This document shows, in pieces, positions 1 to 64,000 of a stretch of 64,000 nt of DNA. Location: positions 2,294,001-2,358,000 of the forward strand of contig NZ_CP128846.1 of assembly GCF_030388665.1 (NCBI RefSeq), given 5' to 3'. A model generated the notes under the pieces. It was not told the origin of the DNA, ran no database searches, and was given only the letters and a program-made list of their open reading frames with translations. This DNA comes from Streptomyces flavofungini (GTDB lineage Bacteria; Actinomycetota; Actinomycetes; Streptomycetales; Streptomycetaceae). Made by a program: the position numbers and the translations under genes. Numbering within the stretch: the first letter of the stretch is position 1; each line of letters starts with the position of its first letter.

Positions 1-3000
1 CGGTGCGGTACATCCGCGCGCCCGCCGGGCCGTAGGGGTCGGCCACGAACCGCTCGGCGGTCAGGACGGCCCTGCCGTAGTAGCCGCGGCCGATGTTCCC
101 CGCCACGTAGAGCTCGCCGACCACGCCCGCGGGGACCGGGGTGAGGCCGGGGCCGAGGACGTAGGTGCGCATGTTGCCGATGGGCGTGCCGATGGGGGCG
201 CTGGCCGCGCCGGTCCAGGGCTCGTCGGCGGCGAGGGCGAAGGTGGTGGCGTAGAAGCTCTCGCTCTGGCCGTAGGCGTTGACGACCCTCACGCCGGGCA
301 TGGCCTCGCGGATGCGGCCCACCAGCGCGGCGGGCAGCGCCTCACCGGCGAACACCAGCGTCTCGACCTTGGTCTTGGGGGCGATCTGGTCGAGCAGTTC
401 GTTGAAGACGGACGGCACGGTGCTGATGGCGCTGCCCGACCAGCTGTCGCGCTCGGCGAGGACGAGGACGTCCCTGACGACCTCGACGGTGCCGCCGGTG
501 CAGAGCGTCGTGAAGGTCTCGAAGACCGACACGTCGAAGTTCACGGAGGTGCCCGCGAGCATCCGGGAGCCGGGGCCGCCCGCGACCCGCCCCGCGAGGC
601 GCGTCACGCCGTTGACGACGTTGGCGTGCGTGATGACGACGCCCTTGGGGGTGCCCGTGGAACCGGACGTGTACATCACGTACGCGATGCCGTCGGGGCG
701 CAGCGGCGCGGGCCGGTCGGCGTCGGTGACGGGCCCGTCCGGCGCGTCGTCGAGGGCCAGCTCGTCGAGGCGCACGTGCGGCACGTCGGAGGCGGGCAGC
801 ACCCCGGTCGTCGCCGAGTCGGTGAGCACGAACCGCGGGGCGGCCTCGGTGAGGATCGAACCGAGGCGCGCGCTCGGGTACTTGGGGTCGATCGGCAGGT
901 ATCCGGCGCCGGACTTGAGGATGCCGAGCATGCCGACGACGAGGTCCGCGGAGCGCGGCAGGGCGAGACCCACGACCGTCTCGGGGCCCGCGCCCCGCTT
1001 GATCAGTTCGCGGGCGAGGCGGTTGGCGCGGGTGTCGAGCTCCGCGTACGTGAGCTGCCGGTCGTCGAAGACGACGGCGACCGCGTCCGGGGTCTTCGCC
1101 GCCTGCTCCTCGAAGAAGCCGGGGATCGTCAGCTCGGGCGTCGGCTCGGCGGTGTCGTTGAGCCCGACGAGCAGCCGCTCGCGCTCGGCGGGGTCGAGGA
1201 CGTCGACGGCGCGGACGGCCTGGTGCGGGTCGGCGGCGACGGTGGCGAGGATCCGGCCGTAGCGCGCGGCGAGGGTGTCCGCCTCGTCCTTGTCGAACAC
1301 GTCCTGCTGGTACTGGACGTTCAGGCGCGGGTACTCCCCGTCCGGGTAGACGAAGACGGTCACCGGGTAGTGGCTCGCGGTGAACGCGCGGATGCCGGTG
1401 ATGGTGATGCCGGCGGCCGCGCTGACCTCGCTGATCGCGCCGCGGTCCAGCGGGAAGGACTCGAACCCGACGAGGGTGTCGAACAGGGTCTTGAGTCCGG
1501 TGGTCTTGTGGATCTCGGTGAGGCCGTAGTGGTGGTGGTCCAGGAGGGCGGCCTGCCGGTCCTGGAGTCCGGTGAGCAGGTCGGCGAGGGTGTCACCGGG
1601 GGCGCACTTGACGCGTACGGGCAGGGTGTTGAGGAACATGCCGACGATGGAGTCGACCCCCGCGAGCGCGGGCGGACGCCCGGCGACCGTGGACGAGAGC
1701 ACCACGTCCTGACGCCCCGTCAACTGGCCGAGGAGCAGGCCCCAGGCGCCCTGCACCAGGGTGTTCAGGGTGACGCCGAGGTCGGCGGCGCGCCGGGTCA
1801 GCTCGGTGGCTTCGGCCGGGGTCAGCGGTACGTCGACCTGCGCGATGCCGGAGCTGTGGCTTCCGGTTTCCGCGCCGGGCGCGAGGAGGGTCGGTTCGTC
1901 GACGCCGTCCAGCTCGTGCCGCCAGGCCTCGGCGGAGACCTCGGGGTCCTGCTGGGCCAGCCAGGCGAGGTAGTCGCGGTACGTCCGCGCGGGCGGCAGG
2001 CCCGAGGTGTCGCCGCCGGTGCCGTAGAAGCGGAGCACGTCCTGGATGAGCAGGGGCAGCGACCAGCCGTCGAACAGCGCGTGGTGCGCCGTCAGAACCA
2101 GCTCGAACCGCTCGGACTCGCGCTTGACGAGGGAGAGCCGCAGCATCGGCGGCTTGGTGATCTCGAAGTGGGCCTTGAGGTCGTCCGCCATGAACGTCTC
2201 GAACGCCGCGTCGCGTTCGCCCTCGGGCGTCCCGCTGAGGTCGACCTCCTGCCAGGGCAGCTCGACTCCGTCCACGACGAGCTGGACGAGGTCGCCGGAC
2301 GCGTCGTTGACGAAGGCGGTGCGCAGGGCGGGGTGGCGGTCGAGCATGGCCTGCCCGGCGGCGCGCATCCGCGCCGGGTCGATCCGGCCGGAGAGCTGGA
2401 GGGCGTACTGCACCTGGTAGGCGTCGAACGAGGACTCCGCGTCGTCGGCCATGAGCGTGTGGAAGAGGAGGCCGGACTGGAGGGGGGAGGTGGGCCAGAC
2501 GTCGGACAGGCCGGGGAACTGCTCCTCCCAGGCCTCGATGTCGCTCTGGGTGGCGTTGACGAGGGGGATGTCGGACGGGGTCAGGCCGCCCGCGCCGGCC
2601 TGGGCGGCGTGCCGGGCCAGGCCCTCCAGGGCCGCGCACCACAGATCGGCGAGCTCACGGACCTCCTCCTGCGCGAGCACGCCGGAGGGGGCGGTGAACA
2701 GCGCACCCAGCCGCGGGCCTTCGGCGGTGTCCGTGACCGAGGCGTTGATGTCGACCTCGGCGGGGGCGGGCATCGCCTGGTCCTGCGCGGCGTCGAGCTC
2801 CGCCAGCTCCTCCACGTCCGTGGCCTGCGTGAAGCCGAGGCCTTGGGTGTGGGCGGGCATGTCGGTGTGGGCGGAGAACCGGCCCAGGTAGTTGAAGCCG
2901 ACCTGGCCGTGGCCGTGCGCGGCCAGCACCGGGCCGGTCCGCGGGTTGAGGTGGCGCAGCAGGCCGTAGCCGATGCCCTTGTCCGGGATCGCCCGCAGCT

Positions 3001-5941
3001 GTTCCTTGACCGCCTTCAGGACCCGGGCGGCGGCCGGACCGCCGCCGATGGCCTCGTCCAGGTCGGCGCCGGCCAGGTCAAGACGGACAGGGAAGACGCT
3101 GGTGAACCAGCCCACCGTCGCGGACAGATCCGCGCCCGGCGCGGCCGCTTCCTCCCGGCCGTGGCCCTCCAGACGGATCAGCGAGGACGACTCGTGGATG
3201 CCACGGGTGCGGCGCCACTTCGCCAGCGCCAGCGCCAGAGCGGCCAGCAGACCGTCGTTGACCTCCCCGCGGAACGCGGCCGGGACGGTCGTCAGCAGCG
3301 CCTCGGTGACCGGAGCGGGCAGCTGGACACGCGTCTCGGTCAACGTGGCGATCACGTCCACGGCCGGATCCAGACGCCGCGCGCCCAGGACCGGGTCCGG
3401 ACCCTCCACCATCCGCTGCCACAACTCCAGCTCGGCGCCGCGCTTCTCACTGAGGGCCTCCTCGGCCAACGCGTGCGCCCAGCGCCGCATCGACGTCGCC
3501 ACCGGCGCCAGCTGCGGAACACGCCCGGCACGGACCTGCTCCCAGGCCACCGCCAGATCCGGCATCAGGATCCGCCAGGACACCCCGTCCACCACCAGGT
3601 GATGCAGCACGACCAGCAACCGCCCCGGAACGTCACTGCCGGCCGGGGCGAACCACACGAACTTCGCGATGACCCCCGCCTTGGGATCCAGCGAAGCCGC
3701 CGCCGCCTCCAGCTCGGCCATCAGCACCGCGTGCCAGGCCGCACCGGCCCAGTCACCCTCACACTCCACCCGCCTGACCAGCCCGGCCACGTCCACGGAC
3801 CCGGCCGGGGCGACCTCCAGCCCGCCCCCGCCGTCCTCCACCAGCCTCGCCCGCAGCAGATCATGCCGGTCGACCACCGCACCCAGCGTCGCCGCCAGCT
3901 GCCCCGCCCCGATCCCCGCGGGCAGATCCAGCACCATCGCCTGCAAGAACCGGTCAAAGCCCGGCCCCCACCCACGCAGAAGCCGCGCGACCGGCAACAA
4001 CGGCATCCACCCGACACCCCCGCCCTCCAGCTCCTCCAGCACCGCCACCGCACCCGAGACCCGGTTGGCCACAGCCACCTCCGCCAGCCGCGCCACGGTC
4101 CGGGACTCGAACACCTCCCGCGCACTGACCTCCAGCCCCTCCGCCCGCGCCCGCGAGACCACCTGGATCGACTGGATGCTGTCCCCGCCCACCGCGAAGA
4201 AATCATCATCGATCCCGACCCGCTCCAGCCCCAGCACCGCGGCGAACGCACCCGCCAGGACCTCCTCCTCCACCGTGCGCGGCGCACGGTAGGCACTCCC
4301 CTTGAACTCCGGCTCCGGCAACGCCTTCTTGTCGACCTTGCCATTCGTCGTCAACGGCAGCCGGTCCAGCACCATCACCGTCGCCGGCACCATGAAATCC
4401 GGCAGACGCTGCCCGAGGTAGCTCCGCAGCTCTCCGGTGGAGAAGCCCGAGTCGAAGGTCATGTGGCCGGTGCCGCCGCTCTTGGCGGCCTCTTCCCGCG
4501 CGGCCTCCGCGTCACCGGCTCCGGCAGGGACGACATGGCCGACGAGCTGCTTGCCGGTCCCCCGCCCCTCGTGGACGGTCACGACGGCGTGCGCGACGCG
4601 CGGGTGCGCGAGCAACGCGGCCTCGATCTCGCGCAGTTCGATGCGCAGGCCGCGGATCTTGACCTGGGTGTCGGCGCGGCCGAGGAAGACGAGCTGGCCG
4701 TCGTCGCCCCACCGCACGAGGTCGCCGGTGCGGTACATCCGCTCGCCGGGCCCGCCGAACGGGCAGGCGACGAAGCGCTCACCGGTCATGGCGGGGCGGC
4801 CGAGGTAGCCGCGGGCGAGGGGCGCGCCGGCGATGTACAGCTCGCCCGGGGAGCCCTCGGGGACCGGCTTCAGGTCGTCGTCGAGGATGTACGCCTGGGT
4901 GTTGGACAAGGGAGCGCCGATCGGCGGGGCCTGGCCGTCGCCGGTCAACGGGGTGCTCAGGGTGACGGCGACGGTGGTCTCCGTGGGGCCGTAGCCGTTG
5001 ATCATCCGGCGGTCGGCGGCCCAGGTGGCGACGAGTTCCGGCGCGGTGGCCTCACCGGCGACCGCGAGGCTGCGCACGGTGGGCAGCGAGCCGGTCGGCA
5101 GGGCGGCGAGGACGGCCGGCGGCATGACCGCGTGGGTCACGGCGTGCCGGTTGATGGTCTCGACGAGCGGGGCGCCCGGGGCGAGGGCGTCCTTGTCGGC
5201 CATGACGAGGGTGGCGCCGGAGAGCAGGGACATGCCGAGCTCGCCCACGGACACGTCGAAGCTCGGCGAGCAGAACTGCAGGATCCTGCTGTCCGGCGTG
5301 ACGTTCATCCGGTCGAGCATGGCGCCGACGAGGTTGGCGATGCCGGTGTGGGTGACGGTGACGCCCTTGGGGCGGCCCGTGGACCCCGAGGTGTAGATGA
5401 CGTACGCGGCGTTGGCGACGGTCAGCGGGGTGGCGCGCTCGGCGTCGCCGACGTCCCCGGAGTCGTGCGCGGCGACGGCGCCGGTGACCTCCGGGTCGTC
5501 GAGGCGGACGACGGGGGCGGGCAGTTCGGGCAGCAGCCCGGCGGTGTCCTCGTCGACGAGGACCAGGACGGCCGCGGAGTCCTCGACCATGTAGGCGATG
5601 CGGTCGGCGGGGTAGGCCGGGTCCACCGGCAGATAGGCGCCGCCCGCCTTCATCACGGCGAGCACGGTCACGCACCACTGGGGGGACCGGCGCAGCGCCA
5701 CGCCGACGACGGTCTCCGCGCCGACACCGCGCTCGATCAGAAAGCGCGCGAGACGGTTCGCGCGCGCGTCGAGGTCGGCAAAGGTCAGTGACTCGTCGCC
5801 GAAGACCACTGAGGTCGCATCCGGCGCCGCGATGACTTGCCGCTCGAACAGTTCAGGAATCGTCCCCACCGGTACCGGAACCTCCGTGTCATTGAGCTCG
5901 CCCCGCAACGCACCCTGCTCAAAAGAACACAAAGCGACCAT
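1..5941 (-). CDS. Non-ribosomal peptide synthetase, modules A-PCP-E and C-A (partial, runs off left edge)
   Basis: At least 1,980 residues. Order from the start: adenylation A1 (about residues 25-540), carrier protein (GGDSI serine near 588), epimerisation ([10 protein letters not shown] near 779, later FNYLGR), condensation (WPTSPLQSG, then HHALFDGWS near 1285), second adenylation from about 1600 to the edge. There is no condensation domain before A1, only a short linker-like N-terminus, so this looks like the initiation subunit: it should load the first amino acid, epimerise it to D and condense it with the second. Hand alignment to GrsA gives pocket residues DVGVAAGVAK (A1) and DVFTVAAYAK (A2); I cannot assign substrates. 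A2 has GQSES where GPTE is usual. A GAGGGGG run directly abuts the ATG at 5941, so the TTG at 5932 is an alternative start. Intact except for the missing end. Confidence 0.95.
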
Positions 5942-6708
5942 CCCCCTCAGTGGTTAGACGTTGGACCTGAAGCCGGGATCATTGATTGATCCGTGCCGCG
6001 GAGGCCGAGCGGCAAGCGCGCACGAATGACAGGGCGTTAAAGCCCCATTCATCGACGCAATTGATCGCCCGCATCGCTCATTCGGTTCGGCCGAGCAGCC
6101 AGAACCCGCTCGCTGGGCAGCTCTTGTACTCCCGTTGCTCCGACAGGCTCGTACCTCGCGGCTACGGAGTCAACCGCCATCAAGATCACCCTGGTTGCCC
6201 AGGCCGGAGCCCCCCGCACACCTTCACGTCGATACGTCAACCCCAGAGTCCCGCCACGGAAGACCTTTAACGAATAACATGCGCACATCTTTGTGCGCGG
6301 GCACGGAGCCAGCCGCTCGACGGAAATGCTGAGTGAAATGAAGAAGACCGGACGGCGGTCACTCCGGAACCTCCGGCGGGAAATGCCCCCGCTCCCGCGC
6401 AACGAGCCTATGAGCACCCTTCGACAGGAGCAAGGAACAGCCGGTACAGGCGCTTTGCGCCACCGGAGCGCACCCGGCGAAAAGAGTCAACATTCAGTTC
6501 GCGGACACACGATGGTTTGCCGTGTCCCGTCGCCGGGACAACACAAGTCGGACATCCGGACGGGGCCGCGCCGGGGCGAACGGCGGCCGGGCGACGACAC
6601 CGGGAGCCCAAGCGGAACCTTGTATTCCGACCAGCGGTGGAAGCGGTGTGCTTCGAGGAGAGCGGCCCTCGGGCCGGGGTGCCGTACCGCAGGAGTGGCC
6701 GCCGGTGG
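5942..6708. other. Gene-free interval between the NRPS and carrier-protein genes
   Basis: About 770 bases, less GC-rich than its surroundings, with no reading frame whose codon use or product looks real. It should contain the NRPS promoter (minus strand) near its left end and the end of the P450-A-PCP transcript at its right end. Apart from the inverted repeat at 5976-5992 I see no recognisable element. Confidence 0.5.
5976..5992. promoter_or_regulatory. Inverted repeat upstream of the NRPS gene
   Basis: GGATCA and TGATCC half-sites separated by TTGAT, centred about 43 bases upstream of the NRPS start. It is a candidate operator for the NRPS promoter. No cluster-specific regulator gene is visible in the window, so the binding protein is unknown. 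Confidence 0.3.
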
Positions 6709-7008
6709 TCAGGAGTTCGCCCGCACCGCGTCCCAGACGGCCGCTGCCAGCGCGCCGAGGCGGGGATCGTCGTAGAGCTGCTCAGGAGTGAGCGTGTCCG
6801 GGCCGAACCTCTTCTCCACGCGTTGGAGGAACCTGATCGCGGTGACCGAGGTGCCGCCGACGTGGAAGAAGTCGTCCCCGGCGGTGAAGGAGGCGGGGCC
6901 GAGCAGGTCGCGCCAGATATCGGCGAGCGCCGACTGCGCGGCGGCCGGCCCGGAGGGCTCGAAGGGCGCGCGGCGGGTCGAGCCGGCCGCGTCGCGTACG
7001 TCGCTCAT
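6709..7008 (-). CDS. Free-standing peptidyl/acyl carrier protein
   Basis: 99 residues. The phosphopantetheine attachment serine is in the motif DDFFHVGGTSVTA, followed by the helix AIRFLQRVEKRFG, which fits a PCP-fold protein. The start codon overlaps the stop of the preceding adenylation gene (ATGA), so the two are translationally coupled and the adenylation enzyme is its obvious loading partner. The product is probably an aminoacyl-S-PCP used by the nearby P450 or handed to the NRPS (inference). Length is typical for a discrete carrier protein with about 25 extra N-terminal residues. Confidence 0.9.
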   Translation of the reverse strand: MSDVRDAAGSTRRAPFEPSGPAAAQSALADIWRDLLGPASFTAGDDFFHVGGTSVTAIRFLQRVEKRFGPDTLTPEQLYDDPRLGALAAAVWDAVRANS

Positions 7009-8621
7009 GGCGTGGACGCCTCCTGGTCGGTGAGGAGCCGGACGAGGGCGCGGCCGTCGACCTTGCCGTTCGGCGTCAGGGGGAAGGTCTCGCAGAGGTG
7101 GATCCGCGCCGGGACCATGTAGGAGGGCAGCTTCGTGGCCAGGTGGTCGCGCAGGCTCTCCGGGTTGGTGGCAGGGGCGGCGGGCACGACGAAGGCGACG
7201 AGCGACTTGGCGCCGTGGTGCTCGCGGACCGTCACGTGACTGCGTTTCACGGCCGGGCTGGCGTTGAGCTGGTGGGTGATCTCGCCCAGCTCGATGCGGT
7301 AGCTGTTGACCTTGACCTGGTCGTCGAGGCGGCCTTCGAAGACCACGTCGCCGCCCGGCAGCAGATGCCCGCGGTCCCCGGTCCGGTAGAGCCGCTCCGG
7401 CACCCCGGCGACGACGCGGTGGACGAAGCGGGCGCGGGTGAGTTCCGGCAGGCCCAGGTAGCCCGCCGCCAGGCCGTCACCGGCCAGGCAGATCTCGCCG
7501 CTCTCCCCCGGTTCGCACAGCCGTCGCGCGTGGTCGTCGAGGATGTAGAGGCGGGTGTTCTGGATCGGCTTGCCGATGGGCAGCGGGGCGTCGTCGCGCG
7601 GTGGTTCGTCGACGGGGAAGTACGTTCCGACGCAGGTGCACTCCGTGGGGCCGTAGAGGTTGACCACGCGGCCGGGACCGTATCGCCGGACGGCCTCGGC
7701 CATGTGCCGGTTCGAGTGGGCCTCGCCGCCCGTGGTGATCGTGGCCACGGTGTCCAGCACCTCGGGAGCCTCGTCGACGATCAGGTTGAACAGCGCCGTG
7801 GTGAGCAGCGTGATGGTCACACCGCCGCTCTTGACGACCTTGTCGAGTGTGGACAGCCGGATGGGCTCGGCGGGATACAGCACCGAGACCCCGCCGTTGA
7901 GCAGAGCCCCCCAGATCTCCCAGGTGGCGATGTCGAACGTGACCGGCGTGATCTGAAGGACGCGGCTGTGCTCGTTCATGGGGCCGTACGTGGCGCCGTG
8001 CACCAGGCGGTTGATGCCGCGATGGAGGATCGGTACGCCTTTGGGGCGGCCCATCGAGCCGGAGGTGAAGTTGACGCAGGCGACGCTGTCGGCGCTCGCC
8101 CCGCTCGGCCGGTCGGTGTCGTCAGGCGTCAACTCCTGCGTGTCGACGGGCAGTACGCCGGGGCGGACGCCGTCGAGCCGTGGCACGAGCGCGTCCGCCG
8201 CGTCGCTGAGCACCCATGCGGCCTCGGTGTCCCGCAGCACGTAACGCAGCCGTTCGTCCGGCCACGCGGTGTCCAGGGGGACGTAGGTCGCACCTGCCTT
8301 GAGGACGCCGAGCAGGGCCACCAGCAGCTCCGGGGAGCGGGCCACGCACACGCCGACCGTGGTGCCCGGGCCGACGCGCCGGGTCCGCAGCTCGCGGGCC
8401 AGCCCGTTCGCGAGCCGGTTGAGCAGGCGGTAGCTGAGTTCCCGGCTCCCTTGGACGACCGCGGGGGCTTCCGGGCGGAGCGCGGCCCAGTGCTCGAAGC
8501 GCTCCGGGATGCCGCTGTGGCGCGGATAGGGGCTCGACGTCCGGTTGATGGCGCGGTGGACGGCCAGGGCCGCGTCGGAGCAGATCAGCTCCTGCGTCGT
8601 GGGCCGGTTCGGCTTCTGCAT
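7005..8621 (-). CDS. Free-standing amino acid adenylation enzyme
   Basis: 538 residues, one complete adenylation domain of the ANL superfamily. Core motifs in order: VNFTSGSMGRPKGV (A3), FDIATWEIWGALLNGG (A4), NLYGPTECT (A5), LYRTGDRG (A7), VNSYRIELGEI (A8) and the catalytic lysine in TPNGKVDG (A10). By hand against GrsA the pocket reads roughly D-I-W-T-T-G-L-C-V-K; substrate not assigned. It should activate an amino acid as the adenylate and load it on the carrier protein encoded immediately downstream (ATGA overlap). About 40 residues precede the domain proper. It lies 116 bases after the P450 stop on the same strand, so P450-A-PCP is probably one transcript. Confidence 0.92.
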   Translation of the reverse strand: MQKPNRPTTQELICSDAALAVHRAINRTSSPYPRHSGIPERFEHWAALRPEAPAVVQGSRELSYRLLNRLANGLARELRTRRVGPGTTVGVCVARSPELLVALLGVLKAGATYVPLDTAWPDERLRYVLRDTEAAWVLSDAADALVPRLDGVRPGVLPVDTQELTPDDTDRPSGASADSVACVNFTSGSMGRPKGVPILHRGINRLVHGATYGPMNEHSRVLQITPVTFDIATWEIWGALLNGGVSVLYPAEPIRLSTLDKVVKSGGVTITLLTTALFNLIVDEAPEVLDTVATITTGGEAHSNRHMAEAVRRYGPGRVVNLYGPTECTCVGTYFPVDEPPRDDAPLPIGKPIQNTRLYILDDHARRLCEPGESGEICLAGDGLAAGYLGLPELTRARFVHRVVAGVPERLYRTGDRGHLLPGGDVVFEGRLDDQVKVNSYRIELGEITHQLNASPAVKRSHVTVREHHGAKSLVAFVVPAAPATNPESLRDHLATKLPSYMVPARIHLCETFPLTPNGKVDGRALVRLLTDQEASTP

Positions 8622-8674
8622 CGCGGGACCACACTTTCAGGTGGCTGGACTGGGTGCGGTGTCCTACGTCCGCT

Positions 8675-8750
8675 GCGGGCGGGTCGGCGTCGGTGCGGAT
8701 GGGACGGCGCGGGCGGGTCGGCGTCGGTGCGGGCGGGTCAGCGTCGGTGC
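8675..8750. repeat. Three copies of a 22-bp GC-rich repeat at the P450 3' end
   Basis: Units at 8675-8696, 8709-8730 and 8729-8750, beginning GCGGGCGGGTC and ending GTCGGTGC. The first two are identical; the third differs by one base and contains the P450 stop codon, and it overlaps the second by two bases. The repeat therefore spans the P450 C-terminus and most of the gap before the adenylation gene. Confidence 0.8.
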
Positions 8751-10072
8751 AGGCGCATGCGCAGGGAGCGCGGGGCGAGCGCGAGCCGTGGCGCGGCACG
8801 CACCCGCGCCTGCGGCAGGGGCTCAAGACGCCACCGGGCGGCCATGGAGGCGAGCGCCAGCGCGGCCTCGGTCCTGGCGTACTCGTCACCGATGCACTTG
8901 CGGGCACCGGCACCGAACGGGGTGAAGGCCCGCTCGGCAGCGGGGCAACCGGCGCCGTTCCGCCAGCGGTCGGGGTCGAACCGCTCGGGGTCGGGGTGCA
9001 GTGCCGGGTGGTGGTGCAGGACGTACGGGCTGAACACGACGACGGTGCCGGCCGGCAGCCGCTGCCCCGCGAGGTCGGTGTCCACCGCGGTGCGCCGGGT
9101 CAGCAGCCAGACCGGCGGGTACAGGCGCAGCGTCTCGGTGATGATCCGGGCGGTCACCTTCAGATGGGGGACGTCGGCGAACTCCGCGACGCGGCCGCCG
9201 AGCACGGAATCGACCTCGGCGTGCAACTCCGCCCGCACTTCCGGGTGTTGGCCGAGCAGGTGCCAGGCCCAGGCAAGCGCGGGTGAGACGGTCTCGCTCC
9301 CGGCGGAGAAGAAGGTGAGCACCTGGTCGTGGATCTCCGCGTCGGTCAGGCCGCCGGATTCGTCGTCACGGGCGGCCAGCAGCATCGACATCAGATCGCC
9401 GTGGTCGACGCCGGCTTTCCGGTAGTCGGTGATGAGTTGACGCGTGTGGCGCTCCAGTCGGCGCCGGGCGCGTTCGAAGCGGCGGTTGCCCGGGGTCGGG
9501 AGCCTGTCCAGCCACGCGAAGGGCAGGAGCAGGCGTCGTGCCACACCGTCGAACATGTCGGTGGTGGCCTGCTGGATCTCGGTGAGGACCGTCTCGTCGA
9601 CGTCGGCGGCGAACAGGGTGCGCGTGGCGACGCCGGTGCTGAACGCGTTCATGGTGGCGACCACGTCGATCACGTGACCGTCGCGCCACGGTCCTGTGGT
9701 CACGTCGACCTGGTGGGACATAGCCCGCGCGTAGCCGGGGAGACGGTCGCGGTGGAAGGCGGGCTGCACCAGCCGCCGCTGCCTGCGGTGGAACCGGTGC
9801 GCGCACGTCACCAGGCCGTTGCCGCCCACCTGCCGCAGCTTGTCGTACGTCGGACCGCCCTTGTCGTACACCCGGTCGTTGACCAGGACCTCGTGCGTCA
9901 AGAGGGGATCGCACACCACGTAGGCCGGCCACGGCCCCAGGCGGATGCGCACCAGATCACCGTGGACGGGCAGGGCGGCCATGAATTCCAGCGGCGACCT
10001 GCCGATCGCGGCGACGTGGCCGAGCAGGGGCAGCGCTCCGGGGACGGTGCCGACAGTGAACGTGGCTGCCAT
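8738..10072 (-). CDS. Cytochrome P450
   Basis: 444 residues from the ATG at 10072, chosen because GGAAAGG precedes it; an in-frame GTG at 10093 adds seven residues. P450 hallmarks: I-helix oxygen motif FSAGSETVS, the ETLRLYPP K-helix ExxR, PERFDPDRW, and haem loop FTPFGAGARKCIGDEY with the cysteine ligand. Nearest in feel to actinobacterial P450s of the pentalenene-oxygenase type, but function is not fixed by motif. Gene order with a free adenylation enzyme and carrier protein suggests oxidation of a carrier-bound amino acid (inference); a late tailoring role is equally possible. The last residues lie inside a 22-bp tandem repeat. Confidence 0.93.
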   Translation of the reverse strand: MAATFTVGTVPGALPLLGHVAAIGRSPLEFMAALPVHGDLVRIRLGPWPAYVVCDPLLTHEVLVNDRVYDKGGPTYDKLRQVGGNGLVTCAHRFHRRQRRLVQPAFHRDRLPGYARAMSHQVDVTTGPWRDGHVIDVVATMNAFSTGVATRTLFAADVDETVLTEIQQATTDMFDGVARRLLLPFAWLDRLPTPGNRRFERARRRLERHTRQLITDYRKAGVDHGDLMSMLLAARDDESGGLTDAEIHDQVLTFFSAGSETVSPALAWAWHLLGQHPEVRAELHAEVDSVLGGRVAEFADVPHLKVTARIITETLRLYPPVWLLTRRTAVDTDLAGQRLPAGTVVVFSPYVLHHHPALHPDPERFDPDRWRNGAGCPAAERAFTPFGAGARKCIGDEYARTEAALALASMAARWRLEPLPQARVRAAPRLALAPRSLRMRLHRR

Positions 10073-10507
10073 GGGCCCGCAGATCCTTTCCACGCGGCGA
10101 CTGCCCGCCGCGGGGGACAGTGCGGAGATCGCCTCGTATGGTCACCGATAAACGGCTCTCAAGATTGCCTTTACCGTCGCATTCACACAACGTGCGTATC
10201 GAGCCGAAATCATCCACCCGCCCCGCTCGCCCACCTACCCACCTTCCCGTCCTGCCTACCCACCGGCCTTTCTGGATCATTGCCGAGATCTTTGTTGAGA
10301 ATTTCATTAAGATCTCTGTTGAGATCGTTCCGCGGCGGTCCCGTTTCGGCCAACACGGCCCGGGCCAGCCGCTTCCGGCGACATGGCTTGATGAATTCTT
10401 GTCGCCGCATCGACGATCCGCGTACTTTTTCGGGGCGACAACGAGATCCATCTCGTGCCGTGTTCCACATTCGATCGTGGGGTTCACCCATTCACGTGGA
10501 GGCGGAA
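10073..10507. promoter_or_regulatory. Divergent promoter region between P450 and EF-hand genes, with a 15-bp direct repeat
   Basis: 435 bases separating two divergent transcripts, so it should hold both promoters. An AT-richer core near 10280-10330 contains two near-identical 15-mers, AGATCTTTGTTGAGA at 10286-10300 and AGATCTCTGTTGAGA at 10310-10324 (one mismatch, starts 24 bases apart), which could be a regulator site. A GGAGG ribosome site precedes the EF-hand start. No gene seen in the interval. Confidence 0.5.
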
Positions 10508-11038
10508 ATGGCGACAAGCGACAAGGGACAGGTCTTCGAGTACCGCTTCGAATTCTTCGACGCGAACAAGGACGGCCGCATCGACCGCTCGGACTTCGAG
10601 CAGGAGGCGAACAGGCTCATTCGCGCGTTCGGCGCCGACGCTGATTCACCTCGCGCGCGTGCCGTCATGGACGGCTCCATGGCGGTCTACGACTACATCA
10701 TGCGCAAGGCGGGCTCGAAGTCCGGGTCGCTGAGCCGCGAGGAGTTCGTCTCCGTGTCCACGGCGACGATCACCGACCGGGGCCCCACCGGTTTCGCCGA
10801 GGTCCTGGCCCCGTACGCCTACGCCTGCGCGAACCTGTGCGACGTGGACGGCAACGGTGAGATCAGCCAGGAGGAGTACGCGCGGTGGCTCACGGTCATC
10901 GGCGCTCCGGCGGACAACATCACCGAGTCCTTCCGGGCGATGGACACGGACAAGGACGGAAGGGTCACCATCGACGAGTTCGTGGCGGCGATGAAGAGTT
11001 ACGTGCTCGGCGAATCGGCCGTGGGGATGCTCGGCTAG
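10508..11038 (+). CDS. Calerythrin-like EF-hand calcium-binding protein
   Basis: 176 residues, the length of Saccharopolyspora calerythrin. Three canonical EF loops are visible: DANKDGRIDRSD (18-29), DVDGNGEISQEE and DTDKDGRVTIDE, with Asp/Asn at the calcium positions and Glu or Asp at position 12. A fourth hand between the first two is degenerate (KAGSKSGSLSREE), as in calerythrin. No signal peptide, so cytoplasmic. First gene of a plus-strand operon with biosynthetic enzymes; GGAGG lies just upstream of the ATG. Calerythrins are usually read as calcium buffers or sensors; why one leads a peptide biosynthesis operon is unclear. Confidence 0.93.
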   Translation: MATSDKGQVFEYRFEFFDANKDGRIDRSDFEQEANRLIRAFGADADSPRARAVMDGSMAVYDYIMRKAGSKSGSLSREEFVSVSTATITDRGPTGFAEVLAPYAYACANLCDVDGNGEISQEEYARWLTVIGAPADNITESFRAMDTDKDGRVTIDEFVAAMKSYVLGESAVGMLG

Positions 11039-11172
11039 GGCGTCCGTCGGGAGCGTCCGTCGGCAGGGCAGGCACCTCGGCCGGAAACGTGGGCCGGGCC
11101 CGTCGACGGGCGTTTCCGATCTCCGCCGCGCCACAGGCCTCGATCCCATCATCGCCGGAGGAGCACGCCATC

Positions 11173-11988
11173 ATGCCCGTGACCACTGTCGACGACCTGG
11201 TGAGCCGAATTCGCGACCATCGATGCTGTCACCACCCGATCTTCCAGCACTGGCGGGACGCCGAGCCCGAGAGCAGGGTATTGGCGACGCTTTTCCATCA
11301 GATCCGGAGTTTCTGTGACGCGACCCGTCCGGGCCGCAATTTCCCCATGGCTCTCGACAAGCATCAGCTGTCCGCCGAGAGTGCGCTGCTCCAAGAGATA
11401 GTGGAAAGCGAAGATAACCACGGCGCCGAACTCGCCGCGATGGCGGGGCACATCGTCAACCGCGCCGCCGGGCACGACGTCTTCACCGATGTCTACGACC
11501 AGGAAGCGGTCGAGAGCGGCCTGAAGGACTTCTCCGACCAGATCCTCATGCGCTTGCCGGGATACGACCCCGATTCCGGGCTGCTGGCGCAGACACGCCG
11601 GGCCCGGGCGGTGTTCGACCGCCGGGAGCGTACCGACCGGGATTCCACGCTCCGCAATCTCGGCACGGCGCTCGCGCTCGAAATGGTCTCCAACCGGCAT
11701 CTGATTCCCGGTTGGAAGGCCGCGCTCGTCGACTCCGGCCGCTACGGCGTCGCGCTCGAAGACCCCGAGATGCACTACATGCTGGAGCACTGGGGTGAGA
11801 TCGGCGCCGAGGAACAGCACGAGAGGAACGCCGTCGCAGCCGTCGGATCCGCTCTCGCCCCCACGACGGAGGCGCTGATCCTCGAAGGCGCCGACATGTT
11901 CCTGGACTCCCTGGTCGCGCTGTGGGACGTGCTCGACGCGGCCTTGCTCATGTCGGGCCGCCCGGCCGAGGACCTCGTACCGGCCTGA
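11173..11988 (+). CDS. Haem-oxygenase-like iron-containing redox enzyme (probable)
   Basis: 271 residues, all-helical in appearance. It resembles the haem-oxygenase-like oxidase/oxygenase group (TenA/PqqC fold, which includes di-iron members such as SznF, UndA and BelK/HrmI). Possible metal ligands are in EIVESEDNHGAEL and in the later helix YMLEHWGEIGAEEQHERN, where His, Glu and the EEQH motif are spaced roughly as in that group. Such enzymes N-oxygenate or decarboxylate amino acids, which would fit the cluster, but the reaction here is unknown. GGAGGA precedes the ATG. It sits 134 bases after the EF-hand gene and 71 bases before the methyltransferase. Family call moderately sure, metal centre not proven. 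Confidence 0.65.
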   Translation: MPVTTVDDLVSRIRDHRCCHHPIFQHWRDAEPESRVLATLFHQIRSFCDATRPGRNFPMALDKHQLSAESALLQEIVESEDNHGAELAAMAGHIVNRAAGHDVFTDVYDQEAVESGLKDFSDQILMRLPGYDPDSGLLAQTRRARAVFDRRERTDRDSTLRNLGTALALEMVSNRHLIPGWKAALVDSGRYGVALEDPEMHYMLEHWGEIGAEEQHERNAVAAVGSALAPTTEALILEGADMFLDSLVALWDVLDAALLMSGRPAEDLVPA

Positions 11989-12059
11989 GCCGCCCGCCAT
12001 CCCTGCGACCCCGCCGGTGATCGCGGTCCTGCCGCCGTCCCGCAAGCGAAAGGTGCGCC

Positions 12060-12932
12060 TTGAAAGGCCAGTTCGATGCGCTCGCGCGGGACTACGCGCG
12101 CATGGCGGAGGAGAACCCCGTGCGCGTACACAGCGAGCGATTCACGCTGCTCGACGTGCTCGGTGACGTACGCGGAAGGAAAGTCCTGGACATGGGGTGC
12201 GGTACGGGGCAGTACACGCGGCTCCTGCGCGACCTCGGCGCGGTGGACGTCACCGGGATCGACGCGTCCGAGGGGATGCTGGAACACGCCCGGTGGCTCG
12301 AACGGGACCGGCCGCGGGGGGTGCGGTATGTCCGGCGGGACGCGTGCCGGACGCCACGGGGTGCGGCACCCGCCGACTCGGGTGATCCGGAACTCGAAGG
12401 CATCTTCCACACCGTGGTGAGCGTGTACCTGCTGCCCTACGCGCGCACGGAACAGGAACTCACCAGCATGTGCAGGACGGCACGCGGCGCGCTGCGGCCG
12501 CAGGGCGGGCGCTACCTCACCGTCACGCTGAACCCCGATGTGTCCATGACGCCGCACTGGTACGAGCCCTACGGATATGAGGTCGTGGCTCCCCACCGCA
12601 CGGACGAGGCCGCGGACGCCGCGGACAAGGACGCGGACAAGGACGACGAGGCCGAGGCGGCCGAGCCGGGTGCCGCGCGCACCGACGGGTTCCCGTACCG
12701 GGCGAGAGTCCACGTCGGCGCCCGTTCCGTCACGCTCGACGCCTACCGCTGGTCCAGGGCCGCACACGAAAGGGCCCTGCGCCGGGCCGGGTTCGAGCGG
12801 ATCACCTGGATACGGCCGAGGATCTCCGCCGAAGGCCGCCGCCTGTACGCCGACGGCTTCTGGGACAACTACCTCCACTGTCCGCAGATCCTGCTCGCGG
12901 ACTGTCTGGCGGGACCGGCCTCGCCCTCCTGA
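12060..12932 (+). CDS. SAM-dependent methyltransferase
   Basis: 290 residues, class I methyltransferase. Motif I VLDMGCGTGQYTRLL (about residues 41-55) and the acidic motif II residue in VTGIDASEGMLEHA are clear; FHTVVSVYLLPYA fits motif IV. Start is TTG at 12060 with an AAAGG ribosome site upstream. Substrate unknown: could be O-, N- or C-methylation of the peptide or a precursor. An Asp/Ala/Glu-rich stretch encoded at about 12601-12664 (DEAADAADKDADKDDEAEAA) interrupts the C-terminal half and looks like a recently expanded low-complexity insert. Operon member, 48 bases before the next P450. Confidence 0.88.
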   Translation: MKGQFDALARDYARMAEENPVRVHSERFTLLDVLGDVRGRKVLDMGCGTGQYTRLLRDLGAVDVTGIDASEGMLEHARWLERDRPRGVRYVRRDACRTPRGAAPADSGDPELEGIFHTVVSVYLLPYARTEQELTSMCRTARGALRPQGGRYLTVTLNPDVSMTPHWYEPYGYEVVAPHRTDEAADAADKDADKDDEAEAAEPGAARTDGFPYRARVHVGARSVTLDAYRWSRAAHERALRRAGFERITWIRPRISAEGRRLYADGFWDNYLHCPQILLADCLAGPASPS

Positions 12933-12980
12933 ACCACCGGCGTCCCCGACCACCGCCCTCGATCTGCGGGAAGGCACCGT

Positions 12981-14375
12981 ATGGCCTCCACAAGCGCGGC
13001 GTACGACCGGTCGTTGAGCATCTACGCGCTGTCGGCACGCAGCATGCGGCAGGACGCCCGGACCCTGTTCTCCCGCCTGAGCGCAGCGGCCCCCGTCCAC
13101 TGGGACCCCTACGCGGGGACGTGGCTGGTGGCGGGCCGGGCCGAGGCCTTGAGGGCGTGCACGGGACCGGAGTTCAGCGCCTTACGGCTCTCGGGGACGG
13201 CCCGGCACACGGCACCGGGCGCTCCCGGGGACGCGCGCCGACGCGTCGCCGATGTGCTGGCCCGGCAGGCGCTCTTCCTCGACGGCCCCGCCCACGCCGC
13301 GTGGGCCCGGATCATCCGCCGCGCCCTCGCTCCCGGCAGGGTCGACGCACTGACGCCGTGGATCGTACGGAGGGTCGCGGACCTGGTGCGCAGCGGCGCG
13401 GCGGGCGGGGGCGCCACGACCGGCGCCACCACGGGCGGAGGCACCACGAGCGGAGGCACCCCGACCAGCGCCGCCCCGAGCGGAGGCGGAGACGCCCCAA
13501 GGGGAAGCGGTCGTCTGGACGTCGTCGCCGACCTCGCCGCGCCGCTTCCGCTCGACGTGATCGCCCGCCTGTTCGCCCTGCCCCCAGCCGACACGGGGGC
13601 GATCCGCACCTGGTCGGAGGCCTACACGCGCGTCGTCACGGGCGTCGCCCCCGAGGCCGACGCCGGCGTGTTCGCGCTCGTCGCGGAGTTCACCGACTAC
13701 GCCCTGGATCTCGTACGGCACCGCCGGGCGTCGCCCGGACCGGACGCTCTCACCACGTTGATCGCCGGAGCCGACGCCACGGCCGAGCCCCGCACCGGCA
13801 CCGGCACCGGCCCCGGCCCCGGCCCCGGCCCCGGCATGGGCATCGACTTCGACATCGCCGCCAACCTCCTCATGCTCATCGCCGCCGGACACCAGACGAC
13901 CACCGGTTTCCTCTCCGGCGCGGTGCTGGAACGACTGCGCCCCACATGGGGCCCGCTCCCCCCGGGCACACCGGGCGACGCCGAGGTGGAGGAATTGCTC
14001 GCCCGGGTCTCGCCGTCGCGGTTCGTGGGACGCCTCGTCACCAGGGACACCGAACTCGGCGGCCACCGGCTGCGCGCGGGACAGTCCGTTCTGGTGCTGC
14101 TCGCCGCCGCCAACTGGCACGCGCTCGACCACCGTGCGAACGGCGGTGCGGCGCCTGCCGGGCACCTGGCGTTCGGCCACGGCAGGCACCGCTGCCCCGG
14201 TGCCCGGCTGGCTCGCCTCGAATCACGGCTCGTCCTAGAGCACCTCTTCGGGCCCGGACGCCGTCCAACGCTGACCGACGCGTCCGTGCCCTGGTCGGAC
14301 AACGTCAACCTGCCGTGCCCGCTGCGCGTTCCGATCGCGCTGAGCGGCCACGCCGAGAAGGGAAGCCCCGTATGA
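12981..14375 (+). CDS. Cytochrome P450, with low-complexity insertions
   Basis: 464 residues. Haem loop FGHGRHRCPGARLARLE with Cys ligand, I-helix AAGHQTTTGFL (a His precedes the usual Thr pair) and EELLARVSPSRFVGR in place of the commoner ExxR-R patterns. Two inserts are unusual: a Gly/Thr/Ser-rich run encoded at about 13403-13494 and a hexanucleotide-repeat run at about 13794-13836 encoding GTGTGTGPGPGPGPG. Without them the protein would be about 415 residues, normal for this class. The stop overlaps the start of the A-PCP gene (ATGA), which suggests, as for NovI/NovH and NikQ/NikP1, that the P450 beta-hydroxylates the amino acid bound to that carrier protein (inference from context). Confidence 0.9.
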   Translation: MASTSAAYDRSLSIYALSARSMRQDARTLFSRLSAAAPVHWDPYAGTWLVAGRAEALRACTGPEFSALRLSGTARHTAPGAPGDARRRVADVLARQALFLDGPAHAAWARIIRRALAPGRVDALTPWIVRRVADLVRSGAAGGGATTGATTGGGTTSGGTPTSAAPSGGGDAPRGSGRLDVVADLAAPLPLDVIARLFALPPADTGAIRTWSEAYTRVVTGVAPEADAGVFALVAEFTDYALDLVRHRRASPGPDALTTLIAGADATAEPRTGTGTGPGPGPGPGMGIDFDIAANLLMLIAAGHQTTTGFLSGAVLERLRPTWGPLPPGTPGDAEVEELLARVSPSRFVGRLVTRDTELGGHRLRAGQSVLVLLAAANWHALDHRANGGAAPAGHLAFGHGRHRCPGARLARLESRLVLEHLFGPGRRPTLTDASVPWSDNVNLPCPLRVPIALSGHAEKGSPV

Positions 14376-16228
14376 GTCCGCCGATCGACACTCCGGCAGG
14401 ACCCGCATCCGTCCTCGCCACGGACTCCGTGATCGACATGGTCGACGAACACGTGTGCCTGCGTCCTACGGCCGTCGCCGTCGACGCCGCCGACGGCCGT
14501 GTCGACTACGCGACGCTCTCCGCCCGTGCCGACGCGTGCGCGCGGGCCCTGCGGCAGCGGGGGATACGGCCCGCCGAACTGGTCGCGGTGCGGATCACGC
14601 CCTCGGCCGCGGGTGTCGGCGCCGTGCTCGGCGTGGCGCGGGCCGGGGGCGTTCTGGTGCCGCTCGACCCCTCGCAACCGCCGCTGCGGCAACGGGAGAT
14701 CATCGACGTGGCGCGGATCCGGCTCGTGGTGTCGGCGGGCGAGGACACGGGGGCATGCCCCTCCGGGTCCGGGAGCCCGCACCCCTCTGGGCCCGGGAGC
14801 CCGCACCCCTCCGGGTCCGGGGAGACGTACCCCTCCGGGTCCGGGGGGCCGTACGCCTCTGCCTCCGGGGAGACGTACACGGTGACCGACACCGGCAAGG
14901 CCCCCCGCGCCCTCGGCCCGATGCCCGGCGCCGCGTACGTCATCCACACCTCCGGAAGGACGGGCGCGCCCAAAGGCGTGGTGTGCACCCACGCCGCGCT
15001 CGCCAACGTCGCCCGTGCGCAGCGCGCGGTCTTCGGGATCGTTCCCGGCACCCGGGTGGCGCAGGTGGCGCCCTGGTGTGTCGACGCCGCCCTCTTCGAG
15101 ATGGTCCTGGCGTTGACCGCGGGCGCCTGCCTCTGCGTGGCCACGCCCGACGACCGGTACCCGGGTCCACCGCTGGAGCGGTTCCTCACCCGGGCGCGCG
15201 TCTCGGCCGCGGTGCTCACGCCCTCGTCCCTGCGCGCCCTGCGACCGGACCGGGTCCCGGACCTCCGCCTCGTCGTCAGCGCGGGTGAGGCCCTGCTGCC
15301 GGACCTGGCCCGGACCTGGGCGGCCCGGGGCCGACTCGTCAACGCCTACGGTCCGACCGAGGCCACCATCTGGTCCACGTACGCCGAACTGGACGAGCAC
15401 ACGATCGGGGCGGGCACCTCGGCGCCCCTGGGCCGACCCCTGCCCGGCTGCTCGCTCACCGTCCTGGACCGGGACTTGAGGCCGGTCCCGCCGGGCACGC
15501 CCGGCGAGGCCTGCGTCGGCGGCGCGGGCCTCGCCGCCGGGTACCTCGACCAGGACGAGCTCACCGCGGCGCGCTTTCCCACCGGCCCCTCCGGCCGTGT
15601 CTTCCGCACCGGCGACATCGTCGTCCAGGACGGCGGCCCGGACACGCTGCGGTTCGTCGGACGCGAGGACGAACAGGTCAAACTCGGCGGCCTGCGGGTC
15701 GAACTCGGCGAAGTCCGCCACACCCTGGTCCGGCACCCGGCCGTCCACGACTGCGCGGTGCGCAAGGACGGGGACCGCCTGGTCGCCTACGTCGTTCCCG
15801 CCCACGGAGCCGAAGTCGACCGGTACGCCCTCACGGAATGGGTCGAACAGCGGCTGCCCCTCCAGATGGTGCCCAGCCTGTACGTGCCCATGGCGGAGCT
15901 TCCGTCGACCGCGTGGGGAAAGCTGGACGTCGCCGCGCTGCCCGCTCCCGACGACGCGGTCGCCGCGCAGCGGGACAGGACCTCGGCACCGCGGTCCGCC
16001 ACCGAGCGCTATCTCACCGCTCTCGCCGCCGAGTTGCTGGACGTCCCCGCGGTCTCCCCGCGCGACGACCTGTTCCTGATCGGCATGACGTCCCTGACCA
16101 TGGCCCAGTTGCTGCGTCGTGTCCTCGATGAACTCGCCGTCGACATCGAGCCCGTCGACGTGTTCGAGAACCCGACCCCCGCGGAGCTGGCCACCGCCCT
16201 GGACAAGCGCGAGGGGGGAGCGGCATGA
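14372..16228 (+). CDS. Adenylation-carrier didomain protein (A-PCP)
   Basis: 618 residues. Adenylation domain: YVIHTSGRTGAPKGV (A3, with Arg in place of Ser), VDAALFEMVLAL (A4), NAYGPTEATIW (A5), FRTGDI (A7), LGGLRVELGEV (A8), AWGKLDV (A10, Lys kept but NGK degenerate). Carrier domain at the C-terminus: DDLFLIGMTSLTMAQ with the phosphopantetheine serine. Pocket read by hand: DAFLVAAIWK, substrate not assigned. Between A2 and A3 a 40-residue proline/serine/glycine insert is encoded by a 24-bp minisatellite (14758-14877). ATGA overlaps join it to the P450 before and the thioesterase after, so the three are translationally coupled. The pair recalls NovH/NovI-type units making beta-hydroxy amino acids on a carrier (inference). 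Confidence 0.92.
   Translation: MSPPIDTPAGPASVLATDSVIDMVDEHVCLRPTAVAVDAADGRVDYATLSARADACARALRQRGIRPAELVAVRITPSAAGVGAVLGVARAGGVLVPLDPSQPPLRQREIIDVARIRLVVSAGEDTGACPSGSGSPHPSGPGSPHPSGSGETYPSGSGGPYASASGETYTVTDTGKAPRALGPMPGAAYVIHTSGRTGAPKGVVCTHAALANVARAQRAVFGIVPGTRVAQVAPWCVDAALFEMVLALTAGACLCVATPDDRYPGPPLERFLTRARVSAAVLTPSSLRALRPDRVPDLRLVVSAGEALLPDLARTWAARGRLVNAYGPTEATIWSTYAELDEHTIGAGTSAPLGRPLPGCSLTVLDRDLRPVPPGTPGEACVGGAGLAAGYLDQDELTAARFPTGPSGRVFRTGDIVVQDGGPDTLRFVGREDEQVKLGGLRVELGEVRHTLVRHPAVHDCAVRKDGDRLVAYVVPAHGAEVDRYALTEWVEQRLPLQMVPSLYVPMAELPSTAWGKLDVAALPAPDDAVAAQRDRTSAPRSATERYLTALAAELLDVPAVSPRDDLFLIGMTSLTMAQLLRRVLDELAVDIEPVDVFENPTPAELATALDKREGGAA
14758..14877 (+). repeat. Five tandem 24-bp units inside the A-PCP gene
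   Basis: Exactly five 24-base units (14758-14781, 14782-14805, 14806-14829, 14830-14853, 14854-14877), beginning CCCCTCCGGG in most copies. Each encodes eight residues such as PSGSGSPH or PSGSGETY. Because the unit is a multiple of three the reading frame is kept. The most divergent unit is the last. It falls in the loop between adenylation motifs A2 and A3. Confidence 0.95.
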
Positions 16229-17085
16229 GCACTCACGCCCGCACGACGGGCCCGACCGACCCGACCGACCACGGCCCCTGGTTCCACTACGTCGCGCGCC
16301 GACCGGCCCCGCGCCGGCGTCTGCTGTGCCTGGCGGGCGCGGGCAGCGGCCCTTCGGAGTTCCTGACCTGGCCCGACGAGCTGCCCTCGGACACCGAGGT
16401 GTGGCCCGTCCAACTGCCCGGCCGCGAGCAGCGCCTGCGCGAGGAGCCCTGCACCGACCTGCCCGCGCTCATGCAGAACCTCACGAAAGCCCTCGACACC
16501 GCCGAAACGGCTGGCCCCCTCGGAACCACCGATGACACCACTCCCCTCCCCCCGACTCCCCTCCCCTTGATCCTGTTCGGCCACAGCTTCGGCGCGCTGG
16601 TCATGTACGACCTGGCTCGCCGGATCAGCGCCGAACGCCCCGGGCACGTGCGAGGGCTCATCGTCTCGGGCCTGGCCGCGCCCGCCGGGCCGACCGCACG
16701 ATCGCGGATCAGCCACCTGGACGACGCCGAACTCCTCGCCTGGATCCGCGGACTCGGCGGCACCCCCACGGAACTCCTCGACGAACGCTGGTTCGCCGAC
16801 TGGCTGGTGCGCGACGTCCGCACCTCGTACCGCATTCGCGAGAGCTACGAGGCCGTCTCCGCACCTCCTCTGACCTGCCCAGTCGTCGCCTTCGGCGGCC
16901 AGGACGACTTCGAGACGAGCGCCCCCGACCTGGACGCGTGGGCACGGGTCACCACCGGACCGTTCCGCAGCCACACGGTGCCCGGCGGCCACTTCTTCCT
17001 CCGGGAGCAACGCACTCAATTCCTCACACTCCTCGGCGAGGAGCTGCGCCGCATCCCCAGTACGGAACCGGAAACACGGTCATGA
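16225..17085 (+). CDS. Type II thioesterase (first of two)
   Basis: 286 residues, alpha/beta hydrolase of the GrsT/RifR class. Nucleophile serine in LFGHSFGALVMYDLA, Asp in FGGQDDFE and His in VPGGHFFL complete the triad; LPGREQRLREE near the N-terminus is also typical. These enzymes remove stalled or wrong acyl groups from carrier proteins, or release amino acids from them. A Thr/Pro-rich stretch (TTDDTTPLPPTPLPL) just before the nucleophile elbow looks like a small low-complexity insertion. ATGA overlaps join it to the A-PCP gene and to the second thioesterase. With a separate A-PCP loading module, one job could be hydrolysing the modified amino acid off the carrier (inference). Confidence 0.93.
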   Translation: MSTHARTTGPTDPTDHGPWFHYVARRPAPRRRLLCLAGAGSGPSEFLTWPDELPSDTEVWPVQLPGREQRLREEPCTDLPALMQNLTKALDTAETAGPLGTTDDTTPLPPTPLPLILFGHSFGALVMYDLARRISAERPGHVRGLIVSGLAAPAGPTARSRISHLDDAELLAWIRGLGGTPTELLDERWFADWLVRDVRTSYRIRESYEAVSAPPLTCPVVAFGGQDDFETSAPDLDAWARVTTGPFRSHTVPGGHFFLREQRTQFLTLLGEELRRIPSTEPETRS

Positions 17086-17951
17086 GCACACCGGACTCCC
17101 CCACCGCTCACACCGACCACGCCGACCACGCCGACGACCGATTCGAACGCTGGTTCCCCGGCGTCCCCCCGGATCCCCGACTGCCCTCGCTCCTCTGCCT
17201 GGCCGGGTCAGGAGCGGGCCCGGGCGAGTTCCGCCCGTGGAAGGCGGCCCTGTCGGGACGGATCGAGGTGGCGGCGGTGGCCCTGCCCGGCCGCGAACAC
17301 CGCGCCCGCGAACCCAACATCGACTCCCTCCCCGAACTCGTCACACGCCTGAAGAGAGCGGCCGCACCCCTCCTCACGGCACCGTTCGCGCTCTTCGGTT
17401 ACAGCACCGGCGCCCTCGTCATGTACGAACTGGCCCGCTCCTTCACCCCCGAACAGCGAGGCAATCTCCTCCACTTGTTCGTGGGCGGCCAGCCCGCACC
17501 GCGCTGGCCCCAGACGGACAGCGGCCACAGCGACCAGAGCGACGCCGAACTGATCGACTACCTGCGCCGGATGGGCGGCACCCCGGAAGAGGTCCTGAAC
17601 AGCCCCCCGTTCATGCGCCTGTTCCTCCGCGCCCTCCGCGCCGACCTCCGATTCGCCGAACGGTACGACCACCCGGGCCCGGCACACCTGCCCTGCCCCC
17701 TCACCCTGTTCGCCGGCCAGCACGACGCCGTCGTCCCCCCACACACCCTCCCGGCCTGGGTAGAGGAAACAGCCCGGGCCTTCCGCTTCGTCCGCCTCCC
17801 GGGAGCCCACTTCACACTCCGCACGGACCGCGACCTGATCATCGCCGGGATCAGCGCCCTCTGCGGCTCCACGAGGTCCGCGCATGGCTCACTGCCGCAT
17901 GCGCCGCCCGCCCACCCGCCGTCACGTCAGCCGCGGTGCTGGTCGAAGTGA
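17082..17951 (+). CDS. Type II thioesterase (second of two)
   Basis: 289 residues, same family as its neighbour and clearly paralogous (LCLAGSGAGPGEF, LPGREHRAREP, LMRRMGGTPEEVL-like region). Triad: Ser in LFGYSTGALVMYELA, Asp in FAGQHDAVV, His in LPGAHFTLR. The start ATG overlaps the first thioesterase stop, so this is the last gene of the operon. An N-terminal run of His/Asp (HTDHADHADD) precedes the domain and the C-terminus has a proline/histidine-rich tail of about 25 residues. Two different type II thioesterases fit a cluster with several carrier systems: one may edit the NRPS, the other the free-standing carriers. Confidence 0.92.
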   Translation: MSTPDSPTAHTDHADHADDRFERWFPGVPPDPRLPSLLCLAGSGAGPGEFRPWKAALSGRIEVAAVALPGREHRAREPNIDSLPELVTRLKRAAAPLLTAPFALFGYSTGALVMYELARSFTPEQRGNLLHLFVGGQPAPRWPQTDSGHSDQSDAELIDYLRRMGGTPEEVLNSPPFMRLFLRALRADLRFAERYDHPGPAHLPCPLTLFAGQHDAVVPPHTLPAWVEETARAFRFVRLPGAHFTLRTDRDLIIAGISALCGSTRSAHGSLPHAPPAHPPSRQPRCWSK

Positions 17952-18127
17952 TCCATCCGGAGATCAATGACGCGGCACTGAGATGGACGTCGTCCCGGCT
18001 GCGCGTCGACTCGGATCCCCAGTCCGTCGCCCAATCCGCCGCCCCGCTGCGCACAGCCGGACCGCACGGTCTCAAGTACGCCATCGACGCCATGCTCTGG
18101 GCCATGACCGCGAGCAGATGTCTCCAG

Positions 18128-18151
18128 GGTCGACAGCACCCGTTGTCGACC
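18128..18151. terminator. Hairpin between convergent thioesterase and TatA-like genes
   Basis: Perfect 8-bp inverted repeat GGTCGACA / TGTCGACC with an 8-base loop, 14 bases from the TatA-like stop codon. The genes on both sides converge here, so it may terminate both transcripts. No U-tract, which is normal for Streptomyces. The rest of 17952-18164 shows no gene. Confidence 0.45.
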
Positions 18152-18164
18152 GCGGCCCGTGCGA

Positions 18165-18338
18165 TCAGTGGCGTTGGGCGGGGTCCGGGCCTTCGGGGTC
18201 GTTCTTCAGCGCGCGCTTCTCGCTCTTGAGGATGCGGGTCGCCTTGCCGGCTGAGCGTGTCAGCTCGGGCAGCTTCCTCACGGCGAGGACGACCACGACG
18301 ACAAGGAGGATCAGGGCCAGCTCGCTCAAGCCGAACAT
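18165..18338 (-). CDS. TatA/TatE-like membrane protein
   Basis: 57 residues from the ATG at 18338, which gives the family-typical start MFGLSELALILL; an in-frame GTG at 18347 adds three residues. One transmembrane helix (LALILLVVVVVLAV), then the hinge RKLPELTRSAGKA and an amphipathic Arg/Lys-rich helix, the TatA layout. Shorter than the usual 80-95 residue Streptomyces TatA, with a minimal C-terminal tail, and no tatB or tatC beside it. It is therefore likely a second or specialised TatA. A TCTACA-N4-TGTAGA dyad lies 54 bases upstream, the same element found before blaI, terD, LCP, terB and Spo0M-family genes here. Confidence 0.85.
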   Translation of the reverse strand: MFGLSELALILLVVVVVLAVRKLPELTRSAGKATRILKSEKRALKNDPEGPDPAQRH

Positions 18339-18391
18339 CAGGTCCACTCACTCCCGGATACGTGTGGCGGCCGACGCCCGCTGCGCCGGTA

Positions 18392-18407
18392 TCTACAATC
18401 CTGTAGA
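18392..18407. promoter_or_regulatory. BlaI-type operator, site 1 (TatA-like / ion channel)
   Basis: TCTACA-ATCC-TGTAGA. It lies in the divergent gap, 54 bases from the TatA-like start and 91 bases before the ion-channel start, so it could control either or both. It matches the other five copies in all twelve half-site bases. BlaI/MecI repressors bind TACA/TGTA dyads. Confidence 0.75.
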
Positions 18408-18498
18408 AGTGTCGCCCATGGGGAGACGTCTCAACAACCCCGCCCTTCCGTCCTGTTGGCCGTAGCGGGAGCGCGCCGTCGAGATGTGAGGAAGCAGA

Positions 18499-19416
18499 GT
18501 GCCAGACCCTACGGACAGGGCTCCGTCCGCCCGCGAGGTTCTCGCGGCGCGCTGCAGGGCCGTCACCGAGGCGCGCTGGTTCACGGTCACCGTCTTCGCG
18601 CTGATCCTCGCCAACGCGGCCCTGCTGGGCGTGGAGACGTACGCGGGTCTGGTGGCGGACTGGCACCGGTGGTTGAGCCTTGCCGAGCACGTCTGTGTGG
18701 CCGCCTTCACCATCGAGATACTCCTGCGCGTCTCCGCGCACGCCGACCGGCCCAGGGACTTCTTCCGCGACCCGTGGAACCTCTTCGACCTGGCCGTGCT
18801 CCTGTCCGCTTTCTTGCCGGTCATCCGTGAGAACGGCACCATCCTGCGGCTGCTGCGCCTGGCGCGCATCCTGCGGGCGGCCCGTTTCCTGCCGCAGCTG
18901 CGCGTGGTGATGGTCGCCGTGGGGCGCAGCCTGCCGGGTACGGTCAGCTTCCTGCTCGTCGGCGCGCTGCTGCTGTATCTGTACGCGATGGTGGGCTGGG
19001 TCTTCTTCGCCGACCACGACCCCGAGCACTTCGGCTCCATCGGCCGTGCCGTCCTCACCTTGTTCCTGTTGATGACCCTGGACGGCCTGGGGGACGCGGT
19101 CCGCGCGGGTCTGGAGATCTCCCGCTGGAGCTTCGTCTACTACGCCTCGTACGTCCTGCTGGCCTCCTTCGTCCTGGTCAACGTCCTCATCGGCGTGGTC
19201 ATCACCTCGCTGGAGGAAGCACGCGACATGGAGAAGAAGCGCGATGCGGAAGGTGACGCCGTGGCCTCCTCCGGCACCGCGGCGCCCGTCGACCAGGACC
19301 TGCTGCGCGAACGCATCGCCACAGCGCGCCGCGCCCTCGACGATCTCGAACGGACCCTCACACCCCCGCAGCGGGAAGCGGAGCAAACCGTTTCGACGTC
19401 CAGTAGGCACCCATAG
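18499..19416 (+). CDS. Voltage-gated-type ion channel, NaChBac-like single-domain subunit
   Basis: 305 residues, GTG start at 18499. Six membrane helices can be read: S1 near WFTVTVFALILANAALL, S2 AEHVCVAAFTIEILLRV, S3 NLFDLAVLLSAFLPV, an S4 with Arg at every third or fourth place (RLLRLARILRAARFLPQLR), S5 GTVSFLLVGALLLYLYAM, pore loop and S6 YASYVLLASFVLVNVLIGVVI. The pore reads TLDGLGDAV where NaChBac has TLESWAS, so ion selectivity is uncertain. A cytoplasmic tail with coiled-coil character follows (LLRERIATARRALDDLERTL), as in bacterial sodium channels, where it drives tetramer assembly. A BlaI-type dyad lies 91 bases upstream. Confidence 0.88.
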   Translation: MPDPTDRAPSAREVLAARCRAVTEARWFTVTVFALILANAALLGVETYAGLVADWHRWLSLAEHVCVAAFTIEILLRVSAHADRPRDFFRDPWNLFDLAVLLSAFLPVIRENGTILRLLRLARILRAARFLPQLRVVMVAVGRSLPGTVSFLLVGALLLYLYAMVGWVFFADHDPEHFGSIGRAVLTLFLLMTLDGLGDAVRAGLEISRWSFVYYASYVLLASFVLVNVLIGVVITSLEEARDMEKKRDAEGDAVASSGTAAPVDQDLLRERIATARRALDDLERTLTPPQREAEQTVSTSSRHP

Positions 19417-19440
19417 CGAAGCAGACCTCAACCGCCCCTG

Positions 19441-20658
19441 CTACAGCACCCGTCGGGCTCCGGGCAGTCGGCGCAGCCCCGCTGCGAGCAGGAAGGAAGC
19501 CGGGACGGCGAGACCCGACACGATCAGCCAGGCGGTCACGGGCGGCAGAGCCCGGTCGGCAAGGAAGTACTGCGCGGTCACCACCAGCGGCAGATGGATC
19601 ACGTAGACGGCGTAGGCGCCGGCGGCCAGTTCCTTCTGAAGGCGTCCGCGGCGGGTGACGGCCTCACGAAAGAGCGCGAGGAAGCCGACGCACAGCGACA
19701 CGCACAGCGCGCTGTCGTACGCCGCCCAGAGCGCCGATGGCGTGTCGAGTCCGCCGGGGCCGAAGCAGTCCGCGTCAGCGCCGACCGCGAACAGTGCAGC
19801 CGCTCCCGCCGCACCCCCGGCGAGCCACACCCAGCCGACGCGGGCGTCGAACCGCTCAAGCCAGTCGCGCCGCGAGGCCAGGACGCCGAGCGTGAAGAAG
19901 GCGGCGTACTGCGGGAACCGGGCGGGCTCGACCTGGAGGATGTCCAGGAACGGCACCCACTCGTCGAGCGGGTACGCCAGCCGGATCAGGAAGGACGCGA
20001 CGGCGATCACGGTGGCGAGCAGCAGCAGGTGCCGGTGCCCGGGCGCCGCTTCCGCACGCGGGGAGCGGGCGCGCTCGCGGTCGCCGGCCAGGAGGCGGGC
20101 CAGCCACCGGCACAGGACGTACAGCAGGCTGTAGGCGAGCAGGTTCTGAATGAACCACAGGTGCCCGAACTGCAGGTCCGGCCAGGACGGTCCGCTCCAG
20201 TCGGCGGGCTCGTCCCCGAGCCCGAGGTACACGTCGGTGAAGTAGCGCGGGAACGCGATCGACGGCAGGCCGCGGTAGTGCACGTAGTACGCGTACATCA
20301 GCCCCGGCACGATCGTGAGCGCGCCCACGGTCAAGGGGATGCCGAGGCGCAGTAACCGCCCCTTCAGGAAGGCGCGTCCGCCCCGCCGCCGGCAGGAGAC
20401 GGGCACGAAGACCGCGGAGGCGAAGAAGAACAGGCTCATGAAGAAGGAGCCGTCGAGGGCGGAGAGGGTGGCGAGCGGGCCGGTGCGGGGCTGGTCTTCG
20501 ACGTACCACCAGTCGGCGGGCCCGTAGGGCTGGGCGGCGTGGTGGATCACGACCAGGACGGTCAGGGCGACGCGGAGGTTGTCGAGCCAGTCGAGGCGGG
20601 TGGGTGAGCGCGGTGTCGATTGCTGGGAAGGGGCGTCGGAGCCCGATGCGGTGTGCAT
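19441..20658 (-). CDS. Acyltransferase-3 family membrane protein
   Basis: 405 residues with about ten transmembrane helices, Acyltransferase-3 (OafA-like) family. The N-terminal signature RLDWLDNLRVALTVLVVIHH carries the conserved histidine; FFMSLFFFASAVFVPVS and HLWFIQNLLAYSLLYVL are typical later helices. Such proteins O-acylate sugars, wall polymers or antibiotics; the substrate here is unknown. The start ATG (20656-20658) lies inside a perfect 38-bp palindrome, with no clear ribosome site, and the gene follows a TetR gene by 40 bases on the same strand. Expression is therefore probably tied to that palindrome, either as TetR operator or as an RNA hairpin over the start. Confidence 0.88.
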   Translation of the reverse strand: MHTASGSDAPSQQSTPRSPTRLDWLDNLRVALTVLVVIHHAAQPYGPADWWYVEDQPRTGPLATLSALDGSFFMSLFFFASAVFVPVSCRRRGGRAFLKGRLLRLGIPLTVGALTIVPGLMYAYYVHYRGLPSIAFPRYFTDVYLGLGDEPADWSGPSWPDLQFGHLWFIQNLLAYSLLYVLCRWLARLLAGDRERARSPRAEAAPGHRHLLLLATVIAVASFLIRLAYPLDEWVPFLDILQVEPARFPQYAAFFTLGVLASRRDWLERFDARVGWVWLAGGAAGAAALFAVGADADCFGPGGLDTPSALWAAYDSALCVSLCVGFLALFREAVTRRGRLQKELAAGAYAVYVIHLPLVVTAQYFLADRALPPVTAWLIVSGLAVPASFLLAAGLRRLPGARRVL

Positions 20659-20687
20659 GCGTACACCATGGTGTACGCATGCACACC
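20650..20687. promoter_or_regulatory. Perfect 38-bp palindrome over the acyltransferase start codon
   Basis: Half-site GGTGTGCATGCGTACAC, centre CATG, then the exact reverse complement; every base from 20650 to 20687 pairs. It fills the 40-base gap between the TetR and acyltransferase genes and includes the acyltransferase ATG. As DNA it would be a large operator; as RNA it would be a 17-bp hairpin hiding the start. Confidence 0.9.
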
Positions 20688-20698
20688 CCGCACTGGTG

Positions 20699-21322
20699 CT
20701 AGCCCCCCTTTGCCTCTTCTGCGGAGCCGAAGAACCCCCGCATCAGGAGGATCTGGTTGGCCGCGCTGCGGCGCGCGAGCACCTCGGGGGCGAACATCGG
20801 CTCGTCGAGGTTGGGCTGCATGACGCGCTCCAGGAGCAGCGGGCCGAGGATCAGGCACAGCATCTGGAAGGGCGCCCACTCCCCGACGTCCGCCGCCATT
20901 GCGTCGCTTCCGTGGACGGCGGCCAGGCGCTCCACCTCCACCCGCGCCCCGCTCAGGAGCCGCTCGAAAAGGGCCGCGCTCGCCTCGCTGTCCTCGAGCA
21001 GCACCTGGCGCAGATAGCCGCGCAGCACCGGGTCCGCCCCGAACACACGCGCCGAGACGTCGCCGAGGGACGCCATCAGCTCCGCCCCGGGCTCCAGCTC
21101 ACGCAGTTCGCGTCCGATGCGGTCGAGCACATGGGTGTCGACGGCCGCCCGCAGCCCTTCTTTCGAGCCGAAGTGCTTGGTCACGAGTGCCGGGGACAGT
21201 CCCGCGGCAGCCGCCACGGCCCGGGTCGACGTCGCCTCGAAGCCCCGCTCGGCGAACAGTTCAAGTGCCGCCTCGCGCAGTCGGGCCCGCCCGGTCAGGT
21301 CGTTCTTCGCCACCGCTCGCAT
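20699..21322 (-). CDS. TetR-family transcriptional regulator
   Basis: 207 residues. N-terminal helix-turn-helix typical of the family: LREAALELFAERGFEATSTRAVAAAAGLSPALVTKHFGSKEGLRAAV (in two blocks, turn at AAAAGLSPALV). The C-terminal ligand/dimer domain has no recognisable signature. It is followed on the same strand by the acyltransferase gene across a 38-bp palindrome; both probably form one unit under this regulator. The upstream gap to the TerD gene stop (21323-21388) is short, so its promoter must lie within about 65 bases. Confidence 0.92.
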   Translation of the reverse strand: MRAVAKNDLTGRARLREAALELFAERGFEATSTRAVAAAAGLSPALVTKHFGSKEGLRAAVDTHVLDRIGRELRELEPGAELMASLGDVSARVFGADPVLRGYLRQVLLEDSEASAALFERLLSGARVEVERLAAVHGSDAMAADVGEWAPFQMLCLILGPLLLERVMQPNLDEPMFAPEVLARRSAANQILLMRGFFGSAEEAKGG

Positions 21323-21388
21323 GAGCAGAAGCGTAACGAGCGGTCCCTGTGAGGGTTCTGGCCTTGCGGCGCGTGAGTACGCCGTGGC

Positions 21389-21976
21389 TCACAGGTGGGC
21401 GGCGATGGCGGGCATGAGGTCCTGGAAGGTGCGACCCGCGGCCGGTTCTCCGATGGCCTTCATCTGCCAGCCGGGGCCGGTCCGCTGGACCTTGGCCATG
21501 ATCTGGGCGGTGTGGTTGCCGCCGCCGGTGAGGGTGTAGCGGGCCAGCTCCTGTCCGCTCGTTTCGTCGATCAGGCGGCAGAAGGCGTTCTGGACCTCGG
21601 CGAAGGTCTGGCCGGTGAAGGAGTTGACGGTGAAGACGATCTGGTCGACCTCCGCGGGGACGCGGGCGAGGTCGACGAGGATGGCTTCGTCGTCGCCGCC
21701 CTGACCCGCGCCGCCGACCAGGTTGTCGCCGGTGTGACGCACGGACCCGTCCTTGCTGGTGAGGTGCTGGAAGAACACGAAGTCGACCGGCTGTCCGGCG
21801 GCGAACAGCACGGCGGAGGCATCCAGGTCGATCTCGCCGCCGCCGGTGAGCTTGGCGAGGAAGCCCTTGCGCGGGGCGGCCTGCCAGCCGAGCCCCATGC
21901 GTACGGAGCTCAGCGTGGTGCCATCGGTCTTGCTCAGGTTGATCTGCTGACCCTTGGTGAGGTTCACGGAGGACAT
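21389..21976 (-). CDS. TerD-family calcium-binding stress protein (first copy)
   Basis: 195 residues. TerD signatures: NLTKGQQINLSK, MGLGWQAAPRKGF, GGEIDLDASAVLF, and GDNLVGGAGQGGDDEAILVDL, which carries the Asp-rich calcium site. TerD proteins are cytoplasmic calcium-binding proteins linked to tellurite tolerance, phage inhibition and, in Streptomyces, to differentiation. GGAGGA stands shortly before the ATG. It lacks its own TCTACA-N4-TGTAGA dyad; it may be read from the upstream TerD promoter through the frameshifted gene (same strand). Confidence 0.93.
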   Translation of the reverse strand: MSSVNLTKGQQINLSKTDGTTLSSVRMGLGWQAAPRKGFLAKLTGGGEIDLDASAVLFAAGQPVDFVFFQHLTSKDGSVRHTGDNLVGGAGQGGDDEAILVDLARVPAEVDQIVFTVNSFTGQTFAEVQNAFCRLIDETSGQELARYTLTGGGNHTAQIMAKVQRTGPGWQMKAIGEPAAGRTFQDLMPAIAAHL

Positions 21977-22024
21977 GGAGGAGCTTCTTTCTGTACTGGG
22001 GCGAGTGGCCGGGGGGGGTGTGGG

Positions 22025-22733
22025 TTACTGCGGGTGGGGTGGGCTCGCGGAGAGCTGCTGGCGCAGGTACGGGAGCATGCCGCGCTCCAGCAGCGCCTGC
22101 TGCCAGGTGTTACGGGCCTGTTCGGCCGCCGGATTGTGGACGACAAGCGGCGGAGCCGGAGTGGTGCGTCGGCGAAGTGCTGTCGTGAGCAGGCCGCCGA
22201 GTCCCATAGCGGTGGTGACGACCGAGATCAGGGCGCTGATCCATCCGGAGGTGATGAGGGAGGGGGCCATCCGGCTCTCTGGCGTGACGAGTCGGATGCC
22301 GTACCCGAGGAAGAGGAAGGCCACGCCGGCGATCGCGGAGAGGAGCGGAGCCAGGACCGCGACGGCCGGAAGCAGCACCCCGGCTCCAGGACTGGTGGGA
22401 GGCCGTGACGGCTCGCCCGGGTCCTGGAGGACGTGGGTCACTGCGGCGCGGGCTCGCCGATAGGCCCGGTACTCATCGGCGGCCGTCCCGGCTATCTCCG
22501 TGGCGGAGGCCCAGGCCCGGGCGCGAAGTTGGTGCCTGTCGGGGGCGGTCGACCCCTGTTCCAGGGCGGAGCGGATGTCGGTGACGTCCAGGGCGAGGTT
22601 CAGGACCCACTCGAAGTCGGCCCGGTCCTCCGGGCGCAGGTGCGGCAGGTGTGTCACATCTCTTCCCGGCGATGCTGACGATGAGGTTGAGCACGCGCGT
22701 GCCGTGGTCTGCCAGCCTCCACGAGGTCCGCAT
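22025..22733 (-). pseudogene. Frameshifted membrane protein gene between two TerD genes
   Basis: Two reading frames join to one plausible protein. From the ATG at 22733 the first frame reads MRTSWRLADHGTRVLNLIVS and stays sensible to IAGK; the second frame continues DVTHLPHLRPEDRADFEWV to the stop at 22025. Dropping one base near 22661 restores a single frame of 235 residues, so one inserted base separates them: a real mutation or a sequencing error. The restored product has two hydrophobic helices (LLPAVAVLAPLLSAIAGVAF and SALISVVTTAMGLGGLL) and an Arg-rich tail. Family not recognised. Position between two terD genes on the same strand suggests a shared transcript starting at the 23409 operator. 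Confidence 0.65.
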
Positions 22734-22773
22734 CCCTGGCCCGCCGAGCTGGCGGAGGCTGGCGAACTGGTTC

Positions 22774-23349
22774 TCAGACGGTGACGCCGAAGTCGGCGGC
22801 GATACCGGCGAGGCCGCTGGCGTAGCCCTGGCCGACCGCGCGGAACTTCCACTCCTCGCCGTTGCGGTACAGCTCCCCGAAGACCATGGCCGTCTCGGTG
22901 GAGGCGTCCTCGGTGAGGTCGTAGCGGGCGATCTCCTGGCTGTCGGCCTGGTTCACGACACGGATGAAGGCGCCTCGGACCTGGCCGAAGGACTGCTGGC
23001 GGGCCTCGGCGTCATGGATGGACACCGGGAACGTGATCCTGGTGACGTCGGCGGGAACCGCGGCGAGATCGACCTTGATGACCTCGTCGTCGCCCTCGCC
23101 CTGGCCGGTGAGATTGTCACCGGTGTGCTCCACGGAGCCGTCGGGGCTCTTGAGGTTGTTGTAGAAGACGAAGTGCCCGTTGGAGGCGACCTTGCCGGAG
23201 TCCCCCACGAGCAGCGCGGACGCGTCCAGGTCGAAGTCCGTGCCGGTGGTGGTACGCACGTCCCAGCCGAGACCGACCAGGACGGCCGTCAGCCCGGGGG
23301 CCTCCTTGCCGAGCGACACGTTGCCACCCTTGGACAGCGAAACTCCCAT
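22774..23349 (-). CDS. TerD-family calcium-binding stress protein (second copy)
   Basis: 191 residues, the classic TerD/TerE length: [59 protein letters not shown] and [16 protein letters not shown] are all present, so both acidic calcium-binding loops are intact. Closest here to the canonical tellurite-resistance TerD. It heads a minus-strand run (TerD, frameshifted gene, TerD) and is divergent from blaI; the BlaI-type operator at 23409-23424 lies 60 bases upstream of its start. Expected to be derepressed together with blaI when the M56 protease or another signal removes the repressor (inference). Confidence 0.95.
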
Positions 23350-23408
23350 GCTCTACTCCCGAGTTGAGTCAACCAAGGGCTCGGACGCGCAGCCCACGAA
23401 GCCTAGAA

Positions 23409-23424
23409 TCTACAGCACTGTAGA
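23409..23424. promoter_or_regulatory. BlaI-type operator, site 2 (terD / blaI)
   Basis: TCTACA-GCAC-TGTAGA in the divergent gap between terD and blaI. In the terD direction the right half runs into TAGATT, which looks like a -10 box, so repressor bound here would cover the promoter. Position beside blaI suggests autoregulation. Confidence 0.8.
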
Positions 23425-23516
23425 GAACTCGGGTGGGACGTCCCGCGACCGCCTACGACTGAATTCGGCCTTGATGAGCCCCGGTTGCCCACCGGCGGGC
23501 CAGTACGATGTGGCGC

Positions 23517-23545
23517 GCTCCGGACACACGGGGGAGGTCCGGAGC
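23517..23545 (+). other. Leader hairpin before blaI
   Basis: GCTCCGGAC / GTCCGGAGC inverted repeat, 9-bp stem and 11-base loop, ending 15 bases before the blaI ATG and just ahead of its GGGAG ribosome site. It could modulate translation or stability of the blaI message. Confidence 0.35.
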
Positions 23546-23560
23546 AGAAGGGAGCCGGGC

Positions 23561-23965
23561 ATGACGGACACAGGACGCGGCCGGGACGATTCACGCCACC
23601 GGCGGCGCGGACAGGGCGAGCTGGAAGCACTCGTCCTGTCCTCGTTGCGCGAGGCCGACGAGGCGGTGAGCGCGGCCTGGGTCCAGGAACGGCTCGGCGG
23701 CGACCTCGCCTACACCACCGTGATCACGATCCTCACCCGACTGCTCGCCAAGGGCGTGGTGACCAGGGAGCGCGTGGGCCGGTCGTTCGTATGGACCTCG
23801 GCCTCCGACGAGGCGGGACTCGCGGCGCACAAGATGCGCAAGGTCCTCGACGGCGAACGGGACCGCGAAGCGGTCCTCGCCAGCTTCATCACGGCCCTGT
23901 CCGCCGAGGACGAGCGGGTGTTGCGGGACCTGTTGCGCGACACCCCCGCGGGGCGGGAAGACTGA
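23561..23965 (+). CDS. BlaI/MecI-family transcriptional repressor
   Basis: 134 residues. Winged-helix domain: GELEALVLSSLREADEAVSAAWVQERLG, recognition helix region YTTVITILTRLLAKGVVTRERVG and wing SFVWTS; then the dimerisation helices (AVLASFITALSAEDERVLRDLL). In staphylococci and bacilli such repressors are cleaved after signalling by a BlaR/MecR protease; here the M56 protease gene follows by 6 bases. The likely operator is TCTACA-N4-TGTAGA, present at 23409 in its own upstream region and at five other promoters between 18.4 and 29.2 kb, none before a beta-lactamase gene. Probably a local stress-regulon repressor. ATG at 23561 follows GGGAG. Confidence 0.95.
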   Translation: MTDTGRGRDDSRHRRRGQGELEALVLSSLREADEAVSAAWVQERLGGDLAYTTVITILTRLLAKGVVTRERVGRSFVWTSASDEAGLAAHKMRKVLDGERDREAVLASFITALSAEDERVLRDLLRDTPAGRED

Positions 23966-23971
23966 CACCTC

Positions 23972-24907
23972 ATGGGGGTCTTCATCTTCCTGCCGCTGGT
24001 GCTGCCGCTGACGGCCTGGCCGGTGGCACGCCTGGCCGAACAGCACCTGCACCCGCGCCTAGCCACCCGCCTCCTGACCGGGGTGGCCGTGGTGATGGCC
24101 ACGTGCAGCACGGTCAGCCTGGGCCTGCTCATGGTCGTGGGCACCGCACAACTGCCCGGCAACCCGCTGCCGGACGGCTGGTCGGACCCGGAGGTACGCG
24201 AGGCCGTCCCGTACGAGGAGGTCGTCGGCAAGATCGCCATCCCCGTCCTCCTCGTCGTGGCCACCGGCTGCGGACGCACGATGCGCCGCCACCGGCTCGT
24301 ACGCCGACGGGCCCGCCTGGCACTGCGCGGGGTGCGGGACACGACGGTGGTCGTGCTGGACGACGCCGAGCCCTACGCGTACGCGCTACCGGGCGGCAGG
24401 GCACCTGACCGGATCGTGGTGACGACAGGCCTGCTGTCCTGCCTCCAGGCACCCCAGCGCCGGGCCCTGTTCGCCCACGAGCGGGCCCACCTCGCCGCCG
24501 GGCATCACCGGCACCTGCTCGCGGTGCAGCTGGCAGCCCGCGCCAACCCCTTCCTGCGCCCACTGCGCACGGCCGTCGCGTACACCACCGAGCGCTGGGC
24601 CGACGAAGAAGCCGCCCAGACGGTCGGCGACCGCAGAACAGTCGCCATCGCGATCGGCAAGGCCGCCCTGGTCTCCAAGGGCGCCCCCGCGCCCACGCTC
24701 GCCGGCCTCACAGGGGCGGGGCCGGTCCCGCGCCGCGTCGCGGCCCTGCTGGGCCCGGCACCCCTCGCCCGCAGCTGGCCCTCGGTGTTCACCTCGGTGG
24801 GGCTCGCCGCATGGACGGCGGCCGTCGGGACGGTCGCCTCGGCCATGTCCTCGGCCAACTCGGCCGTGACGATGATCCTCATCCTGCACGCGGCCACACC
24901 CCTGTAG
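23972..24907 (+). CDS. M56-family membrane metalloprotease (BlaR1/MecR1-like, no sensor domain)
   Basis: 311 residues. Zinc motif HERAH in LFAHERAHLAAGHHRH, with a probable third ligand in TERWADEEA, the M56 arrangement. Membrane helices at the N-terminus (FLPLVLPLTAWPVARL, VAVVMATCSTVSLGLLMVV), one near IAIPVLLVVATG and one or two at the C-terminus. It lacks the roughly 250-residue extracellular penicillin-binding domain of BlaR1/MecR1, as do many actinobacterial M56 proteins, so the signal is not evident. Located 6 bases after blaI and surely co-transcribed; it should inactivate BlaI, directly or indirectly (family knowledge, untested here). Confidence 0.93.
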   Translation: MGVFIFLPLVLPLTAWPVARLAEQHLHPRLATRLLTGVAVVMATCSTVSLGLLMVVGTAQLPGNPLPDGWSDPEVREAVPYEEVVGKIAIPVLLVVATGCGRTMRRHRLVRRRARLALRGVRDTTVVVLDDAEPYAYALPGGRAPDRIVVTTGLLSCLQAPQRRALFAHERAHLAAGHHRHLLAVQLAARANPFLRPLRTAVAYTTERWADEEAAQTVGDRRTVAIAIGKAALVSKGAPAPTLAGLTGAGPVPRRVAALLGPAPLARSWPSVFTSVGLAAWTAAVGTVASAMSSANSAVTMILILHAATPL

Positions 24908-24979
24908 GTCGTGCCCCAGCTGTCGCGGGCACCTGCGCACAGCCCGAGGCCCATCCAGCAGGGGCAGCGCGGCGGCCGG

Positions 24980-25243
24980 TCAGGCGCGGTCCTTGAACCG
25001 CTGGAGCGCGGCCACACCCGCCGCGGCCAAGGCGACCTGGATCGCCCATTCGATCCAGTCGATGCCCCGGGTCTCCGACACACCGAGACCGGCGGCGATG
25101 CCGGTGCCGACCAGGGCCGCGGCGATGCCGACGGCGATCGTCCACAGCATGCCGATCCGCTGGCGCCCCGGCAGGACCAGGCGTCCCAGAGCTCCGATGA
25201 TCAGGCCGATCAGTACCGCACTGATGACACCCGAGATACCCAT
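24980..25243 (-). CDS. GlsB/YeaQ/YmgE-family stress-response membrane protein
   Basis: 87 residues, three hydrophobic helices. Hallmark GISGVISAVLIGLIIGALGRLVLPGRQ followed by GMLWTIAVGIAAALVGTGIA fits the transglycosylase-associated/GlsB family, whose small membrane proteins are induced by stress. Convergent with the M56 gene (72-base gap). There is no TCTACA-N4-TGTAGA dyad in front of it, so despite its place it may be outside the BlaI regulon. Confidence 0.9.
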   Translation of the reverse strand: MGISGVISAVLIGLIIGALGRLVLPGRQRIGMLWTIAVGIAAALVGTGIAAGLGVSETRGIDWIEWAIQVALAAAGVAALQRFKDRA

Positions 25244-25387
25244 CTCATTGCCCCTATGGAGGATTCGTCCCGCTCAGCGGGATACAGCCGACGAACACAG
25301 GGTTGGTTGCGGGCTTCTCCCCGCAGCACCTTGGGGCGGGCCGGCGCCCTCGCTCGTCGCGTGGTCCACCGGCCCGCAGATGGCGTG

Positions 25388-25609
25388 CTACTTCGTCGCG
25401 GCCTCCAGTGCCGCCAGCGCCTGCGCCCACCGCACGTACTTCAGATCCGCGAGATCGGCCACCGTCTTGACGCCGAACGCCTCCTTGAGCAGCTCACCGT
25501 CGCGGTCCGATACACCCTTCAACGCGGACACCGGCGCAGCGAGGACCTCCGCGATCTCCTTGTCCACCCACGCCTTATCCACCACTTTGCCCAGTTCGAT
25601 CGTGGCCAT
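25388..25609 (-). CDS. Small helix-hairpin-helix-like protein
   Basis: 73 residues; ATG at 25609 chosen because GGGAGGA stands just upstream and because the longer frame before it has no protein-like character. Sequence SALKGVSDRDGELLKEAFGVKTVADLADLKY resembles helix-hairpin-helix DNA-binding repeats, with an acidic N-terminal helix (WVDKEIAEVLAAP). Function unknown; DNA binding or protein contact is possible. A BlaI-type dyad lies 52 bases upstream of the start, so it is a probable regulon member. Confidence 0.8.
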   Translation of the reverse strand: MATIELGKVVDKAWVDKEIAEVLAAPVSALKGVSDRDGELLKEAFGVKTVADLADLKYVRWAQALAALEAATK

Positions 25610-25660
25610 GACAGTCCTCCCAGGAGACGGAAACGGCAAGGCAAGGGGCACCCCCCGCCT

Positions 25661-25676
25661 TCTACATTCATGTAGA
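25661..25676. promoter_or_regulatory. BlaI-type operator, site 3 (HHH protein)
   Basis: TCTACA-TTCA-TGTAGA, extended by three more paired bases on each side (25658-25679, CCT...AGG), making it the longest of the six dyads. It lies 52 bases upstream of the HHH-protein start. Confidence 0.78.
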
Positions 25677-25953
25677 AGGCTAGAGGACAGGAGCCGCCTG
25701 CGGAGCGGAGAGCCGTCAATTCGGCGCCAATACACCCGCCCCCGGACGGCCCACCCGGACGAGGGAGAGAGAACTCCGCCATCATCACCCGGACAGGTAG
25801 CGGCAGTCGGGCCCGAAGAGGTACTCCGAGTGACGCCCCACCGTGAGTCGAGGCATCGCGCACCCTCCATCGGGGCGGACGCGAGCGCTCGCACGTCGGC
25901 ACGCCTCCCGACCCGCGTCCCGGCCCCCTCACGGCGCGAGCCCTACCCTAATT

Positions 25954-25969
25954 TCTACACGCATGTAGA
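25954..25969. promoter_or_regulatory. BlaI-type operator, site 4 (LCP gene)
   Basis: TCTACA-CGCA-TGTAGA, 55 bases before the LCP start. The right half reads on as TAGAGT in the gene direction, resembling a -10 hexamer. Apart from this and site 3 the 25610-26023 interval shows no gene. Confidence 0.78.
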
Positions 25970-26023
25970 GTTCAGCTCCTTGACGCCACACCCTTGTGAC
26001 CCCGGAGCTGGACTGGAGATGGG

Positions 26024-27400
26024 ATGGGACGCCATCGGTGCGATTCGCGCGCCCGCAACAGACCGTCGCAGAGGAAGCACCGTCCGCTGCGGTGGGTGCT
26101 CGGTTCGCTCACGGTGCTCGTGCTGACGGCCGCGGGGGTCGGGGTGTGGATCTATCAGGATCTGAACGGCAACATCCACGCCGCCGACATCGACGCCAAG
26201 CTGGGAAGTGACCGGCCCGCCAATCTGAGCCCTGGCTCGAAGAACATCCTGGTCGTGGGCTCGGACAGCCGAGACGGCGCCAACGCCAAGTACGGCAGGG
26301 GCCTTGAGACCATGCAGTCGGACACCCTGATGCTGGTGCACCTGCCGGCCGACCGGAAGTGGGCCACGGTCGTGTCCTTCCCGCGCGACTCCTGGGTCAG
26401 GATCCCCGCCTGCGACAAGGGCGACGGCAGACTGTCCGCCGTCCACCACTTCAAGATCAACGAAGCGTTCTCGATCGGCGGCAGCACCGGGGATGTGGCG
26501 AGCGCCGCGGCCTGCACCATAAAGACCGTGGAGGCGAACACCGGCCTGCGCGTGGATCACTTCGCCTCCCTGGACTTCCAGGGCTTCAAGGGCATGGTCA
26601 ACGCCCTGGGCGGCATCGAGGTCTGCCCGAAGGAGGCGATCCACGACAAGAAGGCCCACCTGGACCTGGAAGCGGGCTGCCAGACCATAAGGGGCGAGGA
26701 GGCGCTGGGCTACGTCCGTACCCGCTACAGCGTCGGCGACGGCTCGGACATCGGGCGCATCGGCCGCCAGCAGGAGTTCATGGAAGCCCTCGCCGAAAAG
26801 GCGCAATCGAAGCTCACCAACCCCAAGGCGCTGTACGGCTTCTTGAAGTCCGCGACCACGTCACTGACCACGGACAGCTCGCTGGCCGGGATAAAGCCCC
26901 TGTACGGGCTGGCGTCCGAGCTGAAGGGCGTCCCGGGCGACCGGCTGACCTTCCTGACCGTCCCGAACTACCCGCGCCAGGCCGACGTCCCCACCGACCG
27001 GGCGAACGTGGTGTGGCAGTTCCCGCAGGCCGCCGACCTGTTCGCCGCCCTGGCCCAAGACAAGGAGGTCGGCAAGGCCGACAAGCGGAAGCTGAAGGCC
27101 GCGGCCAAGAATCCGGTGTACGCCTCGTCCGTCCGCGTGCGCGTCCTCAACGGGACGGACAGCCCCGGCCGCGCCGGGGCGGCCGCGGAGCAGCTGCGCG
27201 AGGCGGGCCTCGTCGTCACGGAAACCGGCAACGCGCCAGCGAGTGCCCACGCCACGCGGGTGAGCTACCCGGACGGAATGAAGGAGCGCGCCGAGCAGGT
27301 CGCCTCCCGGCTGCCCGGCACCCGCGCCGTGCGGGACGCGGAGGCGACACCCGGCGTGGTGACGGTGACCATAGGCGAGGACTTCAAGCGCGTGCGCTGA
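26024..27400 (+). CDS. LCP-family (LytR-CpsA-Psr) cell-wall glycopolymer ligase
   Basis: 458 residues. A basic N-terminus, one transmembrane helix (WVLGSLTVLVLTAAGVGVWIY, about 24-44), the LCP domain (NILVVGSDSRDG, QSDTLMLVHL, VSFPRDSWV with its conserved Arg/Asp, LGGIEVCP, and YVRTRYSVGDGSDIGRIGRQQ) and a C-terminal LytR_C domain (VRVRVLNGTDSPGRAGAAAEQL). LCP enzymes transfer undecaprenyl-linked polymers such as teichoic acids, teichulosonic acids or arabinogalactan to peptidoglycan. ATG at 26024 with GGAG upstream. A BlaI-type dyad 55 bases before the start places wall remodelling in the proposed regulon. Confidence 0.94.
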   Translation: MGRHRCDSRARNRPSQRKHRPLRWVLGSLTVLVLTAAGVGVWIYQDLNGNIHAADIDAKLGSDRPANLSPGSKNILVVGSDSRDGANAKYGRGLETMQSDTLMLVHLPADRKWATVVSFPRDSWVRIPACDKGDGRLSAVHHFKINEAFSIGGSTGDVASAAACTIKTVEANTGLRVDHFASLDFQGFKGMVNALGGIEVCPKEAIHDKKAHLDLEAGCQTIRGEEALGYVRTRYSVGDGSDIGRIGRQQEFMEALAEKAQSKLTNPKALYGFLKSATTSLTTDSSLAGIKPLYGLASELKGVPGDRLTFLTVPNYPRQADVPTDRANVVWQFPQAADLFAALAQDKEVGKADKRKLKAAAKNPVYASSVRVRVLNGTDSPGRAGAAAEQLREAGLVVTETGNAPASAHATRVSYPDGMKERAEQVASRLPGTRAVRDAEATPGVVTVTIGEDFKRVR

Positions 27401-27484
27401 TCGCACCACCCCGCCCTGGCGCGATTCCGCGACAAGGCGGGGATGACGTCGACGCCCCGGTCGCCGGCAGAAGGAGCCGGAGAC

Positions 27485-27940
27485 CTAGAGGTCGAACTCG
27501 TGCGGCGGCAGGTCGAGCGTGTAGCACGCCTCCCGCACGACGGCCTGCTCGTCCTTGTCGAAGTCGCCGTCGGCACCACCGATGACGATGCCGATCTGGA
27601 TGACCGCGCGGGCCTCGGCGGGCTTCTTCTTGGCCTTGGCGATCTCCTGGAGCACGCTGACCTTGCCGAGCTGGAAGTCGGCGGCCAGCTGGTCGAGGTT
27701 CGCCTCGAACCGTCGCTGGAGGTCCTCGGAGGGGAAGTTGCGCAGCACCTCGTTGGTGAGGATGAGTTCGGTGACGCGCTGGCGCTCGGAGGGGTCCACC
27801 GAGCCGTCGGCGGCCGCGACCAGGGCGCACATCGCCATACTGGCGTCCCGGAAGGCGCCGCTCTTCAGGTCGTTCTTCTTGGCCATGAGCTGCGTCTGCA
27901 TCTGCGACGCGGATTCCTTCAAACGGTCCCACAGGGCCAT
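27485..27940 (-). CDS. TerB-family tellurite-resistance-like protein
   Basis: 151 residues. TerB signature: ASMAMCALVAAADGSVDPSERQRV and the second acidic motif VIGGADGDFDKDEQAVVREAC, each with the Asp cluster of TerB metal sites. Cytoplasmic and helical. Together with two TerD genes it gives a partial ter set (no TerC, TerA or TerZ seen). The leader between promoter and start contains a strong hairpin (27969-28007), and a BlaI-type dyad lies just beyond it at 28014. Confidence 0.92.
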   Translation of the reverse strand: MALWDRLKESASQMQTQLMAKKNDLKSGAFRDASMAMCALVAAADGSVDPSERQRVTELILTNEVLRNFPSEDLQRRFEANLDQLAADFQLGKVSVLQEIAKAKKKPAEARAVIQIGIVIGGADGDFDKDEQAVVREACYTLDLPPHEFDL

Positions 27941-27968
27941 GCCCGCTCAACTCCAGCCGATGTCGTGA

Positions 27969-28007
27969 GTGTTGTCCGGGCCGCAGGGAGCACAGCCCGG
28001 ACAACAC
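27969..28007 (-). other. Strong hairpin in the terB leader
   Basis: GTGTTGTCCGGGC / GCCCGGACAACAC, a perfect 13-bp stem with a 13-base loop, lying between the BlaI-type operator (28014-28029) and the terB start (27940). It is inside the expected 5' untranslated region, so an RNA-level role (stability, attenuation) is possible. Confidence 0.6.
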
Positions 28008-28013
28008 CTATCT

Positions 28014-28029
28014 TCTACAGAAATGTAGA
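28014..28029. promoter_or_regulatory. BlaI-type operator, site 5 (terB)
   Basis: TCTACA-GAAA-TGTAGA, extended to CT...AG pairs (28012-28031). It is 74 bases upstream of the terB start, with the leader hairpin between. Confidence 0.78.
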
Positions 28030-28073
28030 AGCTAGCAGGAGTACGCCTGGTTTCCGCCTGGCATGCTCAGTGT

Positions 28074-29096
28074 TCACTCTTCTTCCGCGTCTTCGTCGCC
28101 TTCGAAGAAGTCCCCGACCTCGTCGACCACTTCGGCCGCGACCATGCCGCCGACGACACCGACCGCGAGCCCAGCGGCACCCGCCGCGACGGCGGTGCCC
28201 ACGCCCGGCCCGGAGCGATGGTGCCCGCCGTGACCGTGGCCGTCGTGGCCGTGCGGGTGGAAGCCGTGACCGTGGCCGTGGCTGTCGTGACCGTGGCCGT
28301 AGGCGTCACTGTGTCCGTACGAGGACCGGTGCTCGACCATCTGCCGCACCCAGCCGTCGACCACGCTCTTCCAGTCCTGGTGCGTGATTCCCTCGTGGGA
28401 GACGGCGAAGCGGGTGACCGCGTCATGGCCGGAGGAGAAGAAGCCGCCGCGCTTGTCGGCCTCCAGCACCACCTCCATCTCGTCGCGGTGGGCCAGGAAG
28501 CTCACCTCGATCTCGTTGACCGTGTGCGCGTACTCCGGGGACGGGGCGAGCTCGATCTCCTGGTAGAAGGGCAGTTGCTGGCCGGTGCCGCCGATGCGGC
28601 CCAGCTCCAGGTCGGCGGACTTGAAGCCGAAGCCGAGCTGCCCGAAGGCTTCCAGGATCACCTCCTGGGCAGGCAGTGGGGCGACGGCCAGTGCGTCCAG
28701 GTCTCCCTTGTCCTTGGCGCCCGCCACCGCCAGTTCGGTGCGCACGCCGAGGACGATGCCCAGGCTCTGCCCGTACAACTCGGTGATCGGCGTCTCCCAT
28801 GGCAGGGTGATCGCGAACGGCACGCTGTCCTGCTGGCCCTCGCCGAGCCGGAAGCCGCCGCCGACGATGAACCGGTCGAAGGCCACATACCCCTCGCGCT
28901 CACCGCCGTCGTGCTCGGCCTCCACACGCGCCACCAGCTCCAGGGTGATGTGCTCGACGTCGACGTCGGCGTTGCCGCCCTGGAGGTTCACCTGCCCGCG
29001 CAGTGTCCCGCCGGGCTGGATGGCGCCGGGCTTGAGGACCGTATCCACCGAGGGGCCGCCCACCCCGAGCGATCCGAGCAGTCGCTTGAACACCAT
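28074..29096 (-). CDS. Spo0M-family (arrestin-like) protein with histidine-rich tail
   Basis: 340 residues from the ATG at 29096, preferred to the GTG at 29108 because AAGGAG is correctly spaced only for the ATG. Spo0M features: VFKRLLGSLGVGGPSVDTVL at the N-terminus and arrestin-type beta strands (GGTLRGQVNLQGG, VEHITLELVARVE, PFAITLPWETPIT). Spo0M proteins influence sporulation and cell division in Bacillus. Unusual here is the C-terminal part: about 18 histidines in roughly 45 residues (YGHGHDSHGHGHGFHPHGHD and on), then a Gly/Ala/Val hydrophobic segment (VAAGAAGLAVGVVGGMVAAE) and an acidic end. That suggests metal binding and perhaps membrane contact. A BlaI-type dyad is 50 bases upstream. 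Confidence 0.9.
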   Translation of the reverse strand: MVFKRLLGSLGVGGPSVDTVLKPGAIQPGGTLRGQVNLQGGNADVDVEHITLELVARVEAEHDGGEREGYVAFDRFIVGGGFRLGEGQQDSVPFAITLPWETPITELYGQSLGIVLGVRTELAVAGAKDKGDLDALAVAPLPAQEVILEAFGQLGFGFKSADLELGRIGGTGQQLPFYQEIELAPSPEYAHTVNEIEVSFLAHRDEMEVVLEADKRGGFFSSGHDAVTRFAVSHEGITHQDWKSVVDGWVRQMVEHRSSYGHSDAYGHGHDSHGHGHGFHPHGHDGHGHGGHHRSGPGVGTAVAAGAAGLAVGVVGGMVAAEVVDEVGDFFEGDEDAEEE

Positions 29097-29145
29097 CGCG
29101 GCGTTCACTCCTTACCGTTCTTCGACGTTCCGTCAGAATCCCTTG

Positions 29146-29161
29146 TCTACAGGGCTGTAGA
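29146..29161. promoter_or_regulatory. BlaI-type operator, site 6 (Spo0M-family gene)
   Basis: TCTACA-GGGC-TGTAGA, 50 bases upstream of the Spo0M-family start. It is the rightmost copy seen; none occurs elsewhere in the window. Confidence 0.78.
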
Positions 29162-29321
29162 AGGAGGATAGAGCGGACGCACCCGGTGGGGACAGCGCAG
29201 CGGGAATACGTACTCCTGATGACGTACGCAGGGCACTGATCGGCCCCTACCGTCCGGAACGTGCCCCCTCGCAGTCCTTCTCTCCCCCCCCGCCCGCGTC
29301 GCATCCGGTGGCCGGTGGCCG

Positions 29322-29700
29322 GTGGCCATCATGTTCGTCACCGGCGCGGCGTGCGCGGGCTGGGCGCTGTACGGGCACATCGGGGAACTGCTGAACCTGC
29401 CGGTGATGGTGGCCCTGTACACGCTCGCCGTGCGGGGCCACCGCCGGGCGGACCCTGCGCACCGCCGTGATCGCGCCCCTGGCCTCAGGGGTGGTGTCGG
29501 TGGTGGCGGGCATCGGCGTCGCGCAGCCGCAGGGCGCGCCACTGCTGGAGATGCTCTGGCCGCTCGTACCACTGCTGCTTGGGGAAGTGGTCCACGGACG
29601 GCAGGAGTTGATGCGGGAGTACGCCGACCCGGCGGTCCGCGCGCAGACCGAGCGGGAGCGGGCAACTCGAAGAAGCTCATTCATGGGCGCGGCCCGATAG
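29322..29700 (+). pseudogene. N-terminal fragment of a sensor histidine kinase
   Basis: Hydrophobic stretches FVTGAACAGWALYGHIGELL and LPVMVALYTLAVRG read in one frame, then TAVIAPLASGVVSVVAGIGV, LLEMLWPLVPLLLGEVVHGR and a juxtamembrane helix in the next frame; one extra base near 29450 separates them. This is the four-helix sensor segment typical of actinobacterial NarX/DesK-type kinases. The kinase core is missing: the frame ends at 29700 against a TetR fragment. A decayed remnant. Confidence 0.6.
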
Positions 29701-29765
29701 CCCCGCTGTCCGAAGATCCTCACCGCCGAGTCCAGCATCCGCTGCTCGCGCACAGCCCGTGGCAT
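29680..29765 (-). pseudogene. N-terminal fragment of a TetR-family regulator
   Basis: From the ATG at 29765 the frame reads MPRAVREQRMLDSAVRIFGQ and RGYRAAPMNE, the first helices of a TetR DNA-binding domain. Similarity stops there, where the kinase fragment (opposite strand) begins. Junction of two truncated genes, consistent with a past deletion. Confidence 0.55.
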
Positions 29766-29858
29766 CCTCGCCTGCCGGCGCGTCCCGCTTGCCCGGCCCC
29801 CGCGTTCCACGCTGTCCGTTCACCGGTCAGCGTACGGTCGACGGGGGCCAGGGAACGA

Positions 29859-30629
29859 TTACCGGATGAGCCCGCTCACCGGCACGATCAGCGCATCGGC
29901 CCGGGCTCCCAGCTTCGCGGCGACTCCGTCGCGCAGCGGCCCGTACACCTCGTCGTTGAGATGAAGTATCTGCGATCCGCGGAAGACTTCGGCACCGGCT
30001 TGGAATTCCATACGCAGCAGCCGCCCGATCTCCGTGGCTTCATTCTCGATCCGGAGTCGGAATCTGCCGAGCCGCACGGTCGCAAGGCCATCCGTCTCGT
30101 CTACGGCGGCCACCTGGAAGTTTCCGGCGCGTTCGACATGGCTCTCCTTTTCGAAGAGTTTCGCTGCCGGGTCGTCATCGGGCAGGGTCGTGAGAACCTT
30201 CAGTGCCGCGGTCACCCGTTCCACGGACGGTGCGTCGGAAATGCGGGTGAGCACCTTCAGGATCACGGGACCTAGTCGGTAGGGAAACTTGCGGGGCTTG
30301 TGCCGGGTGAGCCCCTCATGTTCCTTGATGACCCAGCCGACACGTTCGAGGGTTTCCCCGTAAGAGCGGTACCAATTCTCCGCTTCCGTGTACCGGTCGT
30401 ACTTCTTGTTGGCCACGAGTTGGGCCAGGAGAACGGAATGGAGCACATCTCTTCTGTGCCCCTCGGAAACCGCGGCCGAGAGGACGACCAGAGCGCCGCC
30501 GTCGACCGCGGCACCCGCACCGCCCCGCGGGACCGGGAGCAAGGGGCCCGGTGGTACGGGTTCAGGCCCCAGGTCCCAGTCCGTCATCGCGTCCAGCGCC
30601 GCCAGGCGCTCCCACTCGGACTTGTCCAT
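29859..30629 (-). CDS. Unknown protein, paralogue B of a tandem pair
   Basis: 256 residues, no family recognised. Clearly paralogous to the gene before it: LLAQLVANKKYDRYTEAENWYRSYGETLERVGWVI matches LLAQLAANKKFDREKETDKWYGFYRSVLEQVGWVV, and both share an ending with LNDEVY and a K-L-G motif. Mixed alpha/beta character; the later part (GNFQVAAVDETDGLATVRLG) looks like beta strands. No signal peptide or membrane helix. Start ATG at 30629 (a GTG sits one codon earlier); gap of 34 bases to the preceding gene implies a shared transcript. Confidence 0.75.
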   Translation of the reverse strand: MDKSEWERLAALDAMTDWDLGPEPVPPGPLLPVPRGGAGAAVDGGALVVLSAAVSEGHRRDVLHSVLLAQLVANKKYDRYTEAENWYRSYGETLERVGWVIKEHEGLTRHKPRKFPYRLGPVILKVLTRISDAPSVERVTAALKVLTTLPDDDPAAKLFEKESHVERAGNFQVAAVDETDGLATVRLGRFRLRIENEATEIGRLLRMEFQAGAEVFRGSQILHLNDEVYGPLRDGVAAKLGARADALIVPVSGLIR

Positions 30630-30663
30630 CACGACGTCAGGTTCCGGATGTCCGTCCGGCGCC

Positions 30664-31440
30664 CTAGATCTCCAGCTCGTCGATGAACTTGTCGGCCTTG
30701 TCGCCGAGCTTCCTGATGATCGCCTCGCGGACCTGCTCGTACACGTCCTCGTTGAGCGTCATCGTCTGCCGGGCCTGGAACATCGTCGTGCTGGAGCGCG
30801 GGAAGCTGAAGAACAGCACGCGCGTGACGCGCTCGTTGGTCTTGAAGTGGAACGCACCGATCTTCATCACGACGGTGTCGCGCGCCGAGACGCCGCACGC
30901 CGAGATCTGGAAGTTGCCCAGATTCTCGCTGTGCGAGCTGCTCTCGAAGAGCACCACGCGACGGTCCCTGTCAGGCAGGGCCTTCAGCGCCGCGATGGTG
31001 GCCTTCGCCACCGCCAGTTCGCGGCCCGTGGCGATGGCCTGGAGCAGTGCGATGACGGCCCGGTCCACGGTGAACCGGGAGCCGGCCACCGAGAGCCTCG
31101 CGAACGAGAAGGACGGCACGACCCAGCCGACCTGCTCAAGCACGGACCGGTAGAAGCCGTACCACTTGTCGGTTTCCTTCTCCCGGTCGAACTTCTTGTT
31201 CGCCGCGAGCTGCGCGAGCAGCGTGGAGTTGAGGACGTCGGACTTCTGCTGACCGTTCAGGCCGTCAGTGAAAGCGACGACGGACCCCGCGACGACCGCG
31301 GCCGACTCTTCTTCCTCCTGCAGCGCCACGCCTGCGGGGAAGTAGCTCATTTCCGGAAGATCGAGCTCGAGGCCGTCGATGAACTGAAGTGAATCAGCGA
31401 CCTTCTGTTTCTGTTCGACTTCAATGTCGGAAGACGTCAC
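30664..31440 (-). CDS. Unknown protein, paralogue A of a tandem pair
   Basis: 258 residues from a GTG at 31440, chosen because AGAGGGGG lies about six bases upstream; the open frame continues further up but without protein-like character. Contains VVAFTDGLNGQQKSDVLNSTLLAQLAANKKFD, then a helical middle, then GNFQISACGVSARDTVVMKI and TMTLNEDVYEQVREAIIRKLG. Shared blocks with paralogue B show a duplication. I do not recognise the family. Codon use is less GC-rich than the surrounding chromosome, which fits acquisition from elsewhere. The 31441-31763 interval upstream shows no other gene and should hold the promoter. Confidence 0.78.
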   Translation of the reverse strand: MTSSDIEVEQKQKVADSLQFIDGLELDLPEMSYFPAGVALQEEEESAAVVAGSVVAFTDGLNGQQKSDVLNSTLLAQLAANKKFDREKETDKWYGFYRSVLEQVGWVVPSFSFARLSVAGSRFTVDRAVIALLQAIATGRELAVAKATIAALKALPDRDRRVVLFESSSHSENLGNFQISACGVSARDTVVMKIGAFHFKTNERVTRVLFFSFPRSSTTMFQARQTMTLNEDVYEQVREAIIRKLGDKADKFIDELEI

Positions 31441-31763
31441 AACGCCCCCTCTGTCGAATGCCACTTGGCGCCTCAGATCGGCGCAATAATCTGCGGGGCA
31501 AACCCCGCTGGTGCTCCTTGAATGCAGGAGCAGTCCCCCATCGGCCAGTGAAATCGTCCAGCGAAATCCACTGGTGAGTGTCATAATATGCCCACCCATG
31601 GAGTCGTCAAGAGCATGGCAAGGCAATGACCAGGACTCGCCTCGAACACATTTTGTGGTGGGTCGGGTGTGAAAAGAAAGGCCCCCGGGAGCTGAGGTGG
31701 CCACCCGGACGTGTTCCGCGCGCCCGTGACGGCGGGACGTGAGGCCGTATCGGGCTGCTGCCG

Positions 31764-31938
31764 CTACGCGACCGCAGCGGGCCCAGTGGGGCGACCGAGG
31801 GCCTCACCCGACGTCGGCAGTACGGCGAAGAAGGAGGCCAGGCGTGTGATCCGCAGCAGCCACAGGACGCGGGGCGGGGGTGCGGCCAGTACGAGTGGCC
31901 CGGCGCGCTCGGTGACCCGCGCCGTGAACTGGGCGTTT
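31764..31938 (-). pseudogene. C-terminal fragment of a STAS-domain anti-sigma factor antagonist
   Basis: The frame ending at 31764 reads RAGPLVLAAPPPRVLWLLRI then TRLASFFAVLPTSGEALG, the typical end of actinobacterial SpoIIAA-like STAS proteins (PLVLAAPPPAVxRLLxITGL...F.VxPTxEEAL). The N-terminal part with the phosphorylatable serine is missing; transposase-derived sequence begins instead. Probably truncated by the IS insertion. Confidence 0.55.
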
Positions 31939-31945
31939 CCCCGGT

Positions 31946-32560
31946 ATGGCCGGGGTGTTGAGGGCTGAACGGGTGTGGGTGGAGACGTGTACCGGGCTGC
32001 GGGTGGCTCAGTTTGCGCGGCTGCTGAGGGTGGTGCGGGAGCGGGGCGGCAACGGCACGAGCTGGCCGCCCGTGGAGCCTGCCGCTGGCCGAGCGGGCGC
32101 TGGCGGTGGCGGTGGCGGTGGCGGTCCACTACCGCACGAACTTGACGATGTGACAGCTGGGACCGCTGTTCTGCGTCCCGTCGTCCACGGTGTGCCGGGT
32201 GCTCCAAAGCCTGGGCCACTGCTCGCGCTTGAGCCCGTCTCCCGCCCGGTGGATGTCCCCGAGCGACTGTGGATCGTGGACGGAACATCGCCCCCGGTCG
32301 CGGACCGGGACGTCGCCCCCGGTCCGCGACCGGGACGTCGGGGCGTCCAGCCGCACCTACCGGTTCTCGGCACATGTGCAGGTCATCGTCGCTGCGGACA
32401 CCCGGATGGCGATCGCGGCGGCCTCTCCGGTGCCGGGCACCATCGCGGACGCACTCGCCTGGCGCGCATCCGGGCTGAGCCGGCACTGCGCGGATGCGAC
32501 CGTGCTCGGCGACGGCGCCTACCTCAACTGCGGGAGCCACGTCTATGCAGCGTCCACCGC
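31946..32560 (+). pseudogene. Degraded IS5-like transposase
   Basis: Homology is spread over several frames: LRAERVWVETCTGLRVAQFA and LLRVVRERGG; then in another frame LPLAERALAVAVAVAVHYRT with an in-frame TGA, followed by QLGPLFCVPSSTVCRVLQSL (the helix-turn-helix); then LLALEPVSRPVDVPERLWIVDGT; then RDRDVGASSRTYRFSAHVQV and MAIAAASPVPGTIADALAW, ending near GDGAYLNCGSHV. The VDG and GDGAY aspartates look like DDE catalytic residues. Frameshifts, a stop and an internal duplication show it is inactive. Terminal inverted repeats were not identified. Confidence 0.7.
32291..32340. repeat. 25-bp tandem duplication with inverted core inside the transposase remnant
   Basis: Two adjacent 25-base units. 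Outer parts are identical, but the inner 11 bases GGTCGCGGACC of the first are the reverse complement (GGTCCGCGACC) in the second. It adds length and breaks the transposase frame. Confidence 0.85.
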
Positions 32561-33010
32561 ACAGCCTAGGTTCCCCGCCTGATCCCGGGCGTCGGCCATT
32601 GCTGTAGTCGCACGCGCCGCGCGAGGCGTCGAACCGGCCTCCCCTCTCGCGGCCTGCCACCGCCACCTCGCAGCAGGAGCCCGAGATATCCGCCACGGCC
32701 CATCACAGCGCCAGGCCGCCCTCCACACCGGACGCCCCGGAGCGGACACTGGCGCACCTGCCCCTTCCCCGCCGCCCTGGACCCGCTCCCGGCCAGAGCC
32801 GACGACGACCACGGCCCGGCAAAGCCGATTTTGAACCATTCCTGGGCAGCCGAAGCACCTACGAATGCCGCCCCCACTGAGCCCCGAATCCGGCCATAGC
32901 CGTCAGAGCTTCACCAAGGGAAAGCCAAGGAGGTGCTGCTGCGGACCACGCCTGGTGCACCGCGACCTGCGAAAACACGCCCCTGATGACCCATCAGGAA
33001 GTGCACCAAA

Positions 33011-33050
33011 CGTGCGTCATACGTGCGTCACGCGCGTCGCTCGTGCGTCA
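33011..33050. repeat. Three CGTGCGTCA direct repeats
   Basis: Identical 9-mers at 33011, 33022 and 33042, that is 11 and 20 bases apart (about one and two helical turns). This phasing is what arm-type or regulator sites show. They lie about 50 bases left of the putative attachment repeat. Confidence 0.6.
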
Positions 33051-33097
33051 AGATATCGCCCGCAACGCACACAACACCCATAATGCACACCAGCCGA

Positions 33098-33157
33098 AAC
33101 CGCAGGTCAGCGCCCCTTCTCAGCAGGCTCAAGAATCGCACTCCACGTGATGCGTCA
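33098..33157. repeat. Putative left attachment repeat (RNA methyltransferase 3' end remnant)
   Basis: This stretch matches the end of the RNA methyltransferase gene at 38631-38696 in the same orientation: AACC-GCAGGTCAG, then CCCCTT, GGCTCnAGAATCG and CACTCCACnTGATGnGTCA, with a 5-base deletion and scattered mismatches. On the minus strand it still reads THHVEC and, allowing for the gap, ILEPAEKG before a stop. It carries no other part of that gene. Confidence 0.65.
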
Positions 33158-33402
33158 AAGGGAAGGTTTCGACCTGAGCGAGTCAGGGAAAAGACACAGG
33201 TCAGAGGCGCTTCCTCAGCCCATCGCGTGGGGTACGGACGCCCAGAGCGTCAAACGAGCGTCACGGCCGATTGCCCGTCCTGCCCACTCAGGCAGACCGA
33301 CGCTGCTATAGGCGGCTCCCCAGTAGGCTCCGCCTCTCTCGCGTCAGACACCGGCTCGCCCATCATGACCCGCGGCACCCCTCAGGCCGCCATAATGGAC
33401 TC

Positions 33403-33795
33403 ATGCCCTCCAGCTCACAGCACGCCTCACCCGCGCCGAGGGCCCTCCCGGGCGCGGACGCCGAGGACCTCGCGCTCTATCGGGAGAAGTTCCGGCGGCG
33501 TCTGCCGGAGTCGCTGGACGAGTTGTACGGCCCTACCCAGGGGATCGTGGAGCTGCCACTGCACATGGCCTGGTCGGGGATGACCTCGTACGACCTGACC
33601 AAGCCTCGCCAGCGCATGGGCCTGTACCGCACCGTCCTGCACGAGGGCCTGCGTGATGATCTGCCCCGATACCTCAACCGGGACCTGCTCCTCCAGCTGT
33701 GGCCTGTGCTGCGGACCCTGGTCGGTCGCACCGTGCGCGCCGTATGGGAAGACGCCTTCCCCCAACTCGCCTCCCGCACCCGGGCAGCCGCGTGA
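33403..33795 (+). CDS. Small unknown protein paired with the AbiEii-type nucleotidyltransferase
   Basis: 130 residues, ATG at 33403; the longer upstream frame is not protein-like. Mainly helical, rich in Arg/Leu (YREKFRRRLPESLDELYGP, HMAWSGMTSYDLTKPRQRMG, RDLLLQLWPVLRTLVGRTV). No family recognised. Its stop overlaps the start of the nucleotidyltransferase (GTGA), so the two are co-translated; in toxin-antitoxin pairs of this layout the first small protein is often the antitoxin or its functional equivalent, which is inference here. Confidence 0.75.
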   Translation: MPSSSQHASPAPRALPGADAEDLALYREKFRRRLPESLDELYGPTQGIVELPLHMAWSGMTSYDLTKPRQRMGLYRTVLHEGLRDDLPRYLNRDLLLQLWPVLRTLVGRTVRAVWEDAFPQLASRTRAAA

Positions 33796-34469
33796 CGGAC
33801 ATGCCGGAGCTGCACACGCGGCTCCTGGCGGATGTGATCGCGCTTGGTTCCCCGTACCCCCTGGTCCTCACTGGCGGATACGCCGTGCGGGCGCACCGCC
33901 TCGTCAACCGCCCGAGTCAGGACCTCGATGTCGCCACCGAGAACCCGGCGCCCATGACCGACATCGCGGCCACGCTCCGCGTCGGCCTGGAAGCCCGCGG
34001 CTGGACGGTGCACGCGCTGGAGACCGCCCCGCTGTCCGCACGCTTCACGGTGACTGACCCGGTCACCGGGCAGGAGTGCGAGGTCGACATCCTCAAGGAA
34101 ATCTTTTGGCGGCCGGTCGCCCAGAGCCCGTATGGGCCCGTCCTCGCAGAAGAAGACGTGATCGGGACCAAGGTCCGAGCCCTCGCCGACCGCGGAGCGC
34201 CCCGCGACCTGATCGACGTGTTCGCAGCCTCGCGGCGATGGACCAATACCGAGCTCGAAGAGTTCGGCCGCCGTCACGCCCGAGGCCGCTTCGAGCGAGA
34301 GGACCTCCAGGCGAACCTCACGGGCGCGGAGTGGACCGACGACGAAGCTTTCGCTGCGTATGGGCTCGACGAAGCCGCCATCACAGCCTTGCGCGCTTGG
34401 GCCGTGGAGTGGGCCGACGAGCTTGCGGCCCGCCTCCTCGGAGAGACCGATGATCCGGACATCGGCTGA
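33792..34469 (+). CDS. AbiEii/AbiGii-type nucleotidyltransferase (toxin-like)
   Basis: 225 residues, GTG start at 33792 overlapping the previous stop; an ATG three codons later is possible. Nucleotidyltransferase core: VLTGGYAVRAHRLVNRPSQDLDVAT carries the GG and DxD metal motif, CEVDIL the third acidic residue, and GTKVRALADRGAPRDLIDVFAA the conserved downstream Lys/Arg/Asp helix. AbiEii-like proteins are toxins of type IV toxin-antitoxin systems and block phage growth, some by modifying tRNA. Its position next to a restriction-modification gene supports a defence role. Confidence 0.9.
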   Translation: MTDMPELHTRLLADVIALGSPYPLVLTGGYAVRAHRLVNRPSQDLDVATENPAPMTDIAATLRVGLEARGWTVHALETAPLSARFTVTDPVTGQECEVDILKEIFWRPVAQSPYGPVLAEEDVIGTKVRALADRGAPRDLIDVFAASRRWTNTELEEFGRRHARGRFEREDLQANLTGAEWTDDEAFAAYGLDEAAITALRAWAVEWADELAARLLGETDDPDIG

Positions 34470-34600
34470 TGGCGGCTGGATGGCATCTAAAGGTGATCAG
34501 AGCCAGGGGCAAGAGATGTACACAAGGTGGTGTCAGGACAGTCTCACTCGCGGACGGCGTCCCCGGCGGCCTACCCGTGACGCCGAGTCAGGCGGCAGCC

Positions 34601-37600
34601 CTACGGATTTTGTCGCTTCCTGCGGGCTTCCTGCGTAGCGCTGGCTTCCCGGCGCCTCCGTGACCGCGCCATCGGAGCGGTGGAGGGAGAAGAGCCCCTC
34701 TCCGCGGTGAGTGGCCTTACAGCGTGCGGCTCGCGCGCGTCGATTCCCTCGGTCCCGGGGATGGGGTCGGTCTGTAGCGGTGCGGGAGCAGAACGACGCG
34801 CGGTGTCCGGAACGGGCAGGACGTTCCGACGCTGCAACTCAGCGACGCTGACCAGCGGTGCCATGAGAACACCATCGAGCAGCTCATTCTGAACCGACTG
34901 CAGCTCGACCAGGTGCCACAGGACGGCCAGCATGTACTGGAGTTCCTCACTCCAAGCAGGTAACCACCCCTCGGGCCGGATACGGTCCAGCTCGCTGACG
35001 GCTCTGCGAGACGGCGGTCCCGTCCTGCGTTTCAGCCAGCCGTCGAGAACGTTCTGCCCGCTGACGCGGTAATCCCTCATCTCCTTAGTTACCGGCCCGA
35101 AAACGCCTTGTCCGAAGTGGAGCTCGAGGTGGTCGGGATCGTGGATGAAGCTCTCTGGCAGTTCGTCCCTGCCAACCTGTCTCCGGTACGTGATCGCTGG
35201 CCGTGCAGTCGCCCACACTTCCTGGGGCCCACCGGGCCTCCCCGCCGCCGGGTCCACAAGCCTCTCTCCGAACGTGGACGCCCAGATCACCTTCCGCCCG
35301 ATGTGCAGCGCCTCCGACCACAGCGCGGCATCACCTGTGAGGGGTACGCGGACGCCGTTGGTCGTGAGTTCGTCGTCGAAGCGGGACCGGAAACCGGGGT
35401 GAGCCGTGATCGCGGCGATGTACGCGAGCAAGTCCTCGGCAGCGACAGCCAGACCACCGAAGGAGTTACTAAGGTGCTGGAGAAGGCCGGGAGTCACATT
35501 GGGGGTGCCATCCTTCTGCAGGAAGGGGATCACCCTGCCACCGCCCCAGCCGGCGAAGTGATGCATGTCCGGCATCAGCGCAGTGAACAGAGCGGCGGGG
35601 CCGTCGCCAAACCGTTCGGAGTGCAGCTCCACCATGTGTATCTGGCCCTCGGCCCGGTTCTCCCACAGCTCCGGCGAGCATCTGTCGAGGACCCTATTGT
35701 CCGGGATAATCCACTGCCGATCGAATGGGCGGAAGGCCACAGGCACCGGTTCTGGACACTCGGGACCGGCCTCGAGCATCGACCGCCTTCGCTGCGCGGA
35801 GCCGGGGAGCGGCTTGACTGGCCGATCGACGGTACGGCCGCCCTTGGTCTCCCTGAACAAGGCACGCTTCTCGGCCAGGTCCGTCTCGGTGGCCAGCCTC
35901 CTCCACCGGGAGCGCAGCGTGTCGGGGTCCGAGGCGTAGACCCACGTCCGCTTGGGCAAGATGCCGGGCACTGTCCATGGCAGCAGATCATCCAAAGCGG
36001 GATACGTATCCCATGCTCCGAGGGCCGCGGGCGTGAACGGGGCGTGGGCGTCCTGGCGCACCGGGCGCCACTGGGCACTGTCCGGCCCGAGAACCTCGAG
36101 CTGTGCGTACTTCTCCTCACGAGATCTTCCGTCCAGGGCGACGTACCTGATACGGGCAGGTTCGGTGTCGGCTCTGCTGCGGACGAACACGGCGATCGTC
36201 AGTTGCTGCTGAACGCCTTCAAAGAGGCGTGTCCGCAACGGTGGCTGAATACCCTCCGGGCTGAGGTCGATGATCCAGCCCTCGGAACAAGTCTCACGCA
36301 GATACTTCCTCATCCCTCGGAAACCGGGCCCGCTGAGGAAGCCAGCGGTACTGATGAAGGCGACAATTCCGCGGTCTGACTCGGTACGGTGCTGTTCGAA
36401 GACCTTGAAGGTGGCCCAACGCCAGAAGTAGACGTACAGGTTCTTGAGTTTGTTCTCGTGCACTCCGTTTCTGCCGCCGAGGCGGAAGGCATCGAGTAGA
36501 GGCGCTTTGTCATCCCCCTCGCGGCCTTTCTCCACCCAGCCGCCCTCTCCCTCGGCTCTCTCCCGGTCCGGCGGGTTGCTGATCATGACGGTGACCTTCT
36601 GCTCGCGCTTGATCCAGTCCGCCTTGCGGGTGTTCTCGACCAGAGGATCGCCATCGGGCAGGAACGTGAAGAGCGTGGCCCTCTCGTAGGGATCTGCGAG
36701 GGTGTCGGCGAGATGGAGTCGCAGATCACCGAGTTGGGTGTCGGTGTCCTGCCTGCGGAGGGTCTGGGTGATCCTCATCTGCGCGACGGCGTAAGCGGCC
36801 ATCTGACGCTCGAAGCCGATCAGCCGACCCGCCAGCTGTTCCACCGCTTCGCCGCGAAAGCCTTCCCCACGGCGGGAGCGTTCTTCGGCGACCCTGTCGA
36901 TGATCTCGCTGAGGAATGTGCCCGTGCCCATGGCGGGGTCGACGATCGTCACCTGCCTGTCCGCGAAGCCCTCCATACAGCCGAGGCGGGTGCGCAGGAC
37001 AGCGTCGGTGAAGCGGACCATCTCCTTCACGAGACGGGGTGGGGTGTAGTACGTGCCGGAGCGCCGACGCAGCTCGCGGTCGTACTCCTGCAGGAAGTCC
37101 TCGTAGAGATGAACGTGGGCGTCGGGCGTGCGGGCTTGGATCACCTCCCAATCGACAGCATCGATGACCTGCACGAGCGTGTCGATGCGGCGGGCGAACT
37201 CGGCGTCCACCGTTTCCGTCAGCAGCTGCAGGGCTCGGCCCATGACTGTGTTCTCAGCCTTCAACTCACGTGCGACGTCAGCGAAGTTACGGCCGGTGAG
37301 CGGTACGTTCTCGATCCGGGCCAGCAACATGGCAAAGGCGATCGTCTGGGTGTATCGGTCGGCGAAGAGATGGTTGGGGTCTTGTCCGTCGGTGGAGGGG
37401 AAGAGCACCTTGCTCCAGTGGTGCGCCAGCGCGGTGAACGGCTTGGGGGCACGCCGTCGACTGCGAGGACCGTCCGGCGTCCTGCGTTCCAGGGCGAGCT
37501 GCTCCAGCACCTCCTCTCGCAGGTACTGGCACAGCGGAGCAATTGACGACACCAACTGACCGACGGTGGTGATGCGTTGGGGCTGCCACCCGAGAAATTC

Positions 37601-38074
37601 CCGCAGCAGATCCCGAAACGCCGCTCCGTCCGCATCGCCGGTACGCAACCGACTGCCGGACCGGTACAGATCGCCTTCAAGCCGAACCGTGCGGTGAGGC
37701 CGCGAACCTCCTCGGTACAGGCACCAGGTGTGACCGTTGCTGTACAGCACGTTGGGCAGCCGACGCATCAGCTCCCACTGCTCCCGGTCCCGCTTGGTGA
37801 AGCCGTCGGGCGTGACGTCGTGCCCCGGGGCCTTCAGCTCCAGGAAGCCAGTGATGCGCCCCGAGGTCTCCACGGCGTAGTCAGGACGCACCCGAGCCTC
37901 AGGCAAGGGGTACTCGGGATGAAGGCGAGGGCTCAACTTCCGGCGTTGCCCGAAAGTCTCCACCAGCTTCGCCACCGGCAGGCTGATGGACGCCTCCGTG
38001 TCGCTGACCCGCAGCCGATCCCTGCACTCGGATCCAAAGTCCGCCACAAGAGCCCGTATCCACTCCTCCGGCAT
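34601..38074 (-). CDS. Single-chain restriction-modification enzyme (type IIG / type ISP-like)
   Basis: 1,157 residues from the ATG at 38074 (AAGGGGG upstream; a TTG at 38089 is less likely). N-terminal PD-(D/E)xK-type nuclease: RPDY (D65) and GFLELKAPG (E79, K81). A helical spacer follows, then an N6-adenine methyltransferase with motif I VDPAMGTGTFL (near 378) and motif IV ISNPPD (near 500), then a long target-recognition region. Motif IV normally is (D/N)PP(Y/F); the aromatic that stacks the flipped adenine is Asp here. I see no RecA-like helicase, which true ISP enzymes have, so type IIG is the better fit. Codon use is a little less GC-rich than chromosome genes. Probably a phage-defence gene on an integrated island. 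Confidence 0.88.
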   Translation of the reverse strand: MPEEWIRALVADFGSECRDRLRVSDTEASISLPVAKLVETFGQRRKLSPRLHPEYPLPEARVRPDYAVETSGRITGFLELKAPGHDVTPDGFTKRDREQWELMRRLPNVLYSNGHTWCLYRGGSRPHRTVRLEGDLYRSGSRLRTGDADGAAFRDLLREFLGWQPQRITTVGQLVSSIAPLCQYLREEVLEQLALERRTPDGPRSRRRAPKPFTALAHHWSKVLFPSTDGQDPNHLFADRYTQTIAFAMLLARIENVPLTGRNFADVARELKAENTVMGRALQLLTETVDAEFARRIDTLVQVIDAVDWEVIQARTPDAHVHLYEDFLQEYDRELRRRSGTYYTPPRLVKEMVRFTDAVLRTRLGCMEGFADRQVTIVDPAMGTGTFLSEIIDRVAEERSRRGEGFRGEAVEQLAGRLIGFERQMAAYAVAQMRITQTLRRQDTDTQLGDLRLHLADTLADPYERATLFTFLPDGDPLVENTRKADWIKREQKVTVMISNPPDRERAEGEGGWVEKGREGDDKAPLLDAFRLGGRNGVHENKLKNLYVYFWRWATFKVFEQHRTESDRGIVAFISTAGFLSGPGFRGMRKYLRETCSEGWIIDLSPEGIQPPLRTRLFEGVQQQLTIAVFVRSRADTEPARIRYVALDGRSREEKYAQLEVLGPDSAQWRPVRQDAHAPFTPAALGAWDTYPALDDLLPWTVPGILPKRTWVYASDPDTLRSRWRRLATETDLAEKRALFRETKGGRTVDRPVKPLPGSAQRRRSMLEAGPECPEPVPVAFRPFDRQWIIPDNRVLDRCSPELWENRAEGQIHMVELHSERFGDGPAALFTALMPDMHHFAGWGGGRVIPFLQKDGTPNVTPGLLQHLSNSFGGLAVAAEDLLAYIAAITAHPGFRSRFDDELTTNGVRVPLTGDAALWSEALHIGRKVIWASTFGERLVDPAAGRPGGPQEVWATARPAITYRRQVGRDELPESFIHDPDHLELHFGQGVFGPVTKEMRDYRVSGQNVLDGWLKRRTGPPSRRAVSELDRIRPEGWLPAWSEELQYMLAVLWHLVELQSVQNELLDGVLMAPLVSVAELQRRNVLPVPDTARRSAPAPLQTDPIPGTEGIDAREPHAVRPLTAERGSSPSTAPMARSRRRREASATQEARRKRQNP

Positions 38075-38640
38075 CTTGTCCCCCTTCAAGCCGTGGACGC
38101 GAGCGGTGGATCACCACAGACACAGCTTGTTGGAGGCGAAGGGGCCGACTCAGTGCGCACGGGGGGCGCGCGCGAGGCACGAACGGCGCGTTCGGTGACT
38201 GCTGGGAAAACAGATGCTGGTGTTGGTCAGGAAGAAATCGCAATAGCCGACTTAGCCGTGCGATGCGTAGTCGCAAAGTACTCTCGGGACACGAAGTCAT
38301 TGCCATCGCAGACCGCCGGGTGGGCCTTCACGCACACGCTGATCCCTCAGGCGAGGGGCGCGCTCAGCGCGCCGTTTCCAGCTGCTGCGCATGCGCAAGA
38401 CGACCAGTACGTCAGGCAGGCCGCGGGAAATCAGCACTGCTCACGGAAGCCATGACGAAGTTTCATCACGAGCGTCGTCTGAGCGTCAATCGTGCCAAGA
38501 CAACGTCGGGAGCACGACACGGCCGGACACCTCCATGCCTCAGACTGCAGCTCAGAGACCCAAAGCGGATGGTTCCCTGCTCGATGGGTTGCGCAGAGGG
38601 AAACAGGTCGAGGGAAGCGCCCGGGAGACGAACCTGCAGG
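38075..38640. other. Gene-free interval between restriction gene and RNA methyltransferase
   Basis: About 565 bases. It contains the promoter of the restriction gene (minus strand) and ends at the right attachment-like repeat. Motifs such as GAGCGTCA recur here and in 33240-33260. No integrase, tRNA or protein gene is visible. Confidence 0.5.
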
Positions 38641-38696
38641 TCAGGCCCCCTTAGCCGCTGGCTCCAGAATCGCCACGCACTCCACATGATGAGTCA
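38631..38696. repeat. Putative right attachment repeat (3' end of RNA methyltransferase gene)
   Basis: The last 56 bases of the RNA methyltransferase gene plus ten bases beyond its stop, matched by 33098-33157 in direct orientation. The gene remains complete on this side. Direct repeats at a gene 3' end around accessory genes are the usual trace of site-specific integration. Confidence 0.6.
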
Positions 38697-39972
38697 TCGG
38701 AAAAAGATCGAACGCCCGCAGCATCCGCACCCTGTACCCGCCCTCCCGGAAATACCCCAAGTCCCGTGCCAGCGCAGCCGGATCGCAGGCCACGTAGGCG
38801 ATCCGCCGCGCCCCCAGCCCCGCCAGGTGCCGGACCGTCGCCTTGCCCGCTCCCGCCCGGGGCGGGTCGAGGACGATGATGTCGACCTCGGTGATGCCGG
38901 TGCGCGGGAGGACCGATTCGACCTTGCCCTGTTCGATGCGGACGCGGTCGAAGGAGGCGAGGTTGTGGCGGGCGTCCTCGACGGCGCGTTTGCCGGACTC
39001 GATGCCGAGGACGGCGCCCTCGTCGCCCACCCGGTCGGCGATGGCGCCGGCGAACAGGCCCACGCCGCAGTAGAGGTCGAGCGCCGTCTCGCCCTTGCGC
39101 GGGAAGAGGCCCTGCATGACCGCGGTCACCAGCGTGTCCGCCGCCTTGGGGTGGACCTGCCAGAAGCCGCCGTTGCCCACGCGGTACGTACGGCCATCGG
39201 CGCGTTCGCGGACGAAGGGGCGGCCGTGGACGCGGTGCACGCCGCCGTCCTTCTCCTCGACGCGCAGGACCGAGACCGGCTTGTCGAGTTCGACCAGGGG
39301 CAGGCGGGCGCCGGGGCGCGGGGTCAGGATCACCTGGCGGTCCTGCGAACCCGTCGCCGCGATCGCCTCGACCGAGGCCATGCCGGGCCAGTCCCGCCGC
39401 TCGATGCCCAGTTCACTGACGCCCTCGGCCGCGATCATGCAATGGTCGACCGGCTCCACCTCGTGCGAGCGGTGGCGGCGCAGGCCGGCCCGGCCGGTGT
39501 CGGGGTCGACCGCGTACTGGACGCGGGTGCGCCACGCCGGGACCTCCCCGGCAGGGAGCTTGTCGCCGTCGGCCGGCATCACCGTGCCGTCCCAGCCCGC
39601 CTCCTCGGGCGTGAGCCCGGCCAGCCGCTTCAGCTGCTCGGCGATCACCTCGCCCTTGAGGCGGCGCTGCGCGCCCGGCTTCGCGTGCTGCCAGTCGCAG
39701 CCGCCGCAGGCGCCGGGGCCCGCGTAGGGGCAGGGGGCCTCGACCCGGTCCTTGGAGGCTTCCACCACGGTCACGGCGTCCGCGCGCAGGAAGCGCGCGC
39801 CCTCCTCGCCCTCGGTCACGCGCGCGACGACCTTCTCGCCGGGCAGCGCGTGCCGTACGAACAGCACCTGGCCCTCGGCCGTACGGGCGACGCAGTGCCC
39901 GCCGTGCGCGACCGGCCCGACCTCGACCTCGTACTCCTCGCCCACCAGTGAGTTCTTCGGTTCAGCCTGCAT
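38641..39972 (-). CDS. TRAM-domain class I SAM-dependent RNA (uracil-5) methyltransferase, TrmA/RlmCD family
   Basis: 443 residues. N-terminal TRAM domain (EYEVEVGPVAHGGHCVARTA), iron-sulphur cysteines in CPYAGPGACGGCDWQH, SAM motif LDLYCGVGLFAGAIAD, and the catalytic region DIIVLDPPRAGAGK and YVACDPAALARDL with the nucleophilic cysteine. Members form m5U in 23S rRNA or tRNA; the exact target cannot be read from sequence. ATG at 39972. Its 3' end is duplicated at the other side of the defence genes, so this gene end seems to be the integration target. Otherwise part of the conserved chromosome block with the permease and TrkA genes. Confidence 0.93.
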   Translation of the reverse strand: MQAEPKNSLVGEEYEVEVGPVAHGGHCVARTAEGQVLFVRHALPGEKVVARVTEGEEGARFLRADAVTVVEASKDRVEAPCPYAGPGACGGCDWQHAKPGAQRRLKGEVIAEQLKRLAGLTPEEAGWDGTVMPADGDKLPAGEVPAWRTRVQYAVDPDTGRAGLRRHRSHEVEPVDHCMIAAEGVSELGIERRDWPGMASVEAIAATGSQDRQVILTPRPGARLPLVELDKPVSVLRVEEKDGGVHRVHGRPFVRERADGRTYRVGNGGFWQVHPKAADTLVTAVMQGLFPRKGETALDLYCGVGLFAGAIADRVGDEGAVLGIESGKRAVEDARHNLASFDRVRIEQGKVESVLPRTGITEVDIIVLDPPRAGAGKATVRHLAGLGARRIAYVACDPAALARDLGYFREGGYRVRMLRAFDLFPMTHHVECVAILEPAAKGA

Positions 39973-40230
39973 GGCGGGGTGACTCCACAACGTAAGAGGT
40001 AAGGAAGGACAGGGGTCGACGGCCTCGACGGCATCGAGACCATCAAGAAAGTCGAGACCGTCGAGGCCATCAAGAATATGGAGAACTTCGAGTGGTGCGG
40101 ACGGCCGGACGACAGCCCACCAGTCTACGTGGATCTGTCCGGGCCGCTCACCAGCCGGGGAGGGCCGCACAGCCCTCGCCCGGCCTGCCCGGGAGGGCGG
40201 CCGGTCCGCCGGGCCGTGCCCGGCGGACCC

Positions 40231-42279
40231 TCACCCCTTCTTGCTCGTCTCCCTCGTCCGCTTCTCCACCGGCCCCCGCCGCACCGACCCCGGCGCGTTC
40301 CACTCCTGGCGCCTGCGCGCCCGCCGCTTCGCGGCCTCGGAGGACTCGAGCTGGTAGGGGACGGAGGTGACCATCACGCCGGGTGTGAAGAGCAGGCGGC
40401 CCTTGAGGCGAAGGGCGCTCTGGTTGTGGAGCAGGTGCTCGTACCAGTGGCCCACCACGTACTCGGGGATGATCACGCTGACCGCGTCGCGCGGGCTCTC
40501 CCGGCGCAGGGACTTCACGTACTCGATGACCGGGCGGGTGACCTCGCGGTAGGGCGAGTCGAGGACCTTCAGGGGCACGCTGATGCTGCGCCGCTCCCAC
40601 TCCTCGCGCAGGGTCTTGGTCTCGGCCGGGTCGACGTTGACGCTCAGCGCCTCCAGGGTGTCCGTCCGCATCAGCTTGGCGAACGCGAGGGCCCGCAGCG
40701 TCGGCTTGTGGATCTTGGAGACGAGGACGATGGAGTGGACGCGGGAGGGGCGGACGCTGTCGTCGGAGGGGCCCTCGGCGGCCGCGATCTCGTGGGCGAC
40801 GCGGTCGTAGTGGCGGCGGATCGCGGTCATCGTCGCGTAGAAGATGACCATGCCGAGCAGCGCCACCCACGCGCCGTGCGTGAACTTCGTGACGAGTACG
40901 ACGATCAGGACCAGGCCGGTGAAGAAGGCGCCGAAGGTGTTGATCGCCCGGGAGCGGATCATGTGGCGGCGCTTGCCCGGGTCGCGCTCGGTGGCCAGGT
41001 GGCGGTTCCAGTGCCGGACCATGCCGATCTGGCTGAGCGTGAAGGAGACGAAGACGCCGACGATGTAGAGCTGGATCAGCCGGGTGGAGTCCGCGCCGTA
41101 GATCCAGACGAGCATGGCCGCGGCGCCCGCGAGCAGCACGATGCCGTTGGAGAAGGCGAGGCGGTCGCCGCGGGTGTGCAGCTGGCGCGGCAGGTAGCGG
41201 TCCTGCGCGAGGATCGAGCCGAGCAGCGGGAAACCGTTGTACGCGGTGTTCGCGGCGAGGAAGAGGACGAGGGCGGTAGCCGCGGCCAGGACGATGAAGA
41301 GGAAGCTGCCGTCGCCGAAGACCGCCTCGGCGACCTGGGAGATCACCGGGTTCTGGACGTAGTCGCCGCCGAGCGGGACGCCGTTCTCCAGGAGGTCCTT
41401 GGCGGGCTTCTCGGCCATCTTGACGTCGGTCGCCATGGCGAGGCCGATGATGCCGCAGAACATGGTGACGGCGAGGGCGCCCATGAGCGCGAGCGTCGTC
41501 GCGGCGTTCTTCGACTTCGGCTTGCGGAAGGCGGGCACGCCGTTGCTGATCGCCTCGACGCCGGTGAGCGCGGCACAGCCGGAGGAGAAGGCCCGCAGGA
41601 GCAGGAAGACCATGGCGAAGCCGGCGAGGCCCTCGTGCTCGGCCTTGATCTCGAAGTCGGCGGTCGGGGCCTTCATGGTGTCGTCGAGGACCAGGCCACG
41701 GTAGGCGCCCCACGCGATCATGATGAAGACGCCCGTCACGAAGACGTACGTCGGGATCGCGAAGAGCTTGCCCGACTCCTTCACGCCGCGCAGGTTCATG
41801 AGGGTCAGGAGCACGATGACGCCGACCGCGCAGAGCACCTTGTGCTCCACGACGAACGGGACCGCCGAGCCCAGGTTCTCGATGCCCGAGGAGATCGACA
41901 CGGCCACGGTCAGGACGTAGTCGACGAGCAGCGCGCTCGCGACGGTCAGTCCGGCCTTGGGCCCGAGGTTGGTGGTGGCGACCTCGTAGTCACCGCCGCC
42001 GCTCGGGTACGCGTGCACGTTCTGGCGGTACGAGGCGACGACCGTGAACATCAGCACGACGACCGCGACGGCGATCCAGGGGCTGAAGTGGTAGGCCGAC
42101 ACGCCCGCGACGGACAGGACGAGCAGCACCTCGCCGGGCGCGTACGCGACGGAGGACAGCGGGTCGGACGCGAACACGGGGAGGGCGATGCGCTTCGGCA
42201 GGAGCGTTTCTCCGAGCCGGTCGCTGCGCAGTGCGCGCCCGATGAGGATCCGTTTGGGCACGTCGGTCAGTTTGGACAC
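40231..42279 (-). CDS. kimA: KimA-like potassium/proton symporter (APC superfamily)
   Basis: 682 residues, GTG start at 42279. Twelve or so membrane helices with an APC fold and a cytosolic C-terminal domain. Agreement with Bacillus KimA as I recall it is strong: SYRQNVHAYPSGGGDYEVAT, LLVDYVLTVAVSISSG, LLLRAFSSGCAALTGVEAIS, RGDRLAFSNGIVLLAG and, at the C-terminus, LHNQSALRLKGRLLFTPGVM. KimA is a high-affinity potassium importer inhibited by cyclic di-AMP in Bacillus. Two TrkA regulators and a full Kdp system lie within 15 kb, which supports a potassium role over an amino-acid one. Followed by the RNA methyltransferase on the same strand. Confidence 0.85.
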   Translation of the reverse strand: MSKLTDVPKRILIGRALRSDRLGETLLPKRIALPVFASDPLSSVAYAPGEVLLVLSVAGVSAYHFSPWIAVAVVVLMFTVVASYRQNVHAYPSGGGDYEVATTNLGPKAGLTVASALLVDYVLTVAVSISSGIENLGSAVPFVVEHKVLCAVGVIVLLTLMNLRGVKESGKLFAIPTYVFVTGVFIMIAWGAYRGLVLDDTMKAPTADFEIKAEHEGLAGFAMVFLLLRAFSSGCAALTGVEAISNGVPAFRKPKSKNAATTLALMGALAVTMFCGIIGLAMATDVKMAEKPAKDLLENGVPLGGDYVQNPVISQVAEAVFGDGSFLFIVLAAATALVLFLAANTAYNGFPLLGSILAQDRYLPRQLHTRGDRLAFSNGIVLLAGAAAMLVWIYGADSTRLIQLYIVGVFVSFTLSQIGMVRHWNRHLATERDPGKRRHMIRSRAINTFGAFFTGLVLIVVLVTKFTHGAWVALLGMVIFYATMTAIRRHYDRVAHEIAAAEGPSDDSVRPSRVHSIVLVSKIHKPTLRALAFAKLMRTDTLEALSVNVDPAETKTLREEWERRSISVPLKVLDSPYREVTRPVIEYVKSLRRESPRDAVSVIIPEYVVGHWYEHLLHNQSALRLKGRLLFTPGVMVTSVPYQLESSEAAKRRARRRQEWNAPGSVRRGPVEKRTRETSKKG

Positions 42280-42377
42280 GCAGAGGATCGTAAGCGCTCC
42301 GTCAGCGTGCCGCCCACCCAGTACCCCGGACCTGTCAAGGGCTTCTGGCCGGAAGTTTAAAGAGATGTTCAAAAGGC

Positions 42378-42425
42378 GAGTGGGTGGGTCGGTCGGTGTG
42401 ATCGCACCGACCGACCCACCCACTC
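42378..42425. terminator. Strong hairpin terminator downstream of the MMPL remnant
   Basis: Perfect 21-bp stem (GAGTGGGTGGGTCGGTCGGTG and its complement) with a 6-base loop TGATCG, 31 bases beyond the MMPL remnant stop and about 100 bases upstream of the KimA-like start. It should isolate the permease promoter from upstream transcription. Confidence 0.8.
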
Positions 42426-42455
42426 AGCGGTCACGGCTGCGCGCCGCTCCTCCGC

Positions 42456-43508
42456 TCACCCCTCGCGGGCCGTCCCCGGCCCCGCCGGCGGCGGCTGCGC
42501 GCTCGCGTCGGCCGGGGCCGCGTACCCCCGGGTCAGTCGCTCCTCGGCCCGCCGCACCGCCTTCGATGGCCACCACGTCGCCCGGCCGAGCAGCAGCAGC
42601 GCCGCCGGCAGGATCATGACGCGGATCACGAACGCGTCGAGCAGGACGGCCACCGCGAGGACGAAGCCCATCTGCTTCATCTCCAGGATGTGCAGCATCA
42701 CGAAGCTGGCGAAGACGGTGACCATGACGATGGCCGCGCTGGTGACGGCCTTGGCGGACGCCGCGATCCCGTCGATCACGGCCTGCCGGGTGGGCGCCCC
42801 GTTCAGGGCGGCCTCGCGGATCCGGCTGACCACGAACACCTGGTGGTCCATCGAGAGCCCGAAGAGGATCACGAAGAGGAACAGCGGCACGCGCGAGGAG
42901 ATGCCGTGCAGGGAGACGAAGGACAGCAGGTCCTCGGCCCACTCCCCCTGGAGGACGAGCACCAGGAGCCCGACCGCGGACGCGGCGGACAGCGGGTTCA
43001 GGCCGAAGCCGAACAGTCCGAGGACGACGGACCGGAAGGCGTGCACCGTCATCGCGAACGTCACCAGGAGCCGCAGTCCGAGGACCAGGGGCAGCTTCTC
43101 GTTCTGGTGGCCGACGTAGTCCACGCCGCGGGGCACGTCGCCGCTGACGGCGGCCTCGACGCCGTCGAGCTCGCCGACGGTCGCGGGCAGGTAGTCGTCG
43201 CGGATGCGGTCGAGGGCCCGCACGGTGACCACGGCCTGGTAGCGGATGCGCAGGTCGGGGAAGTCGGGGAAGGGGAAGGCGGCGAGCATCCGGTCGTGGC
43301 CCCGCAGGGCGGGGATCTCGCGGGAGAAGCTGTCCCGGGCCGGGTCCTTGAGCTTCATGGTCACGGCGGGGGCGGCGAGGCCGAGCAGCACGAGGACGGA
43401 CAGGCACAGGGTGAGGACGGGGCGCTTGCGGGCGGGGGCGAGGGCCCCGTGTACGTGAGCGAACTCGCCCGGCGCCTCGGTGTGCCCCGGCCCCTGCCGT
43501 CCATGCAT
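42456..43508 (-). pseudogene. Internally deleted MMPL/RND-family transporter
   Basis: A 350-codon open frame from an ATG at 43508. It encodes a first helix (RPVLTLCLSVLVLLGLAAPA), a short loop, then only the second half of an MMPL protein: a periplasmic segment, and helices with SLHGISSRVPLFLFVILFGL, SMDHQVFVVSRIREAALNGA and MKQMGFVLAVAVLLDAFVIR. Intact actinobacterial MMPL proteins are about 700-750 residues with twelve helices; helices 2-6 and much of loop 1 are missing here. The frame is open, so a short product could still be made, but transport activity is doubtful. Confidence 0.7.
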
Positions 43509-43714
43509 CCGGAACGTCTGGGGAAGGCCGGTCTCGTGATCGGCAGGCTGGAGCTCTCGGACGACGGCAGGGCCCTCAAGCGCTTCGAACTCGCGACCTT
43601 TGACGTGCAGTTGAACGTCGATACGACTCTCGCGGCCGCCCGCCTCGACGGGGCGGACGCTCCACCGGACGGGACGGGTGAAGCCGGAAAGCACTCACCA
43701 AAGAGGACTCCCAG

Positions 43715-43954
43715 ATGAGCGACGCGATCGTCCCGATCGCTCTCTTCCTGGTCCTTGCCGGCGCAATCATGGCGGTGGCCGAGTTCCGGACGCGGCGCAG
43801 CCGCGAGCGCGACATCGAGTACGCGCAGGAGACGGAGGACTACCGCAAGGCGCGGGACTCGGTGGCGGCCCAGCAGGAAGCCATACGGACCCGACTCACC
43901 GAGCTGAACGTCCGGGTCCAGTCCATGGAGAGCATGCTGCGCGCCGTCGAGTGA
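43715..43954 (+). CDS. Small membrane-anchored coiled-coil protein, unknown function
   Basis: 79 residues, ATG at 43715 with AGAGGA upstream. One N-terminal transmembrane helix (IVPIALFLVLAGAIMAVAEF), then a charged helix with coiled-coil pattern (YRKARDSVAAQQEAIRTRLT to MESMLRAVE). Family not recognised. It lies before the two TrkA genes on the same strand, 156 bases apart. Confidence 0.7.
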   Translation: MSDAIVPIALFLVLAGAIMAVAEFRTRRSRERDIEYAQETEDYRKARDSVAAQQEAIRTRLTELNVRVQSMESMLRAVE

Positions 43955-44110
43955 GCCCCCTGCCGGCCCTTGACCGTCCCGCGGGATCCGACCCGGGTGA
44001 GGAAGCCGTTACCGTGGACTCGAGCATTCCCGGGGAACATTCGAGGGCGAGAGTCATGAGTAGGGCATTTACGCAGGTCACGAGGGCCATGAGGAGCGCG
44101 GGGTAACGAC

Positions 44111-44779
44111 GTGCACATCGTCATCATGGGCTGCGGGAGAGTCGGTTCCGCTCTCGCGCAGACCCTGGAACAGCAGGGGCACACGGTCGCCGTCGTCGAC
44201 CAGGACCCCACCGCATTCCGCCGTCTGGGTTCCGGCTTCGGCGGTCGCCGTGTGACCGGCGTCGGCTTCGACCAGGACACCCTGCGCGAGGCCGGCATCG
44301 AGGACGCCGGTGCCTTCGCCGCCGTCTCCAGCGGCGACAACTCCAACATCATCGCCGCCCGCGTGGCACGCGAGATGTTCGGCATCGAGAACGTCGCGGC
44401 CCGCATCTACGACCCGCGTCGCGCCGAGGTCTACCAGCGCCTGGGCATCCCCACGGTCGCCACGGTCCGCTGGACCGCCGACCAGATGCTGCGCCGGCTC
44501 CTGCCGTCCGGCGCGGAGCCGCTGTGGCGCGATCCCACCGGCGGCGTGCAGCTCGCCGAGGTGCACGCGTCGGCCGCCTGGATCGGGCACAAGATCAGCC
44601 AGCTGCAGGAGGAGACCGGCGTGCGCGTGGCCTTCCTCACCCGGCTCGGCGAGGCGGTCCTGCCGACGTCGCAGACGGTGCTGCAAGAAGGTGATCTGGT
44701 GCACGTGATGATGCGCACCGACGAGGTGGAGAAGGTCGAGGCGGCGTTCGCCGAAGGCCCCGAGGAAGGCGGTCACTGA
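44111..44779 (+). CDS. TrkA-family potassium uptake regulatory protein (first)
   Basis: 222 residues, GTG start at 44111. Rossmann RCK/TrkA-N domain: MHIVIMGCGRVGSALAQTL with the GxGxxG nucleotide site, DQDPTAF, and VSSGDNSNIIAARVAREMFG; then a TrkA-C domain (GVRVAFLTRLGEAVLPTSQT). Such proteins bind NAD(H) or ATP and, through TrkA-C, other ligands such as cyclic di-AMP, and gate potassium transport. No Trk/Ktr membrane subunit is adjacent; the KimA-like permease 2 kb away on the other strand is a candidate partner (inference). Stop and next start overlap by one base (TGATG), so the two TrkA genes form an operon. Confidence 0.94.
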   Translation: MHIVIMGCGRVGSALAQTLEQQGHTVAVVDQDPTAFRRLGSGFGGRRVTGVGFDQDTLREAGIEDAGAFAAVSSGDNSNIIAARVAREMFGIENVAARIYDPRRAEVYQRLGIPTVATVRWTADQMLRRLLPSGAEPLWRDPTGGVQLAEVHASAAWIGHKISQLQEETGVRVAFLTRLGEAVLPTSQTVLQEGDLVHVMMRTDEVEKVEAAFAEGPEEGGH

Positions 44780-45447
44780 TGAGGGTCGCCATTGCCGGAG
44801 CGGGTGCGGTGGGCCGTTCCATCGCCGGTGAGCTCCTGGAGAACGGGCACGAGGTCCTGCTCGTCGACAAGGCGCCGACGGCCATCTCCGTCGAGCGCGT
44901 CCCGCAGGCCGAGTGGCTGCTCGCCGACGCCTGCGAGATCACCTCCCTGGACGAGGCGGCGCTGCAGCGCTGCAACGTCGTCATCGCCGCGACCGGCGAC
45001 GACAAGGTCAACCTCGTCGTCTCGCTGCTCGCCAAGACCGAGTACGGCGTCCCGCGGGTCGTCGCGCGCGTCAACAACCCCAAGAACGAGTGGCTCTTCA
45101 ACGAGTCCTGGGGCGTCGACGTCGCCGTGTCCACGCCGCGGCTGATGTCCGCGCTCGTCGAGGAGGCGGTGAGCGTCGGCGATCTCGTCCGGCTGCTGCG
45201 CTTCAGCCACGGCGACGCGAACCTCGTCGAGCTGACGCTGCCGCCGGAGTCCGCCCTCGCGGGCACCCGCGTCGGCGACGTCCAGTGGCCCGAGGACACC
45301 TCGCTGGTCACCATCATCCGCGGTACGCGCGTGCTCGCGCCGACACCGGACGACTCGCTCGAAGCGGGGGACGAGCTGCTCTTTGTCGCCGCGCAGGCGC
45401 GGGAGGAGCAGTTGGAGGACCTGCTGTCGGTCCGCCGCGACGTCTAG
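44779..45447 (+). CDS. TrkA-family potassium uptake regulatory protein (second)
   Basis: 222 residues. TrkA-N: MRVAIAGAGAVGRSIAGELL (GxGxxG), VLLVDKAPTAI, IAATGDDKVNLVVSLLAKTE; TrkA-C: VELTLPPESALAGTRVGDVQ and GDELLFVAAQA. Same length as its partner but only moderately similar, so the pair probably forms a mixed gating ring (as in CeoB/CeoC-type pairs of actinobacteria). TGATG overlap with the first gene ensures coupled translation. A strong terminator follows at 45466. Confidence 0.94.
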   Translation: MRVAIAGAGAVGRSIAGELLENGHEVLLVDKAPTAISVERVPQAEWLLADACEITSLDEAALQRCNVVIAATGDDKVNLVVSLLAKTEYGVPRVVARVNNPKNEWLFNESWGVDVAVSTPRLMSALVEEAVSVGDLVRLLRFSHGDANLVELTLPPESALAGTRVGDVQWPEDTSLVTIIRGTRVLAPTPDDSLEAGDELLFVAAQAREEQLEDLLSVRRDV

Positions 45448-45465
45448 CCCCTGGGCTCTACGCAG

Positions 45466-45501
45466 GTGGGGGGCGCCCGGAACTTTCCGGGCGCCCCCAC
45501 T
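45466..45501 (+). terminator. Terminator after the TrkA operon
   Basis: GGGGGCGCCCGG / CCGGGCGCCCCC stem (about 14 bp including outer G-T/A-C pairs, one extra G on the left) around AACTTT, 18 bases after the TrkA stop. Confidence 0.75.
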
Positions 45502-45508
45502 TGCGTGA

Positions 45509-45630
45509 CCGCCGATCGGCGCTTCGCGCCTCGTCCTCAAACGCCGGACGGGCTGGATAGTGCCGGGGCAGGTGGGTGGGAAAGAGCCTGTCCGGCGATT
45601 GAGGACAGGGCGCGAAGCGCCGATCGGCGG
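45509..45630. repeat. Large imperfect inverted repeat between convergent genes
   Basis: Arms 45509-45554 and 45585-45630, about 46 bases each, containing GCCGATCGGCGCTTCGCGCC and its complement plus GTCCTCAAACGCCGGAC against GTCCGGCGATTGAGGAC. The CGTCCGGCGTTTGAGGAC element is, from memory, a common Streptomyces intergenic repeat. It lies between the TrkA and DUF3159 genes and probably ends both transcripts. Confidence 0.75.
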
Positions 45631-45727
45631 GAGCCGTCTCACCGGAAGGGGACAACCACCCCCTGGGGTCCAGGGGCGAAGCCCCGGGATCGGAGAAGGG
45701 GCGGGACTGGGGCGCCCCGCGAAGGCC

Positions 45728-46495
45728 CTAGGCCTGCCGCTGCCGCTCCGCGGCCTTCCGCTCCGCCTCGGCCTTCTCCTCCGCCTCCATCTCCGCGAAG
45801 ACATCGATCGGCGGCGGCGCCTTGGCCAGGAACACCCAGGTGAAGTAGACGGCGAGGACCATCGGCGGCAGCTTGAGGGCGATCAGGACCCAGCCGAGCT
45901 GCTCGGTGTCCGCCCACCAGTACAGCGGGAAGAGGATGGCGTACTTGGCGAGGAAGATCAGGCCCCAGGCCAGCGACGCCTTCGTGTACGCCTTCTTGCG
46001 GCCCGGGTTGCGGGTGCGCCAGGACAGGTTCTCGCGGAAGACAGGGCCGAGCAGCAGCCCGAGCAGCGGGTAGCCGACGAGCGCGGAGAGGAAGAAGGCC
46101 GCACCGAGCCCGGTGCCGTAGATCATGCCGGGCAGGTAGAAGTCCTTGGCGTTGCCCGTGAACATGGCGAAGGCCACGCCGAACGCGACGCCGAAGACAC
46201 CGCTGAAGGCGTGCTTGACGGTGTCCCGGCGGACCAGGCGGACCACGACCAGGACCAGCGCCACGGCGAGGGCCGCGATGGCGGACAGGTGCAGGTCCTT
46301 GTTGATCGTGTAGATGAGCACGAACAGCAGGCCCGGCACCATCGTCTCGACCGTGCCGCGGATGCCGCCGAAGGCGTCGAACAGCGCGGCCTGCGTGAGC
46401 GCCCTGGTCTCGGCGTCCTGGACCGCGCGCGCGGCCTCCGCGTCCTGCGGGCGGTCGCCCACGGCCTGGTCGGTCGGCTTGTCGACTGACGTCAC
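45728..46495 (-). CDS. DUF3159 membrane protein
   Basis: 255 residues, GTG start. About six membrane helices after a charged N-terminus: VPGLLFVLIYTINKDLHLSA, LALVLVVVRLVRRDT, FSGVFGVAFGVAFAMFTG, FFLSALVGYPLLGLLLG, LIFLAKYAILFPLYWWAD and MVLAVYFTWVFLAKAPPP, then a Glu/Ala/Arg-rich C-terminal helix. This matches the actinobacterial DUF3159 family; function unknown. The neighbouring OB-fold protein gene ends three bases before its start, so the two form an operon near the potassium genes. Confidence 0.9.
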   Translation of the reverse strand: MTSVDKPTDQAVGDRPQDAEAARAVQDAETRALTQAALFDAFGGIRGTVETMVPGLLFVLIYTINKDLHLSAIAALAVALVLVVVRLVRRDTVKHAFSGVFGVAFGVAFAMFTGNAKDFYLPGMIYGTGLGAAFFLSALVGYPLLGLLLGPVFRENLSWRTRNPGRKKAYTKASLAWGLIFLAKYAILFPLYWWADTEQLGWVLIALKLPPMVLAVYFTWVFLAKAPPPIDVFAEMEAEEKAEAERKAAERQRQA

Positions 46496-46498
46496 CGG

Positions 46499-46909
46499 TT
46501 ACTCCCGTCCGAGCGGTCTGAGTTCGTACTTGGGGTTGAAGAGCACTCTGCGGCCGCGGTCTATGGAGATCCGCCCCGACGCGATCAGGCGCCGCCCCGG
46601 CTCGATCCCCACGATGGAGCGCCGGCCGAGCCACACCACGTCGAGCGCGGCGGAGCCGTCGAACAGCTCCGCCTCCAGGGCGGGGACGCCGGCGCGGGGC
46701 CGCAGGGTGACCGTGCGCAACGTACCAGTAACGGTGACTATCTGGCGGTCGTGGCAGTCACCGATGCGCGTACAGCCGGCCGTCTCGGTGTCCTCGCGCA
46801 GCTCCTGCGACTCCAGGTCCTCCTGGGAGGACGACAGCCGGTCGAGCATGCGCCGGAAGCGGCCTGCCGGCTTGCCGGATCCAGGGGCAGAACCAGGAAC
46901 AGCACTCAT
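46499..46909 (-). CDS. OB-fold nucleic-acid-binding-type protein
   Basis: 136 residues from the ATG at 46909. After a flexible start and an acidic helix (RRMLDRLSSSQEDLESQELR), the segment RQIVTVTGTLRTVTLRPRAG, VPALEAELFDGSAALDVVWL and GRRLIASGRISIDRGRRVLF has the five-strand pattern of RecG/tRNA-anticodon-like OB folds. Conserved next to DUF3159 and TrkA genes in streptomycetes as I recall. Binding partner unknown. Confidence 0.88.
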   Translation of the reverse strand: MSAVPGSAPGSGKPAGRFRRMLDRLSSSQEDLESQELREDTETAGCTRIGDCHDRQIVTVTGTLRTVTLRPRAGVPALEAELFDGSAALDVVWLGRRSIVGIEPGRRLIASGRISIDRGRRVLFNPKYELRPLGRE

Positions 46910-47053
46910 ACCCGAAGCGTACCGGTGGTCACCAGCGCCCCCGCAATGGGTGCGCTCACCTGTGCTGATGCCCGCTCGGGACGGGTGCCAAGCCTCCGGA
47001 CGGCGAAACCCGGCCACCCCTCCCCCGCCGCGTCCCGGCGTCCCCCGGTCTCG

Positions 47054-47737
47054 CTACCGCTCGAACCGGTATCCCATCCCGGGCTCCGTGATGAAGTGCC
47101 GCGGGTGCGCCGGGTCCGCCTCCAGCTTGCGGCGCAGCTGGGCCATGTAGACGCGGAGGTAGTTCGTCTCCGTGCCGTACGAGGGGCCCCACACCTCCTG
47201 CAGGAGCTGCTTCTGGCTGACGAGACGGCCCGCGTTGCGCACCAGGACCTCCAGGAGGTGCCACTCCGTGGGGGTCAGGCGTACGTCGCGGCCGTCGCGG
47301 TTGACCTTCTTCGCGGCCAGGTCGACGGTGAAGTCCTCGGTGTCGACCATCACGTCGTCCTCACCGGCACCGGTGGGCTCCGCGCGGCGGACGGCGGCGC
47401 GCAGCCGGGCCAGGAGCTCGTCCATGCCGAAGGGCTTGGTCACGTAGTCGTCGGCGCCGGCGTCCAGGGCCTCGACCTTCTCGTCCGAGCTGTGCCGGGC
47501 CGAGAGGACCAGGATGGGCACGCGCGTCCAGCCGCGCAGCCCCTTGATGACCTCCACGCCGTCCATGTCGGGCAGACCGAGGTCGAGCACGATCACATCG
47601 GGGTGGCGGGCGGCGGCGAGCTGGAGGGCGGTGGCGCCGTCCGGTGCCGCGTCCACCTCGTACTTGCGTGCCTTCAGATTGATCACGAGGGCGCGTACGA
47701 TCTGCGGCTCGTCGTCGACCACGAGCACCCGGGTCAT
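47054..47737 (-). CDS. kdpE: KdpE, OmpR-type response regulator of potassium transport
   Basis: 227 residues from the ATG at 47737. Receiver domain MTRVLVVDDEPQIVRALVIN with phospho-acceptor Asp in VIVLDLGLPDMDGV and Lys in TKPFGMDELL; OmpR/PhoB winged helix with RLTPTEWHLLEVLVRNAGRL and NYLRVYMAQLRRKLEADPAH. It is activated by KdpD and switches on kdpFABC at low potassium. A GTG at 47815 overlaps the kdpD stop (GTGA) in the same frame and would add 26 non-conserved residues; that longer start would couple translation to kdpD. Confidence 0.94.
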   Translation of the reverse strand: MTRVLVVDDEPQIVRALVINLKARKYEVDAAPDGATALQLAAARHPDVIVLDLGLPDMDGVEVIKGLRGWTRVPILVLSARHSSDEKVEALDAGADDYVTKPFGMDELLARLRAAVRRAEPTGAGEDDVMVDTEDFTVDLAAKKVNRDGRDVRLTPTEWHLLEVLVRNAGRLVSQKQLLQEVWGPSYGTETNYLRVYMAQLRRKLEADPAHPRHFITEPGMGYRFER

Positions 47738-47811
47738 TCCTACCTGCCTTTCGGGCTTGTCAGCGCCGCTGACGCGGCTTTCGGTGCCACGTACGGGGCG
47801 TTCGGTGGCGG

Positions 47812-50358
47812 TCACGAGGTCATCTGGGCGGAGAGGTCCGGTACGACGGGCGGTCGTCCGGCCGCCGCCTTCAGCGTGAGCACCATCGTGAGGCCGCCGC
47901 CAGGAGTGTCCTCCGCGTTGAGGGTTCCCCCCATGGATTCCACGAAGCCGCGGGCGACCGCGAGGCCGAGGCCGACGCCGCTTCCTCGTGGAGCGTCACC
48001 GTAGCGCTGGAACGGCTCGAAGATGCGGTCCTTGGCGTCATCGGGGACGCCGGGCCCCCGGTCGACGACCCGCAGTTCGACGCGGTCGCCGAGGGCGCTC
48101 GCCGAGACGAACACGGGTTCCTCCTCGGGCGCGTACTTGACGGCGTTCTCCACGATGTTGGCGACCGCGCGCTCCAGGAGGCCCTTGTCGACGGCGACCA
48201 TCGGCAGGTCCTCGGGGATGTCCAGGACGACGCTGCCGTCGGGGACGCCGCCGAGGGCCATCGGGACCACCTCGTCGAGGTCGATCTCGCGGATCAGCGG
48301 GGCGACCGTGCCGGTCTGCAGGCGGGACATGTCCAGGAGGTTCCCGACGAGGTGGTCGAGGCGGTCGGCGCCCGCCTCGATGCCCGCGAGCAGCTCGGCC
48401 TGGTCCTCCTCGGACCACTCCACGTCCTCCGAGCGCAGCGAGGTCACGGCGGCCTTGATGCCGGCGAGGGGGGTGCGCAGGTCGTGGCTGACGGCGGCGA
48501 GCAGGGCGGTGCGGATGCGGTTGCCCTCGGCGAGCGTGCGGGCCTGGTCGGCCTCGGACTGCAGGCGCTGGCGGTCCAGGACCACGGCGGCCTGCGCGGC
48601 GAACGCGGCGAGGACGCGGCGGTCCTCGGCGGGCAGGACACGGCCGCTCAGGGCGAGCGCCATGTGGTCACCGACGGGCACGTCCACCTCGGCGTCCTCG
48701 GGGCGGCCGACGTGGGCGCGGGCGCCGACGCTGCCCGCGCAGGTCCACGGCGTCACGTCGCTCTCGCGCTCCAGGAGCGCCACGGACTCCATGGCGAAGG
48801 TCTCGCGCACCGTCTCCAGTAGCGATTCGAGGCTGTTCTCGCCGCGCAGCACGCTGCCCGCGAGGTGGGAGAGGATCTCCGACTCGGCGCGCAGCCGGGC
48901 CGCCTGGTGGGTGCGGCGGGCCGCCAGGTCCACGACCGACGCCACGGACACCGCCACCGCCACGAAGACCGCGATCGCCACGATGTTCTTGTTGTCGGAG
49001 ATCGTCCACAGGTGCAGCGGAGGTGTGAAGTAGTAGTTGAGCAGCAGCGATCCGACCGCCGCGGACGCGAGCGCCGGGAGCATGCCGCCGAGCAGGGCCG
49101 CCGCCACCGTGAGCGTCAGGAACAGCAGCATGTCGTTGGCGAGACCGAGGTCCGCGTCGATGTTGGTGAGCAGCAGCGTCAGGAGCACGGGGCCGACGAT
49201 GCCGACGAGCCAGCCCCAGATGATCCGGGAGCGGCCGAGCCGGGCGCCGCGCGCCACGGGCAGCCCGCGCCCCTTGGCCACCTCACCGTGCGTGACGATG
49301 TGGACGTCGAGGTCGGGCCCGGACTCGCGGGCGACGGTGGCGCCGACGCCGGGCCCGAAGACGTACTGCCAGGCCTTGCGGCGCGAGGAGCCGAGGACGA
49401 TCTGGGTGGCGTTGACGCCGCGCGCGAACTCGAGGAGCGCCGCCGGGATGTCGTCGCCGATGACGTGATGGAAGGTTCCGCCGAGGTCCTCCACGAGGGT
49501 GCGCTGGACGGCGAGTTCCTTGGGCGATGCGGCGGTGAGGCCGTCGCTGCGGGCGATGTAGACGGCGAGGATCTCGCTGCCGGAGCCCTTGGCGGCCATG
49601 CGGGCGGCGCGGCGGATGAGGGTGCGGCCCTCGGGTCCGCCGGTGAGGCCGACGACGATGCGTTCCCGGGCCTGCCAGGTGGAGCGGATGTTGTGCTCGC
49701 CCCGGTACTGCTGGAGGTACTCGTCGACCCGGTCGGCCACCCACAGCAGCGCCAGCTCGCGCAGGGCGGTGAGGTTCCCGGGGCGGAAGTAGTTGGACAG
49801 GGCCGCGTCGACCTTGTCGGCCTTGTAGATGTTGCCGTGCGCCATCCGGCGGCGCAGCGCCTGGGGCGACATGTCGACCAGCTCGATCTGGTCCGCCCGG
49901 CGCACCACCTCGTCCGGCACCGTCTCGCGCTGGCGGACACCGGTGATCGACTCGACCACGTCGCCCAGCGACTCCAGGTGCTGGATGTTCACGGTGGATA
50001 TGACGTCGATGCCCGCTTCGAGCAGTTCCTCGACGTCCTGCCAGCGCTTGGCGTTGCGCGAGCCCGGCACGTTGGTGTGCGGCAGCTCGTCGACGAGCGC
50101 GACGGCGGGCGCGCGCCGCAGCACGGCGTCGACGTCCATCTCGGTGAACCGCGAGCCGCGGTACTCCAGGTCCTTGCGGGCGACCTGTTCCAGGCCGTGC
50201 AGCATCACTTCCGTGCGGGGACGGTTGTGGTGCTCCACGAAGGCCACGACGCAGTCGGTGCCGCGCTCGATGCGACGGTGCGCCTCGGACAGCATGGCGT
50301 ACGTCTTGCCGACACCCGGTGCCGCACCGAGGTATATCCGTAGCTTGCCGCGTGCCAT
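47812..50358 (-). CDS. kdpD: KdpD, potassium/osmo-sensing histidine kinase
   Basis: 848 residues from the ATG at 50358 (AGGAAGA upstream). N-terminal KdpD domain with Walker A GAAPGVGKTYAML and VDELPHTNVPGSRN, a universal-stress-protein domain (RIVVGLTGGPEGRTLIRRAA), four membrane helices (SRIIWGWLVGIVGPVLLTLL to IVAIAVFVAVAVSVASVVDL), a GAF-like segment, HisKA with AVSHDLRTPLAGIKAAV and an ATPase domain ending GVGLGLAVARGFVESMGGTL. All domains of canonical KdpD are present. Separated from kdpC by the alginate-lyase-family gene. Confidence 0.96.
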   Translation of the reverse strand: MARGKLRIYLGAAPGVGKTYAMLSEAHRRIERGTDCVVAFVEHHNRPRTEVMLHGLEQVARKDLEYRGSRFTEMDVDAVLRRAPAVALVDELPHTNVPGSRNAKRWQDVEELLEAGIDVISTVNIQHLESLGDVVESITGVRQRETVPDEVVRRADQIELVDMSPQALRRRMAHGNIYKADKVDAALSNYFRPGNLTALRELALLWVADRVDEYLQQYRGEHNIRSTWQARERIVVGLTGGPEGRTLIRRAARMAAKGSGSEILAVYIARSDGLTAASPKELAVQRTLVEDLGGTFHHVIGDDIPAALLEFARGVNATQIVLGSSRRKAWQYVFGPGVGATVARESGPDLDVHIVTHGEVAKGRGLPVARGARLGRSRIIWGWLVGIVGPVLLTLLLTNIDADLGLANDMLLFLTLTVAAALLGGMLPALASAAVGSLLLNYYFTPPLHLWTISDNKNIVAIAVFVAVAVSVASVVDLAARRTHQAARLRAESEILSHLAGSVLRGENSLESLLETVRETFAMESVALLERESDVTPWTCAGSVGARAHVGRPEDAEVDVPVGDHMALALSGRVLPAEDRRVLAAFAAQAAVVLDRQRLQSEADQARTLAEGNRIRTALLAAVSHDLRTPLAGIKAAVTSLRSEDVEWSEEDQAELLAGIEAGADRLDHLVGNLLDMSRLQTGTVAPLIREIDLDEVVPMALGGVPDGSVVLDIPEDLPMVAVDKGLLERAVANIVENAVKYAPEEEPVFVSASALGDRVELRVVDRGPGVPDDAKDRIFEPFQRYGDAPRGSGVGLGLAVARGFVESMGGTLNAEDTPGGGLTMVLTLKAAAGRPPVVPDLSAQMTS

Positions 50359-50538
50359 GGCCCCATTGTCTTCCTGAAACTGCTGTGTACGCAGCGTCGA
50401 CCTTACGGCCAACAATTACGGCAAAGGGGATGAGGCCGACCTTCCTGGGGCTCCTTGACGCAACCCTGATGCCGTCTCTTGCGTCCTATTGCGTCCCCTG
50501 TGGGACAGGACACACGGTTTTCGGCCTTGGCGGACGGA

Positions 50539-50568
50539 GGGGCCGCTCCGCCACGGCGGAGCGGCCCC
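50539..50568 (-). terminator. Hairpin after the alginate-lyase-family gene
   Basis: GGGGCCGCTCCGCC and GGCGGAGCGGCCCC separated by AC, beginning 20 bases beyond the stop at 50589. It separates this gene from kdpD, which then needs its own promoter in 50359-50538. Confidence 0.75.
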
Positions 50569-50588
50569 GGTGCGGTCCGAGAGCCGGG

Positions 50589-51815
50589 TCAGCGCGGGTT
50601 GTCCCCGTGCGTCAGGGTCTCCCAGGCGACGAAGAGGTTGTTGGATCCCGCCGGGCGCTTCTGCTCGGTGAGCCGCCGAGTGTTGTCCATCGGCACGCCG
50701 AGGCGGTTGTGCAGGGCGTTGTAGCCGACCTCCGTGACCGGCCCGAGGCCGCGCTCGACGGAGCCCTTGCACAGCCAGCTCGGCGGCGCCTCACCGAGCT
50801 CGTACTTGGCCTGGAAGCCGAGCGCGTGCCGCAGCCGCTCGCCGACGTCCGTGCCGTACAGGTCCTGGCCCTGGATGCGGCTGGTCTCGGCGATGTGCGA
50901 GATCGCGGAGATGCCGTACCCCGTGTGCGTGAAGTCGCGGCAGGTCTCCTGGGTGAGCCCGTTCACGAAGGTGCCCTGGCCCTGCCAGTACTTGACGATC
51001 TTGTCGCGGGTGTCGAGGTTCTGGCTCGGCACGGTCTTGGGCAGCGCGCCGTCCGAGGTCAGATAGACGTACGCGGCGGTGCGCGTGCGGAACTTCGCCA
51101 TGGCCTTGTCGTACGACGCCTTGTCCTCCAGGAAGACGGAGATGCCGACGGCGGCCTCCATCATCGACAGCTCCCAGTTGCCGTTGGAGTTCGAGCCGTT
51201 GATGACCTTCGGGAGGTAGACGGTGCGCAGCATGGTCGCGAAGCGCCCGGAGTTCGCCCAGGTGCCCGGGTAGGTGTGCTTGATGAGCTCCGCGGCCTTG
51301 GGCCAGGAGGATCCCGCCCAGCCGGTCTGGAGCGGGGCGTTGCTGTTGGTGTGGTCCTTGATGGTGCCGGACCAGGCGTCCATCAGCTGGATCGACTTCT
51401 TCGCGTACCGCTCGTCGCGGGCGAGGTACCAGGCGAGCGCGGTGGTGTACGCGGCTATCGCGTCCTCGCGCTCGTCGGTGCAGCCGTGGTTGGGGTTGGA
51501 GTACGAGCCGCACTCGACGATCGCACGGGGCTTGGGGGTGCGCGAGAGGGAGGCGTACTTGCTCCCCATCATCTGGTCGTAGGCGCCCTTCCAGGGCTGG
51601 GCGCCCGCGTTCACCTTCTCGCGGGCGAAGTCCAACTGGCTCTTGGAGACGGTCACTCCGGGGTGCGCGAAGGTGGCGGGGGCCGCGTCCGCGCGGTCGG
51701 TGCCGGGCCAGGCGAGGAGGGTGGCGGCGAGGGCGGCCGCAGCGGTGGCGGCGGTCGCGAGGAGGGCGGGGCGTGGTCTGCGGCGGTGGCGTACGGGTGT
51801 GGGGGTGGGCGCCAT
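50589..51815 (-). CDS. Secreted alginate-lyase-family (PL5-like) protein
   Basis: 408 residues. Signal peptide with RHRRRPRP, a long Ala/Leu core and a cleavage-like ADAAPA near residue 45; the twin arginines could also suit Tat export. The mature part is a helical alpha/alpha-barrel type: TPKPRAIVECGSYSNPNHGC, EDAIAAYTTALAWYLARDER, NWELSMMEAAVGISVFLEDK and GYGISAISHIAETSRIQGQD agree with the alginate lyase superfamily. Members cleave uronic acid polymers; the true substrate is unknown. It stands between kdpC and kdpD, same strand, with a terminator behind it and a 206-base gap (51816-52021) to the kdpC stop. Confidence 0.85.
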   Translation of the reverse strand: MAPTPTPVRHRRRPRPALLATAATAAAALAATLLAWPGTDRADAAPATFAHPGVTVSKSQLDFAREKVNAGAQPWKGAYDQMMGSKYASLSRTPKPRAIVECGSYSNPNHGCTDEREDAIAAYTTALAWYLARDERYAKKSIQLMDAWSGTIKDHTNSNAPLQTGWAGSSWPKAAELIKHTYPGTWANSGRFATMLRTVYLPKVINGSNSNGNWELSMMEAAVGISVFLEDKASYDKAMAKFRTRTAAYVYLTSDGALPKTVPSQNLDTRDKIVKYWQGQGTFVNGLTQETCRDFTHTGYGISAISHIAETSRIQGQDLYGTDVGERLRHALGFQAKYELGEAPPSWLCKGSVERGLGPVTEVGYNALHNRLGVPMDNTRRLTEQKRPAGSNNLFVAWETLTHGDNPR

Positions 51816-52021
51816 GAAGAGGCCATCCGTTCGTGTATGTGAACCTCAAGTGCCTTTCTGAACACGCGTGTTGAACGGTGACCATAGGTACGGACCTGAC
51901 TTCCGTCAAGGCGTGAAGAAGGCGGGAATCAGGCGGGAAAGCGGGCGCGCAGAGGGCGTGAAGAAGGCCCCCCGCGGGCCGGCGAACCGGACCACGGAGG
52001 GCCTGAAGGCGCTCGGGGAGG

Positions 52022-52753
52022 TCAGCCCTTCTCCGCCACCAGGTGCTTCAACGCGATGTTGAGCTTGAGGACGTTGACGCGCGGCTCGCCCATGAAGCCG
52101 AGGATCCGCCCGTCGGTGTGGTCGTCGACCAGCTTCTCCACCCGCTTGACGTCCAGACCGTTCTTCTCCGCGACGCGGTGGGCCTGGAGGTCGGCGTACT
52201 CCGGGGAGATGTGCGGGTCCAGGCCCGAGCCCGAGGACGTCACGGCCTCCGCCGGGATGTCCGAGGGCCTGACCTTGAAGTCGGCCGTCTCGTTGTCCTT
52301 GATGACGGCGTCCCTGGCGGCGCGGACCTGGGCGCAAAGGCCCTCCTCGGCCTTGGGGTCGCAGACCTCCTTGCCGTCCTTCTTGCCGCCCTCCTTCAGG
52401 GACCCGGAGTCGCCGGAGAGGTTGGTGGCGCCGGAGAGGATCAGCTTGTACCGCGTGTTCACGCTGTTCTCGCCGAGCCCGTTGGACGGCCGGGGCTGGA
52501 ACCACTTCAGGTCCGGCTCCGGGGTCTCCTGCCCCTTCTTCAGGGGCAGGTCGTAGCGCTGCCCGATCAGCTCGGAGCCGACGACCTTGCCGCCGTCCTC
52601 GATCTCGGAGCCGTTGGCCTTGCCGGGGAACAGGGCCTGGGCGACGCCGGTCACGGCGAGCGGGTAGATCACGCCGCAGATGACGGTCAGGACGAGCAGG
52701 GCGCGCAGTCCGGCGCCGAGCAACCGGGCGGTGTTTCCTACGGAGTTGTTCAT
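52022..52753 (-). CDS. kdpC: KdpC, potassium-transporting ATPase subunit C
   Basis: 243 residues. One N-terminal membrane helix (LRALLVLTVICGVIYPLAVT), then the periplasmic domain with FQPRPSNG, SGATNLS, PAEAVTSSGSGLDPHISPEY and ILGFMGEPRVNVLKLNIALK, all KdpC landmarks. An insertion rich in Lys/Glu (KEGGKKDGKEVCDPKAEEG) makes it longer than the E. coli protein (190). It stabilises the complex and aids potassium or ATP binding. Six bases separate it from kdpB. Confidence 0.96.
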   Translation of the reverse strand: MNNSVGNTARLLGAGLRALLVLTVICGVIYPLAVTGVAQALFPGKANGSEIEDGGKVVGSELIGQRYDLPLKKGQETPEPDLKWFQPRPSNGLGENSVNTRYKLILSGATNLSGDSGSLKEGGKKDGKEVCDPKAEEGLCAQVRAARDAVIKDNETADFKVRPSDIPAEAVTSSGSGLDPHISPEYADLQAHRVAEKNGLDVKRVEKLVDDHTDGRILGFMGEPRVNVLKLNIALKHLVAEKG

Positions 52754-52759
52754 TTCAGG

Positions 52760-54910
52760 TCACCCAATGCCCGGGATGAGGGAGATGAGCACGTCGATGA
52801 TCTTGATGCCGATGAACGGGGCGACGAGCCCGCCCAGGCCGTAGATCCCCAGGTTGCGCCGCAGCATCCGGTCCGCGCTCATCGGCCGGTACCGCACGCC
52901 CTTCAGGGCCAGCGGTACGAGGGCCACGATGATCAGCGCGTTGAAGATGACGGCCGACAGGATCGCGGACTTGGGGCTGGACAGGTCCATGACGTTGAGC
53001 TTGTCCAGGCCCGGGTAGACCACCGCGAACATCGCCGGGATGATCGCGAAGTACTTCGCGACGTCGTTGGCGATCGAGAAGGTCGTCAGGGCGCCCCGGG
53101 TGATCAGCAACTGCTTGCCGATCTCCACGATCTCGATGAGCTTGGTCGGGTTGGAGTCCAGGTCCACCATGTTCCCGGCCTCCTTGGCGGCCGAGGTACC
53201 GGTGTTCATGGCCACGCCGACATCGGCCTGCGCGAGCGCGGGGGCGTCGTTGGTGCCGTCACCCGTCATCGCGACCAGCTTGCCGCCGGCCTGCTCGCGC
53301 TTGATGAGCGCCATCTTGTCCTCGGGCGTGGCCTCCGCGAGGAAGTCGTCCACGCCCGCCTCGTCGGCGATCGCCTTGGCCGTCAGCGGGTTGTCACCCG
53401 TGATCATGACGGTCTTGATGCCCATGCGGCGCAGCTCGTCGAACCGCTCCCGCATGCCCTCCTTGACGACGTCCTTGAGGTGGATGACGCCGAGGACGCG
53501 AGCGCCGTCGGTGTCCTCCAGGGCGACGAGCAGCGGCGTGCCGCCCGCCTGCGAGATCGTGTCGGTGAGCTCCTGGGCCTCGGGCGTGACGGTGCCGCCA
53601 CGCTCCTCGACCCAGGCGACGACCGAGCCGGTCGCGCCCTTGCGGACCTTGCGGCCGTCCACATCCACACCCGACATCCGGGTCTGGGCGGTGAAGGCGA
53701 TCCACTCGGCGTCCACCAGCTCGCCCTGGTGGCGCTCGCGCAGGCCGTACTTCTCCTTGGCGAGCACGACGATGGAGCGGCCCTCGGGCGTCTCGTCGGC
53801 CAGCGAGGAGAGCTGGGCGGCGTCCGCCACCTCGGCCTCGGTGGTGCCCCGCACCGGCACGAACTCGGCGGCCTGGCGGTTGCCGAGGGTGATGGTGCCG
53901 GTCTTGTCGAGCAGCAGCGTGGAGACGTCACCGGCGGCTTCCACCGCGCGGCCGGACATCGCGAGGACGTTGCGCTGCACCAGGCGGTCCATGCCCGCGA
54001 TGCCGATGGCGGAGAGCAGCGCGCCGATGGTCGTCGGGATCAGGCAGACCAGGAGCGCGGCGAGCACGATCATGGACTGCTCGGCGCCCGCGTACACCGC
54101 GAACGGCTGCAGCGTGACGACCGCGAGCAGGAAGACGATGGTCAGCGAGGCGAGCAGGATGTTCAGCGCGATCTCGTTGGGCGTCTTCTGCCGGGCGGCG
54201 CCCTCGACCAGGTTGATCATCCGGTCGATGAAGGTCTCGCCGGGCTTCGTCGTGATCTTGATGACCACGCGGTCGGAGAGGACCTTCGTACCGCCGGTGA
54301 CGGCCGAGCGGTCGCCGCCGGACTCACGGATGACCGGAGCCGACTCACCGGTGATCGCCGACTCGTCGACGCTGGCCACGCCCTCGACGACGTCGCCGTC
54401 GCCGGGGATGACGTCGCCGGCCTCGCAGACGACCAGGTCACCGATCTTGAGCTCGGTGCCGGGCACCTGCTCTTCCTTCTTGCCGGACCCGCCGTCCGCC
54501 GAGAGGCGACGCGCGACGGTGTCCGTCTTGGCCTTGCGCAGGGTGTCGGCCTGGGCCTTGCCGCGGCCCTCGGCCACGGCCTCCGCGAGGTTCGCGAAGA
54601 TCGTGGTCAGCCACAGCCACGCGGCGATCGCCCAGCCGAACCAGTCGCCCGGGTCCTTGGCCGCGAGCACGGTGGTCAGCACCGAGCCGATGAGCACCAC
54701 GAACATCACGGGGGACTTGACCATCACCCGCGGGTCGAGCTTGCGGATGGCGTCCGGGAAGGACTTGAGCAGCTGAGCCGGGTCGAAGAGCCCGCTGCCG
54801 ACCTTGCCGCCGTCCGGCTTGTGGCCGGTCGGCACGTCCTGGTGCGGCGCACGCGTGGGTGTGGCTGTCGTCATGGAGCCGGGCTCCTCTTGCTTGATGT
54901 CGGTGGTCAT
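52760..54910 (-). CDS. kdpB: KdpB, P-type ATPase catalytic subunit
   Basis: 716 residues. P-type ATPase motifs: TGES in [13 protein letters not shown], phosphorylation motif [16 protein letters not shown], nucleotide-binding KGATGS, and hinge [13 protein letters not shown]. Seven membrane helices as expected for KdpB. Couples ATP hydrolysis to potassium uptake through KdpA. About 45 N-terminal residues (to [11 protein letters not shown]) precede the conserved part; an internal Met 13 is an alternative start. ATGA overlap with kdpA shows coupled translation. Confidence 0.97.
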
Positions 54911-56571
54911 GACGCGAGACCCTCAGCGAGCGGCCCGAGCGCGAGCGCCGGGAAGTACGTCAGACCGGTAATGATCATGATGGTGCCGACCAGAAGGCCC
55001 GTGAACAGCGGCTTCTCGGTGCGCAGAGTCCCGGCCGTCTTCGGGATCGGCTTCTGCTCGGCCAGCGAACCGGCCAGTGCCAGGACGAAGACCATCGGCA
55101 GGAAGCGGCCGAGGAGCATCGCGAGACCGATCGTGGTGTTGAACCACTGCGTGTCCGCGTTCAGGCCCGCGAAGGCCGAGCCGTTGTTGTTGGCGCCGGA
55201 GGTGAAGGCGTACAGGATCTCGGAGAATCCGTGGGCACCGCTGTTGGTCATCGAGTTCTTCGGCGTGTCCATCGCCATCGAGGCGCCGGTGAAGCCGAGG
55301 ACGAGCGCGGGCGTGATGAGGATGTAGCAGGCCGCGAGCTTGATCTCACGGGTGCCGATCTTCTTGCCCAGGTACTCGGGCGTACGGCCGACCATGAGGC
55401 CCGCGATGAAGACCGCGATGATCGCCATGATGAGCATGCCGTAGAGGCCGGAGCCGACACCACCGGGCGCGATCTCGCCGAGCTGCATGCCCAGGAGGTT
55501 GATGCCGCCGCCGAAGCCGGTGTTGGAGGAGTGGAAGGAGTTCACCGCGCCGGTCGAGGTGAGCGTCGTGGAGACCGAGAAGATCGCCGAACCGCCGATG
55601 CCGAAGCGGGTCTCCTTGCCCTCCATGGCGCCGCCCGCGAGGTCGAAGGCCGGGCCGCCGTGGTGGAACTCGGTCCACATCATCAGGGCGATGAACCCGA
55701 GCCAGATCGTCGCCATCGTGGCGAGGATCGCGTAGCCCTGCTTGACCGAGCCGACCATCTTGCCGAAGGTCCGGGTCAGGGCGAACGGGATGACCAGGAT
55801 CAGGAAGATCTCGAAGAGGTTCGAGATCGGGTTCGGGTTCTCGAAGGGGTGGGCGGAGTTGGCGTTGAAGTAACCGCCACCGTTGGTGCCCAGCTCCTTG
55901 ATGGCCTCCTGCGAGGCGACCGCGCCGCCGTTCCACTGCTGCTCGCCGCCCATGAACTGGCCGACGCCGTGGATCCCGGAGAAGTTCTGGATCGCGCCGC
56001 AGGCGACCAGGACGAGCGCGCCGATGACGGAGATCGGGATGAGGACGCGGACGACGCCCCGGACCAGGTCGGCCCAGAAGTTGCCCAGCTCGCCGGTACG
56101 CGAGCGCGCGAAGCCGCGCACCAGCGCCACGGCCACGGCGATGCCGACGGCGGCCGAGACGAAGTTCTGCACCGCGAGGCCGCCGGTCTGCACGACGTGG
56201 CCCATGGCCTGCTCGCCGGAGTACGACTGCCAGTTGGTGTTCGCCACGAACGAGGCCGCCGTGTTGAACGCCTGGTCCGGGTCGATGGCCTGGAAACCGA
56301 GCGAACCCGGCAGCGAGCCCTGGAGCCGCTGCAGCAGATACAGGAACAGCACGCTGATCGCGGAGAAGGCCAGAACGCCGCGCAGATAGGCGGGCCAGCG
56401 CATTTCGGTGTTCGGGTTGGCACCGATGCCCTTGTAGATCCACTTCTCGACGCGCAGGTGCTTGTCGGAGGAGTAGACGCCGGCCATGTAGTCGCCGAGG
56501 GGACGGTATGCGAGGGCCAGTGCGGCGACGAGCGCGAGCAGCTGGAGCACACCAGCGAGGACGGGACTCAT
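54907..56571 (-). CDS. kdpA: KdpA, potassium-binding channel subunit
   Basis: 554 residues, ten-helix channel-like protein. The four pore loops can be read: [60 protein letters not shown] and [15 protein letters not shown], the selectivity-filter segments of KdpA. Receives potassium from outside and passes it through the intersubunit tunnel to KdpB. Start ATG at 56571, eight bases after the kdpF stop. Confidence 0.97.
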
Positions 56572-56579
56572 TTCTTGAC

Positions 56580-56669
56580 TCAGAACCTCTCCGGGAACAC
56601 AAGGGCGAGGACGAGATAGCCCAGCAGGGCGACGGCCACGACGAGGCCGACGATGTTTTCGGCGGTCAC
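56580..56669 (-). CDS. kdpF: KdpF, small membrane subunit of the Kdp complex
   Basis: 29 residues, [20 protein letters not shown] followed by LALVFPERF (GTG start). A single helix with the LVxALxxPERF ending diagnostic of KdpF, which stabilises KdpFABC. Its GTG overlaps the stop of a still smaller upstream peptide gene (GTGA). Confidence 0.92.
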
Positions 56670-56749
56670 AGCTTCGCCACCCCCTTGGCGACGAGTGCCA
56701 CCAGCGCAAAGACCGCGATCGTGGTGACGACGAAGGCCACGTCGGCCAT
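56666..56749 (-). CDS. 27-residue membrane peptide upstream of kdpF
   Basis: [20 protein letters not shown] followed by AKGVAKL. One hydrophobic helix with a basic end, starting at an ATG preceded by TAGGAG at good spacing, and overlapping the kdpF start by four bases. Its position as first gene of the kdp operon and its clean ribosome site argue that it is translated. Function unknown: leader peptide coupling translation to kdpF, or an extra small subunit. The interval 56750-56898 upstream should hold the kdp promoter and the KdpE site; it contains an imperfect inverted repeat around GAAACCGCC / GGCGGGTTTC. Confidence 0.75.
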
Positions 56750-56898
56750 CGTGTGCTCCTAGATGAGATTCGGAATTACTGACGTGTTGAGGAAACCGCC
56801 TCGCTGGCGGGTTTCGATCGCCGTTGACACCTCCCTTACGGGCAGGGGCGCCGCATTGACGACTCTCTTACGCGTTCCGTTCTCACCTGGGAAAACAC

Positions 56899-56940
56899 CG
56901 ATGGGCCGCACTCCCCCGTGAGGGAGTGCGGCCCATCGGC
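56899..56940. terminator. Strong hairpin terminator after the DUF3710 gene
   Basis: Perfect 18-bp stem CCGATGGGCCGCACTCCC / complement with loop CCGTGA, 80 bases beyond the DUF3710 stop. It insulates the kdp promoter region from the dut operon. Confidence 0.85.
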
Positions 56941-57019
56941 TCGCACCTTTTCCGATCAGAGACGACCGCCGTTCCCGCGCCTCGGGGTCACCCGTCCGGA
57001 CGCGTCGGCGGCTGGGGTG

Positions 57020-57784
57020 TCAGCGTACTTCGGTGATTTCCGGGCCCCGCGCGAGCTGGCCCATGCCACCGGAGAACCGGGAGGTCTCCTGGTCCTCCTG
57101 CTGGACGCCCTCGGGCACCATCTGCGCGTCGTCCGGCAGCTTGAGGACGATCGGGTCGCGCGGGGCCATCGGACCATCGCCGCGGACCACGACGGTGTCC
57201 CGGAAGATCTGCTCGAGCAGACCCGCGGCCTGCGGCTGCACGGCCCCCTGCCCGGAGATCACACCCCGCAGGAACCAGCGCGGCCCGTCCACACCGACGA
57301 ACCTGACCACCTGGAAGCCGCCTGTGCCGTCCGGCAGCTGCACCGGCACCTGCGCCCGCAGCTCCCAGCCGAGCGGACCCTCGACCTCGTCGATGACACC
57401 GCCCTGCTGGGTGATGCCGGAGGCGATCTCCTCGCGGACCTCGCCCCAGATGCCCTCGCGCTTGGGGGCGGCGAAGCCCTGCAGCTGCACGGCACTGTCC
57501 TGGAGCACGACGGTGGCCGCGACGATCGCGTCACCGGCGACCTCCACGCGCAGCTCCATGCCCTCGACCCCCGGCACGAAAAGGCCGCCCAGGTCGACCC
57601 GGCCCTCGCCGGGCTCACGGACCTCGGAGATGTCCCAGGGACCGTCGGGGCGCGGCTCCGGCTCCAGCCTCACGCGCTGCGGCTCAGCACCCTCGGCATC
57701 CTCGCTGTCGATGCCGTCGACGACCTGCTCGGCCTCGCTCGCCGCGTCCTCGGCGGCACCGCTCTTCTTGCGACGTCCGAACAC
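57020..57784 (-). CDS. DUF3710 protein
   Basis: 254 residues from the GTG at 57784, chosen for GGAAGGA upstream and because it gives the family-typical start FGRRKKSG. After an acidic linker come GPWDISEVREPGEGRVDLGG, LFVPGVEGMELRVEVAGDAI and RFVGVDGPRWFLRGVISGQG, characteristic of the actinobacterial DUF3710 family that follows dut. Function unknown. One base separates it from the dut stop, so it is in the dut operon. Confidence 0.92.
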   Translation of the reverse strand: MFGRRKKSGAAEDAASEAEQVVDGIDSEDAEGAEPQRVRLEPEPRPDGPWDISEVREPGEGRVDLGGLFVPGVEGMELRVEVAGDAIVAATVVLQDSAVQLQGFAAPKREGIWGEVREEIASGITQQGGVIDEVEGPLGWELRAQVPVQLPDGTGGFQVVRFVGVDGPRWFLRGVISGQGAVQPQAAGLLEQIFRDTVVVRGDGPMAPRDPIVLKLPDDAQMVPEGVQQEDQETSRFSGGMGQLARGPEITEVR

Positions 57785-57785
57785 G

Positions 57786-58316
57786 TCACTGTCCTTCCCG
57801 GTCGGATACGACCGACGCGTATCGATTCCCACCCGTTTGTTCATCCGCGCTGACGCCCACGGCGGCATGGCCCCCGGTGGACCCGAATCCCCCTTCGGCC
57901 CGCACCGAGCCGGGAAGCTCCGCCACCTCTTGGAAGCGCACCTTCTCGACCTGTTGGACGACCAGTTGGGCAATCCGGTCGAAGCGCTCGAACCGCACGC
58001 TCTCGCGCGGGTCGAGATTCACCACGATCACCTTGATCTCCCCACGGTACCCGGCATCAATCGTCCCCGGGGCATTCACCATGGCGACACCGCAGCGTGC
58101 GGCGAGGCCCGACCGGGGGTGCACGAAGGCCGCGTACCCCTCGGGCAGCGCGATGGAAACCCCGGTCGGCAGCACCGCCCGTTCACCGGGCGCGAGTTCG
58201 CACGCCTCGGTCGTCCGCACGTCGGCGCCGGCATCGCCGGGCTGCGCGTACGCCGGCAGCGGTACGTCGGGGTCGACGCGCCGGATCAGCACGTCCAAAG
58301 GGGCAGGGTGGGTCAC
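57786..58316 (-). CDS. dut: dUTP diphosphatase (dUTPase)
   Basis: 176 residues, GTG start overlapping the thioesterase stop (GTGA). All five trimeric-dUTPase motifs are visible: AGDAGADV, HPRSGLAARCG, GTIDAGYRGEIKVIVVN, RIAQLVVQ and the C-terminal GGFGSTGGH. Hydrolyses dUTP to dUMP, keeping uracil out of DNA and feeding thymidylate synthesis. About 25 residues beyond motif V are extra. Confidence 0.97.
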   Translation of the reverse strand: MTHPAPLDVLIRRVDPDVPLPAYAQPGDAGADVRTTEACELAPGERAVLPTGVSIALPEGYAAFVHPRSGLAARCGVAMVNAPGTIDAGYRGEIKVIVVNLDPRESVRFERFDRIAQLVVQQVEKVRFQEVAELPGSVRAEGGFGSTGGHAAVGVSADEQTGGNRYASVVSDREGQ

Positions 58317-58897
58317 GGGTTCACCTCGAAGGCGCGGGCGCGCCGGATCTGGTCCGGGTCGTTCATGGCCGCGCGGATCTCCTCCGGGCGGCCGTTCTCG
58401 ATGAAGTGGTCCACCTTCACCTCGATGAAGAGGGCGTCGGCGCGTACGGCGACGGGACCTTCGGGCCCGCCGATCCGGCCGGTGGCGGTCGAGTAGATCT
58501 TCCGTCCCGCGACGGCCGTCACCTCGGCCTCGAGGAACAGCACGGTGCCGACCGGAACCGGCCGCCGGAAGTCCGTCTCGAGCCGCCCGGTCACGGCGAT
58601 CACCCGCAGCAGCCAGTTCAGGGAGCCGAGCGTCTCGTCGAGCGCGGCGGCGAGCACGCCGCCGTGCGCGAGCCCCGGCGCCCCCTGATGCGCCTCGCGC
58701 ACCGTGAACTCGGCGGTGATGGCGAGGCCTTCACCGGCCCGCGCCTCCAGGTGCAGCCCGTGGGCCTGCCCTCCCCCGCACCCGAAACAGTGCTCGTAGT
58801 GCGCGCCGATGAGTTCGCCGGGCGCGGGCGCGTCCGGGTGGCGGGCGGGACGTACGGCGTCCGCCGGGGGTGTCAGAGCTGCTGATGTACCACTCAC
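58313..58897 (-). CDS. PaaI-family hotdog thioesterase
   Basis: 194 residues from a GTG at 58897 with GGAGG about 15 bases upstream; a longer frame to 58957 overlaps the divergent gene and is unlikely. Hotdog-fold signature: HYEHCFGCGGGQAHGLHLEA, then AHGGVLAAALDETLGSLNWL with the catalytic Asp/Glu region, and TGRLETDFRRPVPVGTVLFL. Substrate is probably an acyl-CoA, not defined. First gene of the thioesterase-dut-DUF3710 operon. Confidence 0.88.
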   Translation of the reverse strand: MSGTSAALTPPADAVRPARHPDAPAPGELIGAHYEHCFGCGGGQAHGLHLEARAGEGLAITAEFTVREAHQGAPGLAHGGVLAAALDETLGSLNWLLRVIAVTGRLETDFRRPVPVGTVLFLEAEVTAVAGRKIYSTATGRIGGPEGPVAVRADALFIEVKVDHFIENGRPEEIRAAMNDPDQIRRARAFEVNP

Positions 58898-58955
58898 AGG
58901 CGCAGACCTTACCTCCGCGTCAGCGGCCGTCGCGCACCGTGCCAAGCTTGGCTTC

Positions 58956-59402
58956 ATGCAGCCTTACGAAGAACGCCTGACCGCGCCCCGTTCGTGGTGG
59001 CTCGTCTCGGTCCTCGCCGGTGTGGGAGCGGGCCTGACGATGCTCCCCTTCGGGACGGTGCCCGTCCTCGGCGGTCTGGTCGGCGTGACGGCCCTCATGG
59101 CGGTCCTCACCAGCGCCTACGGCTCGGTGCGGATCCGTGTGGTGGCGGGCTCCCTGGTCGCCGGGGACGCGAAGATCCCGGTGACGGCGCTGGGGGCGGC
59201 GGAGCCCCTGGACGAGGCGGAGGCCCGTGCCTGGCGGACGTACAAGGCGGATCCGCGCGCGTTCATGGTGCTGCGCAGCTACATCCCCACGGCACTGCGG
59301 GTAGAGGTGACGGACCCCGAGGACCCCACTCCGTACGTGTACCTGTCGACGCGGAACCCCGAGGGTCTGGCGGCTGCCCTGAACGCCGTACGCGCGGCGT
59401 AG
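58956..59402 (+). CDS. DUF3093 membrane protein
   Basis: 148 residues. YEERLTAPRSWWLVSVLAGV then GAGLTMLPFGTVPVLGGLVG and ALMAVLTSAYGSVRIRVVAG give two helices; the rest is a soluble domain (DPRAFMVLRSYIPTALRVEV, YLSTRNPEGLAAALNAVR). Typical actinobacterial DUF3093. Divergent from the thioesterase gene with only 58 bases between starts. Function unknown. Confidence 0.92.
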   Translation: MQPYEERLTAPRSWWLVSVLAGVGAGLTMLPFGTVPVLGGLVGVTALMAVLTSAYGSVRIRVVAGSLVAGDAKIPVTALGAAEPLDEAEARAWRTYKADPRAFMVLRSYIPTALRVEVTDPEDPTPYVYLSTRNPEGLAAALNAVRAA

Positions 59403-59541
59403 TGCCGGTCCGGCCCCGAGCGGCCCTCCCGACCCGGCCCCGAGCGGCATTCCGGAGCCCCGAGCGGACTTGCCGGAACTCTGCGCGGACCTTCCCGGAG
59501 CCCTGCGCGGGCCTTCCCGGAGCGCCGCGCGAGCCGGGGCT

Positions 59542-60567
59542 TCAGGCTCCGAGCTCCTTGGGCTTGTGCCCGAACCGCAGCGGGTCGGCGGGGGCATCGA
59601 GGGGCGGCAGGCCCTCCAGCGCGTCCCAGGGGACCTGGCTGCGGCGCAGGTCGGCGCGCACACGCTCGGCGAGCTTCTTGGTGTCCCTGCGGTTCATCAC
59701 GGCGCCGACCGCCGCTCCCACCATGAACGGCAGCAGGTTCGGCAGGTTGCGCACCATCCGCTTCATGATCTGCTGGCGCAGTTCCCGCTTCATGTGGCTG
59801 CCGAGGGCCGCGTTGATCGACGCGGGCTTGACCACGTCGATGCCGCGCTCCTCGGTCCAGGCGCTCAGATAGGCGGCGCTGCGCTCCTTGAGGTTGCCCT
59901 CGGGACGGCGGCCGTAGACCTCGTGCAGCTCCGCGATCAGCTTCAGCTCTATGGCCGCGACGCCGGTGATCTCGGCGGCCAGCTCGGCGGGCATCGCGGG
60001 CGGCACGGGCAGCATCGCCGCCGCGCCGACTCCGGCGCCCACCGTGGAGGTCGCGTTCGCCGCCCCGGCGATGAGCTTGTCCGCGAGCTGCTCGGGGCCG
60101 AGGCCCGGGAACTGCTTGCGGAGCGTCGCCAGGTCGCGGACCGGGACCCGCGGGGCGTTCTCGATGATCCGGTCGGCGAGATAGCCGATGCCGGCCTTGG
60201 CGCTGCGTCCGCCGCGGCGCACGCCGTTCTTCAGTCCGTTCGTGACGGCGGTGATGCGGCGGCCCTTGCCTCGGATCCCCTGCTCGTCCGTCTCCGTGCC
60301 TTCCCCGTCGAACTCCCTGTCCGCCGCTTCGAGAGCGGCCGTCTCCGGCACTGCCAGGGCGGAACCGCGCACCAGCGCGGGAACCGCCTCGTACGCCCCC
60401 TCAGCGGCGTTCTGCGCCCCTGTGGCGCCGTCGCCGTGCGACGGGGTACCGGCAGGGTCGAGCGAGGCCTCAGGGCCCCGCTCGGCCTCCGACGCGCGCT
60501 CGGACGCGTCCGCGTCCGCTCCCTGGTCCTGGAAGCGGTGCTTCCTGGGCGGGGTCGAGCCAGTCAC
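59542..60567 (-). CDS. Unknown protein, EcsC-like helical domain
   Basis: 341 residues, GTG start. The first 110 residues are low-complexity and acidic. The rest is helical: GIGYLADRIIENAPRVPVRD, GAGVGAAAMLPVPPAMPAEL, ITGVAAIELKLIAELHEVYG and LPNLLPFMVGAAVGAVMNRR. The glycine/alanine segments might insert in membranes; the layout recalls EcsC-family proteins but I am not certain. Thirteen bases after the DUF4193 stop, same strand. Confidence 0.8.
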   Translation of the reverse strand: MTGSTPPRKHRFQDQGADADASERASEAERGPEASLDPAGTPSHGDGATGAQNAAEGAYEAVPALVRGSALAVPETAALEAADREFDGEGTETDEQGIRGKGRRITAVTNGLKNGVRRGGRSAKAGIGYLADRIIENAPRVPVRDLATLRKQFPGLGPEQLADKLIAGAANATSTVGAGVGAAAMLPVPPAMPAELAAEITGVAAIELKLIAELHEVYGRRPEGNLKERSAAYLSAWTEERGIDVVKPASINAALGSHMKRELRQQIMKRMVRNLPNLLPFMVGAAVGAVMNRRDTKKLAERVRADLRRSQVPWDALEGLPPLDAPADPLRFGHKPKELGA

Positions 60568-60580
60568 GGCCGACCCCGCT

Positions 60581-60877
60581 TCAGTCGCAGTCGCGGCAGA
60601 TCGGCTGGCCGTTCTTCTCCCGGGCCAGCTGACTGCGGTGGTGCACCAGGAAGCAGCTCATGCACGTGAACTCGTCCTGCTGCTTGGGGAGCACGCGCAC
60701 GGCGAGCTCCTCGTTGGACAGGTCCGCGCCGGGCAGCTCCAGGCCCTCGGCGGCCTCGAACTCGTCGACGTCGACCGACGAGGTCGACTTGTCGTTCCGC
60801 CGGGCCTTCAGCTCCTCGATGCTGTCCTCGTTGACGTCATCGTCGGTCTTGCGTGGGGTGTCGTAGTCCGTTGCCAT
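60581..60877 (-). CDS. DUF4193 zinc-ribbon-like protein
   Basis: 98 residues. MATDYDTPRKTDDDVNEDSI at the N-terminus and, at the C-terminus, FTCMSCFLVHHRSQLAREKN then GQPICRDCD: two CxxC pairs that can hold one zinc. This is the highly conserved actinobacterial DUF4193 family; function unknown, transcription-related roles have been guessed for similar small proteins. ATG at 60877 with GGGGGAGAGC before it. Confidence 0.93.
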   Translation of the reverse strand: MATDYDTPRKTDDDVNEDSIEELKARRNDKSTSSVDVDEFEAAEGLELPGADLSNEELAVRVLPKQQDEFTCMSCFLVHHRSQLAREKNGQPICRDCD

Positions 60878-61270
60878 GTCGCTCTCCCCCTCTGGGTGTC
60901 TGCGGTGTCTCAGCGCACGTAACGCGTGAGAGGCCGGACTTGTGCCCGACCTGAGGCGGAGATTTTGCCTCACATCAAGGTCTGTTACTCAATCGACACC
61001 CAACCGCACCCCTGAAGAGGTGATCGGTTTGGATGGCGATCGGGACCGTACACGGTCCGAATGTCGCACTTCACGGGCGCCACCCCGAGTACTTCCCGTG
61101 ATCAAGACCCCTGAAAACCCGGATTTTCCCGGCTTTCCGGCGACTTCGACGGTCACGGAGAGTAGATGGCCGAAAAATCGCTCCTGTGATCGATCACACA
61201 GGAATCCTCGGAGAACAGGTCCCGAAAATTCCGCGTAAAGCGAACATCCTGGCGCTTGTGCGGCAGCATC
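60878..61270. promoter_or_regulatory. Intergenic region with two palindromes upstream of DUF4193
   Basis: 393 bases without a gene. Palindromes: GGACCGT-AC-ACGGTCC at 61043-61058 and the 14-bp TGTGATCGATCACA at 61185-61198. The second lies 73 bases beyond the cutS stop, within a longer imperfect hairpin (CCTGTG...CACAGG), so it may be a terminator; the first may be an operator. Confidence 0.45.
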
Positions 61271-62518
61271 TCAGATCGGCAGGGTGACTCGCATCACGAG
61301 CCCACCCCCCTCGCGCGGCTCCGCGATGATACGGCCCCCGTGGGCCCGCGCCACCGACCGGGCGATGGACAGGCCGAGACCGACCCCCTTGTCGCTGCCG
61401 GTGCGCTCGGTGCGCAGGCGGCGGAAGGGCTCGAAGAGGCTGTCGATCTCGTACGCGGGCACCACCGGACCGGTGTTGGTCACCACGAGGACGGCCTGCC
61501 CGTGCTGGGTCTCGGTGGTCACCTCCACCCAGCCCTCCTCTTTCACGTTGTAGCGCACGGCGTTCTGTACGAGGTTCAGTGCGATGCGCTCCAGGAGCAC
61601 GCCGTTGCCCTGCACGACCGCCGGGCCCCGCTCGCCGCGGATCTGCACGCCCTTGGCCTCGGCCTCGGACAGCGCCTGGTCGACTGCGCGGTCGGCGACT
61701 TCGGCGAGGTCCACGGGCTTGCGTTCCACGATCTGGTTGTCGCTGCGGGCGAGCAGCAGCAGGCCCTCCACGAGCTGCTCGCTGCGCTCGTTGGTGGCGA
61801 GCAGCGTCTTGCCGAGCTGCTGCAGTTCCACGGGCGCACCGGGATCGGACAAGTGCACTTCGAGGAGCGTGCGGTTGATCGCCAGGGGGGTGCGCAGTTC
61901 GTGCGAGGCGTTGCCCACGAAGCGCTGCTGGGCGGTGAAGGCCCGCTGCAGTCGCTCCAGCATCTCGTCGAAGGTGTCCGAAAGCTCCTTCAGCTCGTCG
62001 TCCGGGCCGTCCAGCTCGATCCGGCGGGACAGGTCCGAGCCCGCCACCGCGCGCGCGGTGCGGGTGATCCGGCCGAGCGGGGAGAGCACGCGGCCCGCCA
62101 TCGCGTAGCCGAAGGCGAAGGCGATGACCGCGAGGCCGAGCAGGGCGAGCAGCGAGCGGCTGAGGAGGTTGTCCAGGGCGACCTGGCGCTGGTGGTCGGT
62201 GCAGGCGCTGATCGCCGCGTTGAACTCGGGGATCAGCAAGTTGCCCGAGGAGGCCTGCGGGCAGTTGTCGCTGGTCACCCGGATCTCCTGGCCGCCCACG
62301 ATCTTGAAGAGGGGTTCGTTGCCGGTGTTCAGGGCCTGCGCGGCGAGGAGGTAGATGATCGAGAGCAGCAGGATGCCCGCGATCAGGAACATCCCGCCGT
62401 ACAGCAGCGTGAGCCTTATCCGGATGGTCGGGCGCAGCCACGGGAACGGCGGGTCGATCTTCCTCGGGTCCCAGGTGGGCTTCGGGGGCGCCCCTGGGGG
62501 CGCGGGAGTCGCGGCCAC
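61271..62518 (-). CDS. cutS: CutS, sensor histidine kinase
   Basis: 415 residues. Two membrane helices (LTLLYGGMFLIAGILLLSII near 37-56 and LLALLGLAVIAFAFGYAMAG) flank an extracellular loop with exactly two cysteines, Cys86 and Cys106; then HAMP, HisKA with NASHELRTPLAINR and an ATPase domain ending VGLGLSIARSVARAHGG. Length, partner and chromosome place fit CutS of Streptomyces. CutRS was first linked to copper and antibiotic production; the two loop cysteines suggest redox sensing outside the membrane (inference). Four bases after cutR. Confidence 0.93.
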   Translation of the reverse strand: MAATPAPPGAPPKPTWDPRKIDPPFPWLRPTIRIRLTLLYGGMFLIAGILLLSIIYLLAAQALNTGNEPLFKIVGGQEIRVTSDNCPQASSGNLLIPEFNAAISACTDHQRQVALDNLLSRSLLALLGLAVIAFAFGYAMAGRVLSPLGRITRTARAVAGSDLSRRIELDGPDDELKELSDTFDEMLERLQRAFTAQQRFVGNASHELRTPLAINRTLLEVHLSDPGAPVELQQLGKTLLATNERSEQLVEGLLLLARSDNQIVERKPVDLAEVADRAVDQALSEAEAKGVQIRGERGPAVVQGNGVLLERIALNLVQNAVRYNVKEEGWVEVTTETQHGQAVLVVTNTGPVVPAYEIDSLFEPFRRLRTERTGSDKGVGLGLSIARSVARAHGGRIIAEPREGGGLVMRVTLPI

Positions 62519-62522
62519 CGGG

Positions 62523-63176
62523 TCAGATCCGGTAGCCGGAGCCCGGGACCGTCACGATGACGGCGGGCTCGCCGAGCTTGCGGCGCAGGGTCATGACGGT
62601 GACCCGGACGACGTTCGTGAACGGGTCCGTGTTCTCGTCCCAGGCCTTCTCCAGGAGCTGCTCCGCGGAGACGACCGCGCCCTCGCTGCGCAGCAGCACC
62701 TCAAGGACGGCGAACTCCTTGGGCGCCAGCTGGATCTCCTTGCCGTCGCGGAACACCTCGCGGCGGTTCGGGTCGAGCTTGATGCCGGCGCGCTCCAGGA
62801 CGGGCGGCAGCGGCACGCTGGTGCGCCGCCCGAGGGCGCGCACCCGGGCGGTCAGCTCACTGAACGCGAAGGGCTTGGGGAGGTAGTCGTCCGCGCCGAT
62901 CTCCAGGCCCTCGACGCGGTCGCTGACGTCGCCGGACGCGGTGAGCATCAGGACGCGCGTCGGCATGCCGAGCTCGACGATCTTGCGGCAGACGTCGTCA
63001 CCGTGGACGACGGGCAGGTCGCGGTCCAGGACGACCACGTCGTAGTCGTTCACGCCGATGCGTTCCAGGGCGGCCGCGCCGTCGTACACGACGTCGACTG
63101 CCATGGCCTCCCGGCGCAGTCCGGTGGCCACCGCATCGGCGAGCAGCTGCTCGTCCTCGACGACGAGTACGCGCAC
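62523..63176 (-). CDS. cutR: CutR, OmpR-type response regulator
   Basis: 217 residues, GTG start. Receiver domain MRVLVVEDEQLLADAVATGL with Asp in VVVLDRDLPVVHGD and Lys in PKPFAFSELT; winged helix with LAPKEFAVLEVLLRSEGAVV and VVRVTVMTLRRKLGEPAVIV. Same length as described CutR. Its promoter should lie in the 63177-63492 interval, which shows no other gene. Confidence 0.94.
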   Translation of the reverse strand: MRVLVVEDEQLLADAVATGLRREAMAVDVVYDGAAALERIGVNDYDVVVLDRDLPVVHGDDVCRKIVELGMPTRVLMLTASGDVSDRVEGLEIGADDYLPKPFAFSELTARVRALGRRTSVPLPPVLERAGIKLDPNRREVFRDGKEIQLAPKEFAVLEVLLRSEGAVVSAEQLLEKAWDENTDPFTNVVRVTVMTLRRKLGEPAVIVTVPGSGYRI

Positions 63177-63492
63177 GTCGCTTGTCCTTCCTCTGTGCCC
63201 GGCGCGCGGACGCGCCAGGGCAGGCCTGTACGTGGAGTGAGACCTCCATCCTGCCCCTTTCGGCCATAAACCGGCTGTAAGGCGGCCTCGGGCCCCGGGA
63301 ATGCGGGATTTTCTGCTCCGGTTGAGGTTTCCGTCGAAGAGGGCGGGGGGAGGACGGCCTTACACCCGCGATCACGCTTCGTATGTGGCATGCCACGACC
63401 TGCTTCACGCAGCGGGCGCCGGACGTGATCGCCCCTTCTCCACGGCACACCCCCGTGCCACCGACCCACGACCCAGCCGAGGGGGCGCAACC

Positions 63493-63666
63493 ATGGACGC
63501 ATTCACCGCAGGTCTTCTGCAGCGCATAAAGACCACGGAGTCCGACCTCACGCGGGCCCGCGAGACAGGCGACGACTTCCTGGCCGAGGTCGAACTGGCC
63601 GAGCTGGAGGATCTGCACCGCCTGGCAGCCGAGCACGGCGTGGAGGTCGCCGCCCCGACCCACTGA
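63493..63666 (+). CDS. Small conserved-type unknown protein
   Basis: 57 residues, MDAFTAGLLQRIKTTESDLT, then a charged helix ARETGDDFLAEVELAELEDL and HRLAAEHGVEV. Probably two amphipathic helices (helical hairpin). Clean start with an AGGGGGC tract upstream. No family recognised; a strong terminator follows. Confidence 0.8.
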   Translation: MDAFTAGLLQRIKTTESDLTRARETGDDFLAEVELAELEDLHRLAAEHGVEVAAPTH

Positions 63667-63710
63667 CCGGCCCGCGGACCGGGATGTCTCCAGCCGTCCG
63701 GTCCGGGCCG

Positions 63711-63762
63711 CGCGCGACGAAGCCCCGACACCTTCCAGGAGGTGTCGGGGCTTCGTCGTGCG
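63711..63762. terminator. Strong bidirectional hairpin terminator
   Basis: Core stem ACGAAGCCCCGACACCT / complement, 17 perfect base pairs with a 6-base loop (63717-63756), extendable to about 22 pairs with one G-T pair. Lies between the convergent small gene and the inositol monophosphatase gene. Confidence 0.9.
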
Positions 63763-63814
63763 CGTGCCGGGTCGCGGAGCTCCGGGCCCGGCTGCCTCCG
63801 GCGTCCGGTCCGGG

Positions 63815-64000
63815 TCAGTCGTGCCAGGCACCGAGGTCGTCGAGGAGGGCCTGAAGGGGCTCGAAGAGGCCGGGCGGGCCCGCCACGGTCAGCTCGCCCG
63901 AGAGGGGCTCTCCGGGGCGGCCGCCGGTCAGGGCGCCCGCCTCCCGGGCGATGAGGTCGCCGGCCGCGAAGTCCCAGGGATTCAGGCCCCGTTCGTAGTA
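63815..64000 (-). CDS. Inositol monophosphatase family protein, C-terminal part (cut by right edge)
   Basis: The last 61 residues are present: YYERGLNPWDFAAGDLIARE, AGALTGGRPGEPLSGELTVA and the end LGAWHD. WDFAAGDLIAREAGA is the conserved C-terminal motif of the SuhB/IMPase family, including the metal- or substrate-binding Asp of WD. These enzymes dephosphorylate inositol or related phosphates; the N-terminal catalytic residues are beyond the window. Confidence 0.9.
   Translation of the reverse strand, partial: YYERGLNPWDFAAGDLIAREAGALTGGRPGEPLSGELTVAGPPGLFEPLQALLDDLGAWHD

Follow-up and report, generated by a model that had tools for sequence, protein, structure and literature searches.

The window, a stretch of 64,000 nucleotides analysed at its full length, carries a group of stress and envelope genes among which six copies of one inverted repeat, TCTACA-N4-TGTAGA, are placed shortly before start codons (Table 1). 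An earlier note on this DNA had described the six dyads as identical and had noticed none elsewhere in the window; the window scan recovered each of them as an exact match in 12 of 12 half-site bases, and no seventh was found in the window even when two mismatches were allowed. At that tolerance, 0.29 sites would be expected by chance, and none of 100 shuffles reached six.

Table 1 Genes and dyads of the locus, with positions in the window
Feature	Position	Strand	Basis
TatA-like small membrane protein, 60 aa from GTG start	18165..18347	-	Pfam TatA_B_E 37.2 bits, cut-off 21
Dyad between TatA-like and ion-channel genes	18392..18407	no strand	exact match; among 8 exact in genome
Ion_trans (voltage-gated-channel-like) protein, 305 aa	18499..19416	+	PF00520, E 4e-43
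Second TerD, downstream of TerD1, same strand	21389..21976	-	PF02342
210-aa protein between the two terD genes	22025..22657	-	no known family
TerD1	22774..23349	-	PF02342, E 3e-86
Dyad common to divergent terD1 and blaI	23409..23424	no strand	exact match
BlaI/MecI-type repressor, 134 aa	23561..23965	+	PF03965, E 7e-23
Membrane zinc metalloprotease, BlaR1-protease-like, without sensor domain	23972..24907	+	PF01435
Small membrane protein, without own dyad	24980..25243	-	weak NCBIfam PRK10457, below cut-off
73-aa helix-hairpin-helix (HHH)-like protein	25388..25609	-	label from earlier note and by eye
Dyad upstream of HHH-like gene	25661..25676	no strand	exact match
Dyad upstream of LCP gene	25954..25969	no strand	exact match
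LytR-CpsA-Psr (LCP) wall-polymer ligase with LytR_C domain	26024..27400	+	PF03816, PF13399
TerB	27485..27940	-	PF05099
Dyad upstream of terB	28014..28029	no strand	exact match
Spo0M-family (arrestin-like) protein	28074..29096	-	PF07070, E 3e-76
Dyad upstream of spo0M	29146..29161	no strand	exact match

The first dyad stands 44 bp from the GTG start of the TatA-like gene, or 53 bp from an inner start, and the distances to the ion-channel, terD1, HHH-like, LCP, terB, and spo0M starts are 91, 59, 51, 54, 73, and 49 bp, respectively. The blaI start codon is 136 bp from the dyad that it shares with terD1, a divergent arrangement that recurs in many relatives. The second terD is possibly co-transcribed with terD1, and its homologues have their own dyad in relatives, for example at L096 and L113. 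Neither the 210-aa nor the HHH-like protein has a Pfam or NCBIfam match; in relatives, homologues of the former lie close to a dyad and the latter is kept at one. The small membrane protein encoded between the protease and HHH-like genes, which has no Pfam match, is presumably of the GlsB/transglycosylase-associated type. The TatA-like label of the earlier note is upheld by Pfam and not by NCBIfam, where the protein falls under every TatA cut-off.

In the whole 9.36 Mb genome, the exact dyad occurs eight times, six times in the window and twice outside it, and two further copies have one mismatch. The four copies outside the window, at 6.48 and 8.07 Mb, all lie at paralogues of the same genes: a TerB and an ion channel in one group, and in the other a second blaI-protease pair with TerD and TerB. 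The TerB encoded at 6.48 Mb is identical to that of the window, the ion channel at the 6.48 Mb dyad is 91% identical to its counterpart, and the second BlaI, at 8.07 Mb, is 75% identical to the window BlaI. The dyad is not common at unrelated places of the genome, since all eight exact copies fall at the gene set or its paralogues. Among the spacings N1 to N9 scanned in the genome, N4 was the only one present, and no further CTACA-N4-TGTAG was found. The compactness proposed for the regulon is right only in part: six sites are clustered, and four lie far away with a second blaI-protease pair. The proposal of a single repressor is supported, with two BlaI paralogues and more than one cluster involved; the 8.07 Mb paralogue probably uses the six window dyads as well. 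A third full BlaI of this genome (C1:4088118, L042) was rejected as a dyad user, its 3.3 kb region containing no TACA-N(0-8)-TGTA. The genes scanned around all ten dyads of the genome include no beta-lactamase and no PBP/mecA gene, in agreement with the absence of a beta-lactamase reported before.

The window BlaI scores 81.6 bits against the curated Penicillinase_R profile PF03965 (cut-off 22.6). By profile, its nearest solved relative is 2g9w, which we take to be Mycobacterium tuberculosis BlaI Rv1846c, followed by the BlaI/MecI structures 1p6r, 1okr/1sax, and 1sd4/1xsd. A TACA/TGTA dyad in the style of BlaI/MecI is present before its own gene and the targets; the arms of mec and bla operators are two bases apart, as are those of CopY, and the N4 of this genome departs from that spacing, which counts against the BlaI reading. 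Ter proteins have historically been linked to tellurite, and a CopY-type metal-responsive repressor, with the regulon as a metal or tellurite response, would come from the same superfamily and would agree with a weak match to NCBIfam CopY_TcrY. However, that score (27.0 bits) is far below the cut-off of 121.95, the window BlaI has no cysteine at all whereas CopY carries a C-terminal Cys-X-Cys, the arms in this genome are spaced only by N4 and not by two bases as in CopY, and the partner is a protease, so that a metal sensor is hardly probable here.

The exact dyad was found in 37 of 61 Streptomyces genomes, with 109 sites as compared with two for a reversed-pattern control, and in 131 of 197 genomes of the window's order, most of them of the same genus, with the control again at two. 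In regions chosen by the site, a gene of the set starts within 260 bp for 63 of 69 dyads; among the six exceptions, two have a terB or HHH gene that was missed by ORF calling, two lie by PAP2 genes, and one lies by DUF347. The dyad of L138 is next to a gene that looked peptidase-like by eye, probably by chance. Of 80 loci picked by BlaI alone, 67 carry dyads, and all 121 of these are at most 300 bp from a set gene, while the reversed pattern gave no hit in 1.18 Mb; 11 of the 13 loci without an exact dyad are 16 kb long. The locus is carried, for example, by S. alboflavus NRRL B-2373 (L155), where six dyads follow one another in the same order, and by S. viridochromogenes DSM 40736 (L166). By either choice of regions, the dyad stays with the gene set in other Streptomyces, and chance or a common repeat as its source is ruled out by the shuffles, the genome and spacing scans, and the reversed-pattern controls. 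TANNNT is found at -5 in 33 of 53 terB sites and at -6 in 13 of 17 spo0M sites, and in both cases the -10 match is partly forced by the letters of the dyad.

With a near BlaI defined by an ortholog threshold of 1e-32, chosen after the values had been seen, 32 of the 61 genomes have both near BlaI and dyad, seven BlaI only, five the dyad only, and 17 neither (Fisher p 8e-6), so that the dyad accompanies a near BlaI in 32 out of 39 cases and occurs in 5 of the 22 genomes that lack one. The 13 genomes with no BlaI match better than 1e-15 have no site, and in three of the five with only the dyad, a more distant BlaI adjoins it. Four genomes (G016, G020, G033, and G040) have a near BlaI, yet no exact dyad genome-wide, and the 13 kb surrounding this BlaI contain none with up to one mismatch either, which favors a different regulator that is conserved with these genes and has blaI as a target only. 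G016 has a one-mismatch dyad beside another BlaI (L276), and L124, L125, and L130 have only a TCTACG variant within the regions examined. A different regulator is nevertheless very unlikely, given that the TACA/TGTA arms are of the BlaI type, that the presence of the dyad tracks BlaI, that more distant BlaIs in other neighbourhoods are preceded by the same or a near-identical dyad, and that blaI itself is the commonest gene at a dyad (20/69 in site-chosen regions, 64/121 in BlaI-chosen loci). To judge from sequence, the dyads are in all likelihood the operators of the BlaI encoded among them, which would repress this stress and envelope set rather than penicillin resistance.

In a class survey outside the genus, the exact dyad was present in 15 of 268 genomes, with five for the reversed control. 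Among 13 such loci (L235-L247), BlaI and protease lie beside the dyad in L247 only; in L237 a TerD lies about 800 bp from the dyad, and L235 shows a weak PAP2 match. In G398 (L292), the dyad is about 40 bp before a BlaI that faces DedA. On this survey, the exact dyad belongs chiefly to the order of the window. Arms one base closer were seen upstream of a few BlaIs outside the order (L303, L309, and L315).

The protease encoded next to blaI carries HERAH (residues 169-173) and ERWAD (207-211), and its hydrophobic segments are those of a multi-pass membrane protein. HExxH...ExxxD, kept in 111 of 113 protease homologues, is given as the BlaR1 signature in an excerpt of PMC9834060. M48 is the sole Pfam match of the 311-aa protein, on which no penicillin-binding sensor domain was found; the M56 label first given to it departs from this Pfam assignment (PF01435) and agrees with RefSeq, which names a relative in the same setting an M56 family metallopeptidase. 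Phe109 of BlaI, the P1' residue of a candidate C-terminal cleavage site, is invariant in 15 aligned BlaIs and lines up with a Phe of MecI at the position where staphylococcal BlaI is cleaved (Asn101-Phe102; PMC9834060, same excerpt). Alternatively, BlaI could bind the dyads and be released from them by a small ligand, for instance a peptide from peptidoglycan turnover, with the protease as a modulator only. In favour of this, a peptidoglycan dipeptide is reported in PMC3305447 to bind BlaI/MecI directly and to destabilise its complex with DNA, no sensor domain could be recognised on the protease, and downstream of a plasmid PAP2-type BlaI comes a 90-aa hypothetical protein rather than an annotated protease. 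The presence of the protease in 78 of 80 BlaI-chosen loci, its conserved zinc motifs, and the invariant Phe speak against ligand release, which we consider rather unlikely. A beta-lactam-responsive system of the classical BlaI/BlaR1 kind, with its resistance target elsewhere, would suit the family membership and the module C BlaI, whose gene in relatives is oriented divergently to that of a class A PBP; the lack of beta-lactamase or PBP genes at the ten sites and of a penicillin sensor on the protease makes it quite improbable.

From the computed sites, their exclusivity, their conservation with the gene set, the co-occurrence with BlaI, and the conserved catalytic motifs, we infer binding, repression, cleavage, and signal. 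A BlaI dimer on TCTACA-N4-TGTAGA would lie over or next to the -10 element and the start site, blocking RNA polymerase at terD, terB, spo0M, the tatA-like, HHH-like, LCP, and ion-channel genes, and the blaI-protease pair itself. Upon envelope disturbance, the adjacent protease would cut BlaI before Phe109, and the whole gene set would be turned on simultaneously. Protease-driven release is the mode towards which we lean, and envelope stress as the signal seems to us, to the same degree, the better guess.

The BlaIs of the Ter/Spo0M/TatA/LCP module form one clade, and sister clades with near-identical dyads adjoin DedA/PAP2/UppP genes, where tandem dyads are 19 bp apart, or a class A PBP. For genes of polyprenyl-phosphate (cell-wall lipid) recycling, sister repressors apparently rely on an almost identical switch, and the proximity of sister clades to lipid-carrier and PBP genes adds to the envelope link of the regulon. 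The sister modules suggest that monitoring of the cell-wall lipid cycle is a frequent role of the actinobacterial BlaI family; if true, this would recast the origin of the beta-lactam-sensing BlaI/BlaR1 systems. Tentatively, and with slightly more doubt than belief, we propose that actinobacterial BlaI-protease pairs are a general family of envelope and lipid-carrier surveillance without beta-lactams at its root, whose clades switch the Ter/Spo0M/TatA/LCP set, polyprenyl-phosphate recycling (DedA flippase-like proteins, PAP2 and UppP phosphatases), or a class A PBP. In that case, the Ter proteins would act as effectors in the response to envelope/lipid-II-cycle stress.

BlaI regulons are already known; for one with this content, we recognised no description in the open-access full-text literature, where a BlaI match in PMC12175524 proved to be the author name Blaise. 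TerD, TerB, and Spo0M-like proteins occur widely, and little is understood about them; a single releasable repressor would offer them a testable physiological setting in which they are tied to wall-polymer ligation and Tat-type genes. Given the sharpness of the operator, with eight exact copies all on target, the regulon should be predictable in many Streptomyces.

The staphylococcal/Bacillus BlaI-BlaR1 and MecI-MecR1 systems likewise place the repressor beside a membrane zinc metalloprotease and a TACA/TGTA dyad also before its own gene, whereas here the spacing is N4, a penicillin sensor was not found, and the scanned genes hold no beta-lactamase or mecA, the targets being multiple Ter, Spo0M, LCP, and TatA genes spread across three loci. 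Mycobacterium tuberculosis BlaI (Rv1846c), the nearest solved relative by sequence, also governs an actinobacterial BlaI regulon, whose original paper is reportedly Sala 2009. In an excerpt of PMC8265638, that regulon includes blaC, sigC, and atpH, none of which belongs to the Ter-type set. CopY/CopR copper repressors share the superfamily and the TACA/TGTA arms but differ in their TACA-N2-TGTA operator and C-terminal Cys-X-Cys metal site (PMC7253601, in excerpt) and in serving a copper export operon. Ter (tellurite/stress) systems share the TerD and TerB families, whereas here the Ter genes are split into separate units, of which several have an operator to themselves. The yceC-yceH operon of Bacillus subtilis is, we assume, of the TerD type. 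As far as an excerpt of PMC3498285 goes, spo0M is a core target of sigma-W and yceC-yceH a secondary one, so that the same kinds of protein are co-regulated in an envelope-stress response. The parallel is functional only, since sigma-W is an ECF sigma factor that activates, without release of a repressor; if the surveillance proposal is true, repressor release in Streptomyces would do the job of sigma-W in Bacillus.

All six exact copies of TCTACA-N4-TGTAGA that the earlier note had placed in the window were confirmed, and none was added there even at two mismatches; a shuffled window gave 0.29 matches on average at two mismatches or fewer. According to the sequence and ORF lists, the dyads lie 44-91 bp (50-91 bases in the earlier note) before the start codons of the TatA-like, ion-channel, TerD, HHH-like, LCP, TerB and Spo0M genes; the blaI start is 136 bp away. 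The proposed TerD, TerB, Spo0M, LCP, TatA-like, ion-channel and BlaI identities agree with the Pfam matches (two TerD, TerB, Spo0M, LCP with LytR_C, Ion_trans, TatA_B_E, Penicillinase_R); a Pfam search returned nothing for the HHH-like, GlsB-like and 210-aa proteins. A metallopeptidase is indeed encoded beside blaI, its Pfam match being M48 rather than M56. Two genes inside the cluster (window 19441-21322), one for a membrane acyltransferase of the Acyl_transf_3 family and one for a TetR regulator, have no dyad. Two adjacent thioesterase-domain ORFs beside a long ORF (window 16225-17951) may belong to the margin of a biosynthetic cluster.

Scanned over its whole length (9,362,490 bases), the assembly contains eight exact dyads, six of them in the window, and the others lie at paralogues of window genes, which argues against the dyad being common at unrelated places. 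One mismatch added two places, compared with one for the reversed-pattern control. With spacings of 1 to 9 all permitted, the same eight sites were found, every one N4, and the shorter core CTACA-N4-TGTAG gave no others. The second BlaI, at 8.07 Mb, is 75% identical to the window BlaI over 125 residues, with a metalloprotease gene after it. The 6.48 Mb locus (L011:6356-8747) is a shrunken mosaic copy of window 18383-28041, with blocks 89-99% identical to the window cluster; it holds TerB with a one-mismatch dyad, the ion channel with a dyad, and the GlsB-like and both terD genes as fragments. Of 19 TerD matches in the genome (18 above the cut-off), two are preceded by an exact dyad. There are five Penicillinase_R matches; a third full BlaI-domain protein (L042, genome position C1:4088118), with no TACA/TGTA dyad in its 3.3 kb region, is probably the counterpart of a BlaI of about 35% identity present in many Streptomyces.

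Dyads outside the window cluster and in sister modules (L numbers denote fetched loci)
Feature	Location	Neighbouring genes or context
Exact dyad	6.48 Mb	ion channel 91% identical to that of the window
One-mismatch dyad	6.48 Mb	TerB identical to that of the window
Exact dyad	8.07 Mb	between TerD (85% identical) and second BlaI
One-mismatch dyad	8.07 Mb	TerB 83% identical to that of the window
Tandem dyads 19 bp apart	L262-L291, e.g. L263:1891 and 1910	beside DedA and/or PAP2
Exact or one-mismatch dyad, third BlaI clade	L097, L277, L282, L283, L285	divergent from class A PBP
N3-type arms	L315:1268 and 1292; L309:1926 and 1943	BlaI upstream regions

Among 61 Streptomyces genomes, including this one, one or more exact dyads occur in 37, adding up to 109, against two reversed-pattern matches; a larger draw of Streptomycetales, mostly the same genus, gave matches in 131 of 197 genomes versus two for the control. 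A BlaI search of the same 61 genomes, with close homologues defined by E < 1e-32, a threshold chosen once the values had been seen, found BlaI and dyad together in 32, a close BlaI without an exact dyad in seven, a dyad without a close BlaI in five, and neither in 17 (Fisher p = 8e-6). All 13 genomes without a BlaI match better than 1e-15 lack the dyad. Three of the seven have the variant TCTACG-N4-TGTAGA in the BlaI-chosen region, and the other four have no dyad there. The BlaIs of these four form one subclade (SH-aLRT 99) with no Ter-type genes in the surrounding 13 kb, so operator and targets may have been lost together; one of the four (G016) has a one-mismatch dyad beside a different BlaI (L276). 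In three of the five dyad genomes without a close BlaI, a more distant BlaI adjoins the dyad, and in the remaining two PAP2 or DUF347 genes lie beside it.

Of 60 regions fetched, 49 were selected by site and contain, among the matches listed, 69 of the 101 dyads in relatives. A member of the gene set starts within 260 bp of 63 of these 69 listed dyads: BlaI at 20, TerD 19, TerB 18, TatA 7, Spo0M 6, HHH 4, LCP 2, and the 210-aa protein and the protease 1 each, with some counted twice since one site can face two genes. In the reverse test, 80 named loci were selected by BlaI sequence only (the best 80 of 480); 67 have exact dyads, 121 in total, none of them more than 300 bp from a gene of the set, with BlaI counted as a member, and the reversed pattern was absent from their 1.18 Mb. 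Six of the other 13 have a one-mismatch dyad (73 of 80 combined). By either selection, the dyad stays with the gene set in related Streptomyces, as the earlier note had asked. The nearest locus, in Streptomyces alboflavus, has six dyads in an order identical to that of the window. On an S. fungicidicus plasmid annotated TatA - BlaI - M56 - TerB - 'sporulation protein', an exact dyad lies between TatA and BlaI. Large Streptomyces plasmids carry Ter-type and PAP2-type BlaI modules with the exact dyad (NZ_CP023408.1 353232-356530; NZ_CP108443.1 269197-271184), so these modules may be mobile.

The position of the dyad relative to a promoter-like hexamer was examined in 204 gene-oriented sites, which come from related species and hence are not independent. 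TANNNT (background 0.1% per position) starts at -5 in 33 of 53 terB sites, at -6 in 13 of 17 spo0M sites, and at +12 in 70 of 79 terD and 11 of 12 LCP sites; only 2 of 67 had a -35 TTG to match. Since the dyad itself provides one hexamer letter at -5 and two at +12, the spo0M set is the cleanest. The operator would therefore lie over the -10 element and the transcription start.

Away from the Ter-type set, dyads in relatives have DedA/VTT, BacA/UppP, PAP2, DUF347 or class A PBP starts nearby and frequently adjoin more distant BlaI genes. DedA, PAP2 and UppP proteins act in lipid-carrier recycling. Five such BlaIs were used as queries over 119 genomes of the order; 99 matched at 1e-20, Ter-type BlaIs among them, and the best 30 loci were retained. 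In these, counted by reading the output, DedA and/or PAP2 occur in 18, PBP in 4 and neither within about 1.5 kb in 8; the exact dyad is present in just 3, and paired dyads at a distance of exactly 19 bp, with 0-2 mismatches in each, in the BlaI promoters of 16, which suggests cooperative binding of two dimers. In a tree of 107 BlaIs, whose rows were chosen partly by module, labelled from neighbours within 3.5 kb and resolved by few columns, the Ter-type BlaIs fall together in a clade of 36 rows (30 of them Ter-type, 1 mixed and 5 none; SH-aLRT 100), a second holds 22 of 32 lipid-type BlaIs (30 rows, 8 none; SH-aLRT 100), with the other 10 outside it, and the PBP BlaIs form a third (5 rows; SH-aLRT 96). 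Outside the order, 28 of 40 hand-picked genomes have a BlaI match at 1e-12; of 30 loci fetched there, L292 is the sole one with an exact N4 dyad beside its BlaI, and UppP, DedA and DUF347 were found again (L292, L293, L320, L321). Some BlaI upstream regions there have TCTAC-type arms one base nearer (N3), and arm spacing may thus be a lineage trait.

By its sequence, the window BlaI is a BlaI/MecI-family repressor; it very probably binds the dyad, its putative operator, and is predicted with good confidence to repress the listed genes. Of 113 protease homologues, 111 have an HExxH motif with ExxxD after it, the two exceptions resembling out-of-frame stretches. The hydropathy profile points to three membrane segments in the N-terminal part of the protease and one or two in the C-terminal part; a Pfam search of the protease gave no penicillin sensor match. 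S. aureus BlaR1, which has the same zinc motifs, is described in PMC9834060 as the direct protease for BlaI, with the cut falling between Asn101 and Phe102. The counterpart of Phe102, Phe109, is invariant across 15 diverse BlaIs and aligned with the MecI Phe. An alternative route, release of BlaI by a peptidoglycan dipeptide, is reported in PMC3305447; we moderately favour protease-driven release.

A search of open-access full texts found no description of this regulon. Its gene content resembles the sigma-W regulon of B. subtilis, whose yceC-H genes we take to be TerD-type. PMC3498285 lists spo0M as a core and yceC-H as a secondary sigma-W target. From this likeness and the sister modules, envelope or lipid-cycle stress would be the likeliest signal, a reading in which we have moderate confidence. 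Compared with classical bla/mec systems, the protease chemistry is BlaR1-like, but the sensor and the bla/mec targets are both absent. The dyad retains the TACA/TGTA arms of the BlaI/MecI family, spaced by N4, whereas the CopY spacing given in PMC7253601 is N2.
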